DNA of 64,000 nucleotides from Liolophura sinensis (taxonomy: Eukaryota; Mollusca; Polyplacophora; Chitonida; Chitonidae): contig NC_088304.1 of assembly GCF_032854445.1 (NCBI RefSeq), positions 35,263,551 through 35,327,550 on the forward strand, in the 5' to 3' direction. Of the stretch, positions 1-64,000 are shown one piece after another. Position 1 is the first letter of the stretch, and every line of letters starts with the position of its first letter. The position numbers and the translations under genes were made by a program. The notes under the pieces were generated by a model. That model had not been told where the DNA came from. It worked only from the letters and a program-made list of their open reading frames with translations, and did no database searches.

Positions 1-1508
1 ATGGCAACACTACAAATACAAGACTACACATGTAAGGATACTTCAGGATGATAGCACTACAAATACAGCACTACACATGTAAGGATACTTCAGGATGATA
101 GCACTACAAATACAGCACTACACATGTAAAGATACTTCAGGATGGCCACACTACAAATACAGCACTACACATGTAAAGATACTTCACTCAGGATACAGCA
201 CTACACATGTAAAGATACTTCAGGATGGCCACACTATAAATGCAGTACTACACATGTAAGGATACTTCAGGATGGCAACACTACAAATACAGCACTACAC
301 ATGTAAGGATACTTCAGGATGATAGCACTACAAATGCAGCACTACACATGTAAGGATACTTCAGGATCATAGCACTACAAATACAGCACTACACATGTAA
401 GGATACTTCAGGATGATAGCACTACAAATACAGCACTACACATGTAAGGATGCTTCAGGATGGCAACACTACAAATACAGCACTACACATGTAAGGATAC
501 TTCAGGATGATAGCACTACAAATACAGCACTACACATGTAAGGATGCTTCAGGATGGCAACACTACAAATACAGCACTACACATGTAAGGATACTTCAGG
601 ATGATAGCACTACAAATACAGCACTACACATGTAAAGATACTTCAGGATGGCCACACCACAAACACAGCACTACACATATAAGAATACTTCAAGATGGCC
701 ACACTACAGACACAGCACTGCACATGTAAGGATACTTCACTCAGGATGTCAACACTACAAATACAGGACTACAAATGTAAGGATACATCAGGATGATAGC
801 ACTACAAATACAGGACTACACATGTAAGGATATTTCACTCAGGATGGCAACACTACAAATACAGCACTACACATGTAAAGATACTTCACTCAGGAGACAG
901 CACTACACATGTAAGGATACTTCAGGATGATAGCACTACAAATACAGCACTACACATGTAAGGATACTTCAGGATGATAGCACTACAAATACAGCACTAT
1001 TCATGTAAGGATACTTCACTCAGGATGGCAAACACTACAAATACAGCACTACACATGTAAAGATACTTCACTCAGGATACAGGACTACACATGTAAGGAT
1101 ACTTCAGGATGATAGCACTACAAATACAGCACTACACATGTAAAGATACTTCACTCAGGAGACAGCACTACACATGTAAGGATACTTCAGGATGATAGCA
1201 CTACAAATACAGCAGTACACATGTAAGGATGCTTCACTCAGGATACAGGAATACACATGTAAGGATACTTCAGGATGATAGCACTACAAATACAGCACTA
1301 CACATGTAAAGATACTTCACTCAGGAGACAGCACTACACATGTAAGGATACTTCAGGATGATAGCACTACAAATACAAGACTACACATGTAAGGATACTT
1401 CAGGATGATAGCACTACAAATACAGCACTACAAATGTAAAGATACTTCACTCAGGATACAGCACTACACATGTAAGGATACTTCAGGGTGATAGCACTAC
1501 AAATACAG
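1..1508. repeat. 47-bp minisatellite array
   Basis: About 32 head-to-tail copies of a 47-bp unit built around GCACTACAAATACAGCACTA, ACATGTAAGGATACTTCAGG and ATGATA. Variants replace the end with TTCACTCAGGATACAG. The array enters from the left edge, so its true length is unknown. I see no coding content. Confidence 0.95.
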
Positions 1509-2329
1509 CAATAGGCATACACAAATACATCCAGATTGCACCACAAAGTGAAAAGAATTTCTTTAAGGTGTAAATGTTTGTTTCCCTTTGTACAAGAAAC
1601 CTCTGTACTGCGAAGTAAACCTTTCCACCCTACATAAAATCTTAGCGGCACACAGAAAACATTCCCACCATGGAGAAACGTCTGACAATGGACAAAATCT
1701 GGCCCACCAGTTCAAACTTTTAGCCCTGGAGACAACCTTCCCATCATGGAGAAAATCTTTGCACTTCGGAGAAAACTATTTACACCATAGAGGATAAGTT
1801 TTCACAACTGATAAAATAGTAATAATGCACTTGAAAAGTATGTAGGAAAATGTATACATCATGGTGAAAACCTTTCCCACTCCAGTGAAAACTGTGCTGG
1901 GCAGGAAATGATTCTAAAATGGAGACATGTTTACACTACAAAGAAAACATTAATACCGTAGAGAAAAAGTTTTACACTGTCATGACTGTGTTGAAAATGT
2001 TTTTCAATTAAGTTTTATACTTGCATTTATCAATTTTATCTAATTTGTTGATGTTCATGTATAATTGTGTCCATATGCACTTAAAATTCTGTGTTCATGA
2101 CAATTGACATGCATTCAAATCTAAGTTACGAGAAAAATGTTAAATATTTTGAATGGCACTTATACAGCGCTGTACTTACACCTACCTTTCTGTTAAAACA
2201 AATTGATTATTATCAATAACTGGCACTCGTGACAGCGGATTAATCTTCTTGAACTCCTCCGTAAAATGCTCACCTGAATGTATAAATGAAAATTAAAAAA
2301 CTATTAGTCAGTCCTTGCATATGGGCCTA
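1509..2329. other. Non-coding spacer with degenerate ~30-bp repeat
   Basis: Between about 1600 and 2000 a loose motif recurs (CATGGAGAAAA followed by CTTTCCCAC-like text), suggesting an old decayed minisatellite. The remainder is AT-rich. No exon with family similarity was seen. Confidence 0.4.
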
Positions 2330-2574
2330 CTTATTTATTTCTTCATTTGATTGGTGTTTTTGGCTGTACTATTTCATTTATATGACAGCGGTCAAAATTA
2401 AGGTATGAGGAAACTGGACACAACAATCTAAATGTTGCTTACAGGCCTTCCCACTGGAAAGGAAACCATGCAGTATGAACTGGACTTAGCTTAAAGCTAG
2501 TGATTGCATGGGTGAAAGACTTTGGAGACATTGTACTTCCCTAGCATGCTAACCACTCGGGCACAGAGGCCCCC
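2330..2574 (-). mobile_element. SINE (tRNA-headed, mollusc type), minus orientation
   Basis: Reads on the plus strand as TTATTTATTT ... GATTGGTGTTTTTGGC, a degenerate body, then the reverse complement of a tRNA-like head (GCATGCTAACCACTCGGGCA then CAGAGGCCCC). The same order, inverted, is found at 11784-12030. Confidence 0.75.
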
Positions 2575-5210
2575 ACACCATGTGTACCGGTACAAATAAA
2601 AATTGTGATCTTGATATAATAATTTAGATGGTGGTTTCTGATTTAGATCTACGTACACGTTCATTTCTTAATTTTCAGCATATATTGTGTACATATAAAA
2701 TCCAGATCGTATGTATTTATTCAACATTTTTCAATTTAAATGCACCATAATTTCTCAATTTGACCTCGTTTTCGTGCTCCGATTTATATACTGTACTTTG
2801 ATCTCCTATCTGATCAAAGGTGAAAACTAAGTTGATAGGCCTATTCTTAATGTTTGCCATAGAGCTAAGTAGTGACAGCCATGAACGACACCAAGCTATT
2901 AACAATCGTGTATACCTTTCCTTAGTGCAATTGGTTTGGGTGTAAATGGTATCTTTGAAGCTTTCAAAAACATGTACACAGACCGCGAGGGTTGAGACAT
3001 GAAATCAAAATAGAGCTTCAATGCAGCCATCATGCTGTGTTTGTGGGCGGGGCCAAGATGGCCAATCAACGGCAACGTTAGTTTGCGGCTCCAGTGGTAA
3101 AGCCTTTTTTAATTGGTTAAATTGTAGAAGGCTCTGCCAATGGGGCGCATCCGTTGACTTCGGGTTCGAGCCGCTAAAATGTGAAATCAACATCCCGTTG
3201 TAATTGGTAATGATTTAAGTGTTATAAGCTGTTGAATGTCGATACCAAGTTGGGTTTTTCGTGTTTTCAGTGGCTTTGTTTTTGTAAAAACCATTTGTGT
3301 TCAGTAACCGAGATGTTGACTCTGTAGTGCTTGAATAATAACAAACGGGGACCACCTAGTAACAGCCAAGGGAGTGCCAAGGCAAAGGTTGAAAGACTTG
3401 GTTTTTGAAATGTAACAAAACTTCTGTCACGCCACAGGCACTCAGATCGGAAGTTCAGCGATGAATTTGACATTGTAATGACACCTGGAAAGTAAAACGT
3501 TTAATTATGCTTAAGGGTATCCTCATGTGGCATTCGTCAGATAATGTTCGTACCTGTAGGACAACAACCAACCGATCAAAATAATCCTCAGAACACAGAG
3601 TATACAGACCTTGTATAGACTTTCCACTTAATCCTCTCTAATTACACGGCAATATCTTGTGCGACAATGACATGGTCAAGAATGTGTAGATCTTTCTAAA
3701 GTATAAATTATGAGTACTAGTGCTGTTTTAGATGATAGTTTATGCATGTATATGAGAAATGCAAATACATGTAGATATGTTTTAGTTTATGCCGTTGTCT
3801 TTGAACATAATTAGTTTAACCTAAATTACTGGTGATTTTATGTATGTTGTGTATATTTACTGTTTGATCATCATTATTTGAGCCTTTCATGATGGGGCTG
3901 TGGTATGTATAAACCAAGATATGGTCGAAAACAATTTTGCTGATATCTGACATCAAGAGACCCTTAACAAGATGAACACAGCAGGTGTACCGTCAAAACC
4001 TTCATCAACTTAGTGTTAGCATGTGTCAGGATCAGTTGTAGTGATTGTGTATTCTAACAGCTGAAAAATTTACATCCAAACCACTGGTTTTATATTTCAA
4101 GAAGATTTCATCATGTAAGGACAGTTTTTCAAATCTGTTGATAAAGCTGCTTATGCTCAATACCAATTTAGTCAACCACTGCAGGAATTTCTGCATTCTT
4201 GATAATTACAGACGTTGTTCAAAGGAAAGGGATTTGGGACGCAAATGAATGGATGGGCAGAGATTGAATGCATGAGCAGAGAGGCTCATAACTGTCACAT
4301 GATATGAAAATTGTCCACTGACCACTGTACTTGTTCTTATTTGTTTTGTTTCATCACATATACTCCTGTTGACTGACCATGAATAAGGTTGTTGAAAATT
4401 GAATAATGTTTGATGTGAATTTATGTTTTCAGTAATCATGAAGAAGCAAACACACAAAAGGTTGAAAACCATAGTTGAGGTTTGTGTTGTGAGTATCATC
4501 GTGTATGTATTACACAGGAAAAGTATGCAGAATACAGTAAATAACCTAAAAGTTTGACCCCAACACTCCATAAACTAAATATATTAAAATATGATATTAC
4601 TACATTGTATTTATGCTGAAACTTATATTTTTGTGGTACGATATCCTACCTTTCAAACAGACCAGAAAACAGCATTCTAAGATCAATAGAACTCTCAGGC
4701 TGAGGAGGAATGTGCCATTTAGTTATGGGAGAACTTTGCCATTCACTATATTTGAAATATTTGTTTTCATTTTTTATACCTTTTATTCAGACTGCAAATG
4801 ATGGAACTAACATGCATCAATGTTAATATGGTTGACGTGGCATTTCACTAATATCAGATCTTCCCCTAACTCCTCAACCAAGTTGACAACACACTGCGTT
4901 CTAGTATTTTGGCATATTCAGTTTTCAAGTGATCTCATAGCTCTTCTGAGCAAATTTTCTGCACACCCTTAGATCAGGTTCACATGATTTAGAGTACTGG
5001 AGGTGAAAACAAACCGAATTTACATGTAACCCAGTTGAGATAAACCTTGAATAAAATGTTAGCACGAATATTGAAAACTGTAGCTTTAAGGTATGAAATT
5101 TTCCTGGAAAAGTAATCAGAATGTAGTTAACTATCAAATATGATTGTTTCATTGTACTGTAGCTCTTCACATTTTAAACATGTGCTAAAATCAGCATGTT
5201 GCCCATTTAG
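2575..5210. other. Intergenic or 5' flank, no gene recognised
   Basis: Short open frames only, none with a recognisable domain or convincing splice-bounded exon. AT-rich unique sequence. It may hold the missing 5' exons of the downstream myosin, but I cannot point to them. Confidence 0.5.
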
Positions 5211-5298
5211 CTCCATGTTATTTATCACCTCCCGGTCCTTGAGAAGAATCCGGATGCTGAAGGCTATGAATTAGAAGAACGCTATCTGTTCCAGACAG
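5211..5298 (+). CDS. Possible isolated exon, unassigned
   Basis: An open stretch flanked by a CATTTAG acceptor and a CAG|GTTAAC donor encodes a charged segment ending in GYELEERYLFQTG with protein-like composition. It would end in phase 1, whereas the first recognised myosin exon at 5905 begins in phase 0. It therefore cannot be joined directly to the myosin. It may belong to another gene, need an unseen intermediate exon, or be chance. Confidence 0.25.
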
Positions 5299-5449
5299 GT
5301 TAACTTTTGACTTTCTCTATCCTGGCAATACCTTTTAGTCTTTGATAGCATATGAATTATGTTTTCAAACTGCATCCAAAGTTACACATGAAATTTGTTG
5401 AGCATTTAGAGTCCTGTATTTCTTTCTGTACTGACCTCTTGCTTTGACC

Positions 5450-5530
5450 AATCTTATTAAAATCAGATCGTACATGTATAGCTTCATTGTTAGTGAAGCA
5501 ATATACATAAGTTCTGATTTTAATAAGATT
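5450..5530. other. 81-nt imperfect hairpin (miRNA-like or MITE-like)
   Basis: Two perfect 17-nt outer arms (5450-5466 AATCTTATTAAAATCAG and 5514-5530, its reverse complement) enclose a second, nearly complementary pair: TGTATAGCTTCA against TGAAGCAATATACA, with a 2-nt bulge. A short loop, TTGTTAG, closes the structure. Length and shape are compatible with a pri-miRNA foldback. A tiny inverted-repeat transposon remnant is equally possible. No expression evidence can be read from DNA. Confidence 0.55.
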
Positions 5531-5904
5531 GTACTTTATTATGTAGATCTGAACTCACAGGCACACATAATCCCAGTCTGTCTTCTATTTTGTGTAATGA
5601 AATTCTTGTGTTTATATTGTTGGAAGTGAGGTAGGCTAGGCACTTTACTTTTTTTCAGATCAGACCTCCACTATTTGAAAAAATCTTTCTTATTGGCCCA
5701 ATGGTTTGATCTCTCAATACATTTACATCAGCTAGCCTTTACTTTATAGGAAGAGTAACATTAGATACATTAATCAACTGAAGTGCTATGGCCCCATATT
5801 TTTATTAATTCATGTGACTGTTTAAAAAAAGCAGGACTGGAAAGCAAGTGGGACCTGGATTTGAGATTGCAATACATGGATGTTTTTTTGCTATTAACCT
5901 GCAG

Positions 5905-6006
5905 GGCCAGTCTGTGTACATACCTGATGAGGCAGCTGTGTGGAGGCATGGGGTGGTCCAGAGTGTCAAGGGAGATAAATGTGAGGTGAAACTACACATC
6001 TCTCAG
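5905..6006 (+). CDS. MYO19: MYO19-like exon 1 (first recognised): SH3-like N-terminal segment
   Basis: 34 codons, phase 0 at both ends, acceptor CTGCAG and donor CAG|GTAGTG. Encodes [19 protein letters not shown], resembling the SH3-like subdomain that precedes many myosin motors. No in-frame ATG lies in or just before it, so at least one upstream exon is missing. Confidence 0.75.
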
Positions 6007-9000
6007 GTAGTGCTGCTTGTTTCAGATTTAGCCAGGGTTCTCTAAACTCATTCATTTATTTATTTGCTTGGTGTTTTACGCTGTACCCAAAATATTTCAA
6101 TTATACGATGGCGGCCAGCATTATGGTGGGAGAAAACTGGGCAGAGCCCAGGGAAACCCACCACTGTTGTTAGGTTGCTGGCAGACCTTTCCACGCACTG
6201 CTGACGAGGAAGCCAGCATGAGCTGGACTTGAACTGGCTTGAACCGCGTTAGTTGGACGCTCCTTGGTCATTGGGCTGCGCTGGCACACTTACCACCTTG
6301 GCCCCTCTCTAACTTGAGGTTAAGTGTTTTTTTTCTGTGTAACTAAAACAACCAGTTAGGTCGCATATTTAAATCCAGTTCCTATGGTGTTCAGTTGTAT
6401 TTTGAACTAGCAAAAGCCATATTCAACTGAAAATTTGCAGCAAATCCATGTACATGTATAATATCAACCAACAGGAAGAAAAAAATGTTGTTGATGAAAT
6501 TCTCAGCAACCACATATTTATTTCTGTTTTGTGTTTCCCCAGGTTGTGAAAGTCCTGATGGCAGAAGTCATGCCGACATCCCATGTTGATCTCCTCTCAA
6601 TCAATAACCTGACATGTCTCAGTCCGCTGAATCCGGCAACAGGTCAGTCAGTCAGTCAGTCAGTCAGTAACCCGAAGCTTGCGTTCACTGAACCCAGTAA
6701 CAGGTCAGTCGGTCAGTCAGTGTCAGTCAGTCAGTAACCCGAAGCTTGCGTTCACTGAACCCAGTGACAGGTCAGTCAGTCAGTCAGTGTCAGTCAGTCA
6801 GTAACCCGAAGCTTGCATTCATTGAACCCAGTAACAGGTCAGTCAGTCAGTCAGTCAGTGTCAGTCAGTCAGTAACCTGAAGCTTGCGTTCACTGAAACC
6901 AGTAAGAGGTCAGTCAGTCAGTCAGTGTCAGTCAGTAACCTGAAGCTTGTGTTCACTGAACCCAGTAACAGATCAGTCAGTCAGTCAGTGTCAGTCAGTC
7001 AGTAACCCGAAGCTTGCGTTCACTGAACCCAGTAACAGGTCAGTCAGTCAGTAACCCGAAGCTTGCGTTCACTGAAACCAGTAAGAGGTCAGTCAGTCAG
7101 TAACCTGAAGCTTGCGTTCACTGAAACCAGTAAGAGGTCAGTCAGTCAGTCAGTGTCAGTCAGTAACCTGAAGCTTGTGTTCACTGAACCCAGTAACAGG
7201 TCAGTCAGTCAGTCAGTGTCAGTCAGTCAGTACCCCGAAGCTTGCGTTCACTGAACCCAGTAACAGGTCAGTCGGTCAGTCAGTGTCAGTCAGTCAGTAA
7301 CCCGAAGCTTGCATTCACTGAACCCAGTAACAGGTCAGTCAGTCAGTCAGTCAGTGTTAGTCAGTCAGTAACCTGAAGCTTGTGTTCACTGAACCCAGTA
7401 ACAGGTCAGTCGGTCAGTCAGTGTCAGTCAGTAAGTAACCCGAAGCTTGCGTTCACTGAACCCAGTGACAGGTCAGTCAGTCAGTCAGTCAGTCAGTGTC
7501 AGTCAGTCAGTAACCTGAAGCTTGCGTTCACTGAAACCAGTAAGAGTTCAGTCAGTCAGTCAGTGTCAGTCAGTAACCTGAAGCTTGTGCTCACTGAACC
7601 CAGTAACAGGTCAGTCAGTCAGTCAGTGTCAGTCAGTCAGTAACCCGAAGCTTGCGTTCACTGAACCCAGTAACAGGTCAGTCGGTCAGTCAGTGTCAGT
7701 CAGTCAGTAACCCGAAGCTTGCGTTCACTGAACCCAGTGACAGGTCAGTGTCAGTCAGTCAGTAACCCGAAGCTTGTGTTCACTGAACCCAGTAACAGGT
7801 CAGTCAGTCAGTCAGTCAGTCAGTCAGTAACCCGAAGCTTACGTTTACTGAACCCAGTAACAGGTCAGTCAGTCAGTCAGTAACCCGAAGCTTGCATTCA
7901 CTGAACCCAGTAACAGGTCAGTCAGTCAGTCAATGTCAGTCAGTCAGTAACCCGAAGCTTGCGTTCACTGAACCCAGTGACAGGTCAGTGTCAGTCAGTC
8001 AGTAACCCGAAGCTTGTGTTCACTGAACCCAGTAACAGGTCAGTGAGTCAGTCAGTAACCCAAAGCTTACGTTCACTGAACCCAGTAACAGGTCAGTCAG
8101 TCAGTCAGTCAGTAACCCGAAGCTTGCATTCACTGAAGCCAGTAACAGGTCAGTCAGTCAGTCAGTGTCAGTCAGTCAGTAACCCGAGGCTTGCGTTCAC
8201 TGAACCCAGTGACAGGTCAGTGTCAGTCAGTCAGTAACCCGAAACTTGCATTCACTGAACCCAGTAACAGGTCAGTCAGTCAGTCAGTGTCAGTCAGTCA
8301 GTAACCCGAAGCTTGCGTTCACTGAACCCAGTGACAGGTCAGTCAGTCAGTCAGTAACCCGAAGCTTGCGTTCACTGAACCCAGTGACAGGTCAGTCAGT
8401 CAGTCAGTAACCCGAAGCTTGCGTTCACTGAACCCAGTGACAGGTCAGTCAGTCAGTCAGTCAGTAACCCGAAGCTTGCGTTCACTGAACCCAGTAACAG
8501 GTCAGTCAGTCAGTCAGTGTCAGTCAGTCAGTAACCCGAAGCTTGCGTTCACTGAACCCAGTAACAGGTCAGTCAGTCAGTCAGTGTCAGTCAGTCAGTA
8601 ATCCGAAGCTTGCGTTCACTGAACCCAGTAACAGGTCAGTCAGTCAATCATTAACCTAACATGTCTAAATCCACTGAACCCACTGAGTGAGTAACAGTGG
8701 GACTTCCTCCAGTCATGACACTGACTGCCATCATATATAAATGGAAAGTTTATAAAGTACAGTGGTGAATAGAAATTTGTGGGTTAGTAAATGGATCACT
8801 CAATCACACAATCAATCAGTCAGTCAGTCAGTCAGTCATAATTGTACTTGAATGTTTCAGTGTTGGAGACCGTTGAGAGGAGATACATGGCTGGTAATTA
8901 CTACACCTCTACAGGCTCTGCCATGGTGGCTGTCAATCCGTACCAACCCGTCTCACAGCTGTACAGCCTTCCCACCATCCTCCTGTACAGCAATGGGGAA

Positions 9001-12000
9001 CAGGTACTGTAGGTCACTACTTATAGTATCAGGGGGAACATCCAGAAAATCACCTAGGCATATTGTGAAGGCATTATTCTGTGTTGACTGATAAAATTGT
9101 ACTTTTTGTGAAGCCTTTGAACTGGCGAATATAAAATCAAATTAAAAACATACATAAATTGCACTGAAAAGGTTGAGGAATTAGAGTACCAATTCCAATC
9201 ATCACCCTGTGGAACTAAATTGGGAAAATTTCATGGGGATTTTTATGTGATTAACCATAAATGACATTTAACACGATTTTCCTCAATTACCCTAATATAC
9301 TGTATGGCCGGACGAAACATTGTGAAATGCCTTTGTCAATTCTTCGTGATTTACTTTATTTGTGCGTTCCAATGTTGGACGGGACTTGTTTACAATTATT
9401 GTACACTACCAGGCATCATATTATACCTGTACTTTGTGTGGCCTTCCAAACTGATTAAATCTGGACATCCGTTCAGCTGGTCGTACAATCAAACAAGGGC
9501 CAATTCACATTAGCTGTGCCCTCTCGCAGAATGTCCATGTTGTCCTGCACCCAGGCCTTCGTGGAATAAGTTGCCAGTGTTGAAAGGTAGGATGACAAAC
9601 ATTTGACCCACTGACCAACCATCACACCTAATGAGCACCTTTTAGCATTGCGTTTTGCAGCTTCACATGGGTTTTGACAGCTGCGAATCTTGAAACTCTG
9701 CACTTAAGTGGCCTTGGTCACACAGCTGATGGCTGTTAAGAACATTACTCTTGTTGTTTCAGAGTTTCAGCATGCATTTGTTTATTTTATCTATCACAGG
9801 AGTTACCTCCCCATATCTACAGCATTGGTGAAGTGGCCTTCAGGGAGTTAAGTTCAGAGGCAGATGGAAGGAATCAAACGATAGTTGTCAGTGGGGAGAG
9901 TGGAGCAGGGAAGGTAAGTCAAACAGAACACAAACATTTGGCCTGTTGAATGCACGTGCTAATTTTCTCCACACAGTTTCCTCCCACCATAATGCTGGCC
10001 ATCATCGCTTAGGCGAAATATTCTTGAATATGGCGTAAAACAAGAACACAAAAATGATTCAAATAAATAAATGGAACACATGTTAGAAGTAGGTTATAAT
10101 GCACGTCATGGACTATGTATGAAGTATATGTTATATTGTGGGGTACAAGTAACTTTCCTGATTTTAGACAGTGACCGCAAAGCACCTGCTGAAGTACCTG
10201 GCTATACGTGCACACCCTGAGTCACACAGGTAAGGTCTCTTGTACCGAGAGGCAAACAACTCTAGTGAGCAATGATTGTGATTATTCTGGCTAAGCTTAT
10301 TCTTTATGACTTAAGGAGTGGGGCATGACGTTTACAGATTTTTTCTCTCTCATTGTTTGTGGGGCCCTGGTGGCGATTCATGCCTCTTTGTACAGTTTTG
10401 TGTTTGTTGAATACCACTTCGATGCCATCAGGATGACTGCAAGCCTGTATTGCACATGTGGAAAAGTTTATTGGTAACTGTCCAAAGTCTGTAGGTAACT
10501 GTCCAAAGTTTGTTGGCAACTGTCCAAAGTTTGTTGGTAACTGTCCAAATTCTGTAGGTAACTGTCCAAAGTTACTGAACTTTGGACAGTTACCTACAGT
10601 TTAGTCCCTGAATTCTGGTTTTCTCTACTCAAAAAACAGATTGTCATCATATAAGTGAAAAATTATTTGAAAAAGTGTGGCATTAGACCATCAAGTAAAT
10701 GAATACGTTCTTTTTGACTTCACAGACAGAAAATAATATTTCAAGAGTGTCATGGAATGAAACATTTTTCATAGTTTTTCATGTCCACCCTAAGCAATGT
10801 TTCTTATTGTGGTCTGTCCACCTTCAGTTTAATTATCTCTGCAAAATTACCGTTTGTTCATGTAACTGGCTTATGTGTTTTGTGGGATATTTGTACCCTC
10901 TACGGTTACAGGTTGTCTCTGTGCTACTCCTCTGTTGAGAACAAAATTCTGGATTCTAATCCAATCCTTGAGGCCTTCGGTAAGGACGACAACTTTCTTC
11001 TGTGGATGATGACTTTAGACAATGATTGATCTTGCAGTTTATTGTACCCAGTGATACAAATTGGTGGCCCATATGTATTTTACAGAAGTGTAAAAGTTTA
11101 TTAAAAGTGATGAAAATACAGGATTTTGAGCAATTTGACAAGGATGATGTCTGATAAATGACATTTAACCTCACTACATTTTTCTTGTTTAAGGCATGGT
11201 TCTAGGCTGTGTCTCTTAAGTTGCTACATTTTAAGCATTTACACGAATAGTTAGAATAAAACCCTGACTGAGGTAAATTGACAAGAGGCCGTATTTCACC
11301 GGTTACCTGTGTCCGTTTGCCAGATATCTCACTGTCATTGCTGTTGGGTGTTGCTCTCTATGCAGGTGTCTTTTGCAATGGCTCATGGTTGATTGACAGA
11401 TACGTCTTGTTAGACCTGAATAAAGCCATCAGATAGTTAAAGCTTCCTGCATATGTACATGTGACCACTAATACCAGATTTCACAGCAAAAAAACTGTGA
11501 GAAGAAGTGTTCTTAAAATTGTTTCATTTTAATAGTAACAAATATTTGTCTGTATATTCAAGCAAATACACGATTGAAATAAATAATTCTGTGACAAATT
11601 ACATGTAAGGTTTCAATTCTTCCAAAACAGAGCAGCTCAATGTGCATGTATGTAACCAAAGTTGTTAGTAATTTGGCACATACGTGTGATTTGGATTAAA
11701 TCGTACCATTTTATACATGTAAGACAGTTTAAAGCTTTAGCAGTTGCATTTACATAACTTCATGTGATTACAAATTCATGGTGGGGGCCTCCGTGGCTCA
11801 GTTGGTTAGCGCGCAAGCACAGCATTATGACGCAGGAGCCTTTGAGTTCAAGTCAGGCTCATGCTGGCTTCCTCTCCGGCTGTACGTGGGATGGTCGGAC
11901 AGCAACCTGCGGATGGTCGTACGTTTCCCGCGGGCTCTGCCTGGTTTCCACCCACCATAATGCTGGCAGCTGTCGTATAAGTGAAATATTCTTGAGTACG

Positions 12001-15000
12001 GCGTAAAACGCCAATCAAATAAACAAATACAAATCCATGACAGTGTTTCCATGACCCATATGTTGGCAACTTTGATTCTACTGCATCGTCAATCTACCCT
12101 AGCAGTAAATCGGTGTGCGCTACATTAACAATGGGACATGTTCCAGTGGCTCTGCATTAACACTTGCATTAAATAATTATGCATTAACACTTGCATTAAA
12201 TAATGACTCAAGCATATTCGTGTAATTTCCATTATCTGAAGAGTTAACACAGGAGTAATCGCAAACGCAGTGAGATGTCCATGGAAACACTGTGGCACAG
12301 TTGGAAAAAATTTATTTCCAGCTTATGTAATAGTATACAGTCTAAGAATACATGTATATCTATGTTATGCTTACAGGTAATGCTTCCACGCCACGTAACG
12401 AAAACAGTTCCAGATTTGGCAAGTACATCCAGCTTCAGTTTAACAGGTATTAACAAGAAATGTGTACCCTAATTCCTAATTTTTTTTGCATAGGAAAGAG
12501 CTTTCATTGTAATTAATGCGTATTTTAAATTTGAATTTGGAGAGAAAACTACATTGGTTGGATTTCCTTACTTTTCATTCCATTCCTGGTGAAAGCAATC
12601 GTGACGTCATGACATCATAGAAAGATTGAACATTAGTAACCAATGTGTGGGACATCAGGTTGATCAATTTGCAACAATACTGCTTATGATTGGTCAATTG
12701 CATGTTCTTGATTGACAGTTGGGAAAGGCCTGTTTCCGTCCACCCATGAATCGTACACTGTAGCTGTCATACACACAAATACATGTTGAGTGTTACATTT
12801 GTGTTACAACACCATTCAGAGAATCAACGAGTTGCCCTGTTGACCCAGGAATGGTGTCCATTTGGGTCAAGTACAGTGTAAATGTCGCAAATTATTATTA
12901 TTGGTGCTGAAGCTTACAATTTTCCAGTAGAATATCAGGTTATGTTCAGGGCAAACCGCAAAACACCTGTCCAAAATAAATAGAACCCTCTGAATCGGGG
13001 AAAACTCAACCATTGTATAAGTGAAATATTCTTGTGTATAGTGTAAAACACCAATTAAATAAATACAGAAATAAATAAATAAATAAAATGTACATTTTGC
13101 AATGAATTCTTTGACGAGCTGTCAGATACAGCTATTTCATTCTGTCCTTACAGTTGTATGTCTGTGGTAGGAGCCAGCATAAACACTTACTTGTTAGAGA
13201 AGACACGAGTCGCACATCAGGCAGACACAGACTGTAACTTCCATATCTTCTACCAGGTAAGTCAGTTGTGAGCTCAAATTCAGCTGGTGGCATTTTGTTG
13301 GCTTGTACCATGTATCTAAGGCTTGTTGCCTCCAGCTGAAGGAATTTCTGATAGAATAATAAAATGCCCATGCTGGCATTTGGGGCTTACGGTGAAGCTG
13401 GTATAATCTGGAGATATGTCTGTTTGGAAACATTACAGCCCCGCTGTTTGAATACCGAAAGTAGGTCTCGTCATAATTCAACAAGGTATCAAGTTTTATG
13501 TTGGAAAAGTACAGTTTGGATGTTTATTTATTTATTTGATTGGTGTTTTATGCCATACTCAAGAATATTTCACATATATGACTGCGGCCAGCATTAGGGT
13601 GAGAGGAAACCCAGTGCTGTATCTGTCACACTGACTCACTTCTCATTGATATTGCTCTGTTAATTTGCGTCGTTTATTAGAAAGCTGACTAAAATACGCT
13701 CTTCAGCTTTAGATTTTTTCTTTCTCAATATTAATATGAATATGCGTAGAAATTGTCTTGAAATTTGGACGTACATGTAAAGTTGTGATGGAAAATATGT
13801 CTATCTCTTCAGATTGTAGAGGGAATGTCGTCTGGGTGCGTGTCAGTTCCTGGGGTCAGTCCGAGGGACTTGCAGTTCAGAATTCTACCTCAGGCTAACT
13901 GTCAATCTGAAGACACAGGTAAAATACATGGATTACTGAATACATTTACATAGCAAACCAGATCAGTGAATAACAATAAATCTTTTTATACTCAGATGTG
14001 ACCATGTTAAATACATGTAGCCCTGTTTTGCACCCTATCAATTTTTCTGATGTAGACAGAAATAGACACTGACCAGGTTGAGACACAGAGCTGCTTGAGA
14101 CGCAGAGCAGCTTGAGATGCAGAGCTGGTTGAAATACTGACCTGGCTGAGACACCGAAATGGCTGAGACACTGAAATGGCTGAGGCATGGACTTGCCTGA
14201 GACACTGAACTGGCTGACACATTGACCTTGCTGAGACACTGGACTGGCTGAGACACTGGACTGGCTGGGACACTGGACTGGCTGAGACGCTGAACTGGGT
14301 GAGACACTGACTTGCTTGAGACACTGAACTGGGTGAGACACTGACTTGCTTGAGACACTGAACTGGGTGAGACACTGAACATCCTGAGGCACTGAACTGG
14401 GTGAGACACTGAATTGGCTAAGACACTGGCCTAATGAAAAGGAGTGAAGACTTAGGGTAACAAAAGTTATCTAATCATGGACTCAGGCATCTTTGTTGCC
14501 TTTAAAAACATATTTCAGTGCTCAAAGCAAGGTCCTGATGTGTGAACCTGACTCAGGTGTGAAATTAGCTATGCTAATGTGCCTGTATGTATATTTTTAA
14601 ATGAAAAATATCGAAGGAGGTGGCTGTGAGCTAGTGGTTGAAGTTGCTTGCTGTTTTATTTGCTGGGACATATGCTGTCTAGAAGTTCAAAACCGGTCTT
14701 TGGCAGGATTTTGTTGACAAGAAGCGATTGATAATGCTCATGTGGTCTTATCTGTATGTCACATGGAGGAAAGATTGTCAAAAACTTGCTTAAAGTTGGT
14801 GCTTTACCGTCAGCACTCCGGTTTCCTCCACTGGAATCATAAAAGTGAACAGTTCTTCAGTATGTCGTTAAACATGTAACAAGTGTAATTAATAAGTAAG
14901 TATGTCTTTACTTCATCACTACCGCAGCACAAGAAACTTACACCAGGTGTTATAATTGTAGTTATTTTTCAGAGAGGTATGGCCACACGGGGTGGAAACA

Positions 15001-18000
15001 GACTCAGGCAGCCCTGGATGATGTAGGCCTCTGTGACTCTCTACAGCAGGCTCTTGTACAGGTGGGTTCTACTGTTCATCCAGAGATCCATTAATTTACC
15101 CAAAGAGGCCTCCTTGGCCTGGGTGGTTAGCACAGCGGCATGGCGCAGGACCCAGGAGCCTCTGACCAATGTGGTCGCTGTTAGTTCAAGTCCAGCTCAT
15201 GCTGGCTTCCTCTGGGCTCTTACCAGTTTCTTCCCACCATAATGCTGGTCACTGTCGTATAAGTGAAATATTCTAGAAGTGCGGCGTACACCAGTCAGAT
15301 AAATATATTTACCAAAATAGAGCAGGGTGTGGCTCATCAAGAAAGGCGCATGTCTCATAACAGTGAGTCACATGAGGTGCATGACTCATAACAGTGAGTC
15401 ACATGAGGTGCATGACTCATAGCAGTGAGTCACATGAGGTGCATGACTCATAGCAGTGAGTCACATGAGGTGCATGACTCATAACAGTGAGTCACATGAG
15501 GTGCATGACTCATGGCAGTGAGTCACATTAGGTGCATGACTCATAACAGTGAGTCACATTAGGTGCATGTTCAATACCTGAGGGGGCATGCTGGATCAGA
15601 TATTGGTCCTTTACCAATGAGGTTTTGAGTTCAAATCTTTGCTATGTCAATTCTGTCAAAAGGCTCTGGTCTCTGGCTAATGAATGAACCAGATTAGCTG
15701 AACCTGATAATATGGCAATGCTCTTGATTTTCACTATTCCCTTGTTTTGGCTTCACCGTGAACCATGGTAGCTTGGTTATACAGCCGCACAAAAGTAAAT
15801 AGATATGCTTGTGGCTGCGTTACTTTATGGATAAATATACATGTACCATTTTGTCAGGTGTGGTCTTGTGTTTTAAGCTCCTCACCATTGATCATTATGT
15901 TACTTCCCATAGTTGCTGGTGGGCATTTTATTCCTGGGTAATGTGGAGTTTGTACCAGAAGATGAGGATACTTGCGCAATTAGTCAGCTCTCAGGTAAAC
16001 CCTAATTTATTCCCAATAGTTCTCTCAGAATGTTTTAAAATATTGGATGCAGAGGTGGTTGTAAAGGTTGAAGAATTAGAGCACGGATTGATTCGATTTT
16101 TATTGTCTGCTTGTTATGACAAATCGCTCGAGGAAGGTTTAGGACTTGTTGCCAACAACTCTACGACCGACGACAGCTGATGAAAAACATCTGAAACTTT
16201 CTGTCTTGTTTGTCAGCGAGCACTGAAGGCTTGTCCACCTCTGCTCAGTTACTGGGGCTGGACCCAAGCAGACTGGAGAAGCTGTTTCTGTTCAGAAACA
16301 TTCAGTCGTCATCCAGAAAACGACGGAGCATCTTTGTCAAAGCACAGAGTAGACGTGAGGCAGAGAGCAGGAGAGACTGTCTCCTCATGTTATTATATTA
16401 CAGGTGGGTCAAAACTGTTTGTTAGTACAAAGTCAGGATCTGTTTCGGGATTTCAGAGTTTCGGTAAATGACCTAAAGTTTTGCATGTTGGTTACTGTTG
16501 TTTGCTTTGGCATGGTCTGAGTTGGCCGCAGGATGACAGAAGAGAGGTGTATAGAGCTCCCGATTAGCATTCATGTACAGCTGCCAGTCAGTGAGAACCA
16601 CAAGCAGTGCAATGAATCATGTGATACTAAGCAAATCTGAGGGCAAAACTTTAGTTCATTTACTGTATTTCAAATACATTTTTAAACATGCACATTTCGT
16701 GTAATTGTAATTCATTCCCCTTATACATGTAAGCTTCAGAGTTTTTGTGAAGTTTGATTAATGTTTTCTCATAAAGTGTCATTTTGAGGCTTTAATGTGC
16801 TTCTATTTTTGTGTATCAAACTTACGTGTGTGTGCGTCTCCACCATTGCTGTTAGCATCAATAGTTACAAAGTTACCAGTTCTCATGTATACTTGATGAT
16901 GCTTTGTCACATATACATGTATACAGTCACTGTGTAATGCATATATTTCACGGCGTGATGTGCCTATTTCATCGCATGTTGTTCCTATTTCACAGCGTGA
17001 TGCACCCATTTCAAGGTGTGATGCACCTATTTCACTGTGTGATACATCTATTTCACTGTGTGATACGTCTATTTCACTGTGTGATACATCCATTTCACAG
17101 CATGTTGCACCTGTTTCACTGTGTGATGCACCTATTTCATGGTCTGATGTTGTATTTACATGTTCATGTATAGCTGTACCTTGTCAGTAATTAATTGCAC
17201 ATTACTCACCTTAGAAACTTAAGAAAAATGTTGTTATTCAATTACCCTTCTTCTTATCCCTTATTTCAGCTGCTGTTCAATGTCACGAGAGGTAAGATTT
17301 ACACGGTGACAAACTTCAGGCATTTGAATGTATTGTGCTGGGAGGCTGGGGGTATTTCAAACACTTGCATTCAATTTACCCGTGTATACACTTGTTTGAC
17401 TGTTTGTAGACTTTTTGACTGGCTGGTTGGATTCATCAACAGTAAGATTACCTGTGCAGACTCCAGGAGTTGTATAGGTAAGTCGGACTTGTGTATTGAT
17501 TGATTTACCTGATTGAACAAGAGTCACTCTACCCATACACCTGCTTTAATACAAATGACAAATTCTTGAGTCTGGTATTTAAAATCTAATGAGAAAACTA
17601 GAAAAGACGAATCAAGATGCGCTAAGAAGCTGTGATGCATACATACATGTAGCTACTAAATGATGTAATGGTTGAAATGATATTTGAGTGACTCTTCCCT
17701 GAAGAACATTATTTTGTGATTAAACTGAGAATTAGTGTTATTAGTTAAACAAAAAAATATAAACCAAAAGAAAGGAAGAAGGAATCAGAACAGCAAATCC
17801 TGTTTATTATGTAAACAAACTAAAGTTAATATATTGCCTTGATGATCAGTTACTTAATATTAGTATGGCTACCATTGTTTGTGAAGGGACTCAGGCTTTA
17901 ATGTGAATTGACTCAAGTTTGCTAATTACATGTATGTCTTTACCATTGTTTATGAAGTGACTCAGGATTAACATAAATGTGGCTACAGTTTTTTTTGAGA

Positions 18001-21000
18001 TGACTCAGGATTAACATTAATGTGACTACAATTGTTTATGAAGTGATACAGGCTTGACATTAATGTGGCTACCATTGTTTGTGAAGTGACTCAGGATTAA
18101 CATTAATGTTGCTATCATTGTTTGTGAAGTGACTCAGGATTAACATTAATGTGGCTACCATTGTTTATGAAGGGACTCGGAGTTAACATTAATGTGGCTA
18201 CCATTGTTTGTGAGGTGACTCAAGTGACATTAATGTGGCTACTATTGTTTGTGAAGTGACTCAAGTTGAACATTACAGTGGCTACCGTTGATGAAGTGAC
18301 TCAGGATTAACATTAATGTGACTACAATTGTTTATGAAGTGACACAGGCTTGACATTAATGTGGCTACCATTGTTTGTAAAGTGACTCAGGATTAACATT
18401 AATGTTGCTTCCATTGTTTGTGAAGGGACTCAGGATTAACATTAATATGGCTACCGTCATTTGTGAAGTGATACAGGCTTACCATTAATGTCATTGTGAC
18501 TACCATTGTTTGTGAAGTGACTCAGGCTTAACATTAATATGGCCACCATTGTTTGTGAAGTGACTCGGGCTTAACATTAATTTGACTACCATTGTTTCTG
18601 AAGTGACTCAGGATTAACATTAATGTTGCTACCATTGTTTGTGAAGGGACTCAGGATTAACATTAATGTGACTACCGTTGTTTGTGAAGTGATACAGGCT
18701 TACCATTAATATCATTGTGACTACCGTTGTTTGTGAAGTGACTCAGGGTTAACATTTGTAAGGCCACCATTGTTTGTGAAGTGGCTCAGGCTTAACAATA
18801 ATGTGGCTACCATTGTTTATGAAGGGACTCAGGATTAACATTAATATGGCCCTCATTGTTTGTCAAGTGACTCAGGCTTAACATTAATTTGACTACTATT
18901 GTTTGTGAAGTGACCCAGGATTACCATTAACGTGGCTACCATTGTTTGTGAAGTGACTCAGGATTAACATTAATGTAGCTAACATTGTTTATGAAGTGAC
19001 TCAAGCTCACGACTAATGTGGCTACAATTATATTTTCAGGTTTACTGGACATCTACGGATTTGAGTCATTTGAAAATAACAGCCTGGAACAACTGTGTAT
19101 TAACTATGCAAATGAGAGGCTACAACAGCACTACATACATCACTTCCTGAAGGATATACAGGTCAGGGGTCAAGGGTCAGGGGAGGTTATGGGGAGTTTG
19201 AAGTTCCAGGATGACTTCCCCGCTCTCTTCTTGCACGCACAAACCACTAACATATTTTGGCATTGATGAGTGTCCTTTTAAAAGTATATCCATCTTTTGA
19301 AGCGATAAAACAGCTCAGCCCCGTCTCTAGCTGACTTCTTACGACACTGGTCAACTTTAAGGAAAAAGATCTAATATACCAGCTATACCCTGATATACAA
19401 AACTGAAAATGATTTAGGCTTACATCATGTTGAACCAAATGTAGTTTATCCATCTAGCAAGTTTTAAAAACGAACTATTGAAGTACATGTAAACAGAGAT
19501 GACCTAAAACCCGGCTGGAGTACCAAACTGGCTAGAAAACCTGGCTGAGAGATGACACAGGAAAACTACTGTGGTAAACTCACCAGATTTGGAGAGTCTA
19601 GATTCTCATTTACCTGTGCGTACCAAGTTTGTACAATTACCACCCGATGTTAAGCTTTCAACCTGCTCGGTTAAGAGTCGATTGGCGTAAACTGAGACTG
19701 CACTATTTTAGCCTCAATCCAAAAAGCTGAGATGTTTTGCATCTAAAGGGGAAGGCTCCTTGTCTTCTAAATCCTTTCCCTTGTTAGTGTGATAGTGGAG
19801 GATTTATTCAGTTGATGACAAAACTGGGCTTAGATGAGGATATGTATCAGAGAGTGACATCATAAGCCTACATATAGATCTTGATGTAGATTATATTCAA
19901 CAATTTTTTTTCCTTCACATAAAATCATGTAAGAACATTAAAAGATAGAACAGATTTATTAGTTACATTGACAGGAAGTTAGTTAATTTGAATGGTTTTT
20001 TCAGTATTGAAATAAATATATTTTTTTCTTTAGAAAGGAAAAGAAATTGTTCTGAAATAGAATGCATAGCTTTTCTAACATTGAATATTGCAGCATTTTC
20101 TTTTTCCATACTAGTATTTCAGAAACATTGAGTACCAAATTATAGATTCTGATCTTTGATTTTGCAGCTGGATTATGAGCGGGAAGGATTACAGTGGGAG
20201 CGGACAGACTTCAGAGATAACTTGGCCATTGTCCACTTGCTGGATGGAAACCCCAGTGTGTTTGGGGTGCTGAATGAGGTAAGGGTAAATAGCCTGTTCT
20301 GTGTTCTGTCTCATCAAGTTAAGGACTTCTCGGGATTACGTATTGTGATTGTGCTGTGTGATATTGAAGATACAAAAAAATACAAAATAGAAGAATTTTT
20401 CATAGTGCATTTATTTATATTATTTATTTGATTGGTGTTTTGTGCCGTACTTGTATCGTGTATTTATGGTAGTACTATGTGTATATTTGTAATTTTGGTG
20501 ACAGCAAAAAAAAAACAAAAAAAAAACATGGCAACCTATAAACATAAAGTGTGGACAGTTATGACAACTCATACAGAATGTCATTGATAAGTACAAGGGC
20601 TGCTCTGCATGTTGCTTTTGTACAGGAGGTGTACCTGAACAGAGACTGTGACCCAGTGTCACTACGAGACAGGATCGTCTCGCTGACCAGTGAATGTGCC
20701 AGGCCAGGCAGAGACAGGTCAAAGAGGAAGTTACAGTCAGAATTCCAGTTCAGTGTTCAGCATTATGCCGGGGAAGTTAACTACTGTGTCAGCAACATGG
20801 TGGAGAAAAACAGGGTGAGGGAAATGTGAGAATACAGGGCTCATTCAGGCTGTACAAGGGTTTATTTAGTTTTGATTTTAGTAAATAATGTTGAATAACA
20901 TGTAGGGAAGTTTAGGTTTAAAGACTGACAGAAAAGTAGTTGGAAGAATGAGATATGATGAGAGAAAAAAATAGGCAAAGTGATATATAACATTTTCCCG

Positions 21001-24000
21001 AAAAATTTGCCTGAAAAACTGTATTTTTTGAGGCAAGCATTACTTGTCGTTCTGAAACTTTACCTTTTTCTGCTGAATATCATTCTACTTTCCAAAAGTA
21101 AAATGAGGTAAAATGAGTATTTAACTTAGTCATGGATGGAAGATTGGATGACAGACAGGATATAGGGATTTTACTTGAGACGGTAATACTCATATCTCCA
21201 GTATTTGATGTCAAGCTCCGGCAGTGCTTTGCCCATCTGCACGTCATGCCTGGCAAATTTCATCTGGAGATGTGATTTGCCAAAGGTTGGTGGTTTATTT
21301 GATGTCCAGCTCCTGCAATGCTTTGTCCATCTGCACGTCATGCCTGGCAAATTTCATCTGGAGATGTGATTTGCCAAAGGTTGGTGGTTTTTGCCGCACA
21401 CTCCCGTTTCCTCCACCCAAAACACTGACCGTCATGATTTTAATGGAAAATTCTTGAGTATGGCGTTAAGCTACAGTTAAATAAAATACATAAATAAATT
21501 TAATTTAATTCTTTACCCTATAGGACAACATTCCTGCAGAGTTCAGTGACATGCTGCAGGCCAGTAGTCTCCCCTTAGTCTCCTGCCTCTTCGTTAATGG
21601 AGACTCTGAAGGCAGTTCATCAGGACGCAAGAGGAAATCTGTTCTCGTCAAGTTTAAGGTATTGAATTCTCCGTGTTCTTCATTACTCCTATCTGTGCTG
21701 TCAAGTTGGCATAGATCTCTGGATACAAATGCTGAATTGTGTTTGTGTAATACTCTTCTACCACAACTGGAGATAAATGTATTCAGTAATTCAATGAAAG
21801 TCATTTTTTTTGTTTGATTATTTACATAAACATGTTTGTACAGACTTATATGATTTTGAAACATAAAAAAAATATATTTCTGATTGAAAAGTATTAGATT
21901 GAATACTCAGTGTGTAAGTATGCAATCATTTAGATACTGATTTCAATATATCTGGACTTCTGGGACGTAGAGGTGTACATTTCAGCCTGTCAGCCTGTCA
22001 CAGATGAGTTCTTTTGATTTTGTTTAAATTGTTCATTTTATCGATTAAGACATGGTACATGGCTTAGCCATGAAAAGTTTAATATAGATCATGTTGCACG
22101 TTGTTGCATCAGGTTTGAACAAATTTATTGACTCTGTTGTTAGACTACATGTATTTCTGGCAGTTGCTTCGATTTATGACAAATTTATTTCCGTTTTTTT
22201 CCTGTTTTGGGACATTTTTTCAAACAGTTCATTATATTATACTGAATTCTAAGTTGGGCTGTAGGCTCAACTTGACAAATTACAGATTAAGCTCAAGGCT
22301 CTGGCCGATTTGTCAAATTGTCGTCCTGTTTTGGGTTTTGACACTTGGCCGGACCTTTTTTTCAAAATGGTGTGTTATTCTGAAATGAAATTAGGTACGT
22401 CGCACCCCAGAGATATAACCACATGTATAAGTCAGATGGCTGAAACCATTAGGGGATATGTATTGCTTTGACAATACTTCCAGACTGTCTGTTTCTTTAT
22501 TCTGAAATCATTTTATTTATTTATTTTCTTTTTAGTTTAAATCTAAAATATAATATATTTTTTAATCATGCCTTTGTAACTGGGGAGTAGATCTTTTCAT
22601 GTGGAGATGGTCATTGTTACATAAAAGAGGACACTAGACTAAGCGTATATGTTATTAAAGTATCCCACCCCAAGTTTTAAAAGCTCGTCTGTAAGAAGTA
22701 AGGAGAGGCACGGTATTGTGAAAGCGGGATCAGATGCTGTCATTGGCTGTGGTGGTGTCAATGTCCAGTTTGGTTGAAGTTTTTGACCAATCATAGGGTT
22801 GCAGTGGCCACCCATGGTACACTCCATAACTGACAAAATCACTGCTCTTCAATCCCTACGCATACAATAAACAGTGGGGACCTTTTAATAATTTTGACCT
22901 TGTTGATTTCATGGCAAGATCTTAGCACTATATAATTAGAGGATAATATCCTCTAATGCATGGCAGTGTCAATCATTCTACTTTATGTTGGTTTAGAAGT
23001 CAGTATTTGAACATATCACATGACCTGAATATTATGCAGTTTTATGAACTGCTCAATCAGGTGAGCTACCAGTATTCTCTGAATGCGTTATTTTTGTGTC
23101 CTTGTAAAGCTTGGATATCACACCTGAAATGAGGAAAAAATTTGTCATAGTACACTGTATAATCAGTTCTAAGCAGAATTTGTGTAAGCCTGTGTTGCCA
23201 TTTTGTGTTTTTGTGTGTTTTGATGCTATAAATAGGGTTATGTTTTAATCACTCCCACATGCAGTACATTACAAGCATTTTAGAATGGTGCTTTTGATCC
23301 TATGGCTTGTGGCTTGTGTTTCAGACCTCTCTGGATGAACTGATGTCAGAGGTCAGTGGTTCTCATGTGCAGTATATACGCTGTATTAGGCCCAACCGTA
23401 GCTCCACCCCCAAGGTGATTGACAGGCCTTACGTCGCTGAGCAGTTGGCAGCCAGTGGCATCCTTGAGACAGTAGAGGTGTGCCGGAGAGGCCATGGTGT
23501 TAGGTAATTTGCTTCTTTGCTTTTGTTAAATGCATCGTGTTGATTTCTTTATTTAAATCTGGACAATATAAAAGAAATTTTATTTGTGCCCTAGGGAGTC
23601 ATTTTAATATGAAGATGATAGATAATTGCCATGTGACTTCATAGAATACCAAACCTGACCTAAAAATGTCCTTTTATAATTATTTATTTCATGTGATTTT
23701 TTTTTTAAATTCTTTTTTAAAGTTATTGTAGTAATTTGAAACATTTCAAGCTGGTATATTGTAGATTATGTGGGGCTTTAGTGATGGTAAGAAGTTTGAG
23801 TTTGTTTTTCTGTATTAAACAGGTGGAATGCTTCCTCTGTTTTAGACTGCCCTACCAGTGCTTCTTACGGCGCTTCAGCCCTTTACTTACGTGTGCGTAC
23901 AGTAACGGCTCATCGTCAACCAAGAGGTCTGAGGAAGATAAAGAAAATCAACATGTACTGGGAGGTCAGGGTAGCCTAGAGGTGAAGTCTTCCACGCCCA

Positions 24001-27000
24001 GTAAACGACGAAGACTTAAAGGTGTGTTGGCAGGCCTGTGATGTGTTCACAGGCGTGTGATGTGTTTGCAGATGTGCAGTGTGTTTGCAGGCAGGTGTGC
24101 CATATTTTCACAGGCAGGCGTGCGATACGTTCGCAGGTATGACGTGTGTTCCCAGGCGTGCCATGTGTTCACAGGCGTACCATGTGTTCCCAGGCATGCC
24201 TTGTGTTCCCAGACGTGCCATGTGTTCACAGGCGTGCCTTGTGTTCCCAGGCATGCCTTGTGCTCCCAGGCATGCCTTGTGTTCCCAGGCATGCCATGTC
24301 TCTCCTGAAGAGGAATAAAGTTGGCATATACATGCGGGTAACCTAATAAAGATTCCTTAACCAATAAACTGGCCTCTTGGTAAATTTTAATAAAGTTTTA
24401 CAGGTTTCCTTAACCAATAAACTGGCCTCTTGGTAAGTTGTAGTAAAGTTTTACAGGTTTCCTTAACCAATAAACTGGACTTTTGGTAAGTTGTAGTAAA
24501 GTTTTACAGGTTTCCTAAACCAATAAACTGGACTCTCATGACATGAAATACATTGGAGTTCCATGATTCAGGTATTAAGTTAATCAAGGAATTCACACCT
24601 ATGTTACCTTAACCAATAAACCAGACTCTCATAACATGAAATGTATTGGAGTGGCATAATTTAGGTATTAACTTTATCAAGAAATTCACACCTGCGCTAC
24701 CTTAACCAATAAACCAGACTCTCATAACATGAAATAAATGTGAGTAGGATGTAAGTACATCTACATGTATCATCAGATCATACGCGAGTAACCTACATGT
24801 AACAAAATAATTAAGATGCCTTTCCTTAATCAAGAAATCTGACTTCCATACATGAGAGATTGTCATAAAACATCTGTCATGTACAATTATCCTAATTACA
24901 AAGTTTTCACCTGTGTTTTGTGAAGATGAGATGAGCGATGAACAGCAGGTGTGTCAGGCTATCCTCAGATCAGCTCTCCCTACACACGCCAGTACAGGGC
25001 ATCTGTTTGGTACATCCAAACTCTTCCTCAAAGAATACCAGGTAAGTGGAGCGCCCATCAATCATCTGAGTATGATTTGATGACTGAGAGTGACTTGATG
25101 TTTGAGGATGACTTGATGACTAAGGATGACTTGATGTTTGAGGATGACTTGATGACTGAGGATGACTTGATGGCCGAGGATGACTTGATGACTAAGGATG
25201 ACTTGATGTTTGAGGATGACTTGATGACTGAGGATGACTTGATGGCCGAGGATGACCTGATGACTGAGGATGACTTGATGGCTGAGGATGACTTGATGAT
25301 TGAGAATGACTTGATGGCTGAAAATGACTTGATTGCTGAGGATGACTTGATGGCTGAGGATGACTTGATGGTTGAGGATGACTTGATGACTGAGGATGAC
25401 TTGATGGCTAAGGATGACTTGATGATTGAGAATGACTTGATGGCTGAAAATGACTTGATTGCTGAGGATGACTTGATGGCCGAGGATGACTTGATGTACA
25501 TGTATGATTTGTTATGGCTTCAGCAAATCAGTCCTTGGCCAATGAGATTGCAGATTTGATTTATGGTAAGGATGCCACTTTATGACAGAAATGTTTTGTT
25601 TACATTGTTCTTGACAACACAGATTTGGTTAGCTCCAGGCACCCTGATTTCCACCACTCATGTGATAAACTTTATCACTGGGATATAAATGAAAAACTCA
25701 GGAGTAAAGGGTGAAAGTCAAACTAGAAGGCACTCCAGGAGGACTGACCTTCACCACAGCTAAATATACAAATATCCAGTATGCCGTGGTGAAGATTCGG
25801 TGAAAAAATGCCAGATCTGGATCCAGATTGCCGTTTATTGTATTGGAGCTCAGCCAAAGATCTGAGGCAAAGCTGCATTAAACTCTGTGCATAACCGTTT
25901 CATTAAAGTTGCTGACAGATAAATAAACTGTGGTAAAAAAATACCCCCTTAGCAGAGATAATGAAAATGGTATAGCAGTAACTGTTGGGAGAAAGCTCAT
26001 CTCGTTGCCAGAAAACTCATCTTGTTGCCAGAAAGCTCATCATCTTGTTCCCACAAAGCTCGTCTTGTTCCCACAAAGCTCGTCTTGTTCCCACAAAGCT
26101 GAACCTCTACTAAAGGCTTGATGAAGATGTTGAATAATACTTTCTTGTGTGGTCAGGATGGAGAAATTTTGAGCTTTATGGATGGTGTTGTTCAGGATAC
26201 CTGTTGTTGTTGTAGTGGAATGAGTTGGAGTCGGTGCGCTTGCGTCTGTTGTCATGGTGCGTGCGACGTGTCCAGAGGTGGTGGAGGTGTCAGCGCTCGA
26301 GGAGAGCCCTGCAGGAGAGAGTCAGAGAAAAGGACCGAGCAGCACGACTCCTACAGAGAGGTATGAACCCTCCTCAACAGTAAATCCTGTATCTCTATCA
26401 TCAGATACTAGCCTGACTAGTTCTGGTCAATGATGGCCTTTAAAGGATGCTTGAAACATGTGGTTTTAATTTCTAAATATGCAGTTTAGGATTTGTGGTT
26501 ACATATGAAGTACAAAAAAAAATGTTCATCTTTTTTGGGGCGTTTGGTGGGAGGAAGGTTTGCAAATAACGTTAACCTTCAGTCGTCCTAAGGCCTGAGC
26601 AGTCAGTCGAGACATAAAGTTCTAAAACCCTGCATCCGTGACATCAGGGATGATAGCTGTCAAAGGCCTCTGGAGGAAAGGGCTTACACGGGGGCTACAA
26701 TCTGGTCCTGTGTTTTGAATAAGTTCACCTTCAAAAATTTCTGACCAGAAAACATGCATGAAATACAGTGGTGATTTTGAAGATGAAATATGCCCCAAAA
26801 ATGATAATTTTTTATTTCAACCTTTGGCATATTTCTTTTTTTACTACCAAATAACCATAATCTCATTTCAAAGTAAGCTTATACATGTAATACTTTTCAT
26901 GAATCCTTTAAGTCTGTTTTCAGTCTCGGCTAAACCATGAAGTATAAGATTTGATGCCTTTGGAAATGGTTTGTGAACCATGTGACGTGATAGAAACTGA

Positions 27001-30000
27001 ATGGTATCAGAGCTTCAAGGCTCTTGGGCGTTAATGTACAAAATTGTTATTTGTAACAGGTTCATATTAAAATGACACACACTTGTCACAAGTATTAGAA
27101 GATAAAATTGAGAAGAAAACTATAGGAAACAATACAGAGTTATGGCCCATGACCAAAATAAGACATACTACCGTCTGGGTGGTGTTGATTTATTTATTTA
27201 TTTATTTGATTGGTGTTAGAGGCCATGCTCAAGAATATTTCAGTTATACGACAGCGGCCTGTAGTATGGTGGGAGGAAACCCACGACCATTCGCAGGTTG
27301 CTGGCAGACCTTCCCACTTATGGTCAGAGAGGAAGCCAGCATGATCTGGACTTGAACTCACAGCGGCCGCATTTGTGAGAGACTCCTGGGTGTGGATGTT
27401 GTTGCCCATACAAGGCATAGGGTGACCACTGAGGTGTCTTCAATATCCAGATGGCACTACATGTACCCCATCGAGGTATCCTCAACATCCAGATGGCTAC
27501 ATGTATACCACTGAGGTAATCTCAACATCCAAATGGCACTACATGTATACCACTGAGGTATCCTCAACATCCAGATGGCACTACATGTATGCTACTGAGG
27601 TATCCTCAGTATCCAGATGGCACTACATGTATACCACTGAGGTGTCCTCAACATCCACATGGCCCTTATATGTATACCATCGAGGTGTCCTCAACATCCA
27701 AATGGCACTACATGTATACCACTGAGGTATACTCAACATCCAGATGGCACTACATGTATGCTACTGAGGTATCCTCAACATCCAGATGGCACTACATGTA
27801 TACCACCGATGTATCCTCAACATCCAGATGGCACTACATGTATACCACTGAGGTATCCTCAACATCCAGATGGCACTACAAGTATAGCACTGAGGTAATC
27901 TCAACATCCAAATGGCACTACATGTATACCACTGAGGTGTCCTCAACATCCAGATGGCACTACATGTATGCTACTGAGGTAATCTCAACATCCAAATGGC
28001 ACTACATGTATACCACTGAGGTATCCTCAACATCCAAATAGCACTACAAGTATACTGCCGAGGTATCCTCAATATCCAGATGGCACTGCATGTATACCAC
28101 TGAGGTGTCCTCATCATACAGATGGCACTGCATGTATACCACTGAGGTGTCCTCAACATCCAGATGGCACTACATGTATACCACTGAGGTGTCCTCAACA
28201 TCCAGATGGCACTGCATGTATACCACTGAGGTGTCCTCATCATACAGATGGCACTACATGTATACCACCGATGTATCCTCAACATCCAGATGGCACTACA
28301 TGTATACCACTGAGGTATCCTCAACATCCAGATGGCACTACAAGTATAGCACTGAGGTAATCTCAACATCCAAATGGCACTACATGTATACCACTGAGGT
28401 GTCCTCAACATCCAGATGGCACTACATGTATGCTACTGAGGTAATCTCAACATCCAAATGGCACTACATGTATACCACTGAGGTATCCTCAACATCCAAA
28501 TAGCACTACAAGTATACTGCCGAGGTATCCTCAATATCCAGATGGCACTGCATGTATACCACTGAGGTGTCCTCATCATACAGATGGCACTGCATGTATG
28601 CCACTGAGGTGTCCTCAACATCCAGATGGCACTACATGTATACCACTGAGGTGTCCTCAACATCCAGATGGCACTACATGTATGCTACTGAGGTGTCCTC
28701 AACATCCAGATGGCACTACATGTATACCACTGAGGTGTCCTCAACGTCCAGATGGCACTACATGTATACCACTGAGGTGTCCTCAACATCCAGATGGCAC
28801 TACATGTATACCACTAAGGTGTCCTCAACATCCAGACGGCACTACATGTATACCACTGAGGTGTCCTCAACATCCAGTTGGAACCACATGCATACCACTG
28901 AGGTATCCTCAACATCCAGATGGCACTACATGTATACCACTAAGGTGTCCTCAACATCCAGATGGCACTACATGTATACCACTAAGGTGTCCTCAACATC
29001 CAGATGGCACTACATGCATCCAAAATCATGGGCCGTAACTGAGTATTGTTTGTCGTTCTCGTATCTGTGAATGTTGTGCAGTAGGCGGATGTTTTTGGAG
29101 GATTTAGTCCTCTACCTGTCTCTTCATGGGACATCCAGTGGGAATGGCCATACACTTACAGTTTGTTTATAATAATGAGGAAATAATCTGACTACATATT
29201 CCTTGCCAAAATATGGCTGAAGTATTGCCAGTGAGGCATTAAGCCATAACCATTCATTCCAATCATTACCTGTGGATAAAACTATAATTTTTTGCCAATA
29301 TTAGAAAAAGTGGGAAGGTTTGTCAACAACTTGCTGATGATTGTGGTTTGCACCAGACTCTGACCAGTTTCACCCCCACCAATATTCTTGAATACAGCAT
29401 GAAACACCAACCAAATAAATAAATATTAGAAGAGGTTGATGCTGCTTCCACACTTGTTAACGTGCACACACAAGTGTCCGAAGTTCATCACATGAACAAA
29501 TTTCAGTTGTTTCTTACAGCTGTCCGATACTGGCTGAAGAAGAAACGAATACATACCGAGAGAGAGTTACAAGTGCCTGACTTCATTACTTTACCTGAGG
29601 CCCCAGTAAGGTCACCAAAAAGAAGTCATTGCCCTAGAACCTCCTATACACCTGCCTGTGAGGATTCACCTGTGATGCAAAACCTGGCTGGTACCTATGA
29701 ACAAGACACAGCCCTGTGTCACAAGAAGAGGAAGATGAGCCCTGATTGTCACACCTTGATAAAGCCTCTTTCCCCACTTGTCTACGGCAATGGGATTGTG
29801 TCTCGTAGAAGACTGCCAAGGGTGAGATCTCTGTCCTTCTTCTAAATTGAATAGAAAACTACAGGTTTATCTTGAAAAGATTATAAAGGCAAAGCTACAG
29901 TGGAAATATCATCATATAGAAAATCGAAAAGGCATTTTTTTCCAGTCTCCACATCAGTATAGACAAGTATGACTGAAACTGTAATGTTAAACTCTGATGA

Positions 30001-30436
30001 TTCATTCATACCACAACAGTACTTAGTCTACTTGCTTCCTTACTGTTTGGCTGCATTAAAAAAAAAAAACAATTTGGGTTGTATATCCCTGAATCTTTTC
30101 CTTTGCAGCATGTACATGTGGAACTATGCCATTAGCATGTTATTGTGATATAATAAATATAGTGACACTATAATATAGTGACAAAAAGTAAGAAGAAAAC
30201 TATTTGACAAAAAGGAGTACAGTGTATTTAATATCTTAAGGTATTTTTTGAGGAGGACAAGTCGTTTTTATTATGCACTATCTTTGATATGGATATCTTT
30301 GATATTTTAGGTACCAATCCGGTTCCATACTCGAGCTAGTGTGTTGAGAAATGCACATCTGATTCACCGAAAAGAATACCAGTGTAGTCTGACAGACTGT
30401 TTACCAGAGCCCTCACAGAGCACGTCAGCATCTTGA
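5905..30436 (+). CDS. MYO19: Unconventional myosin-XIX-like motor (23 exons, 5' end missing)
   Basis: Join of 23 exons: 5905-6006, 6543-6642, 8861-9003, 9800-9913, 10168-10229, 10912-10979, 12377-12446, 13154-13256, 13813-13918, 14973-15061, 15913-15994, 16217-16403, 17410-17477, 19040-19161, 20168-20278, 20626-20814, 21524-21658, 23325-23503, 23846-24021, 24926-25041, 26216-26360, 29520-29821, 30311-30436. All introns are GT-AG and phase-consistent; the total is 964 codons plus TGA, close to vertebrate MYO19 (about 970 aa). Residues counted from 5905: P-loop GESGAGKT 147-154, switch I NENSSRFG 204-211, switch [10 protein letters not shown] 435-442, actin-binding [11 protein letters not shown] 631-641, IQ-like segments about 785-835, basic C-terminal tail. 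Matches to MYO19 rather than other myosins include [25 protein letters not shown] and a C-terminal [12 protein letters not shown] block. In vertebrates MYO19 is a plus-end actin motor anchored to the mitochondrial outer membrane through its tail; the same role is inferred here. The initiating exon was not found. A possible poly(A) signal AATAAA lies at 30912-30917. Confidence 0.9.
6051..6305 (-). mobile_element. Full-length SINE, minus orientation, intron 1
   Basis: Plus-strand order: TTTATTTATTTGCTTGGTGT, GGCGGCCAGCATTATGGTGG, GAAGCCAGCATGAGCTGGAC, then a degraded inverted tRNA-like head ending CCTTGGCCCC. This is the inverse of the element at 11784-12030. Confidence 0.88.
6543..6642 (+). 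CDS. MYO19: MYO19-like exon 2
   Basis: Residues 35-67 plus one base (phase 1). Encodes the pre-motor segment with [18 protein letters not shown], equivalent to the 'DDLT..NP.T' start of the myosin motor. Its 3' end and donor (GGCAACAG|GTCAGT) are the template for the tandem array that fills the next intron. Confidence 0.85.
6643..8665. repeat. Exon-junction-derived minisatellite in MYO19-like intron 2
   Basis: About 32 copies, each about 45-70 bp, of TAACCCGAAGCTTGCGTTCA + CTGAACCCAGTAACAG + GTCAGT(CAGT)n. The unit aligns with the end of exon 2 and its donor (TAACCTGACATGTCTCAGTC, CGCTGAATCCGGCAACAG, GTCAGTCAGT). The last degenerate copy (8653-8690, TAACCTAACATGTCTAAATC then CACTGAACCCA) is closest to the exon. 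Copies differ in the number of CAGT tetramers. Nearly every copy therefore retains a CAG|GTCAGT donor-like sequence. Confidence 0.93.
8861..9003 (+). CDS. MYO19: MYO19-like exon 3: start of motor core
   Basis: Residues 68-115, phase 1 start, phase 0 end. Encodes [19 protein letters not shown] followed by [11 protein letters not shown], the conserved first motor block (RY....YT..G..LVA.NP). Confidence 0.92.
9800..9913 (+). CDS. MYO19: MYO19-like exon 4: P-loop
   Basis: Residues 116-153, phase 0 at both ends. Encodes [15 protein letters not shown] and [11 protein letters not shown], the ATP-binding Walker A of myosins; the following T is the first residue of the next exon. Confidence 0.95.
9965..10071 (+). 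mobile_element. SINE 3' fragment
   Basis: TTTCCTCCCACCATAATGCT, GGCGAAATATTCTTGAATAT and GGCGTAAAAC followed by an A/T-rich tail. The tRNA-like head is missing (5' truncated). Lies in MYO19-like intron 4. Confidence 0.8.
10168..10229 (+). CDS. MYO19: MYO19-like exon 5
   Basis: Residues 154-173 plus two bases. Encodes [15 protein letters not shown], the helix following the P-loop. Acceptor ATTTTAG, donor CACAG|GTAAGG. Confidence 0.9.
10480..10599. repeat. Short tandem repeat capped by a perfect inverted repeat
   Basis: Four or five copies of a 20-22-bp unit (GGTAACTGTCCAAAGTTTGT). The last copy (10552-10573) is followed after ACTG by its exact 22-nt reverse complement (10578-10599), a perfect hairpin. 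Lies in MYO19-like intron 5. Confidence 0.9.
10912..10979 (+). CDS. MYO19: MYO19-like exon 6
   Basis: Residues 174-196 plus one base. Encodes [15 protein letters not shown], the conserved myosin '[12 protein letters not shown]' block, which continues in exon 7. Acceptor GGTTACAG, donor TTCG|GTAAGG. Confidence 0.92.
11784..12030 (+). mobile_element. Full-length SINE with tRNA-like head
   Basis: Best copy in the window. Head GGCCTCCGTGGCTCAGTTGG + TTAGCGCG (A-box-like TGGCTCAGTTGG), B-box-like GAGTTCAAGTC, body GCTGGCTTCCTCTCCGGC, then ACCATAATGCTGGC, GTATAAGTGAAATATTCTTG, GTACGGCGTAAAACGCCAAT and an AAATAAAC tail. The pattern is that of widespread molluscan tRNA-derived SINEs; I do not assign a named family. 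Lies in intron 6. Confidence 0.93.
12377..12446 (+). CDS. MYO19: MYO19-like exon 7: switch I
   Basis: Residues 197-219 plus two bases. Encodes [20 protein letters not shown], containing the switch I NxNSSRFGK nucleotide sensor. Acceptor CTTACAG, donor AACAG|GTATTA. Confidence 0.95.
13012..13089 (+). mobile_element. SINE 3' tail fragment
   Basis: GTATAAGTGAAATATTCTTG, GTGTAAAACACCAATTAAAT and a long AAATAAAT tail; no body or head. Lies in MYO19-like intron 7. Confidence 0.75.
13154..13256 (+). CDS. MYO19: MYO19-like exon 8
   Basis: Residues 220-254. Encodes [16 protein letters not shown] and DCNFHIFYQ, the invariant 'YLLEK.RV ... RNFHIFYQ' region of myosin motors. Donor CAG|GTAAGT. Confidence 0.95.
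13522..13612 (-). mobile_element. SINE 3' fragment, minus orientation
   Basis: TTTATTTATTTGATTGGTGT, CTCAAGAATATTTCACATAT and GCGGCCAGCATTAGGGTGAG, after which similarity stops. Lies in MYO19-like intron 8. Confidence 0.78.
13813..13918 (+). CDS. MYO19: MYO19-like exon 9
   Basis: Residues 255-289 plus one base. A divergent surface region ([14 protein letters not shown]) following FHIFYQ, as in the variable part of other MYO19 motors. Acceptor CTTCAG, donor ACAG|GTAAAA. Confidence 0.8.
14058..14432. repeat. 17-bp minisatellite (intron 9)
   Basis: About 22 copies of GAGACACTGAACTGGCT with variants (GGACTGG, ACTTGCTT, AACTGGGT). All minus-strand frames are open here because of the composition, but they have no start or domain and are repeat shadows. 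Confidence 0.92.
14630..14886 (+). mobile_element. Second SINE family, degenerate copy
   Basis: Contains GAGCTAGTGGTTGAAGTTGC, AAAACTTGCTTAAAGTTGGT, a GTTTCCTCCACTGGAATCAT block and a GTCGTTAAACATGTAAC end. It shares its layout with the copies at 21200-21499 and 37345-37497. Confidence 0.55.
14973..15061 (+). CDS. MYO19: MYO19-like exon 10
   Basis: Residues 290-319. Encodes [18 protein letters not shown], equivalent to the 'T..AL..LGI......I' helix before the LGN motif. Acceptor TTTTTCAG, donor CAG|GTGGGT. Confidence 0.85.
15100..15306 (+). mobile_element. SINE, nearly full length
   Basis: Head GGCCTCCTTGGCCTGGGTGG + TTAGCAC, AGTTCAAGTCCAGCTCATGC, then CCACCATAATGCTGGTCACT, GTATAAGTGAAATATTCTAG and GCGGCGTACACCAGTCAGAT. 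Lies in MYO19-like intron 10. Confidence 0.88.
15336..15565. repeat. 31-bp minisatellite with paired TGASTCA motifs (intron 10)
   Basis: Seven copies of GCATGACTCATAACAGTGAG + TCACATGAGGT. Each full copy carries one TGACTCA and one TGAGTCA, both matching the AP-1/TRE consensus; 13 such heptamers lie in 230 bp. Confidence 0.93.
15913..15994 (+). CDS. MYO19: MYO19-like exon 11
   Basis: Residues 320-346 plus one base. Encodes [17 protein letters not shown], the 'iLHLGNi.F' signature of myosin motors. Acceptor CCCATAG, donor TCAG|GTAAAC. Confidence 0.9.
16217..16403 (+). CDS. MYO19: MYO19-like exon 12
   Basis: Residues 347-408 plus two bases. Encodes [18 protein letters not shown] and a stretch ending [12 protein letters not shown], the 'a..Ll......l...l..r ... 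RD.laK.lY.rLFdWLV' run typical of the motor and shared with MYO19. Acceptor TTGTCAG. Confidence 0.9.
16940..17165. repeat. 21-bp minisatellite (intron 12)
   Basis: About ten imperfect copies of CTATTTCACTGTGTGATACAT. Open frames on both strands reflect the repeat, not a gene. Confidence 0.88.
17410..17477 (+). CDS. MYO19: MYO19-like exon 13
   Basis: Residues 409-431 plus one base. Encodes [18 protein letters not shown], continuous with exon 12. The ITCADS portion is characteristic of MYO19 rather than other classes. Donor ATAG|GTAAGT. Confidence 0.92.
17866..19030. repeat. 43-bp minisatellite (intron 13)
   Basis: About 26 copies of GTGGCTACCATTGTTTGTGA + AGTGACTCAGGATTAACATTAAT. Many copies contain TGACTCA and most contain ATTAAT. 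The last copy runs into the polypyrimidine tract of the acceptor for the switch II exon (19040). Confidence 0.93.
19040..19161 (+). CDS. MYO19: MYO19-like exon 14: switch II and relay helix
   Basis: Residues 432-472. Encodes [20 protein letters not shown] and the relay [11 protein letters not shown]. Acceptor TATTTTCAG directly follows the 43-bp minisatellite in the preceding intron. Confidence 0.97.
20168..20278 (+). CDS. MYO19: MYO19-like exon 15
   Basis: Residues 473-509, phase 0 at both ends. Encodes [20 protein letters not shown] and the following [12 protein letters not shown], the 'Y..EGi.W..i.f.DN...idLie' block. Acceptor TTTGCAG, donor GAG|GTAAGG. Confidence 0.93.
20410..20452 (-). 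mobile_element. SINE tail fragment, minus orientation
   Basis: ATTTATTTGATTGGTGTTTT followed by GTGCCGTACTTG, the inverted 3' end of the common SINE; the rest is missing. Lies in intron 15. Confidence 0.6.
20626..20814 (+). CDS. MYO19: MYO19-like exon 16
   Basis: Residues 510-572, phase 0 at both ends. Encodes [18 protein letters not shown] and [20 protein letters not shown], matching 'F.v.HYAG.V.Y....fveKN'. The donor is AACAGG|GTGAGG, chosen because it keeps frame with exon 17. Confidence 0.93.
21200..21499 (+). mobile_element. Second SINE family copy with internal 94-bp duplication
   Basis: A block beginning TTTGATGTC and containing CATCTGCACGTCATGCCTGG and GATTTGCCAAAGGTTGGTGG occurs twice, 94 bp apart. 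It is followed by CACTCCCGTTTCCTCCACCC, AAATTCTTGAGTATGGCGTT and an AAATAAAAT-rich tail. Lies in MYO19-like intron 16. Confidence 0.75.
21524..21658 (+). CDS. MYO19: MYO19-like exon 17
   Basis: Residues 573-617, phase 0 at both ends. Encodes [20 protein letters not shown], a loop-2-like basic GRKRKS stretch, and VLVKFK, which precedes the actin-binding helix. Acceptor CCTATAG, donor AAG|GTATTG. Confidence 0.9.
23325..23503 (+). CDS. MYO19: MYO19-like exon 18: actin-binding region
   Basis: Residues 618-676 plus two bases. Encodes [21 protein letters not shown] and [18 protein letters not shown], equivalent to the universal 'L..LM..L....phyvRCIkPN ... QL...GvlEt..i...G' block. Confidence 0.96.
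23846..24021 (+). CDS. MYO19: MYO19-like exon 19: converter with insert
   Basis: Residues 677-735 plus one base. Encodes [14 protein letters not shown] ('r..y..F..Ry..L') followed by a long polar, low-complexity insert ([20 protein letters not shown]) that looks disordered. Its donor AAAG|GTGTGT lies about 10 bp before a minisatellite. Confidence 0.88.
24022..24300. repeat. ~19-bp minisatellite at the start of intron 19
   Basis: Copies of CCCAGGCATGCCTTGTGTT, more divergent toward the left (GTGTTCACAGGCGTGTGAT). Starts about 10 bp after the exon 19 donor. Many copies hold TTCCCAG or TTTGCAG, resembling 3' splice-site ends. Confidence 0.88.
24345..24735. repeat. Compound tandem repeat around CCTTAACCAATAAACTGG
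   Basis: Four copies of a 50-58-bp unit (CCTTAACCAATAAACTGGCC, TTGGTAA, TAAAGTTTTACAGGTTT) followed by about 2.5 copies of a longer unit containing CATGAAATACATTGGAGT and GGTATTAAGTTAATCAAGGA. Lies in intron 19. Confidence 0.82.
24926..25041 (+). CDS. MYO19: MYO19-like exon 20: end of motor
   Basis: Residues 736-774. Encodes [20 protein letters not shown] and [11 protein letters not shown], the 'G.tKvFl' converter end. Acceptor TGTGAAG, donor CAG|GTAAGT. Confidence 0.9.
25070..25497. repeat. 18-bp minisatellite, open in frame on both strands (intron 20)
   Basis: About 24 copies of GAGGATGACTTGATGACT. Because 18 is a multiple of three, one plus frame reads D-D-L-M-x-E repeats and one minus frame reads S-S-x-I-K-S repeats with no stops. 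Reading on from exon 20 meets TGA before the array, so it is not an extension of the myosin. Confidence 0.93.
26000..26100. repeat. Short 20-bp tandem repeat (intron 20)
   Basis: Three near-perfect copies of CTTGTTCCCACAAAGCTCGT preceded by two diverged ones (CTTGTTGCCAGAAAGCTCAT). Confidence 0.85.
26216..26360 (+). CDS. MYO19: MYO19-like exon 21: lever arm / IQ region
   Basis: Residues 775-822 plus one base. Strongly basic helical stretch ([16 protein letters not shown] ... [20 protein letters not shown]) like the IQ-motif light-chain-binding arm. The second IQ-like motif continues into exon 22 ([14 protein letters not shown]). Confidence 0.85.
27189..27400 (-). mobile_element. SINE, minus orientation (intron 21)
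   Basis: TTTATTTATTTGATTGGTGT, CTCAAGAATATTTCAGTTAT, GTATGGTGGGAGGAAACCCA, GAGGAAGCCAGCATGATCTG and GACTTGAACTCACAGCGGCC. The distal tRNA-like head is degraded. Confidence 0.88.
27422..29016. repeat. 42-bp minisatellite with 462-bp higher-order repeat (intron 21)
   Basis: About 38 copies of CACTACATGTATACCACTGA + GGTGTCCTCAACATCCAGATGG. 42 bp equals 14 codons, so long open frames appear on both strands ([14 protein letters not shown] per unit). A diagnostic variant run (AAATAGCACTACAAGTATAC then TGCCGAGGTATCC) occurs at about 28036 and again 462 bp later, which is eleven units. An eleven-unit block was therefore duplicated. Confidence 0.94.
29318..29430 (+). mobile_element. SINE 3' fragment
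   Basis: TTTGTCAACAACTTGCTGAT, ACCAGTTTCACCCCCACC, AATATTCTTGAATACAGCAT, GAAACACCAACCAAATAAAT. Degenerate. Lies just upstream of the tail exon 22. Confidence 0.65.
29520..29821 (+). CDS. MYO19: MYO19-like exon 22: tail
   Basis: Residues 823-923. Encodes the end of an IQ-like helix ([10 protein letters not shown]) and a polar tail with KKRKM and SRRRLPR. By position this overlaps the MYO19 outer-mitochondrial-membrane-binding tail region; that function is inferred, not visible as a motif. Acceptor CTTACAG; donor AGG|GTGAGA. Confidence 0.85.
30311..30436 (+). CDS. MYO19: MYO19-like exon 23: C-terminus
   Basis: 41 codons plus TGA. Encodes [20 protein letters not shown] and a short terminal peptide. 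The first part matches the C-terminal '.IKFH.RKS.LR' block of MYO19, which helps fix orthology. The terminal coding stretch is partly duplicated just downstream. Confidence 0.88.
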   Translation, partial: VPIRFHTRASVLRNAHLIHRKEYQCSLTDCLPEPSQSTSAS

Positions 30437-30505
30437 CAAATAACAGTCTAGTCTGACAGACTGTTTACCAGAAACCTCACAGAGCATGTGACCATCTGGA
30501 AAAAG
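30437..30505 (+). repeat. Partial tandem copy of the last MYO19-like coding segment
   Basis: AGTCTAGTCTGACAGACTGT + TTACCAGAAACCTCACAGAG + CATG repeats, with few changes, the coding stretch about 30380-30425 that ends the myosin. It lies after the TGA and is presumably 3' UTR. Confidence 0.8.
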
Positions 30506-30521
30506 AGCAATGTTTTCCGTC

Positions 30522-30800
30522 AGACTATGGCAAAGGTGGAAAATGATGAAGAATTAGTCTTGCCTTCAGTAAAGCTGGAAAAGTGATGAAAAATTAGTCA
30601 TGACGTCAGTAAAGCAGGAAAAGTGATGAAGAATTAGTCTTGACTTCCGTAAAACTGGAAAAATGATGAAGAATTAGTCTTGATTTCCGTCAAGCTGGAA
30701 AAGTGGTGAAGAATTAGCCTTGCCTTCAGTAAAGCTGGAAAAGTGATGAAGAATTAGTATTGACTTCAGAACTGATGAAGAATTAGTCTTGACTTCAGTA
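30522..30800. repeat. ~39-bp minisatellite in the 3' flank of MYO19
   Basis: About seven copies of AAGCTGGAAAAGTGATGAAG + AATTAGTCTTGACTTCAGT, with CTTCCGT and GCCTTCAGT variants. Located between the stop codon and the candidate AATAAA at 30912, so probably transcribed in the 3' UTR. Confidence 0.9.
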
Positions 30801-30911
30801 ACGCAGATTATATGTAGTTTGGTCTACGTGATTCATGCATGGTAAGAGAGACATCATGATAGCGGCCTATTTTGATGATGTGCATATTTCTTTGCTGTTG
30901 GATTATACTGT

Positions 30912-30917
30912 AATAAA
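30912..30917 (+). promoter_or_regulatory. Candidate poly(A) signal for the MYO19-like gene
   Basis: AATAAA about 475 bp after the TGA at 30436. It is the nearest canonical hexamer downstream in unique sequence; AT richness makes chance occurrence plausible. Confidence 0.35.
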
Positions 30918-31004
30918 TTAATTGCTTAAGAATGAGCTTCATCGGCTATCATGCTTTTGCATTGCTTGAGGTAATACTCTTCTCTTGCAATTACTCGGAC
31001 CTCA

Positions 31005-31192
31005 CCGGCCCAGGGGCCAGTCGCTGTGAGTTCAAGTCCAGTCCATGCTGGCTTCCTCTCCGGCCGTGCTTTGGCCCTGCGCATGGTCGTGGGTTTCCTC
31101 CCACCATAATGCTGGCCGCCATCGTATAAGTGAAATATTCTTGAGTACGGCGTAAAACATCAATCAAATAATTTAATAAATAAATACAAAGA
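31005..31192 (+). mobile_element. SINE, head truncated
   Basis: GTGAGTTCAAGTCCAGTCCA, CTGGCTTCCTCTCCGGCC, CCACCATAATGCTGGCCGCC, GTATAAGTGAAATATTCTTG, GTACGGCGTAAAACATCAAT and an AAATAAATAC tail. Confidence 0.9.
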
Positions 31193-31549
31193 CTTTATTA
31201 GCATGCGGCAGAACGTGAAATGTCCAAGATAACAGAAAGAAAAAAAGGGAACACATTCCTTCGAGTCGGGATCTGACCAATAATTTGTTTGTTCGTTCGT
31301 TTGTTAGGGGTGAAAATATTTTCAAAGCTTAGAAACTCATTTTTTAACCTCTGTAAATGATTTTTAAAGCTCCGAAAATAGTGTATGTTTTAATCCTTAA
31401 AATGCAACGTAAAACGGTGTCCGTAAAATACAGACTGCGTCCCAAATATAGAACTGAGATCACAGAGGTCTAGGTCGAGTTGACTGTACTTTAAAGCTTC
31501 TACAACACTCACTCTTTGCATCAGGGCTTATTAACCAATCAATAAATAC

Positions 31550-31900
31550 ATTACTAGACCGATCTGGGATCGAACACCTGTCGAGTCACACCAAAGACTT
31601 CTTGGCAAAAAAATAATGGTACTTTTTGCTGCCTCGCTTGGTGCTCAGCACTGAGAGGCTAGAGCAAGGAAACAGGGCTGGTTGACCCGGTGTCAGTATA
31701 ATGTGATATAACATGTATGATATATATATAATGGGTGGGGTGTCCTTTCTGGTGTCTTGGGCATGATGCTGAATCAGTGACGTCATGCCGAATGAGTGAT
31801 TTTGGCGTCATGGACTTGCCCTGCCACAAGAAGACACAGCATATATACACAATGCGTCCTCGTCGCCATACCTACCAAAAAATTCGGCGTAAAACTTCAT
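31550..31900. mobile_element. Probable composite SINE-like region
   Basis: Contains a tRNA-like inverted box (GGGATCGAACACCTG) and the phrase GACACAGCATATATACACAA + TGCGTCCTCGTCGCCATACC with ATTCGGCGTAAAACTTCATA. These look like parts of another molluscan SINE, but I cannot define ends. Confidence 0.4.
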
Positions 31901-31902
31901 AC

Positions 31903-31940
31903 ATATACATACATACATACATACATACATATGTACATAC
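31903..31940. repeat. (CATA)n microsatellite
   Basis: About eight CATA tetramers, interrupted by ATGTACAT. Confidence 0.9.
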
Positions 31941-31960
31941 ATTACTAGACTTCACAGGAC

Positions 31961-32014
31961 AGAATATTCTTGAGTACGGTATAAAACACCAATCAAATAA
32001 ATAAATGAATAAAT
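31961..32014 (+). mobile_element. SINE 3' tail fragment
   Basis: AGAATATTCTTGAGTACGGT, ATAAAACACCAATCAAATAA, ATAAATGAAT tail. Only the last 54 bp remain. Confidence 0.8.
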
Positions 32015-32690
32015 CACAGGACAGCATGTAACGCAACACAGTTTGAAGCTGTGCCAGACTAGAATAGCTGAGCTTCTATCGTCATCCATTAATCTAGATA
32101 CCTTGCATAACCAGCTGTTACCTCTGTCAATATTCAGTATACTCTGAACCACACAAATGTTTCCGAGAAATCGAAAATCCTATTCAGCTGTGGAGTATAG
32201 ATCAGTGGTCTTATCCGAGCAACAGGATAAGGCCTAAACTGGTCAGCTATTAGCTCATCTCTCAATACAGGTTATTAAAGACGTCATTCAAGTATCGGGT
32301 GGTTGATATTTCATATTAGCATGATCAATAAGTCTGCCACCTTATCTGTGACCATGACTGATGTATATCTGGAGTTAATGTACTGCCACACTGTATTTTG
32401 GTGTAAATAAACAGTTCTAGTCCGACTGAAAATTTACAGCCTGGGTGCTGTAAAAGTATAACATTACGGAGTGTATTTTTCATAGCAACCAGGTCGATGT
32501 AATGGTACAAATACCAATCGAATGTATACTCCAACATGTTATGATGTAACAGTTATGTATTTTAACAGCATTTCTCAAATGTAGATAGTCGTATAAGTGA
32601 AAAAGTGAACATAAAGCACGAATGAAATAAATCAAATGTAGATAGAAGTTATAAATATATGAAGGTATAGATATGTGTTGGTTGTGTTAA
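32015..32690. other. Non-coding spacer
   Basis: Unique sequence with only a 3' SINE scrap near 32588-32636 (GTCGTATAAGTGAAAAAGTG). No gene recognised. Confidence 0.5.
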
Positions 32691-34140
32691 GAATACGTCA
32701 ACTTGTCAAGGTCCACAATGGTAAGAATACATCAACATGTCCAGATCTGTTAATACGTCAACAAATGTACACCTATGACAAGAATTTCCCAATGAGTTTA
32801 CCTGTAAGTGTCAGCTAATTTTATGTCCGTTATGTTAAGAATTAACATAAATATAATTTATACAAAATATAATTTATACACATTTGTCTTAAGTAACATA
32901 GATAAGGTGAACAAAATTTTCATTTCTAAACCCGCAAAATAAGCCTAAAGATTGCATTTTAAATTTTGACGTAAGTCAGAAATGGCTTTGTGGAATCGGC
33001 CCCTGGCCCTAATATGATAAGAAGACGTCAACTGATTTAGACCCAATATGTTAAGAAAAGGTTAACCAGTTTAGGCCTGTTATGCCAAGAATACGCCAAT
33101 TGATATAAGCTTACAATGTTAAGAATACACCAACTGATATAAGCCTACGTTAAGAATACAGCTACTGATATAAGCCTACAATGTCAAGAATACACCAACT
33201 GATATAAGCCCACGTTAAGAATACACCAACTGATATAAGCCTACAATGTTAAGAATACACCAACTGATATAAGCCTACAATGTTAAGAATACGTCAACTA
33301 ATCCAGATCTACTGTATCAAGAATAGTTTTGCTGTGTTCAGAATACGTCAACTAATCTAGGTTTGCTGTGTTCAGAATACGTCAACTAATCTAGGTTTGC
33401 TGTGTTCAGAATACGTCAACTAATCTAGGTTTGCTGTGTTCAGAATACGTCAAGTATTCTAGGTTTGCTGTGTTCAGAATACGTCAACTAATCTAGGTTT
33501 GCTGTGTTCAGAATACGTCAACTAATCTAGGTTTGCTGTGTTCAGAATACGTCAAGTATTCTAGGTTTGCTGTGTTCAGAATACGTCAACTAATCTAGGT
33601 TTGCTGTGTTCAGAATACGTCAACTAATCTAGGTTTGCTGTGTTCAGAATACGTCAACTAATCTAGGTTTGCTGTGTTCAGAATACGTCAAGTAATCTAG
33701 GTTTGCTGTGTTCAGAATACGTCAACTAATCTAGGTTTGCTGTGTTCAGAATACATCAAGTAATCTAGGTTTGCTGTGTTCAGAATACGTCAAGTAATCT
33801 AGGTTTGCTGTGTTCAGAATACGTCAAGTAATCTAGGTTTGCTGTGTTCAGAATACGTCAACTAATCTAGGTTTGCTGTGTTCAGAATACGTCAACTAAT
33901 CTAGGTTTGCTGTGTTCAGAATACGTCAAATATTCTAGGTTTGCTGTGTTCAGAATACGTCAAGTAATTTAGATCAACGGTATCAAAAATACGTCAACTA
34001 ATCTAGGCCTACTATGTTAAAATTATACGTCAGCTAATTTAGGTCCAATATATTAATAATATGTCAACTAAATTAGACCTACTATATTAAGAATGCGCCA
34101 ACTAATCTCGGCCTGCTGTGTTAAGAATATGTCGCCTAAT
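32690..34140. repeat. 34-bp minisatellite, homogeneous core 33290-33970
   Basis: Core: about 20 almost identical copies of GTCAACTAATCTAGGTTTGC + TGTGTTCAGAATAC. Flanks from 32690 and up to about 34140 carry decayed relatives (AAGAATACACCAACTGATAT + AAGCCTACAATGTT). A young expansion sits inside an older array. Confidence 0.93.
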
Positions 34141-34261
34141 CTATATGATGACAATACGCAGGACCACGACACTGGTGTGAACGTGTGCCCTGTCTTACGC
34201 TCGTTGAAGACAACTTGCCTTCCAACAGTATATGGTGTACATATCTGTACTTCACTCGTGA

Positions 34262-34541
34262 GAAAGTTCAATAACTTGCCAAAGGTCGGCGGTTTATACG
34301 GTTTATTGATGCGTCACCAATGAAGCTGGCCATGATCGTACAAGTGAAAAATATTAATTTATTTATTTGGTTGGTGTTTTACGCGTTACTCAAGACTATC
34401 CAATTATATGACGACAGGCAACATTATGGTGGGAGATAACCGGGCTGAGCCCGTGTGAAATTCACGACCATCCGCAGGTTGCCGACAGATCGAAAAATTA
34501 TTGAGTCTGGCATTAAAGAACAATCAAATTAATAAAGAAAT
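34262..34541 (+). mobile_element. Second-family SINE split by a nested insertion
   Basis: The left part (AATAACTTGCCAAAGGTCGG, AAGCTGGCCATGATCGTACA, AGTGAAAAATATT) ends at 34352. The right part resumes at 34492 (GAAAAATTATTGAGTCTGGC, ATTAAAGAACAATCAAATTA). The gap is filled by an opposite-orientation SINE. Confidence 0.78.
34353..34491 (-). mobile_element. SINE nested inside another SINE
   Basis: TTTATTTATTTGGTTGGTGT, TTACGCGTTACTCAAGACTA, GGCAACATTATGGTGGGAGA, CACGACCATCCGCAGGTTGC. A near-duplicate GAAAAATATTA / GAAAAATTA flanks it, consistent with a target-site duplication. Confidence 0.8.
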
Positions 34542-35826
34542 GTAGGCCTACTATGTGAAGAATGCTTCAGTAAGTCTAGGCCTACTGTGGTACGTGATTA
34601 CGTTAGCACACATTTACTGTTGGACACCAAGGCTTGTTGGAAAGGCTTCACCAGTTACAATCTATACACAAAGAGATAAACGTATCACATGTCAATGAAT
34701 GCATTAACTGTGAAAAGCTGGCTAGGTATGCGTAAGTATCTAATAATAAACACATTAGCATTTCGTATATCGTGAGCAGCGGGGCTTTATTCATCGTCTT
34801 TGTGTCGCAGGCTGTAACACACAAGAACACCACGCGATGCGCACCGCAGCTTACACATGCGGTCACTGTGTCAAAGTGGGTCGCTTTCTCGAACATCTTC
34901 ATAGCGATGACGTGATATTATGTTATACAGGGCCTAACCCTAACCGAGGATTAGCATCACCCGTTTTGAAAGGAAGCTACAGGTTTGACGCCGCAGCCCT
35001 GTTGGTTTAGTCTCGAACAGGTAAGTCGAGTCTTCGCAACATGCATCTCTTGATGTTTATGTCGGAGATTCGTAGATCTTTTTGTCTAATAGAAAATGGT
35101 ACATTTGTATAGTATGAGGTCTGTGATTTCAGTATAAACATACGGAAGTTCAGTAAGTTAGGCTGTCCACAACAAGTGTCTCCGTGGCAGACGGAGGGTA
35201 GGGTGGGGGGTGGGTAATGAGATTACGTGGAGAATGACAGGGTATAAAGGGGTCGCACATTGTTGCCCCTGCCCGTTATTCTACAGCTTATAGGGATAAG
35301 GGAGGAAGGTACATATACCTGGCAAGTGGCGCTCAGTGCTTTACTCCTCGGGCACCCTGCAGCTGGTTTTCTCGACTCCTAAATCTGACGGCCTTCATGT
35401 GTACATGTTAGTGAAAGACTCTCTACTAAGACCTTAAACTACGGAATCGCGGATTTTTTGGCCATTTCAAGAAGAGAATAAAAACAAACTATTTTGAAAA
35501 GGCAGGAAAAATTACCCGACCCCCCTCCCCAGCTTAGCCAGTTAATTCAAATGGAAATATTTGAAACAATATTTTCTCATTGGCTACTGTCGGAGGATAA
35601 TTAATTCCCTTCGTGTTAGTGGAATTCATTTTCTTTATTCTCTCTTTGACTCCTGGAAACTAAGGCAAAAAAAGAAAAAATAAATTTTCAAAGGGAAAGT
35701 TAAGTTCCCCCAACTTACTGACCAGTGTGAAGGTAATATTTCAAATGCCAAAATTTTGATTGGCCTGCAAAGTTAGGGAAAATCGTTCCCCTCGAAAATT
35801 ATTTCAGTAAAAAAAGAAACCAAATT
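34542..35826. other. Non-coding spacer
   Basis: Unique sequence with short frames only. A donor-like CGAACAG|GTAAGT at about 35020 could end a 5' UTR exon of a gene to the right, but nothing links it to one. Confidence 0.4.
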
Positions 35827-35865
35827 CCGCTAACTCGGGGGATTTAATTTCCCCCGAGTTAGCGG
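35827..35865. other. Perfect 16-bp inverted repeat hairpin
   Basis: CCGCTAACTCGGGGGA (35827-35842), loop TTTAATT, then the exact reverse complement (35850-35865). The stem is GC-rich in AT-rich surroundings. It could be a MITE end-to-end remnant or a cruciform. Confidence 0.8.
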
Positions 35866-36930
35866 TGATCAAAAGTCCCTTCAGAACATCTTGTCCAGAA
35901 AAAAAATAATCGAGTCCTAGAACCAAGGGAGACTCCGACAGATGGAAGTAAAGCCCGTGAAAGGAATTGTCTTGACCGTGCGGGATTAGTTCAGGCTAGA
36001 CATGTATAAGTAGCCTAGGTTTTGAAAACTAATCTCATCAAAACAAGCCGTGTTGTGTACAAAGTATAAAACCGGTCAATGAATTGGCAGATGTGTGTCT
36101 ATGGGATATTTTTTTTTGATTTGGATAAATATATAAAAAAGGAAGAAAGAAAAAAATCTTTGGTGAAATAAGTTCCTTTTTGACTCTAATACATTAGTAA
36201 TGCATGTTAAATTGTGTTGTCCACCACTCCACGGAAATAAGCCGTTCATGAAAGAACTAGTGGAAATGACTCGCCGCATTGCTTAATCACGAATCCATGT
36301 GGAGAGAAAGATAGAGCAAATAAAGAATTTTAGGCTCTTTCAGGGAATTTAGCCCCTAGCTTTAAATTCATTGGGTGACGACATATTTTTGTTTGTTCTA
36401 CACTCACAAATATTTACCCGCCCCCCCCCCCCCCCTCCTTAGTTAGTGCTTGAATCAGGTACTTGACTCACTTTCACCTTCCACACCACAGGGATTGATA
36501 CTAGTGATTATGACCGGCCTTTCTGATACTGTCATGGTAACTAAATTGCCATTATGTACAATTTGTCTAAATTATGTACTGTATTTGTTTGGGCATATAT
36601 TGGGTTCACCTGGCCTCTTGTTAACTGTTTGTTACACTGGCATGAACTCAAAATTGTCTCAGTTTTGCAGTACTAATACTTTAATACATGTATATATATA
36701 TGCTCATTACAACGTGAACTCTGTTAATGAAGAATATGGAGGCAGATGGCATGCAGAGTATATTTAAACGATATTAAATTAGTGAACTGATACATCATGG
36801 ATATATTTGTTTTTCTTTCTTTCATGTTTGATAGATGTTGCGACCCCGCTTTCACTGTGGGGTCTTCTTGATAATACCGTTACGCGGTTGAAGTTTGTGG
36901 AGTTTTCTGACAAAATGGTGTGGATATCAG
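35866..36930. other. Non-coding spacer
   Basis: Contains a poly(C) run at about 36420-36436. No exon or repeat family otherwise recognised. Confidence 0.45.
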
Positions 36931-37022
36931 TAGGTCACAAGTGGCAAAGTTTGTCAGTAACTTGACAAAGGTTTTACCAGAGGCACTCCGGTTTCCCCCA
37001 GGTGCAAAAAAACGATCACCAT
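36930..37022 (+). mobile_element. Second-family SINE fragment
   Basis: GCAAAGTTTGTCAGTAACTT, GACAAAGGTTTTACCAGAGG, CACTCCGGTTTCCCCCAGGT. The body fragment lacks the GGCGTTAAGC tail and abuts the next SINE. Confidence 0.6.
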
Positions 37023-37037
37023 CTGATCAGTGATATG

Positions 37038-37335
37038 GGGCGCTGAGCAGGATGTGGCCTAAGGGTTAGAGGTTCTTGTCTTTCAGTAGTAAGGATACGA
37101 GGTGTGGGTTCAAACCCGGCCTTATACATGGAGTTTGTCGATTACCCGACTCACTGCTTGTGGGTTCTTGGCAACAATAAGCGTTTCATGACACTCATCT
37201 AACGTTCTTGACAGGTCACTTGTTTTCCAGCAATATTTGGTACATTACATTTACCATAACGCTGGCCGCCGTAGTGTAAATGAAATGTTCTGAAGTACGA
37301 TGTAAAACACCAATGAAATAAATAAATGAATAAAT
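37038..37335 (+). mobile_element. SINE with alternative tRNA-like head
   Basis: Head-like GGATGTGGCCTAAGGGTTAG + AGGTTC, B-box-like GGGTTCAAACCCGG, then CATAACGCTGGCCGCCGTAG, GTGTAAATGAAATGTTCTGA, GTAAAACACCAATGAAATAA and an A/T tail. Confidence 0.75.
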
Positions 37336-37344
37336 TTACATGCC

Positions 37345-37497
37345 ATTTAGTCAGTAACTTGCAAAAAGTTGGTGGTTTATGCCAGGAGCTCTGGTTTCAT
37401 CCAGCCATAAAACTGACCACCATCGATTAAGTGAAATACTCGAGTAAATAGAAATGTGGGTATGGCGTTAAGCCACAATCAAATAAATAGAAGTGAT
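37345..37497 (+). mobile_element. Second-family SINE
   Basis: TAGTCAGTAACTTGCAAAAA, GTTGGTGGTTTATGCCAGGA, CATAAAACTGACCACCATCG, GGTATGGCGTTAAGCCACAA, TCAAATAAATAG. Head not evident. Confidence 0.78.
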
Positions 37498-37800
37498 CTG
37501 TAATATCAAAAGTCTTGAGTGTGGCATTCATCATGAAAATTTTATTTATTACAAAATACAGCAATTTTCACTTTAAAGACTTTACTGGTGTGATTCAGCC
37601 AGGCTTTAATAGAAAATCATCCATTAATGTTTTGTGAAGGAGAGTATTTGTCTTCCAAAATACAATGTACAACCCATCACATACCATCACATTAGTAAGC
37701 CAAAATGGTAGTGATACTGATCGAAGGCCAGTAATTCACTCTGAAAAACCATGCTAAACGTCATACAATAGTTATGAGTACATCCACAAACATGTACAAC
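37498..37800. other. Non-coding spacer downstream (3') of the YqaJ pseudogene
   Basis: Unique AT-rich sequence. It may include the 3' UTR of the minus-strand gene, since TTTATT at 37541 would read as AATAAA on the minus strand. Confidence 0.4.
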
Positions 37801-39150
37801 CTAATGCTCTCTGACACACCTTTTCAGAGTTGAAATAACGCTGTTAGTGGAAAAATGTTGCACTTTAGGCAATACTTTTAACCGGAACTGCTCATCAAAT
37901 TTGACTTCAACATTCCTGAGATCCTGCAGTGTGTATAAGACTAATTCACATCTCGAAAGTTTGCAGATTGCCAGTTGGCCTTGGATTTGAGTATAATATC
38001 TGTGATGCTTCTTTACTATTAGAGAGTTATTTGCATCGATATAATAGCAGAATTCTGGACTTTTACACGTTTCTTCTACTGTACAGTTCCTCCATAAGGA
38101 CACTTCACTTCAATTAAACAAGTATCACCGCCAGACTCAGTGACTCCATCAGGACTGGCGCCTAAATATACGCATGAATCACACAAAAAATACCCTTTTC
38201 CTGTACCTCAATATTCTTTTTGTACCTCAAAAGCTGGAATGCTTTGTATTTCTTCTTTGCAATACCCTCATATTTAAGTCCCCACTAGACTGCCTTCACG
38301 TGTGACAAATCACTTGGATTTTCTCCTTTGACACGATCAACTAATTTGATAGGTGAAGTTTTTTTCTTTTAGGCTATAAATATCATGAAAGATGGATGCT
38401 GTTCTCCTGCACATATGTGCACTGTCCCACAAGTTATTTCTACCTTTTAACAATTTACATGATCAGAATCATTTCATGAAAAATATTGAATAAAAAAAAA
38501 TATCAACATTAAAAAAGGAATTTGTAATGAAATTCATTTTTACATAGATTTGCTTATGTTTACACTACAAATAACATTTACTTTGCCAAACTCACCCTGC
38601 AGGAAAATCACATGAGGCTTTGAAGACTGTGAAGGGAAAACTGTGAAAACATTTCGATCTCACGTAGCAAAGAAGACTACTTTCTGAAATTTGATGGGAC
38701 ATTATCTTGTGGATGTAACCTTCTGTACTGAAATGATATCCCCTGATAAACTGCCTGTAGCACGACATCATCTTTGCATCTGACGTGTGATGACGGCTGT
38801 CGGTTAAATAAGATTCCACACCAATATGAATGACAACTGGAAGAGTGTTGCGGTGACTTGTCCATCCATAAGAAAACTCAGCTATGTCAGGTGCTGTGTG
38901 CTCACTGTATTTTTTCCGCAGCAGCATTTTCTTTGGCGTCAGATTCGCAACTACTAAAAGTCGTAGCAGTATCGGTGGTAACCGCAACACTAGCAGCCAA
39001 ATACTGAGCTCTAACAGCTAGTTCATATTTAGCCCTGGATAATTTAGCCTTTTTTGTACGAAGATAAGCCTGAATTTCTGCTTTCTTAAAGTTAAGAATG
39101 TCCTCATCCGTACTAGAGCTGGATATTTCCATCGGCAGTGAAGTTTCCAT
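37801..39150 (-). pseudogene. SAP-like/SWIM/YqaJ nuclease-family gene, broken
   Basis: Minus-strand order. ATG at 39150; a SAP-like helix region (ILNFKKAEIQAYLRTKKAKL); then, after a one-base frame change at an A6 run (about 38910), the conserved SYGWTSHRNTLPVV, EGYIHKIMSH, YVRSKCFHSFP and a C-x-x-x-AG end typical of the SWIM-type region of metazoan YqaJ proteins. A strong donor-like AGG|GTGAGT follows at about 38596. Coding similarity resumes at about 38395-37801 with LVDRV, WGLKYEGIAKKKY, LGASPDG, LIEVKCPY (the D and E-x-K of the PD-(D/E)xK nuclease), HHRYYTQIQGQLA and CELVLYT. Lesions: stop at 38285-38287 and frame changes near 38188 and 38090. YqaJ domains are phage-type exonucleases that are abundant, often transposon-associated, in invertebrate genomes. 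Several frame changes sit in homopolymers and could be assembly errors; the TAG could not be. Confidence 0.75.
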
Positions 39151-39388
39151 TTTTGTAAATTTCCTCCACAACGACACAGCAGCACGGTAAAAAGTGTACC
39201 AACCCGTGACCGATCCGAGAACGATAACTCTTGTTTGCGGGAAGAGGGAGCACTTCTGTTGGTGTAATTGGTTTTGCCGTGCTATCCTAATACAATGTTA
39301 AATTGCAATAACATAATCTGTTCCCTCAGAAAACATAATATTATATTAAATTTAAACGATTAACTTTTTAGAGTGTATGCACGTAATA

Positions 39389-39543
39389 GGGCCTCCGTGG
39401 CGGAGGGGATTAGCATGCTAATTAAGGATTAAAACATGCATGTTTTCCCCGGGCTCTTCCCGGTTTCCTCACATCATAATGTTAGCCACCGTCGCACACG
39501 TGAAATATTCTTGATTAAGGCGTAAAACACCAATCAAATAAAG
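39389..39543 (+). mobile_element. SINE, internally shortened
   Basis: GGGCCTCCGTGGCGGAGGGG + ATTAGCATGC head, then TTTTCCCCGGGCTCTTCCCG, CATCATAATGTTAGCCACCG, GTGAAATATTCTTGATTAAG, GCGTAAAACACCAATCAAAT. The middle with the B-box is missing. Confidence 0.85.
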
Positions 39544-40308
39544 TATGCAAGTATTCGATCTTGTTTTTTCCTATTCTTTTCAGACTTCTCGGAGAATGAA
39601 TGTCTTGAGAATCGTGACTGACCTACCCTCCATCAACTCGCATGTGTTCGAAAAGTTCCCATCCCGTCTGCAGCCTCAATGCTGACACCATATGCGTGGC
39701 GGAAACGTGAAACATCGCCCACGCCCGACACCCTGAGCTCATCAGCCCTCCGGAACTGAACGCCCTATATGTGCAGTACCTTGCGTGCACAAGGACCCTG
39801 TCAAGAAGTCCACATCACAAATTACTGTGACTATATATATATGACACAAAATCTGTTTGCTGTGCAGTGACTGACTATTTTGTTCAGCCGTGTATAACTA
39901 CATGGGGGATGAAGCGAGATCAGCGGATATAGCGAACATACACCCCATCCCGTCAGTTCTCATCGGCTGTGACACTTAACTCAGTGCACATACTCACATA
40001 TATGACCGCCTTTAATCTGCAAATTGTTTTATTTTCACCCGGTGTAATTTTATATACTAGTGCTGTGCCTCTTGAAAAAAAATATGTGAGTTTTACTGTC
40101 ACTGTTCCCTTACGGAGATCTGAGGGATGCGCGTTTTGTGTAGAACTCAGCAGACTTTGAAGGCTTTGGGAGATCACCATCGTGCAGGTGTAATTTGACG
40201 ATAACCAGCACGGTGCCTTTTTGAGTATTCAGATAGACATACATAAAGAGAGAGAGAAACAGATAATTTCCTACCTATAAGTAAAAGGAGTTATACTACA
40301 ATTGCAGA
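39544..40308. other. Upstream region of the 419-aa membrane protein gene
   Basis: No clear TATA box or coding exon. An acceptor-like TATTCTTTTCAG at about 39583 could start a 5' UTR exon. Sequence at 39600-39800 is less AT-rich than its surroundings. Confidence 0.35.
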
Positions 40309-41568
40309 ATGTCTGTTTTCAAGTGCTGCGAAAGTTTTCACAAAACCAAAATATGCAAAATCATGACGTTTGTTTTGATGCTGGGGTTGAATACGACGGA
40401 CGTGATAGCTGATTGGTGCTTGTACCGGAACTTGGCGGGTTTGGTGTCTGGGCTGGTATACGGTCCCGTGGCTGATTACATCCTCAAAAGCGTGCTGGCT
40501 TTTGCTATCTTAGGTACCATAATCTTCCCGCTGGAAATTGTTAACGCCGCCTTGAAAATATTCTGCGACAGACCCCTCATTAACGTGGATTTGTTTTCGG
40601 TTATCAGTTTGTGGTTTGCGGACCTTCCGCTCACGATGTTGAACGCCAGGGTAGCGGCATGCCGGGAAGAATTAGTCACCGATTTTCAGTTGTTCAAAGG
40701 CGGCGTAGTAATAACCGGGGCGGTGATAAGGATTTTGATTTTAATGGTTCGTTATTGCAGCAAGAAACAGTTGAGAGAAGTCAAGGACAGAACTTGGAAG
40801 TCGTGTAGGAACGTGACGTGGAGGGCGTTAGTCGTCTCCGGCGCCATTTTAACGTCAGTAGGCTCGATACTCATATTCATTTTCGCCCTGTTTCACTTCA
40901 ACGGACAGCAGTTAGTAGCCAACGACGCATCTCGGCATTTTGAAAACGTCGGCATATTCATCGACCAGAACTTCGTCTCACCACGGAACAACCTGACTGG
41001 TAACAAGTTGTTGAAAATTATAGACATCGAAACCATACGAAAGTCTAAAAGCGATCTGATCATTAGGTGTAGAACAGAAGATGTCGCCAATCAGCCGAGA
41101 TTTCTCATGGCAGACAACACGTCATCAGCCTTACAAAGCAGGAAATGCTACCGCCTAAGCTCAACCAATAATGGGCTGGAAGTGAGCAGCAAACTTCCGG
41201 TAAGCTCGTGCTCGGATCTGGATACATCCGGTAACAGTTACGATACCGTTTTCCGGTTCCATTTCATGATGCCGATTGTCGATTTTTTTTCCAGTTCCCA
41301 AATTTTCGGAGACATTTATTACAACGTGGAGAGAAGATTCTCGAACGGGTCAGTTGATGTCAGAACTATCGAAAAACCTAGCTCTGATGTGGTACGTTAC
41401 TTCAGGTTCGAGGGTTCCAAGGCTAACAGCACAGATCTCATTTTCGCTGAATCATCGTTGATGCCTATCGGGGACGTTTGGAAAACTGGTTACTTTAGTT
41501 GTAACTCCACCGGAAGTTATACACCAAATCATAACGAATCTCTCTCTGTTGACAACAGTCATTTCTAG
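40309..41568 (+). CDS. Single-exon multi-pass membrane protein, unknown function (419 aa)
   Basis: An uninterrupted frame from ATG (context GCAGAATGT) to TAG; no other ORF of this size outside repeats exists in the window. I do not recognise the family. Visible: short cytoplasm-like N-terminus with paired Cys; hydrophobic segments about residues 18-35, 61-82, 94-112, 130-148 and 176-197, the last bounded by basic residues; then an about 220-residue hydrophilic, probably extracellular or lumenal domain with several N-glycosylation sequons (NLT, NTS, NGS, NST, NES) and spaced Cys. The second to fourth hydrophobic segments contain Asp/Glu/Arg (LWFADLPLTMLNARVAACRE), suggesting a functional bundle rather than plain anchors. 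Possibly one of the lineage-restricted membrane proteins of molluscs; that is inference. The nearest AATAAA downstream is at 41888. Confidence 0.8.
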   Translation: MSVFKCCESFHKTKICKIMTFVLMLGLNTTDVIADWCLYRNLAGLVSGLVYGPVADYILKSVLAFAILGTIIFPLEIVNAALKIFCDRPLINVDLFSVISLWFADLPLTMLNARVAACREELVTDFQLFKGGVVITGAVIRILILMVRYCSKKQLREVKDRTWKSCRNVTWRALVVSGAILTSVGSILIFIFALFHFNGQQLVANDASRHFENVGIFIDQNFVSPRNNLTGNKLLKIIDIETIRKSKSDLIIRCRTEDVANQPRFLMADNTSSALQSRKCYRLSSTNNGLEVSSKLPVSSCSDLDTSGNSYDTVFRFHFMMPIVDFFSSSQIFGDIYYNVERRFSNGSVDVRTIEKPSSDVVRYFRFEGSKANSTDLIFAESSLMPIGDVWKTGYFSCNSTGSYTPNHNESLSVDNSHF

Positions 41569-41930
41569 GACGTTCTAATAATAATTTAGGCAAAGAATTT
41601 TATTTGAGCACCCCCCGGTTTTCACCGTGGTATACATGCGATTAATGTTCTTCTGTTTCAGAAGAGTGTAAAACGTGATTGCTTGTGAACCTTGTGACCC
41701 TTTGGTGAATGGAAAACGACAAAATGATTGAAATCCATGTGTGACCCTTTGGTGAATGGAAAACGACAAAATGATTGAAATCCATGTGTTTTTAACGCAT
41801 TTGTCATCACTGGTTTTGATGTGAAACAATGGCTTTACAAGTATGGCTCTGGAGTGAGAAGTGTTGAAGCAGTGATTGAAATGACTCAATAAAAACGTCA
41901 TTTCTAATCTTAAAGCCTTCTTCGTCAAGA
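41569..41930. other. 3' flank with 47-bp direct duplication
   Basis: TGTGACCCTTTGGTGAATGG + AAAACGACAAAATGATTGAA + ATCCATG occurs twice in tandem (about 41693-41787). AATAAA at 41888-41893 could end the preceding transcript. No gene. Confidence 0.7.
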
Positions 41931-42092
41931 TCAGGTGTATCCGCCGTGAGCCTGGATGACAGCCTGGACCCTTCTCCTCATAGCACAAGCCATCCTCCTG
42001 ATACTCTGAAGGGGAAGTCCATTCCATTCCTCGTGCAAGGAAGCTCCCAATTTGGCCAGGTAGTCCCCACGTGCAAGGAAGGAATCCACGTG
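41931..42092 (-). pseudogene. Tc1/mariner-type transposase C-terminal fragment
   Basis: The minus-strand reading contains GDYLAKLGASLHEEWNGLPL, QSIRRMACAMRRRVQAVI and QAHGGYT, then TGA. This matches the C-terminal 'L..EW..IP...I..L..SM..R..AVI.A.GG.T.Y' signature of Tc1-family DDE transposases. The catalytic core is absent and no terminal inverted repeats were found. Confidence 0.75.
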
Positions 42093-43719
42093 TATATGAT
42101 CAACAAGTTTGAAATCTTTATCAAGTTCTAGAAACCTTAATCAGTTGATTTCATCTTAGAAGCTATAGGAGATAAAACATGGAATACAGTCTTTTCTCAG
42201 AAACCGCAGTCTAGGCTTTGTTACTCGCAGGCATATTGTGTAAACCGCTTACAGTTCTGCTATGGTAAACAGGTTACTATTCGCGCAAATTATCTGGCAT
42301 GTCACTTGTTTTTCAATAGTAATAACGTCACTCAAACTCTTGGCGTCGAAAACAAACTGCGGGAGTTTCACATTATGAACTTTAATAAGCACTCCAAAGG
42401 TATTTTGTTTGCAATGATGTGGACGTCAATTATACGTGCAGAGGTGTAGAACTTGTGGTATTCCTGCAACTTTCTCACAGTGGAGGCCGTGAAAAAACTT
42501 ACAAGTTTGAAAATATAGTCTGGACCCTTGACTCGATTGGCATTTGTGTTGTTAGAACAGGGAGGTTACACAAACCTAGGTACTGGACTAGTTTGGATGT
42601 AATTGTATGTTTGGCGTGTCTTTTCAAGACAGTTTAAAACACGGCAGCGGATTGGTTTTAAGCATGCCACATTGCAAGGCTGTGATTGGCTAATTAGTGA
42701 ACTTCCGCTTTTATGAGTACATGATGCATCAAAGCTAAAGTATAAATGTAGTTGCACGTGCAAATGCTGTTTTTATGTCCTTTGCTGTGGCGTTGGCTGT
42801 GTCGCCTGGCTTTATGTTACCCATCCACCTCACCCTCTAATTACAGCTGTAAGCTGAAATGGGGTATCTAAATGATATTGGTGTAGATACATGTACGTGG
42901 TAACAACTCACACTTTAAGGTTAAGAATTATATTGCCTTGTGGCCACACGTAATATGTCCTCCTATGTACATGCATATTAATACCTGCAGCTTTGTGGCG
43001 CTCGTGACAGATTTATATATTTTAGTATTAGTATGTTAGATTAGTTATAATAAAATTTTTAATGTGACAATAAAATTTTAGTATTCGTCAAACCGTTGTT
43101 GTGTTTTAACCTAAAGGAGAGCAAACCCATGATTATAATCAGATATAGATTCCCTCTCTATAAAGATTCACCTCAAAATAGAGTTACTTTTGCTTTCAGT
43201 CCGTCCAATGACGAACTACTCATCGAATGTAGAGGGCAAGTCTTCGGAGTAATGAGAATTATACAGTTTGAAAATATTGTCAAATACGTGAAGTGAAATT
43301 AAGGGAAGAGCCGACACAAAATACTCAACAAAGAATACCAGTTTAAGTCAGAATAATCTGGAAAGGACTGCGAATAAATATTTCATAGGGTCTATAGCAA
43401 TTAAGTAAAAAGTGTATCTACCACGCCATCCTGACAGGTCCAACATTCAATTAGAGCGGAAGAATCTACAAATTTCGTATATAAGGCCGGAGTTGAGCTC
43501 CCACCTTGTGAGCTTAGCTCGATGATAGACTAGGCAATTAATAGAAATGAATTAATCGTATATAAATGTTCTATTCTGATTTTTAGACACCCAAGCGTCA
43601 TTTACCGTAAACAGATGGTACAGCCCCTTTCATTGGTCAGGTTAAATTATGTTAATCAGCTAGCTCTGAGCCAACGAATCAGAATTTGCGGTTCTTAGCA
43701 GAAGACTTTGCCTCAGAAG
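42093..43719. other. Spacer before the tRNA array
   Basis: Short frames only. One at 43130-43294 (+), starting MIIIRYRFPLYKD, has a normal ATG but no recognisable domain. No repeat family seen. Confidence 0.4.
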
Positions 43720-44160
43720 ACTGACTATTTTGATGGTAAAATATCACACAAATAAAAGACAGGCACCAGGGAACCAGTTCGTACAAGGAAACATCAATTC
43801 TAATGGAAGAACAGCGAATAGCTATTACATGAGATCAAGTAATTAATAGACCTATTGAGGGAGTCCACCGCTTTCTGAGAAACCAAAGATAAATAAATAA
43901 GAGCAAAGAATTCAGACAGAAATATATAATACAATTAAAGACGTACAGTAGGCATTCTCAACAGAAAACTACCGTACAAAGAAACAGGAATGAGAGGGTT
44001 TTGAAATCTCGGCCTCCAATTACACCACCTGTTAAGATCACATGACAATTACAAGCTGTTTTGGTGATCATAGATCTTGTTTAACGATTTCAGCAATTAC
44101 ACAAACTTATTTTTAAGAATTTTACAGAACACGTTGTTTTCAAACAATTTTGTTATCAGC
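43720..44160 (-). repeat. First array unit, tRNA deleted
   Basis: The unit reads AAAGACAGGCACCAG at 43757-43771, then jumps directly to GGAACCAGTTCGTACAAGG, which is the text about 190 bp past the tRNA in other units. CCAG/ACCAG microhomology at the junction suggests a deletion that removed all but a few bases of the tRNA. Confidence 0.8.
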
Positions 44161-44207
44161 TAAAGGGTCGTTTACTTTGATGGTAAAATATCACACAAAT
44201 TAAAGAC

Positions 44208-44281
44208 AGGCACCAGAGGGAGTCGAATCCTCGACCTCCAGTTTACAAGACTGGCGCTCTAACCAACTGAGATATGGCGCC
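44208..44281 (-). pseudogene. tRNA-Thr(UGU)-like, damaged
   Basis: 74-nt cloverleaf with full 7-bp acceptor pairing. An A-box change (TATCTC instead of TAGCTC) and a broken T-stem pair (GGATTCGA instead of GGGTTCGA) make function doubtful. Anticodon loop CTTGTAA. Confidence 0.75.
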
Positions 44282-44866
44282 TCGACGCGACAACGATCTG
44301 GCTTATCAAACAAGATGCTCTCGTCTGCTTTCTCCAGTTTTCACTCAGGTGTTCCATTTTGGCTATCGACCACTCCATATGATCATGAACTTGGTGAACC
44401 AGTAGGTACAAGAAAACATCAATTCTACTGGAAGAACAGTAAATAGTTATAACATGAGATCAACTAATTAACAGACCTATTGAGGGAGTCTACGGCTTTC
44501 AGAGAAGAAAAGATAAATAAATAAGAGCAAAGAATTCAGACAGAAATATATAATACAATTAAAGACTTACAGTAGTCCTTCTAAACAGAAAGCTACCGTA
44601 CGAAGAAACAGGAATGAGAGGGGTTTGAAATCTCGTCCTCCAATTAAACCACCTGTATGTAATTGTAAAACATTAAGTTCACATGACAATTACAAGCTGT
44701 TTTGGTGATCATAGATCTTGTTTAACGATTTCAGCAATTACATAAAATTACTTTTAAAAATTTTACGGAACACGTTGTTTTCAAACAATTTTGTTATCAG
44801 CGAAAGAGTCATTTGCCAAAAGAAGTCTAGCTATTTTGATGGTAAAATATTACACAAATAAAAGAC

Positions 44867-44940
44867 AGGCACCAGAGGGAGTCGAACCCTCGACCTCCAG
44901 TTTACTAGACTGGCGCTCTAACCAACTGAGCTATGGCGCC
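44867..44940 (-). tRNA. tRNA-Thr(AGU)
   Basis: Intact 74-nt cloverleaf: acceptor GGCGCCA/TGGTGCC, A box TAGCTCAGTTGG, anticodon stem CCAGT/ACTGG with loop CTAGTAA, T arm GAGGG-TTCGACT-CCCTC (B box GGTTCGACTCC), discriminator T. Pol III TTTT stop 4 nt downstream. Confidence 0.95.
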
Positions 44941-45510
44941 TCGACGCGATAACCATAATGCTCTTGTCTGCTTTCTCCAGTTTTCACTCTGGTGTTACAT
45001 TTTGGCTATCGACAACTCCATATGATCATGAACTGGGTGAAACAGTAGGTACAAGAAAACATCAATTCTACTGGAAGAACAGTGAACAGTTATTACATGA
45101 GATCAAGTAATTAACAAAACTATTGAAGGAGTCCACGGCTTTCAGAGAAAGCAAAGATAAATAAATAAGAGCAAAGAATTCAGACAGAAATATATAATAC
45201 AATTAAAGACTTACAGTAGGCCTTCTCAACAGAAAACTACCGTACGAAAAAACAGGAATGAGAAGGGTTTGAAATCTCGGCCTCCAATTACACCACATGT
45301 ATATAATTGTAAAACGTTAAGATCACATGACAATGACAAGCTGTTTTGGTGAACACAGATCTTGTTTAACGATTTCAGCAATTACACAAACTTATTTTTA
45401 AGAATTTTACAGAACACGTTGTTTTCATACAGTCTTGTCATCAGGGAAAGAGTAGTTTGCCAATAGAAGCCTAGCTATTTTGATGGCAAAATATTACACA
45501 AATAAACGAC

Positions 45511-45584
45511 AGGCACCAGAGGGAGTCGAACCCTCGACCTCCAGTTTACAAGACTGGCGCTCTAACCAGCTGAGCTATGGCCCC
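45511..45584 (-). tRNA. tRNA-Thr(UGU), one acceptor mismatch
   Basis: As the intact copies but the 5' acceptor is GGGGCCA against TGGTGCC, giving a G3-G70 clash. Anticodon loop CTTGTAA. T and D arms intact. Only TTT directly downstream. Confidence 0.8.
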
Positions 45585-46195
45585 TCGACGCGACAACGAT
45601 CTGGCTTATCAACCATAATGCTCTCGTCTGCTTTCTCCAGTTTTCACGCAGGTGTTACATTTTGGCTATCGACCACTCCATATGATCATGAACTGGGTGA
45701 ACCAGTAGGTACAAGAAAACATCAATTCTACTGGGAGAACAGTGAATAGTTATTACATGAGATCAAGTAATTAACAGACCTATTGAAGGAGTCTACGGCT
45801 TCCAGAAAAAGCAAAGATAAATAAATAAGAGCAAAGAATTCAGACAGAAAAATATAGTACAATTAAAGACGTACAGTAGGCCTTCTCAACAGAAAACTAC
45901 CGTACGAAGAAACAGGAATAAGAGGGTTTTGAAATCTCGGCCTCCAGTTACACCACCTGTATATAATTGTAAAACGCTAAGATCACATGACAATTACAAG
46001 CTGTTTTGGTGAGCACAGATCTTGTTTAACGTTTTCAGCAATTACACAAACTTATTTTTAAGAATTTTACAGAACACGTTGTTTTCAAACAATTTTGTCA
46101 TCAGCGAAAGAGTCGTTTGCCAAAGGAAGCCTAGCTAATTTGATGGTAAAATATTACAAATATGATGATGTTAAAATATCACACAAATAAACGAC

Positions 46196-46269
46196 AGGCA
46201 CCAGAGGGAGTAGAACCCTCGACCTCCAGTTTACCAGACTGGCGCTCTAACCAACTGAGCTCTGGCGCC
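46196..46269 (-). pseudogene. tRNA-Thr(GGU)-like, B box damaged
   Basis: Anticodon loop CTGGTAA gives GGU, unique in this array. The T loop reads TTCTACT (B-box G lost) and the A box starts GAGCTC. Probably a pseudogene. Confidence 0.8.
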
Positions 46270-46829
46270 TTGATGCGACAACGATCTGGCTTATCAAACA
46301 AGATGTTCTCGTCTGCTTTCTCCAGTTTTCACTCAGGTGTTCCATTTGGGCTATCGACCACTCCATATGATCATGAACTGGGTGAAACAGTAGGTACAAG
46401 AAAACATCAATTCTACTGGAAGAACAGTGAACAATTATTACATGAGATCAAGTAATAACCAGACCTATTGAAGGAGTCTACGGATTCCAGAAAAAGCAAA
46501 GATAAATAAATAAGAGCAAAGAATTCAGACAGAAATATATAATACAATTAAAGACGTACAGTAGGCCTTCTCAACAGAAAACTACCGTACGAAGAAACAG
46601 GAATGAGAGGGTTTTGAAATCTCGGCCTCCAATTACACCACCTGTATAAAATTGTAAAACGTCAATATCACATGACAATTACAAGCTGTTAGATAGACCT
46701 TGTTTAACGATTTCAGCAATTACACAAACTTATTTTTAAGAATTTTACGGAACACGTTGTTTTCTAACAATTTTGTTATCAGTTAAAGGGTCATTTATTT
46801 AATGGTAAAATGTCACACGAATTAAAGAC

Positions 46830-46903
46830 AGGCACCAGAGGGAGTCGAACCTTCGACCTCCAGTTTACTAGACTGGCGCTCTAACCAACTGAGCTATGGC
46901 GCC
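46830..46903 (-). tRNA. tRNA-Thr(AGU), one T-stem mismatch
   Basis: Acceptor, D arm and anticodon arm intact (loop CTAGTAA). T stem GAAGG/CCCTC has one A-C mismatch. Only TTT directly downstream. Confidence 0.82.
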
Positions 46904-47489
46904 TCGACGCGACAACGATCTGGCTTATCAACCATAATGCTCTCGTCTGCTTTCTCCAGTTTTCACTCAGGTGTTCCATTTGGGCTATCGACCACTCCAT
47001 ATGATCATGAACTGGGTGAACCAGTAGGTACAAGAAAACATCAATTCTACTGGAAGAACAGTGAACAGTTATTACATGAGATCAAGTAATTAACAGACCT
47101 ATTGAGGGAGTCTACGGCTTTTAGAGAAAGCAAAGATAAATAAATAAGAGCAAAGAATTCAGACAGAAATATATAATACATTTTAAGACGTGCAGTAGGC
47201 CTTCTCAACAGAAAACTACCGTACGAAGAAACAGGAATGAGAGGGTTTTGAAATCTCGGCCTCCAGTTACACCACCTGTATATAATTGCAAAACGTTAAG
47301 ATCACATGACAATTACAGGCTGTTTTGGTGAACATAGATCTGGTTTAACGATTTCAGCAATTAAACAAACTTATTTTTAAGACTTTTACAGAACACGTTG
47401 TTTTCAAACAATTTTGTCATCAGCGAAAGAGTAGTTTGCCAAAGGAAGTCTAGCTATTTTGATGGTAAAATATCACACATATAAAAGAC

Positions 47490-47563
47490 AGGCACCAGAG
47501 GGAGTCGAACCCTCGACCTCCAGTTTACAAGACTGGCGCTCTAACCAACTGAGCTATGGCGCC
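47490..47563 (-). tRNA. tRNA-Thr(UGU)
   Basis: Fully paired cloverleaf identical to the AGU copies except anticodon loop CTTGTAA. A and B boxes canonical, TTTT stop 4 nt after the discriminator. Confidence 0.95.
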
Positions 47564-48148
47564 TCTACGCGACAACGATCTGGTTTATCAACCATAATGC
47601 TCTCGTCTGCTTTCTCCAGTTTTCACTCAAGTGTTACATTTTGGCTATCGACCACTCCATATGATCATGAACTGGGTAAACCAGTAGGTACAAGAAAACA
47701 TCAATTCTACTGGAAGAACAGTGAACAGTTATTACATGAGATCAAGTAATTAACGGACCTATTGAGGGAGTCCACGGCTTTCAGAGAAAGCAAAGATAAA
47801 TAAAAACAGCAAAGAATTCAGACAGAAATATATAATACAATTAAAGACGTACAGTAGGCCTTCTCAACAGAAAACTACCGTTCAAAGAAACAGGAATGAG
47901 AGGGGTTTAAAATCTCGGCCTCCAATTACACCACCTGTATAAAATTGTAAAACGCTAAGATCACATGACACTGACAAGCTGTTTTGGTGAACACAGATCT
48001 TGTTTAACGATTTCAGCAATTACACAAACTTATTTTTAAGAATTTTACGGAACACTTTGTTTTCAAACAATTTTGTCATCAGCGAAAGAGTCGTTTGCCA
48101 AAGGAAGTCTAGCTATTTTGATGGTAAAATATCACACATATAAAAGAC

Positions 48149-48222
48149 AGGCACCAGAGGGAGTCGAACCCTCGACCTCCAGTTTACTAGACTGGCGCTC
48201 TAACCAACTGAGCTATGGCGCC
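48149..48222 (-). tRNA. tRNA-Thr(AGU)
   Basis: Intact cloverleaf, loop CTAGTAA, canonical A and B boxes, TTTT stop directly downstream. Confidence 0.95.
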
Positions 48223-48810
48223 TTGATGCGACAACGATCTGGCTTATCAAACAAGTTGCTCTCGTCTGCTTTCTCCAGTTTTCACGCAGGTGTTCTATTT
48301 GGGCTATTGACCGCTCCATATGATCATGAACTGGGTGAACCAGTACGTACAAGAAAGCATCAATTCTACTGGAAGAACAGTGAACAGTTATTACATGAGA
48401 TCAAGTAATTAACAGACCTGTTGAGGGAGTCTACGGCTTTCAGAGAAAGCAAAGATAAATAAATAAGAGCAAAGAATTCAGACAGAAATATATAATACAT
48501 TTAAAGACGTGCAGTTGGCCTTCTCAACAGAAAACTACCTTACAAAGAAACAGGAATGGTAGAGGGTTTTGAAATCTCGGCCTCCAATTACACCACCTGT
48601 ATATAATTGGAAAACGTTAAGATCACATGACAATTACAAGCTATTTTGCTGAACATACATCTTGTTTAACGATTTCAGCAATTACACAAACTTATTTTTA
48701 AGAATTTTACGGAACACGTTGTTTTCAAACAATTTTGTCATCAGAGAACGGGTTGTTTGCCAAAGGAAGCCTAGCGATTTTGATGGTAAAATATCACACA
48801 AATAAAAGAC

Positions 48811-48884
48811 AGGCATCAGAGGGAGTCGAACCCTCGACCTCCAGTTTACTAGACTGGCGCTCTTACCAACTGAGCTATGGGGCT
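48811..48884 (-). pseudogene. tRNA-Thr(AGU)-like, acceptor broken
   Basis: D, anticodon and T arms intact, but the 5' acceptor reads AGCCCCA against TGATGCC with several mismatches. Loop CTAGTAA. Confidence 0.8.
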
Positions 48885-49470
48885 TCAAAGCCACAACGAT
48901 CTGGCCTATCAAAGAAGATGCTCTCGTCTGCTTTCTCCAGTTTTCACGCAGGTGTTCCATTTGGGCTATCGACCACTCCATATGATCATGAACTGGGTGA
49001 AACAGTAGGTACAAGAAAACATCAATTCTTCTGGAAGAACAGTAAATAGTTATTACATGAGATCCAGTTATTAACAGACCTATTGAGGGAGTCCACGGCT
49101 TTCTGAGAAAGCAAAGATAAATAAATAAGAGCAAAGAATTCAGACAGAAATATATAATACAATCTAAGACGTGCAGTAGGCCTTCTCAACAGAAAACTAC
49201 CGTACGAAGAAACAGGAGTGAGAAGGGTTTGAAATCTCGGCCTCCAATTACACCACCTGTATATAATTGTAAAACGCTAAGATCACATGATAATTACAAG
49301 CTGTTTTGGTGAACATAGATCTTCTTTAATGATTTCAGCAATTACACAAACTTATTTTTAAGAATTTTACAGAACACGTTGTTTTCAAACAATTTTGTCA
49401 TCAGCGAAAGAATCGTTTGCCAAAGGTAGTCTAGCTATTTTGATGGTAAAATATTACACAAATAGAAGAA

Positions 49471-49544
49471 ATGTAGCAGAGGGAGTCGAACTCTCGACCT
49501 CCAGTTTACAAGACTGGCGCTCTAACCAACTGAGCTATGGCGCT
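49471..49544 (-). pseudogene. tRNA-Thr(UGU)-like, acceptor broken
   Basis: 5' AGCGCCA against 3' TGCTACA leaves at least three mismatches. T stem GAGAG/CCCTC is also mismatched. Loop CTTGTAA. No clean T4 directly downstream. Confidence 0.8.
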
Positions 49545-50132
49545 TCGAAGCGCCAACGATCTGGCTTATCGACCATAATGCTCTCGTCTGCTTTCTCCGG
49601 TGTTCTGGCCGGTGTTCCATTTTGGCTATCGACCACTCCATATGATAATGAACTGGGTGAACCAGTACGTACAAGAAAACATCAATTCTAATGGTAGAAC
49701 AGTTAACAGTTATTACATGAGATCAAGTAATTAACAGATCTATTGAGGGATTCTACGGCTTTTAGAGAAAGCAAAGATAAATAAATAAGAGCAAAGAATT
49801 CAGACAGAAATATATAATACATTTGAAGACGTGCAGTAGGCCTTCTCAACAGAAAACTACCGTACGAAGAAACAGGAATGGTAGAGGGGTTTGAAATCTC
49901 GGCCTCCAGTTACACCACCTGTATATAAATGCAAAACGTTAAGATCACATGACAATTACAAGCTGTTTTGGTGATCATAGATCTGGTTTAACGATTTCAG
50001 CAATTAAACAAAGTTATTTTTAAGAATTTTACGGAACACGTTGTTTTTAAACAATTTTGTCATCAGCGAAAGGGTCGTTTGCCAAAGGAAGTCTAGCTAT
50101 TTTGATGGTAAAATATCACACATATAAAAGAC

Positions 50133-50206
50133 AGGCACCAGATGGAGTCGAACCCTCGACCTCCAGTTTACAAGACTGGCGCTCTAGCCAACTGAGCTAT
50201 GACGCC
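50133..50206 (-). tRNA. tRNA-Thr(UGU), one T-stem mismatch
   Basis: Acceptor GGCGTCA/TGGTGCC pairs through a wobble. T stem GAGGG/CCATC has one G-A clash. Loop CTTGTAA; TTTT stop downstream. Confidence 0.8.
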
Positions 50207-50796
50207 TCTACGCGACAACGATCTGGTTTATCAACCATAATGTTCTCGTCTGCTTTCTCCAGTTTTCACGCAGGTGTTACATTTTGGCTATCGACCACTC
50301 CATATGATCATGAACTTGGTGAACCAGTAGGTACAAGAAAACATCAATTCTACTGGAAGAACAGTAAATAGTTATTACATGAGATCAAGTAATTAACAGA
50401 CCTATTGAAGGAGTCCACGGCTTTTAGAGAAAGCAAAGATAAATAAAAAACAGCAAAAAAATTCATACAGAAATATATAATACAATTAAAGACGTACAGT
50501 AGGCCTTCTCAACAGAAAATTGCCGTACGAAGAAACAGGAATGAGAGGGTTTTGAAATCTCGGCCTCCAGTTACACCACCTGTATAAAATTGTAAAACGC
50601 TAAGATCACATAACAATGACAAGCTGTTTTGCTGAACATAGATCTTGTTTAACGATTTCAGCAATTACACAAACTTGTTTTTAAGAATTTTACGGAACAC
50701 GTTGTTTTGAAACAATTTTGTCATCAGCGAAAGAGTCGTTTGCCAAAGGAAGTCTAGCTATTTTGATGGTAAAATATCACACAAATAAAAAAAGAC

Positions 50797-50870
50797 AGGC
50801 ACCAGAGGGAGTCGAATCCTCGACCTCCAGTTTACTAGACTGGCGCTCTTACCAACTGAGCTATGGCGCC
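50797..50870 (-). tRNA. tRNA-Thr(AGU), B-box change
   Basis: Acceptor and anticodon arms intact. T stem reads GAGGA, breaking the near-invariant 53-61 pair and altering the B box (GATTCGACTCC). Loop CTAGTAA. Possibly weakly functional. Confidence 0.7.
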
Positions 50871-51456
50871 TCGACGCGACAACGATCTGGCTTATCAAAC
50901 AAGTTGCTCTCGTCTGCTTTCTCCAGTTTTCACTCAGATGTTCCATTTTGGCTATCGACCACTCCATATGATCATGAACTTGGTGAACCAGTAGGTACAA
51001 GAAAACATCAATTCTACTGGAAGAACAGTGAACATTTATTACATGAGATCAAGTAATTAACAGACCTATTGAAGGAGTCTACGGCTTTCAGAGAAAGAAA
51101 AGATAAATAAATAAGAACAAAGAATTCAGACAGAAATATATAATACTATTAAAGACGTACAGTAGGCCTTCTCAACAGAAAACTACCGTACGAAGAAACA
51201 GGAATGAGAGGGGTTTGAAATCTCGGCCTCCAATTACACCACCTGTATATAATTGTAAAACGTTCAGATCACATGACAATTACAAGCTGTTTTGGTGAAC
51301 ATAGATCTGGTTTAACGATTTCAGCAATTACACAAACTTAGTTTTAAGAATTTTACGGAACACGTACTTTTCAAACAAATTTGTCATCAGCGAAAGAGTC
51401 GTTTGCCAAAGGAAGTCTAGCTATTTTAATGGTAAAATATTACACAAAGGAAAGAG

Positions 51457-51530
51457 AGGAACCAGAGGGAGTCGAACCCTCGACCTCCAGTTTACTAGAC
51501 TGGCGCTCTAACCAACTGAGCTATGGTGCC
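51457..51530 (-). tRNA. tRNA-Thr(AGU), one acceptor mismatch
   Basis: 5' GGCACCA against 3' TGGTTCC: compensated A-T at one position, a C-T clash at another. Other arms intact; loop CTAGTAA. No T4 directly downstream; the TTTT in the ATTTTACC box, about 25 nt on, may serve. Confidence 0.78.
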
Positions 51531-52115
51531 TCGACGAGAGAACGATCTGGCTTATCAAACAAGATGCTCTCGTCTGCTTTCTCCAGTTTTCACGCAGGTG
51601 TTACATTTTGGCTATCGACCACTCCATATGATCATGAACTGGGTGAACCAGTAGGTACAAGAAAACATCAATTCTACTGGAAGAACAGTAAATAGTTATT
51701 ACATGAGATCAAGTAATTAACAGACCTATTGAGGGAGTCCACGGCTTTCAGAGAAAGCAAAGATAAATAAATAAGAGCAAAGAATTCAGGCAGAAATATA
51801 TAATACATTTGAAGACGTGCAGTAGTCCTTCTCAACAGAAAACTACCGTACGAAGAAACAGGAATGAGAGGGTTTTGAAATCTCGGCCTCCAGTTACACC
51901 ACCTGTATATAATTGCAAAACGTTAAGATCACATGACAATTACAAGCTGTTTTGTTGAACATAGATCTGGTTTAACAATTTTAGCAATTAAACAAACTTA
52001 TTTTTAAGAATTTCAAAGAACACGTTGTTTTCATACAATTTTGTCATCAGGGAAAGGGTCGTTTGTCTTCGAGGCCTAGCTACTTTTATGTTAAAATATC
52101 ACACAAATAAACGAC

Positions 52116-52189
52116 ATGCAACAGAGGGAGTCGAACCCTCGACCTCCAGTTTACTAGACTGGCGCTCTAACCAACTGAGTTTTGGCGCT
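52116..52189 (-). pseudogene. tRNA-Thr(AGU) pseudogene, lineage A
   Basis: Acceptor AGCGCCA/TGTTGCA mismatched and A box altered to AAACTCAG. Anticodon loop CTAGTAA and T arm intact. The same changes recur at 55395 and 57371. Confidence 0.85.
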
Positions 52190-52773
52190 TCGACGCAACA
52201 AGTATCTGGCTTATCAAACAAGATTTTCTCGTCTGCTTTCTCCAGTTTTTACGCAGGTGTTACATTTTGGCTATCGTTCACTCCATATGATTATGAACTG
52301 GGTGAACCAGTAGGTACAAGAAAACATCAATTCCACTGGAAGAACAGTAAATAGTTATTACATGAGATCAAGTAATTAACAGACCTATTGAGGGAGTCCA
52401 CGGCTTTCAGAGAAAGCAAAGATAAATAAATAAGAGCAAAGAATTTGGACAGAAATATATAATACAATTAAGACGTACAGTAGGCCTTCTCAACAGAAAA
52501 CTACCGAACGAAGAAACAGGAATGAGAAAGTTTTAAAACCTCGGCCTCTAATTACACCACCTGTATATAATTGTAAAACGCTAAGATCACATGACAATTA
52601 CAAGCTGTTTTGGTGAACATACATCTTGTTTAACGATTTCAGCAATTACACAAACTTATTTTTAAGAATTTTGCAGAACACGTTGTTTTCAAACAATTTT
52701 GTCATCAGCAAAAGGGTCGTTTGCCAAAGGAAGCTTAGCGATTTTGATGGTAAAATATCATACAAATAAATGC

Positions 52774-52847
52774 AGGCACCAGAGGGAGTCGAACCCTCGA
52801 CCTCCAGTTTACTAGACTGGCGCTCTAACCAGCTTAACTATATCGCT
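52774..52847 (-). pseudogene. tRNA-Thr(AGU) pseudogene, lineage B
   Basis: 5' AGCGATA no longer pairs with TGGTGCC and the D arm reads TAGTTAAGCTGG (still A-box-like). Loop CTAGTAA and T arm intact. The same changes recur at 56054 and 58030. Confidence 0.85.
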
Positions 52848-53432
52848 TCGACGCGACAACGATCTGGCTTATCAAACAAGTTGCTCTCGTCTACTTTCTC
52901 CAGTTTTTACTCAGGTGTTCCATTTGGGCTATCGACCACTCCATATGATCATGAACTGGGTGAACCAGTAAGTACAAGAAAACATCAATTCCACTGGAAG
53001 AACAGTAAATAGTTATTACATGAGATCAAGTAATTAACAGACCTATTGAGGGAGTCCACGGCTTTCAGAGAAAGCAAAGATAAATAAATAAGAGCAAAGA
53101 ATTCAGACAGAAATATATAATACATTTGAAGATGTGGAGTAGGCCTTCTCAACAGAAAACTACCGTACGAAGAAACAGGAATGAGAGGGTTTTGAAATCT
53201 CGGCCTCCAGTTACACCACCTGTATATAATTGCAAAACGTTAAGATCAAATGACAATTATAAGCTGTTTTGGTGAACATAGATCTTGTTTAACGATTTCA
53301 GCAATTAAACAAGCTTATTTTTAAGAATTTCGCAGACCACGTTGTTTTCAAACATTTTTGTCATCAGGGAAAGAGTCGTTTGCCTTCGAGGCTTAGCTAC
53401 TTTGATGTTAAAATATCACACAAATAAAAGAC

Positions 53433-53506
53433 AGGCACCAGAGGGAGTCGAACCCTCGACCTCCAGTTTACTAGACTGGCGCTCTAACCAACTGAGCTAT
53501 GGCGCC
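53433..53506 (-). tRNA. tRNA-Thr(AGU)
   Basis: Intact cloverleaf, loop CTAGTAA, canonical A and B boxes, TTTT stop downstream. First member of lineage C, whose upstream flank is shortened (CTTGCATGACAAC). Confidence 0.95.
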
Positions 53507-54091
53507 TTGCATGACAACAACCTGGCTTATCAACCATAATGCTCTCGTCTTCTTTCTCCAGTTTTCATGCAGGTGTTACATTTTGGCTATCGACCACTTC
53601 ATATGATCATGAACTGGGTGAACCAGTAGGTACAAGAAAACATCAATTCCACTAGAAGAACAGTAAATAGTTATTACATGAGATCAAGTAATTAACAGAC
53701 CTATTGATTTAGTGCACGGCTTTCAGAAAAAGCAAAGATAAATAAAAAACAGCAAAGAATTCAGACAGAAATATATAATACAAATAAAGACGTACAGTAG
53801 GCCTTCTCAACAGAAAACTACCGAACGAAGAAACAGGAATGAGAGGGGTTTGAAATCTCGGCCTCCAATTACACCACCTGTATATAATTGTAAAACGCTA
53901 AGATCACATGACAATTACAAGCTGTTTTGGTGAACACAGATCTTGCTTAACGATTTCAGCAATTACACAAACTTATTTTTAAAAATTTTACAGAACACGT
54001 TGTTTTCAAACAATTTTGTCATCAGCGAAAGAGTCGTTTGCCAAAGGAAGCCTAGCTATTTTGATGGTAAAATATTACACAAATAGAAGAC

Positions 54092-54165
54092 AGGCACCAG
54101 AGGGAGTCGAACCCTCGACCTCCAGTTTACAAGACTGGCGCTCTAACCAACTGAGCTATGGCGCC
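54092..54165 (-). tRNA. tRNA-Thr(UGU)
   Basis: Intact cloverleaf, loop CTTGTAA. Immediate downstream sequence is GTCTTCTATTTG with no T4; the next TTTT is about 25 nt on. Confidence 0.93.
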
Positions 54166-54735
54166 TCGACGTGATAACCATAATGTTCTTGTCTGCTTTC
54201 TCTAGTTTTTACTCAGGTGTTCCATTTTGACTATCGACCACTTCATATGATCATGAACTGGGTGAACCAGTAGGTACAAGAAAACATCAATTCTACTGGA
54301 AGAACAGTTAACAGTTATTACATGAGATCAAGTAATTAACAGACCTATTGAGGGAGTCCACGGCTTTCAGAGAAAGCAAAGATAAATAAATAAGAGCAAA
54401 GAATTCAGACAGAAATATATAATACATTTGAAGATGTGCAGTAGGCCTTCTCAACAGAAAACTACCGTACGAAGAAACAGGAATGAGAGGGTTTTGAAAT
54501 CTCGGCCTCCAGTTACACCACCTGTATATAATTGTAAAACGTTAAGATCAAATGACAATTACAAGCTGTTTTGGTGAACATAGATCTGGTTTAACGATTT
54601 CAGCAATTACACAAACTTATTTTTAAGAATTTTACGGAACACGTTGTTTTTAAACAATTTTGTCATCAGCGAAAGAGTCGTTTGCCAAAGGAAGTCTAGC
54701 TATTTTAATGGTAAAATATTACACAAATGAAAGAG

Positions 54736-54809
54736 AGGCACCAGAGGGAGTCGAACCCTCAACCTCCAGTTTACTAGACTGGCGCTCTAACCAACTGAGC
54801 TATGGCGCC
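54736..54809 (-). tRNA. tRNA-Thr(AGU)
   Basis: Intact pairing; a single change in the variable loop (AGGTT instead of AGGTC). Loop CTAGTAA. Only TTT directly downstream. Confidence 0.92.
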
Positions 54810-55394
54810 TCGACGAGACAACGATCTGGCTTATCAAACAAGATGCTCTCGTCTGCTTTCTCCAGTTTTCACTTGGATGTTACATTTTGGCTATCGACCA
54901 CTTCATATGATCATGAACTGGGTGAACCAGTAGGTACAAGAAAACATCAATTCTACTGGAAGAACAGTAAATAGTTATTACATGAGATCAAGTAATTAAC
55001 AGACCTATTGAGGGAGTCCATGGCTTTTAGAGAAAGCAAAGATAAATAAATAAGAGCAAAGAATTCATGCAGAAATATATAATACATTTGAAGACGTACA
55101 GTAGGCCTTCTCAACAGAAAACTACCGTACGAAGAAACAGGAATGAGAGGGGTTTGAAATCTCGGCCTCCAGTTACACCACATGTATATAATTGCAAAAC
55201 GTTAAGATCACATGACAATTACAAGCTGTTTTCGTGAACATAGATCTTGTTTAACGATTTCAGCAATTAAACAAACTTATTTTTAAGAATTTCAAAGAAC
55301 ACGTTGTTTTCAAACAATTTTGTCATCAGGGAAAGGGTCGTTTGCCTTCGAGGCCTAGCTACTTTTATGTTAAAATATCACACAAATAAACGAC

Positions 55395-55468
55395 ATGCAA
55401 CAGAGGGAGTCGAACCCTCGACCTCCAGTTTACTAGACTGGCGCTCTAACCAACTGAGTTTTGGCGCT
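55395..55468 (-). pseudogene. tRNA-Thr(AGU) pseudogene, lineage A
   Basis: Same acceptor and A-box lesions as 52116, so a copy of that unit. Loop CTAGTAA. Confidence 0.85.
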
Positions 55469-56053
55469 TCGACGCAACAAGTATCTGGCTTATCAAACAA
55501 GATTTTCTCGTCTGCTTTCTCCAGTTTTTACGCAGGTGTTACATTTTGGCTATCGACCACTCCATATGATCATGAACTGGGTGAACCAGTAGGTACAAGA
55601 AAACATCAATTCCACTGGAAGAACAGTAAATAGTTATTACATGAGATCAAGTAATTAACAGAAGTATTGAGGGAGTCCACGGCTTTCAGAGAAAGCAAAG
55701 ATAAATAAATAAGAGCAAAGAATTCAGACAGAAATATATAATACAATTAAAGACGTACAGTAGGCCTTCTCAACAGAAAACTACTGAATGAAGAAACAGG
55801 AATGAGAAAGTTTTAAAACCTCGGCCTCTAATTACACCACCTGTATATAATTGTAAAACGCTAAGATCACATGACAATTACAAGCTGTTTTGGTGAACAT
55901 ACATCTTGTTTAACGATTTCAGCAATTACACAAACTTATTTTTAAGAATTTTGCAGAACACGTTGTTTTCAAACAATTTTGTCATCAGCAAAATGGTCGT
56001 TTGCCAAAGGAAGCTTAGCGATTTTGATGGTAAAATATCACACAAATAAATGC

Positions 56054-56127
56054 AGGCACCAGAGGGAGTCGTATCCTCGACCTCCAGTTTACTAGACTGG
56101 CGCTCTAACCAGCTTAACTATATCGCT
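56054..56127 (-). pseudogene. tRNA-Thr(AGU) pseudogene, lineage B
   Basis: Same lesions as 52774 plus a damaged T loop (GGATACGACTCC), so further decayed. Confidence 0.85.
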
Positions 56128-56712
56128 TCGACGCGACAACGATCTGGCTTATCAAACAAGTTGCTCTCGTCTACTTTCTCCAGTTTTTACTCAGGTGTTC
56201 CATTTGGGCTATCGACCACTCCATATGATCATGAACTGGGTGAACCAGTAGGTACAAGAAAACATCAATTCCACTGGAAGAACAGTAAATAGTTATTACA
56301 TGAGATCAAGTAATTAACAGACCTATTGAGGGAGTCCACGGCTTTCAGAGAAAGCAAAGATAAATAAATAAGAGCAAAGAATTCAGACAGAAATATATAA
56401 TACATTTGAAGATGTGGAGTAGGCCTTCTCAACAGAAAACTACCGTACGAAGAAACAGGAATGAGAGGGTTTTGAAATCTCGGCCTCCAGTTACACCACC
56501 TGTATATAATTGCAAAACGTTAAGATCAAATGACAATTATAAGCTCTTTTGGTGAACATAGATCTTGTTTAACGATTTCAGCAATTAAACAAACTTATTT
56601 TTAAGAATTTCGCAGAATACGTTGTTTTCAAACATTTTTGTCATCAGGGAAGTCGTCGTTTGCCTTCGAGGCTTAGCTACTTTGATGTTAAAATATCACA
56701 CAAATAAAAGAC

Positions 56713-56786
56713 AGGCACCAGAGGGAGTCGAACCCTCGACCTCCAGTTTACTAGACTGGCGCTCTAACCAACTGAGCTATGGCGCC
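56713..56786 (-). tRNA. tRNA-Thr(AGU)
   Basis: Intact cloverleaf of lineage C, loop CTAGTAA, TTTT stop downstream. Confidence 0.95.
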
Positions 56787-57370
56787 TTGCATGACAACGA
56801 CCTGGCTTATCAACCATAATGCTCTTGTCTTCTTTCTCCAGTTTTCACGCAGGTGTTACATTTTGGCTATCGACCACTCCATATGATCATGAACTGGGTG
56901 AACCAGTACGTACAAGAAAACATCAATTCCACTGGAAGAACAGTAAATAGTTATTACATGAGATCAAGTAATTAACAGACCTATTGAGTTAGTGCACGGC
57001 TTTCAGAAAAAGCAAAGATAAATAAATAAGAGCAAAGAATTCAGACAGAAATATATAATACAATTAAAGACTTACAGTAGGCCTTCTCAACAGAAAACTA
57101 GCGAACGAAGAAACAGGAATGAGAGGGGTTTGAAATCTCGGCCTCCAATTACACCACCTGTATATAATTGCAAAACGTTAAGATCACATGACAATTACAA
57201 GCTGTTTTGGTGAACATAGATCTGGTTTAACGATTTCAGCAATTAAACAAACTTATTTTTAAGAATTTCAAAGAACACGTTGTTTTCATACAATTTTGTC
57301 ATCAGGGAAAGGGTCGTTTGCCTTCGAGGCCTAGCTACTTTTATGTTAAAATATCACACAAATAAACGAC

Positions 57371-57444
57371 ATGCAACAGAGGGAGTCGAACCCTCGACCT
57401 CCAGTTTACTAGACTGGCGCTCTAACCAACTGAGTTTTGGCGCT
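57371..57444 (-). pseudogene. tRNA-Thr(AGU) pseudogene, lineage A
   Basis: Third copy with the 52116 lesions, 1976 bp after the 55395 copy. Loop CTAGTAA. Confidence 0.85.
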
Positions 57445-58029
57445 TCGACGCAACAAGTATCTGGCTTATCAAACAAGATTTTCTCGTCTGCTTTCTCCAG
57501 TTTTTACGCAGGTGTTACATTTTGGCTATCGACCACTCCATATGATCATGAACTGGGTGAACCAGTAGGTACAAGAAAACATCAATTCCACTGGAAGAAC
57601 AGTAAATAGTTATTACATGAGATCAAGTAATTAACAGAAGTATTGAGGGAGTCCACGGCTTTCAGAGAAAGCAAAGATAAATAAATAAGAGCAAAGAATT
57701 CAGACAGAAATATATAATACAATTAAAGACGTACAGTAGGCCTTCTCAACAGAAAACTACCGTACGAAGAAACAGGAATGAGAAGGGTTTGAAATCTCGG
57801 CCTCCAATTACACCACCTGTATATAATTGTAAAACGTTAAGATCACATGACAATGACAAGCTGTTTTGGTGAACACAGATCTTGTTTAACGATTTCAGCA
57901 ATTACACAAACTTATTTTTAAAAATTTTACAGAACACGTTGTTTTCAAACAATTTTGTCATCAGCAAAAGGGTCGTTTGCCAAAGGAAGCTTAGCGATTT
58001 TGATGGTAAAATATCACACAAATAAATGC

Positions 58030-58103
58030 AGGCACCAGAGGGAGTCGAACTCTCGACCTCCAGTTTACTAGACTGGCGCTCTAACCAGCTTAACTATATC
58101 GCT
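58030..58103 (-). pseudogene. tRNA-Thr(AGU) pseudogene, lineage B
   Basis: Third copy with the 52774 lesions plus one T-stem change (GAGAG). Loop CTAGTAA. Confidence 0.85.
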
Positions 58104-58688
58104 TCGACGCGACAACGATCTGGCTTATCAAACAAGTTGCTCTCGTCTACTTTCTCCAGTTTTTACTCAGGTGTTCCATTTGGGCTATCGACCACTCCAT
58201 ATGATCATGAACTGGGTGAACCAGTAGGTACAAGAAAACATCAATTCCACTGGAAGAACAGTAAATAGTTATTACATGAGATCAAGTAATTAACAGACCT
58301 ATTGAGGGAGTCCACGGCTTTCAGAGAAAGCAAAGATAAATAAATAAGAGCAAAGAATTCAGACAGAAATATATAATACATTTGAAGATGTGGAGTAGGC
58401 CTTTTCAACAGAAAACTACCGTACGAAGAAACAGGAATGAGAGGGTTTTGAAATCTCGGCCTCCAGTTACACCACCTGTATATAATTGCAAAACGTTAAG
58501 ATCAAATGACAATTATAAGCTGTTTTCGTGAACATAGATCTTGTTTAACGATTTCAGCAATTAAACAAACTTATTTTTAAGAATTTCGCAGAACACGTTG
58601 TTTTCAAACATTTTTGTCATTAGGGATATCGTCGTTTGCCTTCGAGGCTTAGCTACTTTGATGTTAAAATATCACACAAATAAAAGAC

Positions 58689-58762
58689 AGGCACCAGAGG
58701 GAGTCGAACCCTCGACCTCCAGTTTACTAGACTGGCGCTCTAACCAACTGAGCTATGGCGCC
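58689..58762 (-). tRNA. tRNA-Thr(AGU)
   Basis: Intact cloverleaf of lineage C, loop CTAGTAA, TTTT stop downstream. Confidence 0.95.
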
Positions 58763-59324
58763 TTGCGTGACAACGACCTGGCTTATCAACCATAATGCTC
58801 TCGTCTTCTTTCTCCAGTTTTCACGCAGGTGTTACATTTTGGCTATCGACCACTCCATATGATCATGAACTTGGTGAACCAGTAGGTACAAGAAAACATC
58901 AATTCTACTGGGAGAACAGTGAATAGTTATTACATGAGATCAAGTAATTAACAGACCTATTGAGTTAGTGCACGGCTTTCAGAGAAAGCAAAGATAAATA
59001 AATAAGAGCAAAGAATTCAGACAGAAATATATAATACAATTAAAGACTTACAGTAGGCCTTCTCAACAGAAAACTAGCGAACGAAGAAACAGGAATGAGA
59101 GGGGTTTGAAATCTCGGCCTCCAATTACACCACCTGTATATAATTGTAAAACGCTAAGATCACATGACAATTACAAGCTGTTTTGTTGAACATAGATCTT
59201 GTTTAACGATTTCAGCAATTACACAAACTTATTTTTAAGAATTTTGCAGAACACGTTGTTTTCAAACAGTTTTGTCATCAGCGAAAGAGTCGTTTGCCAA
59301 AGGAAGCCTAGCTATTTTGATGGT

Positions 59325-59345
59325 AAAATATTACACAATTCAGAC
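59325..59345. other. Deletion junction in array unit that lost its tRNA
   Basis: TGGTAAAATATTACACAATT joins directly to CAGACAGAAATATATAATAC, skipping the tRNA and about 340 bp of the unit. This explains the 981-bp spacing between neighbouring tRNAs. Confidence 0.85.
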
Positions 59346-59669
59346 AGAAATATATAATACATTTGAAGATGTGCAGTAGGCCTTCTCAACGGAAAACTAC
59401 CGTACGAAGAAACAGGAATGAGAGGGTTTTGAAATCTCGGCCTCCAGTTACACCACCTGTATATAATTGCAAAACGTTAAGATCAAATGACAATTACAAG
59501 CTGTTTTGGTGAACATAGATCTTGTTTAACGATTTCAGCAATTAAACAAAGTTATTTTTAAGAATTTCGCAGAACACGTTGTTTTCAAACAATTTTGTCA
59601 TCAGGGAAAGGGTCGTTTGCCTCCGAGGCCTAGCTACTTTGATGTTAAAATATCACACAAATAAAAGAC

Positions 59670-59743
59670 ATTTACCAGAGGGAGTCGAACCCTCGACCTC
59701 CATTTGACTAGACTGGCGCTCTAACCAACTGAGCTATGGCTCC
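59670..59743 (-). pseudogene. tRNA-Thr(AGU)-like, acceptor and anticodon stem damaged
   Basis: 5' GGAGCCA against 3' TGGTAAA does not pair at the end. Anticodon stem 3' side reads AAATGG instead of AACTGG. A and B boxes remain. Confidence 0.8.
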
Positions 59744-60328
59744 TTAACGCGCCAACGATCTGGCTTATCAAACAAGATGCTCTCGTCTTCTTTCTCCAGT
59801 TTTCACTCAGGTGTTCCATTTGGGCTATTGACCACTCCATATGATCATGAACTGGGTGAACCAGTACGTACAAGAAAACATCAATTCTACTGGAAGAACA
59901 GTGAATAGTTATTACATGAGATCAAGTAATTAACAGACCTATTGAGGGAGTCTACGGCTTTCAGAGAAAGCAAAGATAAATAAATAAGAGCAAAGAATTC
60001 AGACAGAAATATATAATACAATTAAAGACGTACAGTAGGCCTTCTCAACAGAAAACTACCGCGCGGAGAAACAGGAATGAGAGGGGTTTGAAATCTCGGC
60101 CTCCAATTACACCACCTGTATAAAATTGTAAAACGTTAAGATCACATGTCAATGACAAGCTGTTTTGGTGAACATAGATCTGCTTTACGATTTTACCAAT
60201 TACACAAACTTATTTTTAAGAATTTTACAGAACACGTTGTTTTCAAACAATTTTGTCATCAGCGAAAGAGTCGTTTGCCAATGGAAGCCTAGCTATTTTG
60301 ATGGTAAAATATTACAGAAATAAAAGAC

Positions 60329-60402
60329 AGGCACCAGAGGGAGTCGAACCCTCGACCTCCAGTTTACTAGACTGGCGCTCTAACCAACTGAGCTATGGCA
60401 CC
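60329..60402 (-). tRNA. tRNA-Thr(AGU)
   Basis: Acceptor GGTGCCA/TGGTGCC pairs with two G-U wobbles; all other arms intact. Loop CTAGTAA; TTTT stop downstream. Confidence 0.9.
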
Positions 60403-60987
60403 TCGACGCGACAACGATCTGGCTTATCAACCATAATGCTCTCGTCTGCTTTCTCCAGTTTTCACGCAGGTGTTACATTTTGGTTATCGACCACTCCATA
60501 TGATCATGAACTGGGTGAACCAGTACGTACAAGAAAACATCAATTCTACTGGAAGAACAGTGAACAATTATTACATGAGATCAAGTAATTAACAGACCTA
60601 TTGAGGGAGTCCATGGCTTTTAGAGAAAGCAAAGATAAATAAATAAGAGTAAAGAATTCAGACAGAAATATAGAATGCAATTAAAGACGTACAGTAGGCC
60701 TTCTCAACAGAATTCTACCGTACAAAGAAACGGGAATGAGAGGGGTTTGAAATCTCGGCCTTCAATTACACCACCTGTATATAATTGTAAAACGTTAAGA
60801 TTAAATGACAATTACAAGCTCTTTTGGTGATCATAGATCTTGTTTAACGATTTCAGTAATTATAGAAACATATTTTTAAGAATTTTGCAGAACACGTTGT
60901 TTTTATACAGTTTTGTCATCAGCGAAAGGGTCGTTTGCTGCCGAGGCCTAGCTATTTTGATGGTAAAATATCACACAAATGAAAGAG

Positions 60988-61034
60988 AGGCACCAGAGGG
61001 AGTCGAACCCTCGACCTCCAGTTTACTAGACTGG
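60988..61034 (-). pseudogene. Truncated tRNA-Thr(AGU), 3' half only
   Basis: T arm, variable loop and anticodon arm are present to CCAGT; then the unit jumps to ATATAATTGTAAAACG, deleting the D arm, the 5' acceptor and about 470 bp. Confidence 0.9.
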
Positions 61035-61126
61035 ATATAATTGTAAAACGTTAAGATCACATGACAATTACAAGCTGTTTTGGTGATCATAGATCTTGTT
61101 AAACGATTTTAGCAATGACACAAACA

Positions 61127-64000
61127 TTTTTTTTTTTTTTTTGTTGAATTTGATCCCAGATTGTCATAACATACACAAGATTTAACAATACCCGGCTATC
61201 ACAAACTTTTGAAATCACAAGGCAATCTTAATTAAAATAAAATATCACAGAAAAGATGACTGCTTTTTGAATAGAACAATTGCACATTAGGTGCTCATTT
61301 CAATAAATACACTAATTAATCATTCCGTAATGTACAGAAGACTTTGTTTATACACCAGATTTTCTCCAAAGATGGCCTGTCTAGTCGAAAAAAGTTAATA
61401 TGAATACGGGTTTTAATTATTCCTTTGGCAGCCTTAACAATGGCAACAGCATCCCTGTTCTTTTTCTGAAATATTATGTCGTTGCGTGCACACCAAATAC
61501 ACATACAAATAACACATATGACATACACCATCACCGCTCTAACTTCCTGGTTTAAGGTGGAATTGAATACCTTGTAAATTAATGTTTTCGAGTCCATATT
61601 TGGTAGGTAGTTCGCAAACAAAACAAATATCCGGTTAAAGTCATTAAACACATCCTGAACGATCTTACATTGTACAAACATTGTACATTGTTGCTGAGTT
61701 TCAGACAGGGAGCAAAAAACACACAAGTCATCGGTTGCTACATTTCTCCTAAGAATTTTTTCTTTAACGGGCAAAATGTCATGAACCAACTTGTAAGTGA
61801 AGTTGACTCATTGTGATCTAAGAGTTGATGAAAAACAGTTTTCCATTTTCTAACCCAGTCCAAATGCGGCATAGACAACATTGCTCTTGGACAATGTACT
61901 ATTTTTGTTACAAAATATTCATAAATATACCTGCTTGAACACAATGTTACAGGTTGCTGTACACCTGTGGTAAATTCTCTCCAGGCGCTCAAGGCCAGTC
62001 TATAAAAAGGTGGAATGTTTTCAGAATGTGGGACATTGGAGCGACAGAATTCACGACAAACATGCCTTAAGGGTAAACCCAACCAATAGATGGCAAAGTA
62101 TTTCCATTCCGCTGTTGTTCCATGAATTAATTTTAAAACATGCCGAGTAACAAGTGCTTTTATTTTACATTCTATATTATGTACGTTTAGACCTCCATTC
62201 CCTATTTTATTATGTACGACAACTCTCTTCAAACTTTCGGACTTGTTATCCCACAAAAATCTGAACACAGTTTGGGAACATTGATTGACACATTTAGGTG
62301 GCAACAGAGTACACTGTGCAGAAAACCATAAGACAGCTAAAGCAACTGTATTAATTAAGACATACCTCCCCCGTACGGTCAAATATCTTCCATTCCATGC
62401 TGATACATGTTTCTTTACCTTACTTAAAACACGCTCAGAATTGAGTTCTGTTTGATCTGGTCCAAAAAATACCCCACAAATCTTTGAGTTTGTAGTGATG
62501 TTAAGCCCACCACTGTGCACGTTAGTTTCGTCCCAGTTACCAATGGGAAGAACTGTGCTTTTTAACAGGTTGAGTTTTGCCCCTGAGGCTTTTCCATAAC
62601 TTTCTGCTATTTTAATTACATGCGGAACAGAACTCTCTTCAGATAAAATTGCAGTCGTATCATCTGCAAATGCGGACACTCTTGTTCCCTTATTTGTGCC
62701 GGGTAACCGTATACCATTAATTTCGTCATTGTTTCTAATGGCCGCTATAAAGGGCTCTAAGGACAACACATACAATAATGGTGACAAAGAACAACCCTGT
62801 CGGACACCTCGACTCAGTTTAAATTCTTCTGTTATGTGCCCGTTCACAATAACACTACTTGTAATGTCAGTATATAATAATTGCACCCACTTACAAAAGT
62901 CGGGTCCGAAGTTAAATTTCTCTAAACATTTGAACAAAAATGACCAGTCTACTCTGTCAAAGGCTTTCTCCTGGTCTAAGTTAAGAAAGCATCCTTTTAA
63001 ATCTTTTTGTTCAACATAATCATATGTATTTCGTAATAAGTGAAGGTTGTCAAAAATACTTCGTCCTGGTATTCCACATGTCTGATTCTGAAGTACAATT
63101 GTATCGATCACATTTTTTAACCGATTGCACAAAGCGTTAGAAACAATCTTATAATCTACATTTAGTAAGCTAATTGGCCTCCAGTTTTTTATGCTTTCGG
63201 CATTGTCGGGGTCCTTACATAATAGTGTGATTAACCCAGAACGCTGTGAATTACTTAATCTACCCAAGTTAAAACAGTAATTAACTACATCCGTAAACAC
63301 ACCCGAAAACAGGGGCTAAAATTGTACATAAAACTCTGCTGGCAAACCGTCGCATCCAGGCGAACGGTTTTTAGACATATTTTTTATTGCAAAAAACAAC
63401 TCCTGTTCAGTCAAAAGGCCTTCGCAGGCAGTTTTACAATCGTCATTTAACATCGGAAGCGATGACAAGAACTCATCTTGAATGGAGGAGTCAGTATCTT
63501 GTTCAGTATACAATTTCATATAATACGACCTTATACACTTAGCAATACCTTCCTGAGATTCATGGGATATTGAAGAATCACTATGACAAGTAATACTTTT
63601 GATCATCTTCCTTCTGCCCCTACCAACCACTCCCTGATCAAAATGAACAGCTTTAGCACGGATAACCGCTCCCGCATGATTAGACTTATAAAGGGCATTT
63701 AGAGTCTTTTTCACATTGTCAATACGCTCACAGCTAATGATTGGACTAGATTTTAACGCATTTAATTCTTGTTCAAGTTCCAACAAATCACGTTTTTTGT
63801 TCATAGATTTCTCCTTACAGTAACTCCGAATTCTGTCTTTACATTCCCTTTTAAATGTCTCCCATCTGTCTATTAGATCTGCATGACCAGTTGTACAGAC
63901 AGAGAAAATATCATGGAAGACTGATTTAATATTATCAACAAGCTCCGTGTCATTTAACACAGAAGTATTACACTTCCAGTAGAACGGCCCCCATGAAATG
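61127..64000 (-). mobile_element. L1/Tx1-type non-LTR retrotransposon (LINE), 5' end outside window
   Basis: On the minus strand: linker, reverse transcriptase and C-terminal domain, a 3' UTR of about 190 bp and a poly(A) tail seen as 16 T at 61127-61142. The tail follows AATGACACAAACA of the tRNA-array unit, where the undisturbed unit reads ACACAAACTTATTTTTAAGA. This places the insertion at TTTTT/AA, the cleavage preference of L1-type endonucleases. The endonuclease domain would lie beyond position 64000. Confidence 0.92.
61316..64000 (-). pseudogene. LINE ORF2-like polyprotein (reverse transcriptase), two lesions
   Basis: The frame is open from the window edge and reads GPFYWKCNTSVLND, the EN-RT linker (CIRSYYMKLYTEQ), MSKNRSPGCDGLPAEFY, then an in-frame TAG at 63316-63318. 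It continues with RPISLLNVDYKIVSNAL, LNLDQEKAFDRVDW, SRGVRQGCSLSPLLYVLSLE and SAFADDTTAIL (the FADD catalytic box, about 62650-62680). The frame ends at 61738. The C-terminal part continues in another frame from about 61789 to the stop at 61316 and holds a CVFC..ET....C zinc-knuckle-like motif. It therefore has one nonsense and one frameshift. The RT motifs place it in the L1/Tx1 group. Confidence 0.9.

Follow-up and report, generated by a model that had tools for sequence, protein, structure and literature searches.

A tandem tRNA-Thr array in the chiton Liolophura sinensis and an L1-like LINE family that probably lands downstream of Pol III-transcribed genes

What kind of locus repeats a single tRNA isotype over some 17 kb of an animal genome, how is it renewed, and why does a LINE sit inside it? 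The locus lies in a window of 64,000 nucleotides (C10:35263551-35327550) of the chiton assembly, which comprises 609.5 Mb in 632 scaffolds. The original prediction described 26 tRNA-Thr loci with a near-constant spacing of about 659 bp and an end at 61126. In the window, the array occupies positions 43707-61134 on the minus strand. Rfam recognized 25 tRNA copies at 44208-60402, all on the minus strand and 20 of them called tRNA-Thr by ARAGORN; the 26th (60988-61034, minus strand) is truncated, with only the 3' part left. The count was upheld with one member reduced to a fragment. The units are arranged head-to-tail with one tRNA each, and the predicted spacing was borne out by unit lengths of 634-685 bp; the single exception of 986 bp carries a 333-bp partial duplication (59337-59668). 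The end was misplaced: beyond the window, the array starts again at 66277 and extends to 68199 (window coordinates), with three more intact copies in this part. In total it comprises 28 units (C10:35307257-35331749). Over these units the tRNA had a mean pairwise identity of 93.8% and the spacer one of 91.9%, which makes the spacer nearly, though not fully, as conserved as the gene. The locus is a tandem array devoted to one tRNA isotype, in which some members are intact and others are decaying.

Copies were regarded as intact when all four stems paired and both the A and B boxes were present. This applied to 9 of the 25 copies in the window, the number originally proposed, and to 12 of the 28 units overall, a substantial share with Pol III promoter and terminator. 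Stems and boxes identified intact tRNA-Thr(AGT) genes at 44866-44941 (with T4 terminator) and 48148-48223, both also called by ARAGORN, and at 53432-53507, 54735-54810, 56712-56787, 58688-58763 and 60328-60403. The anticodon-shifted tRNA-Thr(TGT) genes at 47489-47564 (also detected by ARAGORN and Rfam) and 54091-54166 are likewise intact, and all nine are on the minus strand. A T4 run lies within 10 nt in seven of them, at +4 in most intact copies, and only at +20 in those starting at 54091 and 54735. Since most copies overall carry a T4 at about +20, these two genes retain a backup terminator. The intact copies are probably transcribed, and from their structure we infer their function as tRNA genes.

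All members are of the threonine isotype, as predicted, but they comprise more than one isoacceptor: AGT prevails, TGT occurs in six copies, two of them intact, and GGT in one. The GGT copy (46195-46270, minus strand; ARAGORN) has mutated A and B boxes and is probably dead. AGT is probably the ancestral anticodon, because it is the majority form here and in a second tRNA-Thr array at C1:39.92-39.95 Mb and also occurs in single copies on C7 and C12. In the C1 array, one intact copy reads TGT. No common spacer was found between the C10 and C1 arrays, whose matches are confined to the tRNA and its closest flank; the two arrays thus arose separately. Further Thr-TGT-like sequences were sought with human tRNA-Thr queries that served as search probes only. 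Candidate Thr-TGT sequences, up to 93% identical to the Thr-TGT probe, were found in clusters on C5, C12 and C23. The notion that the TGT copies of the C10 array are the sole source of Thr-TGT is accordingly not supported, and the shifted copies are probably additions, since similar sequences exist elsewhere in the genome.

The turnover of the array by unequal exchange, also part of the original prediction, left two kinds of traces. First, units 12-16 (51456-54734), 17-20 (54735-57369) and 21-23 (57370-59336), all on the minus strand, repeat in unit comparisons as a-b-c-d-e, a-b-c-d and b-c-d. Matching units are 96.6% (12/17), 97-98% (13/18/21) and 98.5-98.8% (14/19/22) identical, compared with about 92% for units in general; unit d, a chimera, differs more among the blocks. 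The block offsets equal whole units, namely 3279 bp (five units) and 1976 bp (three units). Near-identical blocks of several units show that exchanges shifted several units at once. Second, the spacer holds a relic of the tRNA 3' half (36-bp match, with none of 500 shuffles as good), and a deletion has fused the truncated tRNA at 60988-61034 to this relic within sequence common to both. Unit positions 2-48 and 426-549 overlap there at 61010-61034. This tRNA-relic deletion directly records an unequal homologous exchange. Because of both the whole-unit offsets of near-identical blocks and this deletion, unequal exchange is supported as the driver of array turnover, through which the array would grow, shrink and homogenize.

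An elevated diversity beside the tRNA was considered as a sign of transcription-associated mutagenesis. In the 75 bp on either side of the tRNA, diversity was 0.122 versus 0.068 (p=1.6e-4), and outside CpG sites 0.098 versus 0.063 (p=0.013; rotation rank 16 of 659). Part of the signal is due to CpG and the rise was not reproduced in the C1 tRNA-Thr array, and this explanation was not relied on.

The array is split by a full-length L1-like LINE of 5149 bp on the minus strand (61128-66276). Its 3' portion, which carries about 16 nt of poly-A tail, occupies 61128-64000 in the window and the element continues to 66276 (L020:2276). Junction inspection revealed a 7-bp target site duplication, CAAACAT, with the left copy at 61121-61127 and the right copy at about 66277 in window coordinates (L020). 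When the flanks are joined, normal unit sequence is restored; the duplication was checked at this locus alone. A reverse transcriptase frame (61741-63315, minus strand; PF00078, E=3.9e-37) has L1 ORF2p as its closest solved structure, and a zf-RVT-like segment at the C-terminus (61319-61807, minus strand; PF13966, E=2.7e-4, slightly short of the curated threshold) lies in another frame. The element also encodes an APE endonuclease and an ORF1 in which CCHC-like motifs were recognized by eye. ORF2 is no longer open throughout, as it contains one in-frame stop and one frameshift. Endonuclease, reverse transcriptase, poly-A tail and target site duplication together place it among the L1-like LINEs. 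It starts 122 bp downstream of the tRNA of unit 26, on the same strand.

To place this insertion, 30 loci including the window copy were chosen solely by similarity to the 5' end of the LINE; the sample comprises the most similar copies, and truncated or distant ones fall outside it. Flanks were scanned with ARAGORN and Rfam, those of the non-window copies on the 5' side. A Pol III gene was found upstream of the LINE at 28 of the 30 loci and at 22 of 24 independent junctions. At 26 loci, 34-231 bp separate the element from the end of an upstream Pol III gene on the same strand. The median distance over the 30 loci was 106 bp, with 23 values between 30 and 150 bp. Among the 21 loci of known unit length, 20 lay within 230 bp, compared to 9.9 expected under uniform placement (P<1e-5). 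The genes concerned were those for tRNA-Thr, Gly, Leu (three anticodons), Asp, His, Pro, Glu, Ala, Asn, Ile, Phe and Arg, and at two loci, 131 and 82 bp away, the 5S rRNA gene. Among the less regular cases, at L058 the place of the array's tRNA-Phe, 145 bp away, is taken by a masked block of 73 nt, and at L055 a truncated tRNA-Ile starts 126 bp upstream of the LINE. L054 and L062 deviate in lying just upstream of the tRNA position of neighbouring units. The 3' end of the element matched at least about 40 places at 93-95% identity, several of them in or beside independently found tRNA clusters (C3 Phe, C12:24.46 Mb, C9:19.63-19.67 Mb, C8 Ile and C23). The C1 tRNA-Thr array contains several diverged relatives of the LINE (about 70-75%), in the same orientation and with their 5' ends near tRNAs. 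As a point against targeting, a number of LINE-proximal tRNAs score below their neighbours, which an active target need not do.

These data are best explained by a tRNA array that turns over by unequal exchange and by an L1-like LINE family that lands downstream of Pol III genes, whatever the isotype and with 5S rRNA included; we put the probability of this reading at roughly 0.8. The family would integrate 34-231 bp downstream of the gene and along the direction of transcription. Position, strand, indifference to isotype and the inclusion of 5S rRNA suggest that what is recognized is the Pol III complex and not a DNA sequence; the LINE proteins may therefore be guided to tRNA and 5S genes by the Pol III machinery bound there. 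The arrays would offer a safe haven, as the loss of one unit among many costs little.

The alternative that survives best, though we consider it unlikely, is that LINE insertions occur widely but persist mainly in tRNA and 5S arrays, the association reflecting retention instead of targeting. Multicopy arrays tolerate insertions, which is the usual argument for target-specific elements (PMC3706591), the copies do sit in arrays, and purging of insertions elsewhere could add to the association. Retention, however, predicts a spread over units of 350-1300 bp in both orientations, whereas the 26 measured cases fall within 34-231 bp on the same strand, and copies that are 92-96% identical leave little time for purging. 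Slightly less probable still is the recognition of a DNA sequence in the array spacers by the LINE endonuclease, as for Dewa in the zebrafish tRNA-Leu spacer. Tx1-clade LINEs are indeed known to insert at specific sequences of multicopy genes (PMC4640811, PMC3706591). Yet the 24 independent junction clusters showed no common motif apart from a G adjoining the element, which may itself be element-derived, and the spacers of different arrays are unrelated, as judged from the two Thr arrays compared. The spread of one ancestral tRNA+LINE unit to many arrays by segmental duplication is very improbable: the Asn loci L046, L047, L048 and L060 have identical junctions and indicate that unit and LINE were amplified together there, but the sample as a whole shows 24 different junctions, about a dozen isotypes plus 5S rRNA, and variable distances.

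Landing downstream of Pol III genes has been documented in the open-licence literature mainly in slime moulds. TRE3 of Dictyostelium, a member of the L1 clade, inserts 40-150 bp downstream of tRNA genes in the same orientation (PMC5911963). The chiton LINE, with its median distance inside that range and its shared orientation, appears by analogy to work like TRE3 in its placement; it is not claimed to be TRE3. It lives in an animal whose genome measures 609 Mb, whereas the genome of the TRE3 host is compact and haploid; its targets are mostly long tandem arrays, 5S rRNA included, and its distance range is slightly wider. TRE5-A targets tRNA and 5S genes and its ORF1 protein binds TFIIIB (PMC5911963). 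Both TRE5-A and the chiton LINE reach the two gene classes, but TRE5-A inserts upstream and the chiton LINE downstream. Among animals, Dewa of zebrafish and the planarian LIN15_SM and LIN25_SM are LINEs tied to tRNA genes or their spacers (PMC3706591, PMC4640811). Each of these targets one isotype, while the chiton LINE stands beside many isotypes and 5S rRNA genes without a common site and lacks the fixed target sequence of a Dewa-type element.

We lean, with less assurance than for the main reading, towards an animal LINE lineage that seeks any Pol III gene via the transcription machinery at a set distance downstream, that evolved independently of the dictyostelid TREs, and for which tRNA arrays are a permanent habitat and the LINE a driver of their turnover. 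Targeting of Pol III genes is known from yeasts and social amoebae, where it was attributed to compact genomes. If the interpretation is correct, a metazoan LINE with such a position, strand and 5S behaviour in a genome of this size would imply that compactness is not required, and would provide a natural animal system for studying the way in which the Pol III complex is recognized by LINE proteins.

The tRNA-Thr array is one of many isotype-specific tRNA arrays in the chiton genome. An A-box/B-box pattern search detected about 45 tRNA-Lys(CTT) copies spaced by about 900 bp at C1:70.388-70.430 Mb as well as Phe, Cys and Ile clusters, the search with human probes showed Thr-TGT-like sequences grouped in clusters, and Asp, His, Pro, Glu and Asn tRNA arrays and 5S arrays were seen around LINE copies; all these genome-search counts are lower bounds. 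It is highly improbable that the array reflects an assembly error or a SINE family derived from tRNA. Repeats are prone to misassembly, the assembly had 14X coverage, and C99, the mitochondrial contig, strings copies together head-to-tail and is clearly an assembly product. A wholesale artefact is nevertheless unlikely because the units differ by about 8%, each with its own changes, at an average HiFi read length of 8.3 kb (PMC11068029), and because a clean empty site for the LINE can be recognized inside a single unit. In addition, intact tRNAs are formed by multiple copies, and the dispersed head and body copies of a SINE were not encountered. A genome search found no match to the array spacer outside the C10 locus, which rules out a SINE origin of the units and with it the pseudogene objection foreseen in the original prediction.

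Clusters of tRNA genes have been described in Nematostella as well as in zebrafish and stickleback (PMC2888827). Clustered or head-to-tail tRNA genes as in the chiton occur in Entamoeba, in the Ser-Tyr-Tyr cluster of Arabidopsis, in zebrafish and in stickleback, and the Arabidopsis cluster also mixes intact and decayed copies (PMC2652664, PMC12308677, PMC2888827). Compared to these clusters, the chiton has one tRNA per unit of about 659 bp, separate arrays for separate isotypes, and LINEs embedded in them. Such arrays allow the birth, anticodon change and decay of tRNA genes to be followed in steps of single units.

The tRNA-Asn array at C11:22.217-22.238 Mb (loci L046, L047, L048 and L060) contains the LINE at intervals of about 6.7 kb. 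The junctions of these copies are identical and, given this recurrence, the element appears to be amplified together with the array unit that now includes it. tRNAs adjacent to LINE copies often scored 5-30 bits below their array neighbours (loci L036, L037, L040, L041, L042 and L046), whereas His copies followed the reverse trend. The lower scores possibly reflect silencing following insertion. The same LINE is also hosted by a 5S rRNA array with a period of about 239 bp at C6:20.47-20.49 Mb (L035, L051). At L035 the LINE junction directly abuts the 5' half of a tRNA-like sequence, which by eye is probably of Ser or Leu type.

Within the Thr array (43707-61134), diversity between units peaked in the approximately 75 bp flanking the tRNA on both sides, and CpG accounted for part of this peak. 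The peak was not reproduced when looked for in the second tRNA-Thr array on C1. A tandem array of about 45 highly uniform tRNA-Lys(CTT) copies with a period of about 900 bp (C1:70388237-70430362) exceeds the Thr array of the window in both size and homogeneity. The Thr array is of a single isotype, in contrast to some arrays that mix isotypes on opposite strands, such as L034 (C7:~17 kb; Gly/Met) and L043 (C12:24.458 Mb; Thr-CGT/Arg-TCT).

Elsewhere in the window, a plus-strand open frame of 427 aa with hydrophobic stretches (40285-41568) had no match in a Pfam search. Minisatellites are numerous in positions 1-34143, among them repeats of 47 bp (6-1510), 67 bp (6643-8650), 43 bp (25 copies, 17941-19029), 42 bp (38 copies, 27425-29016) and 34 bp (24 copies, 33324-34143).

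In contig C99 (loci L030-L032) the mitochondrial genome is repeated head to tail about seven times, with a period of about 15.5 kb; this concatemer is an assembly artefact.
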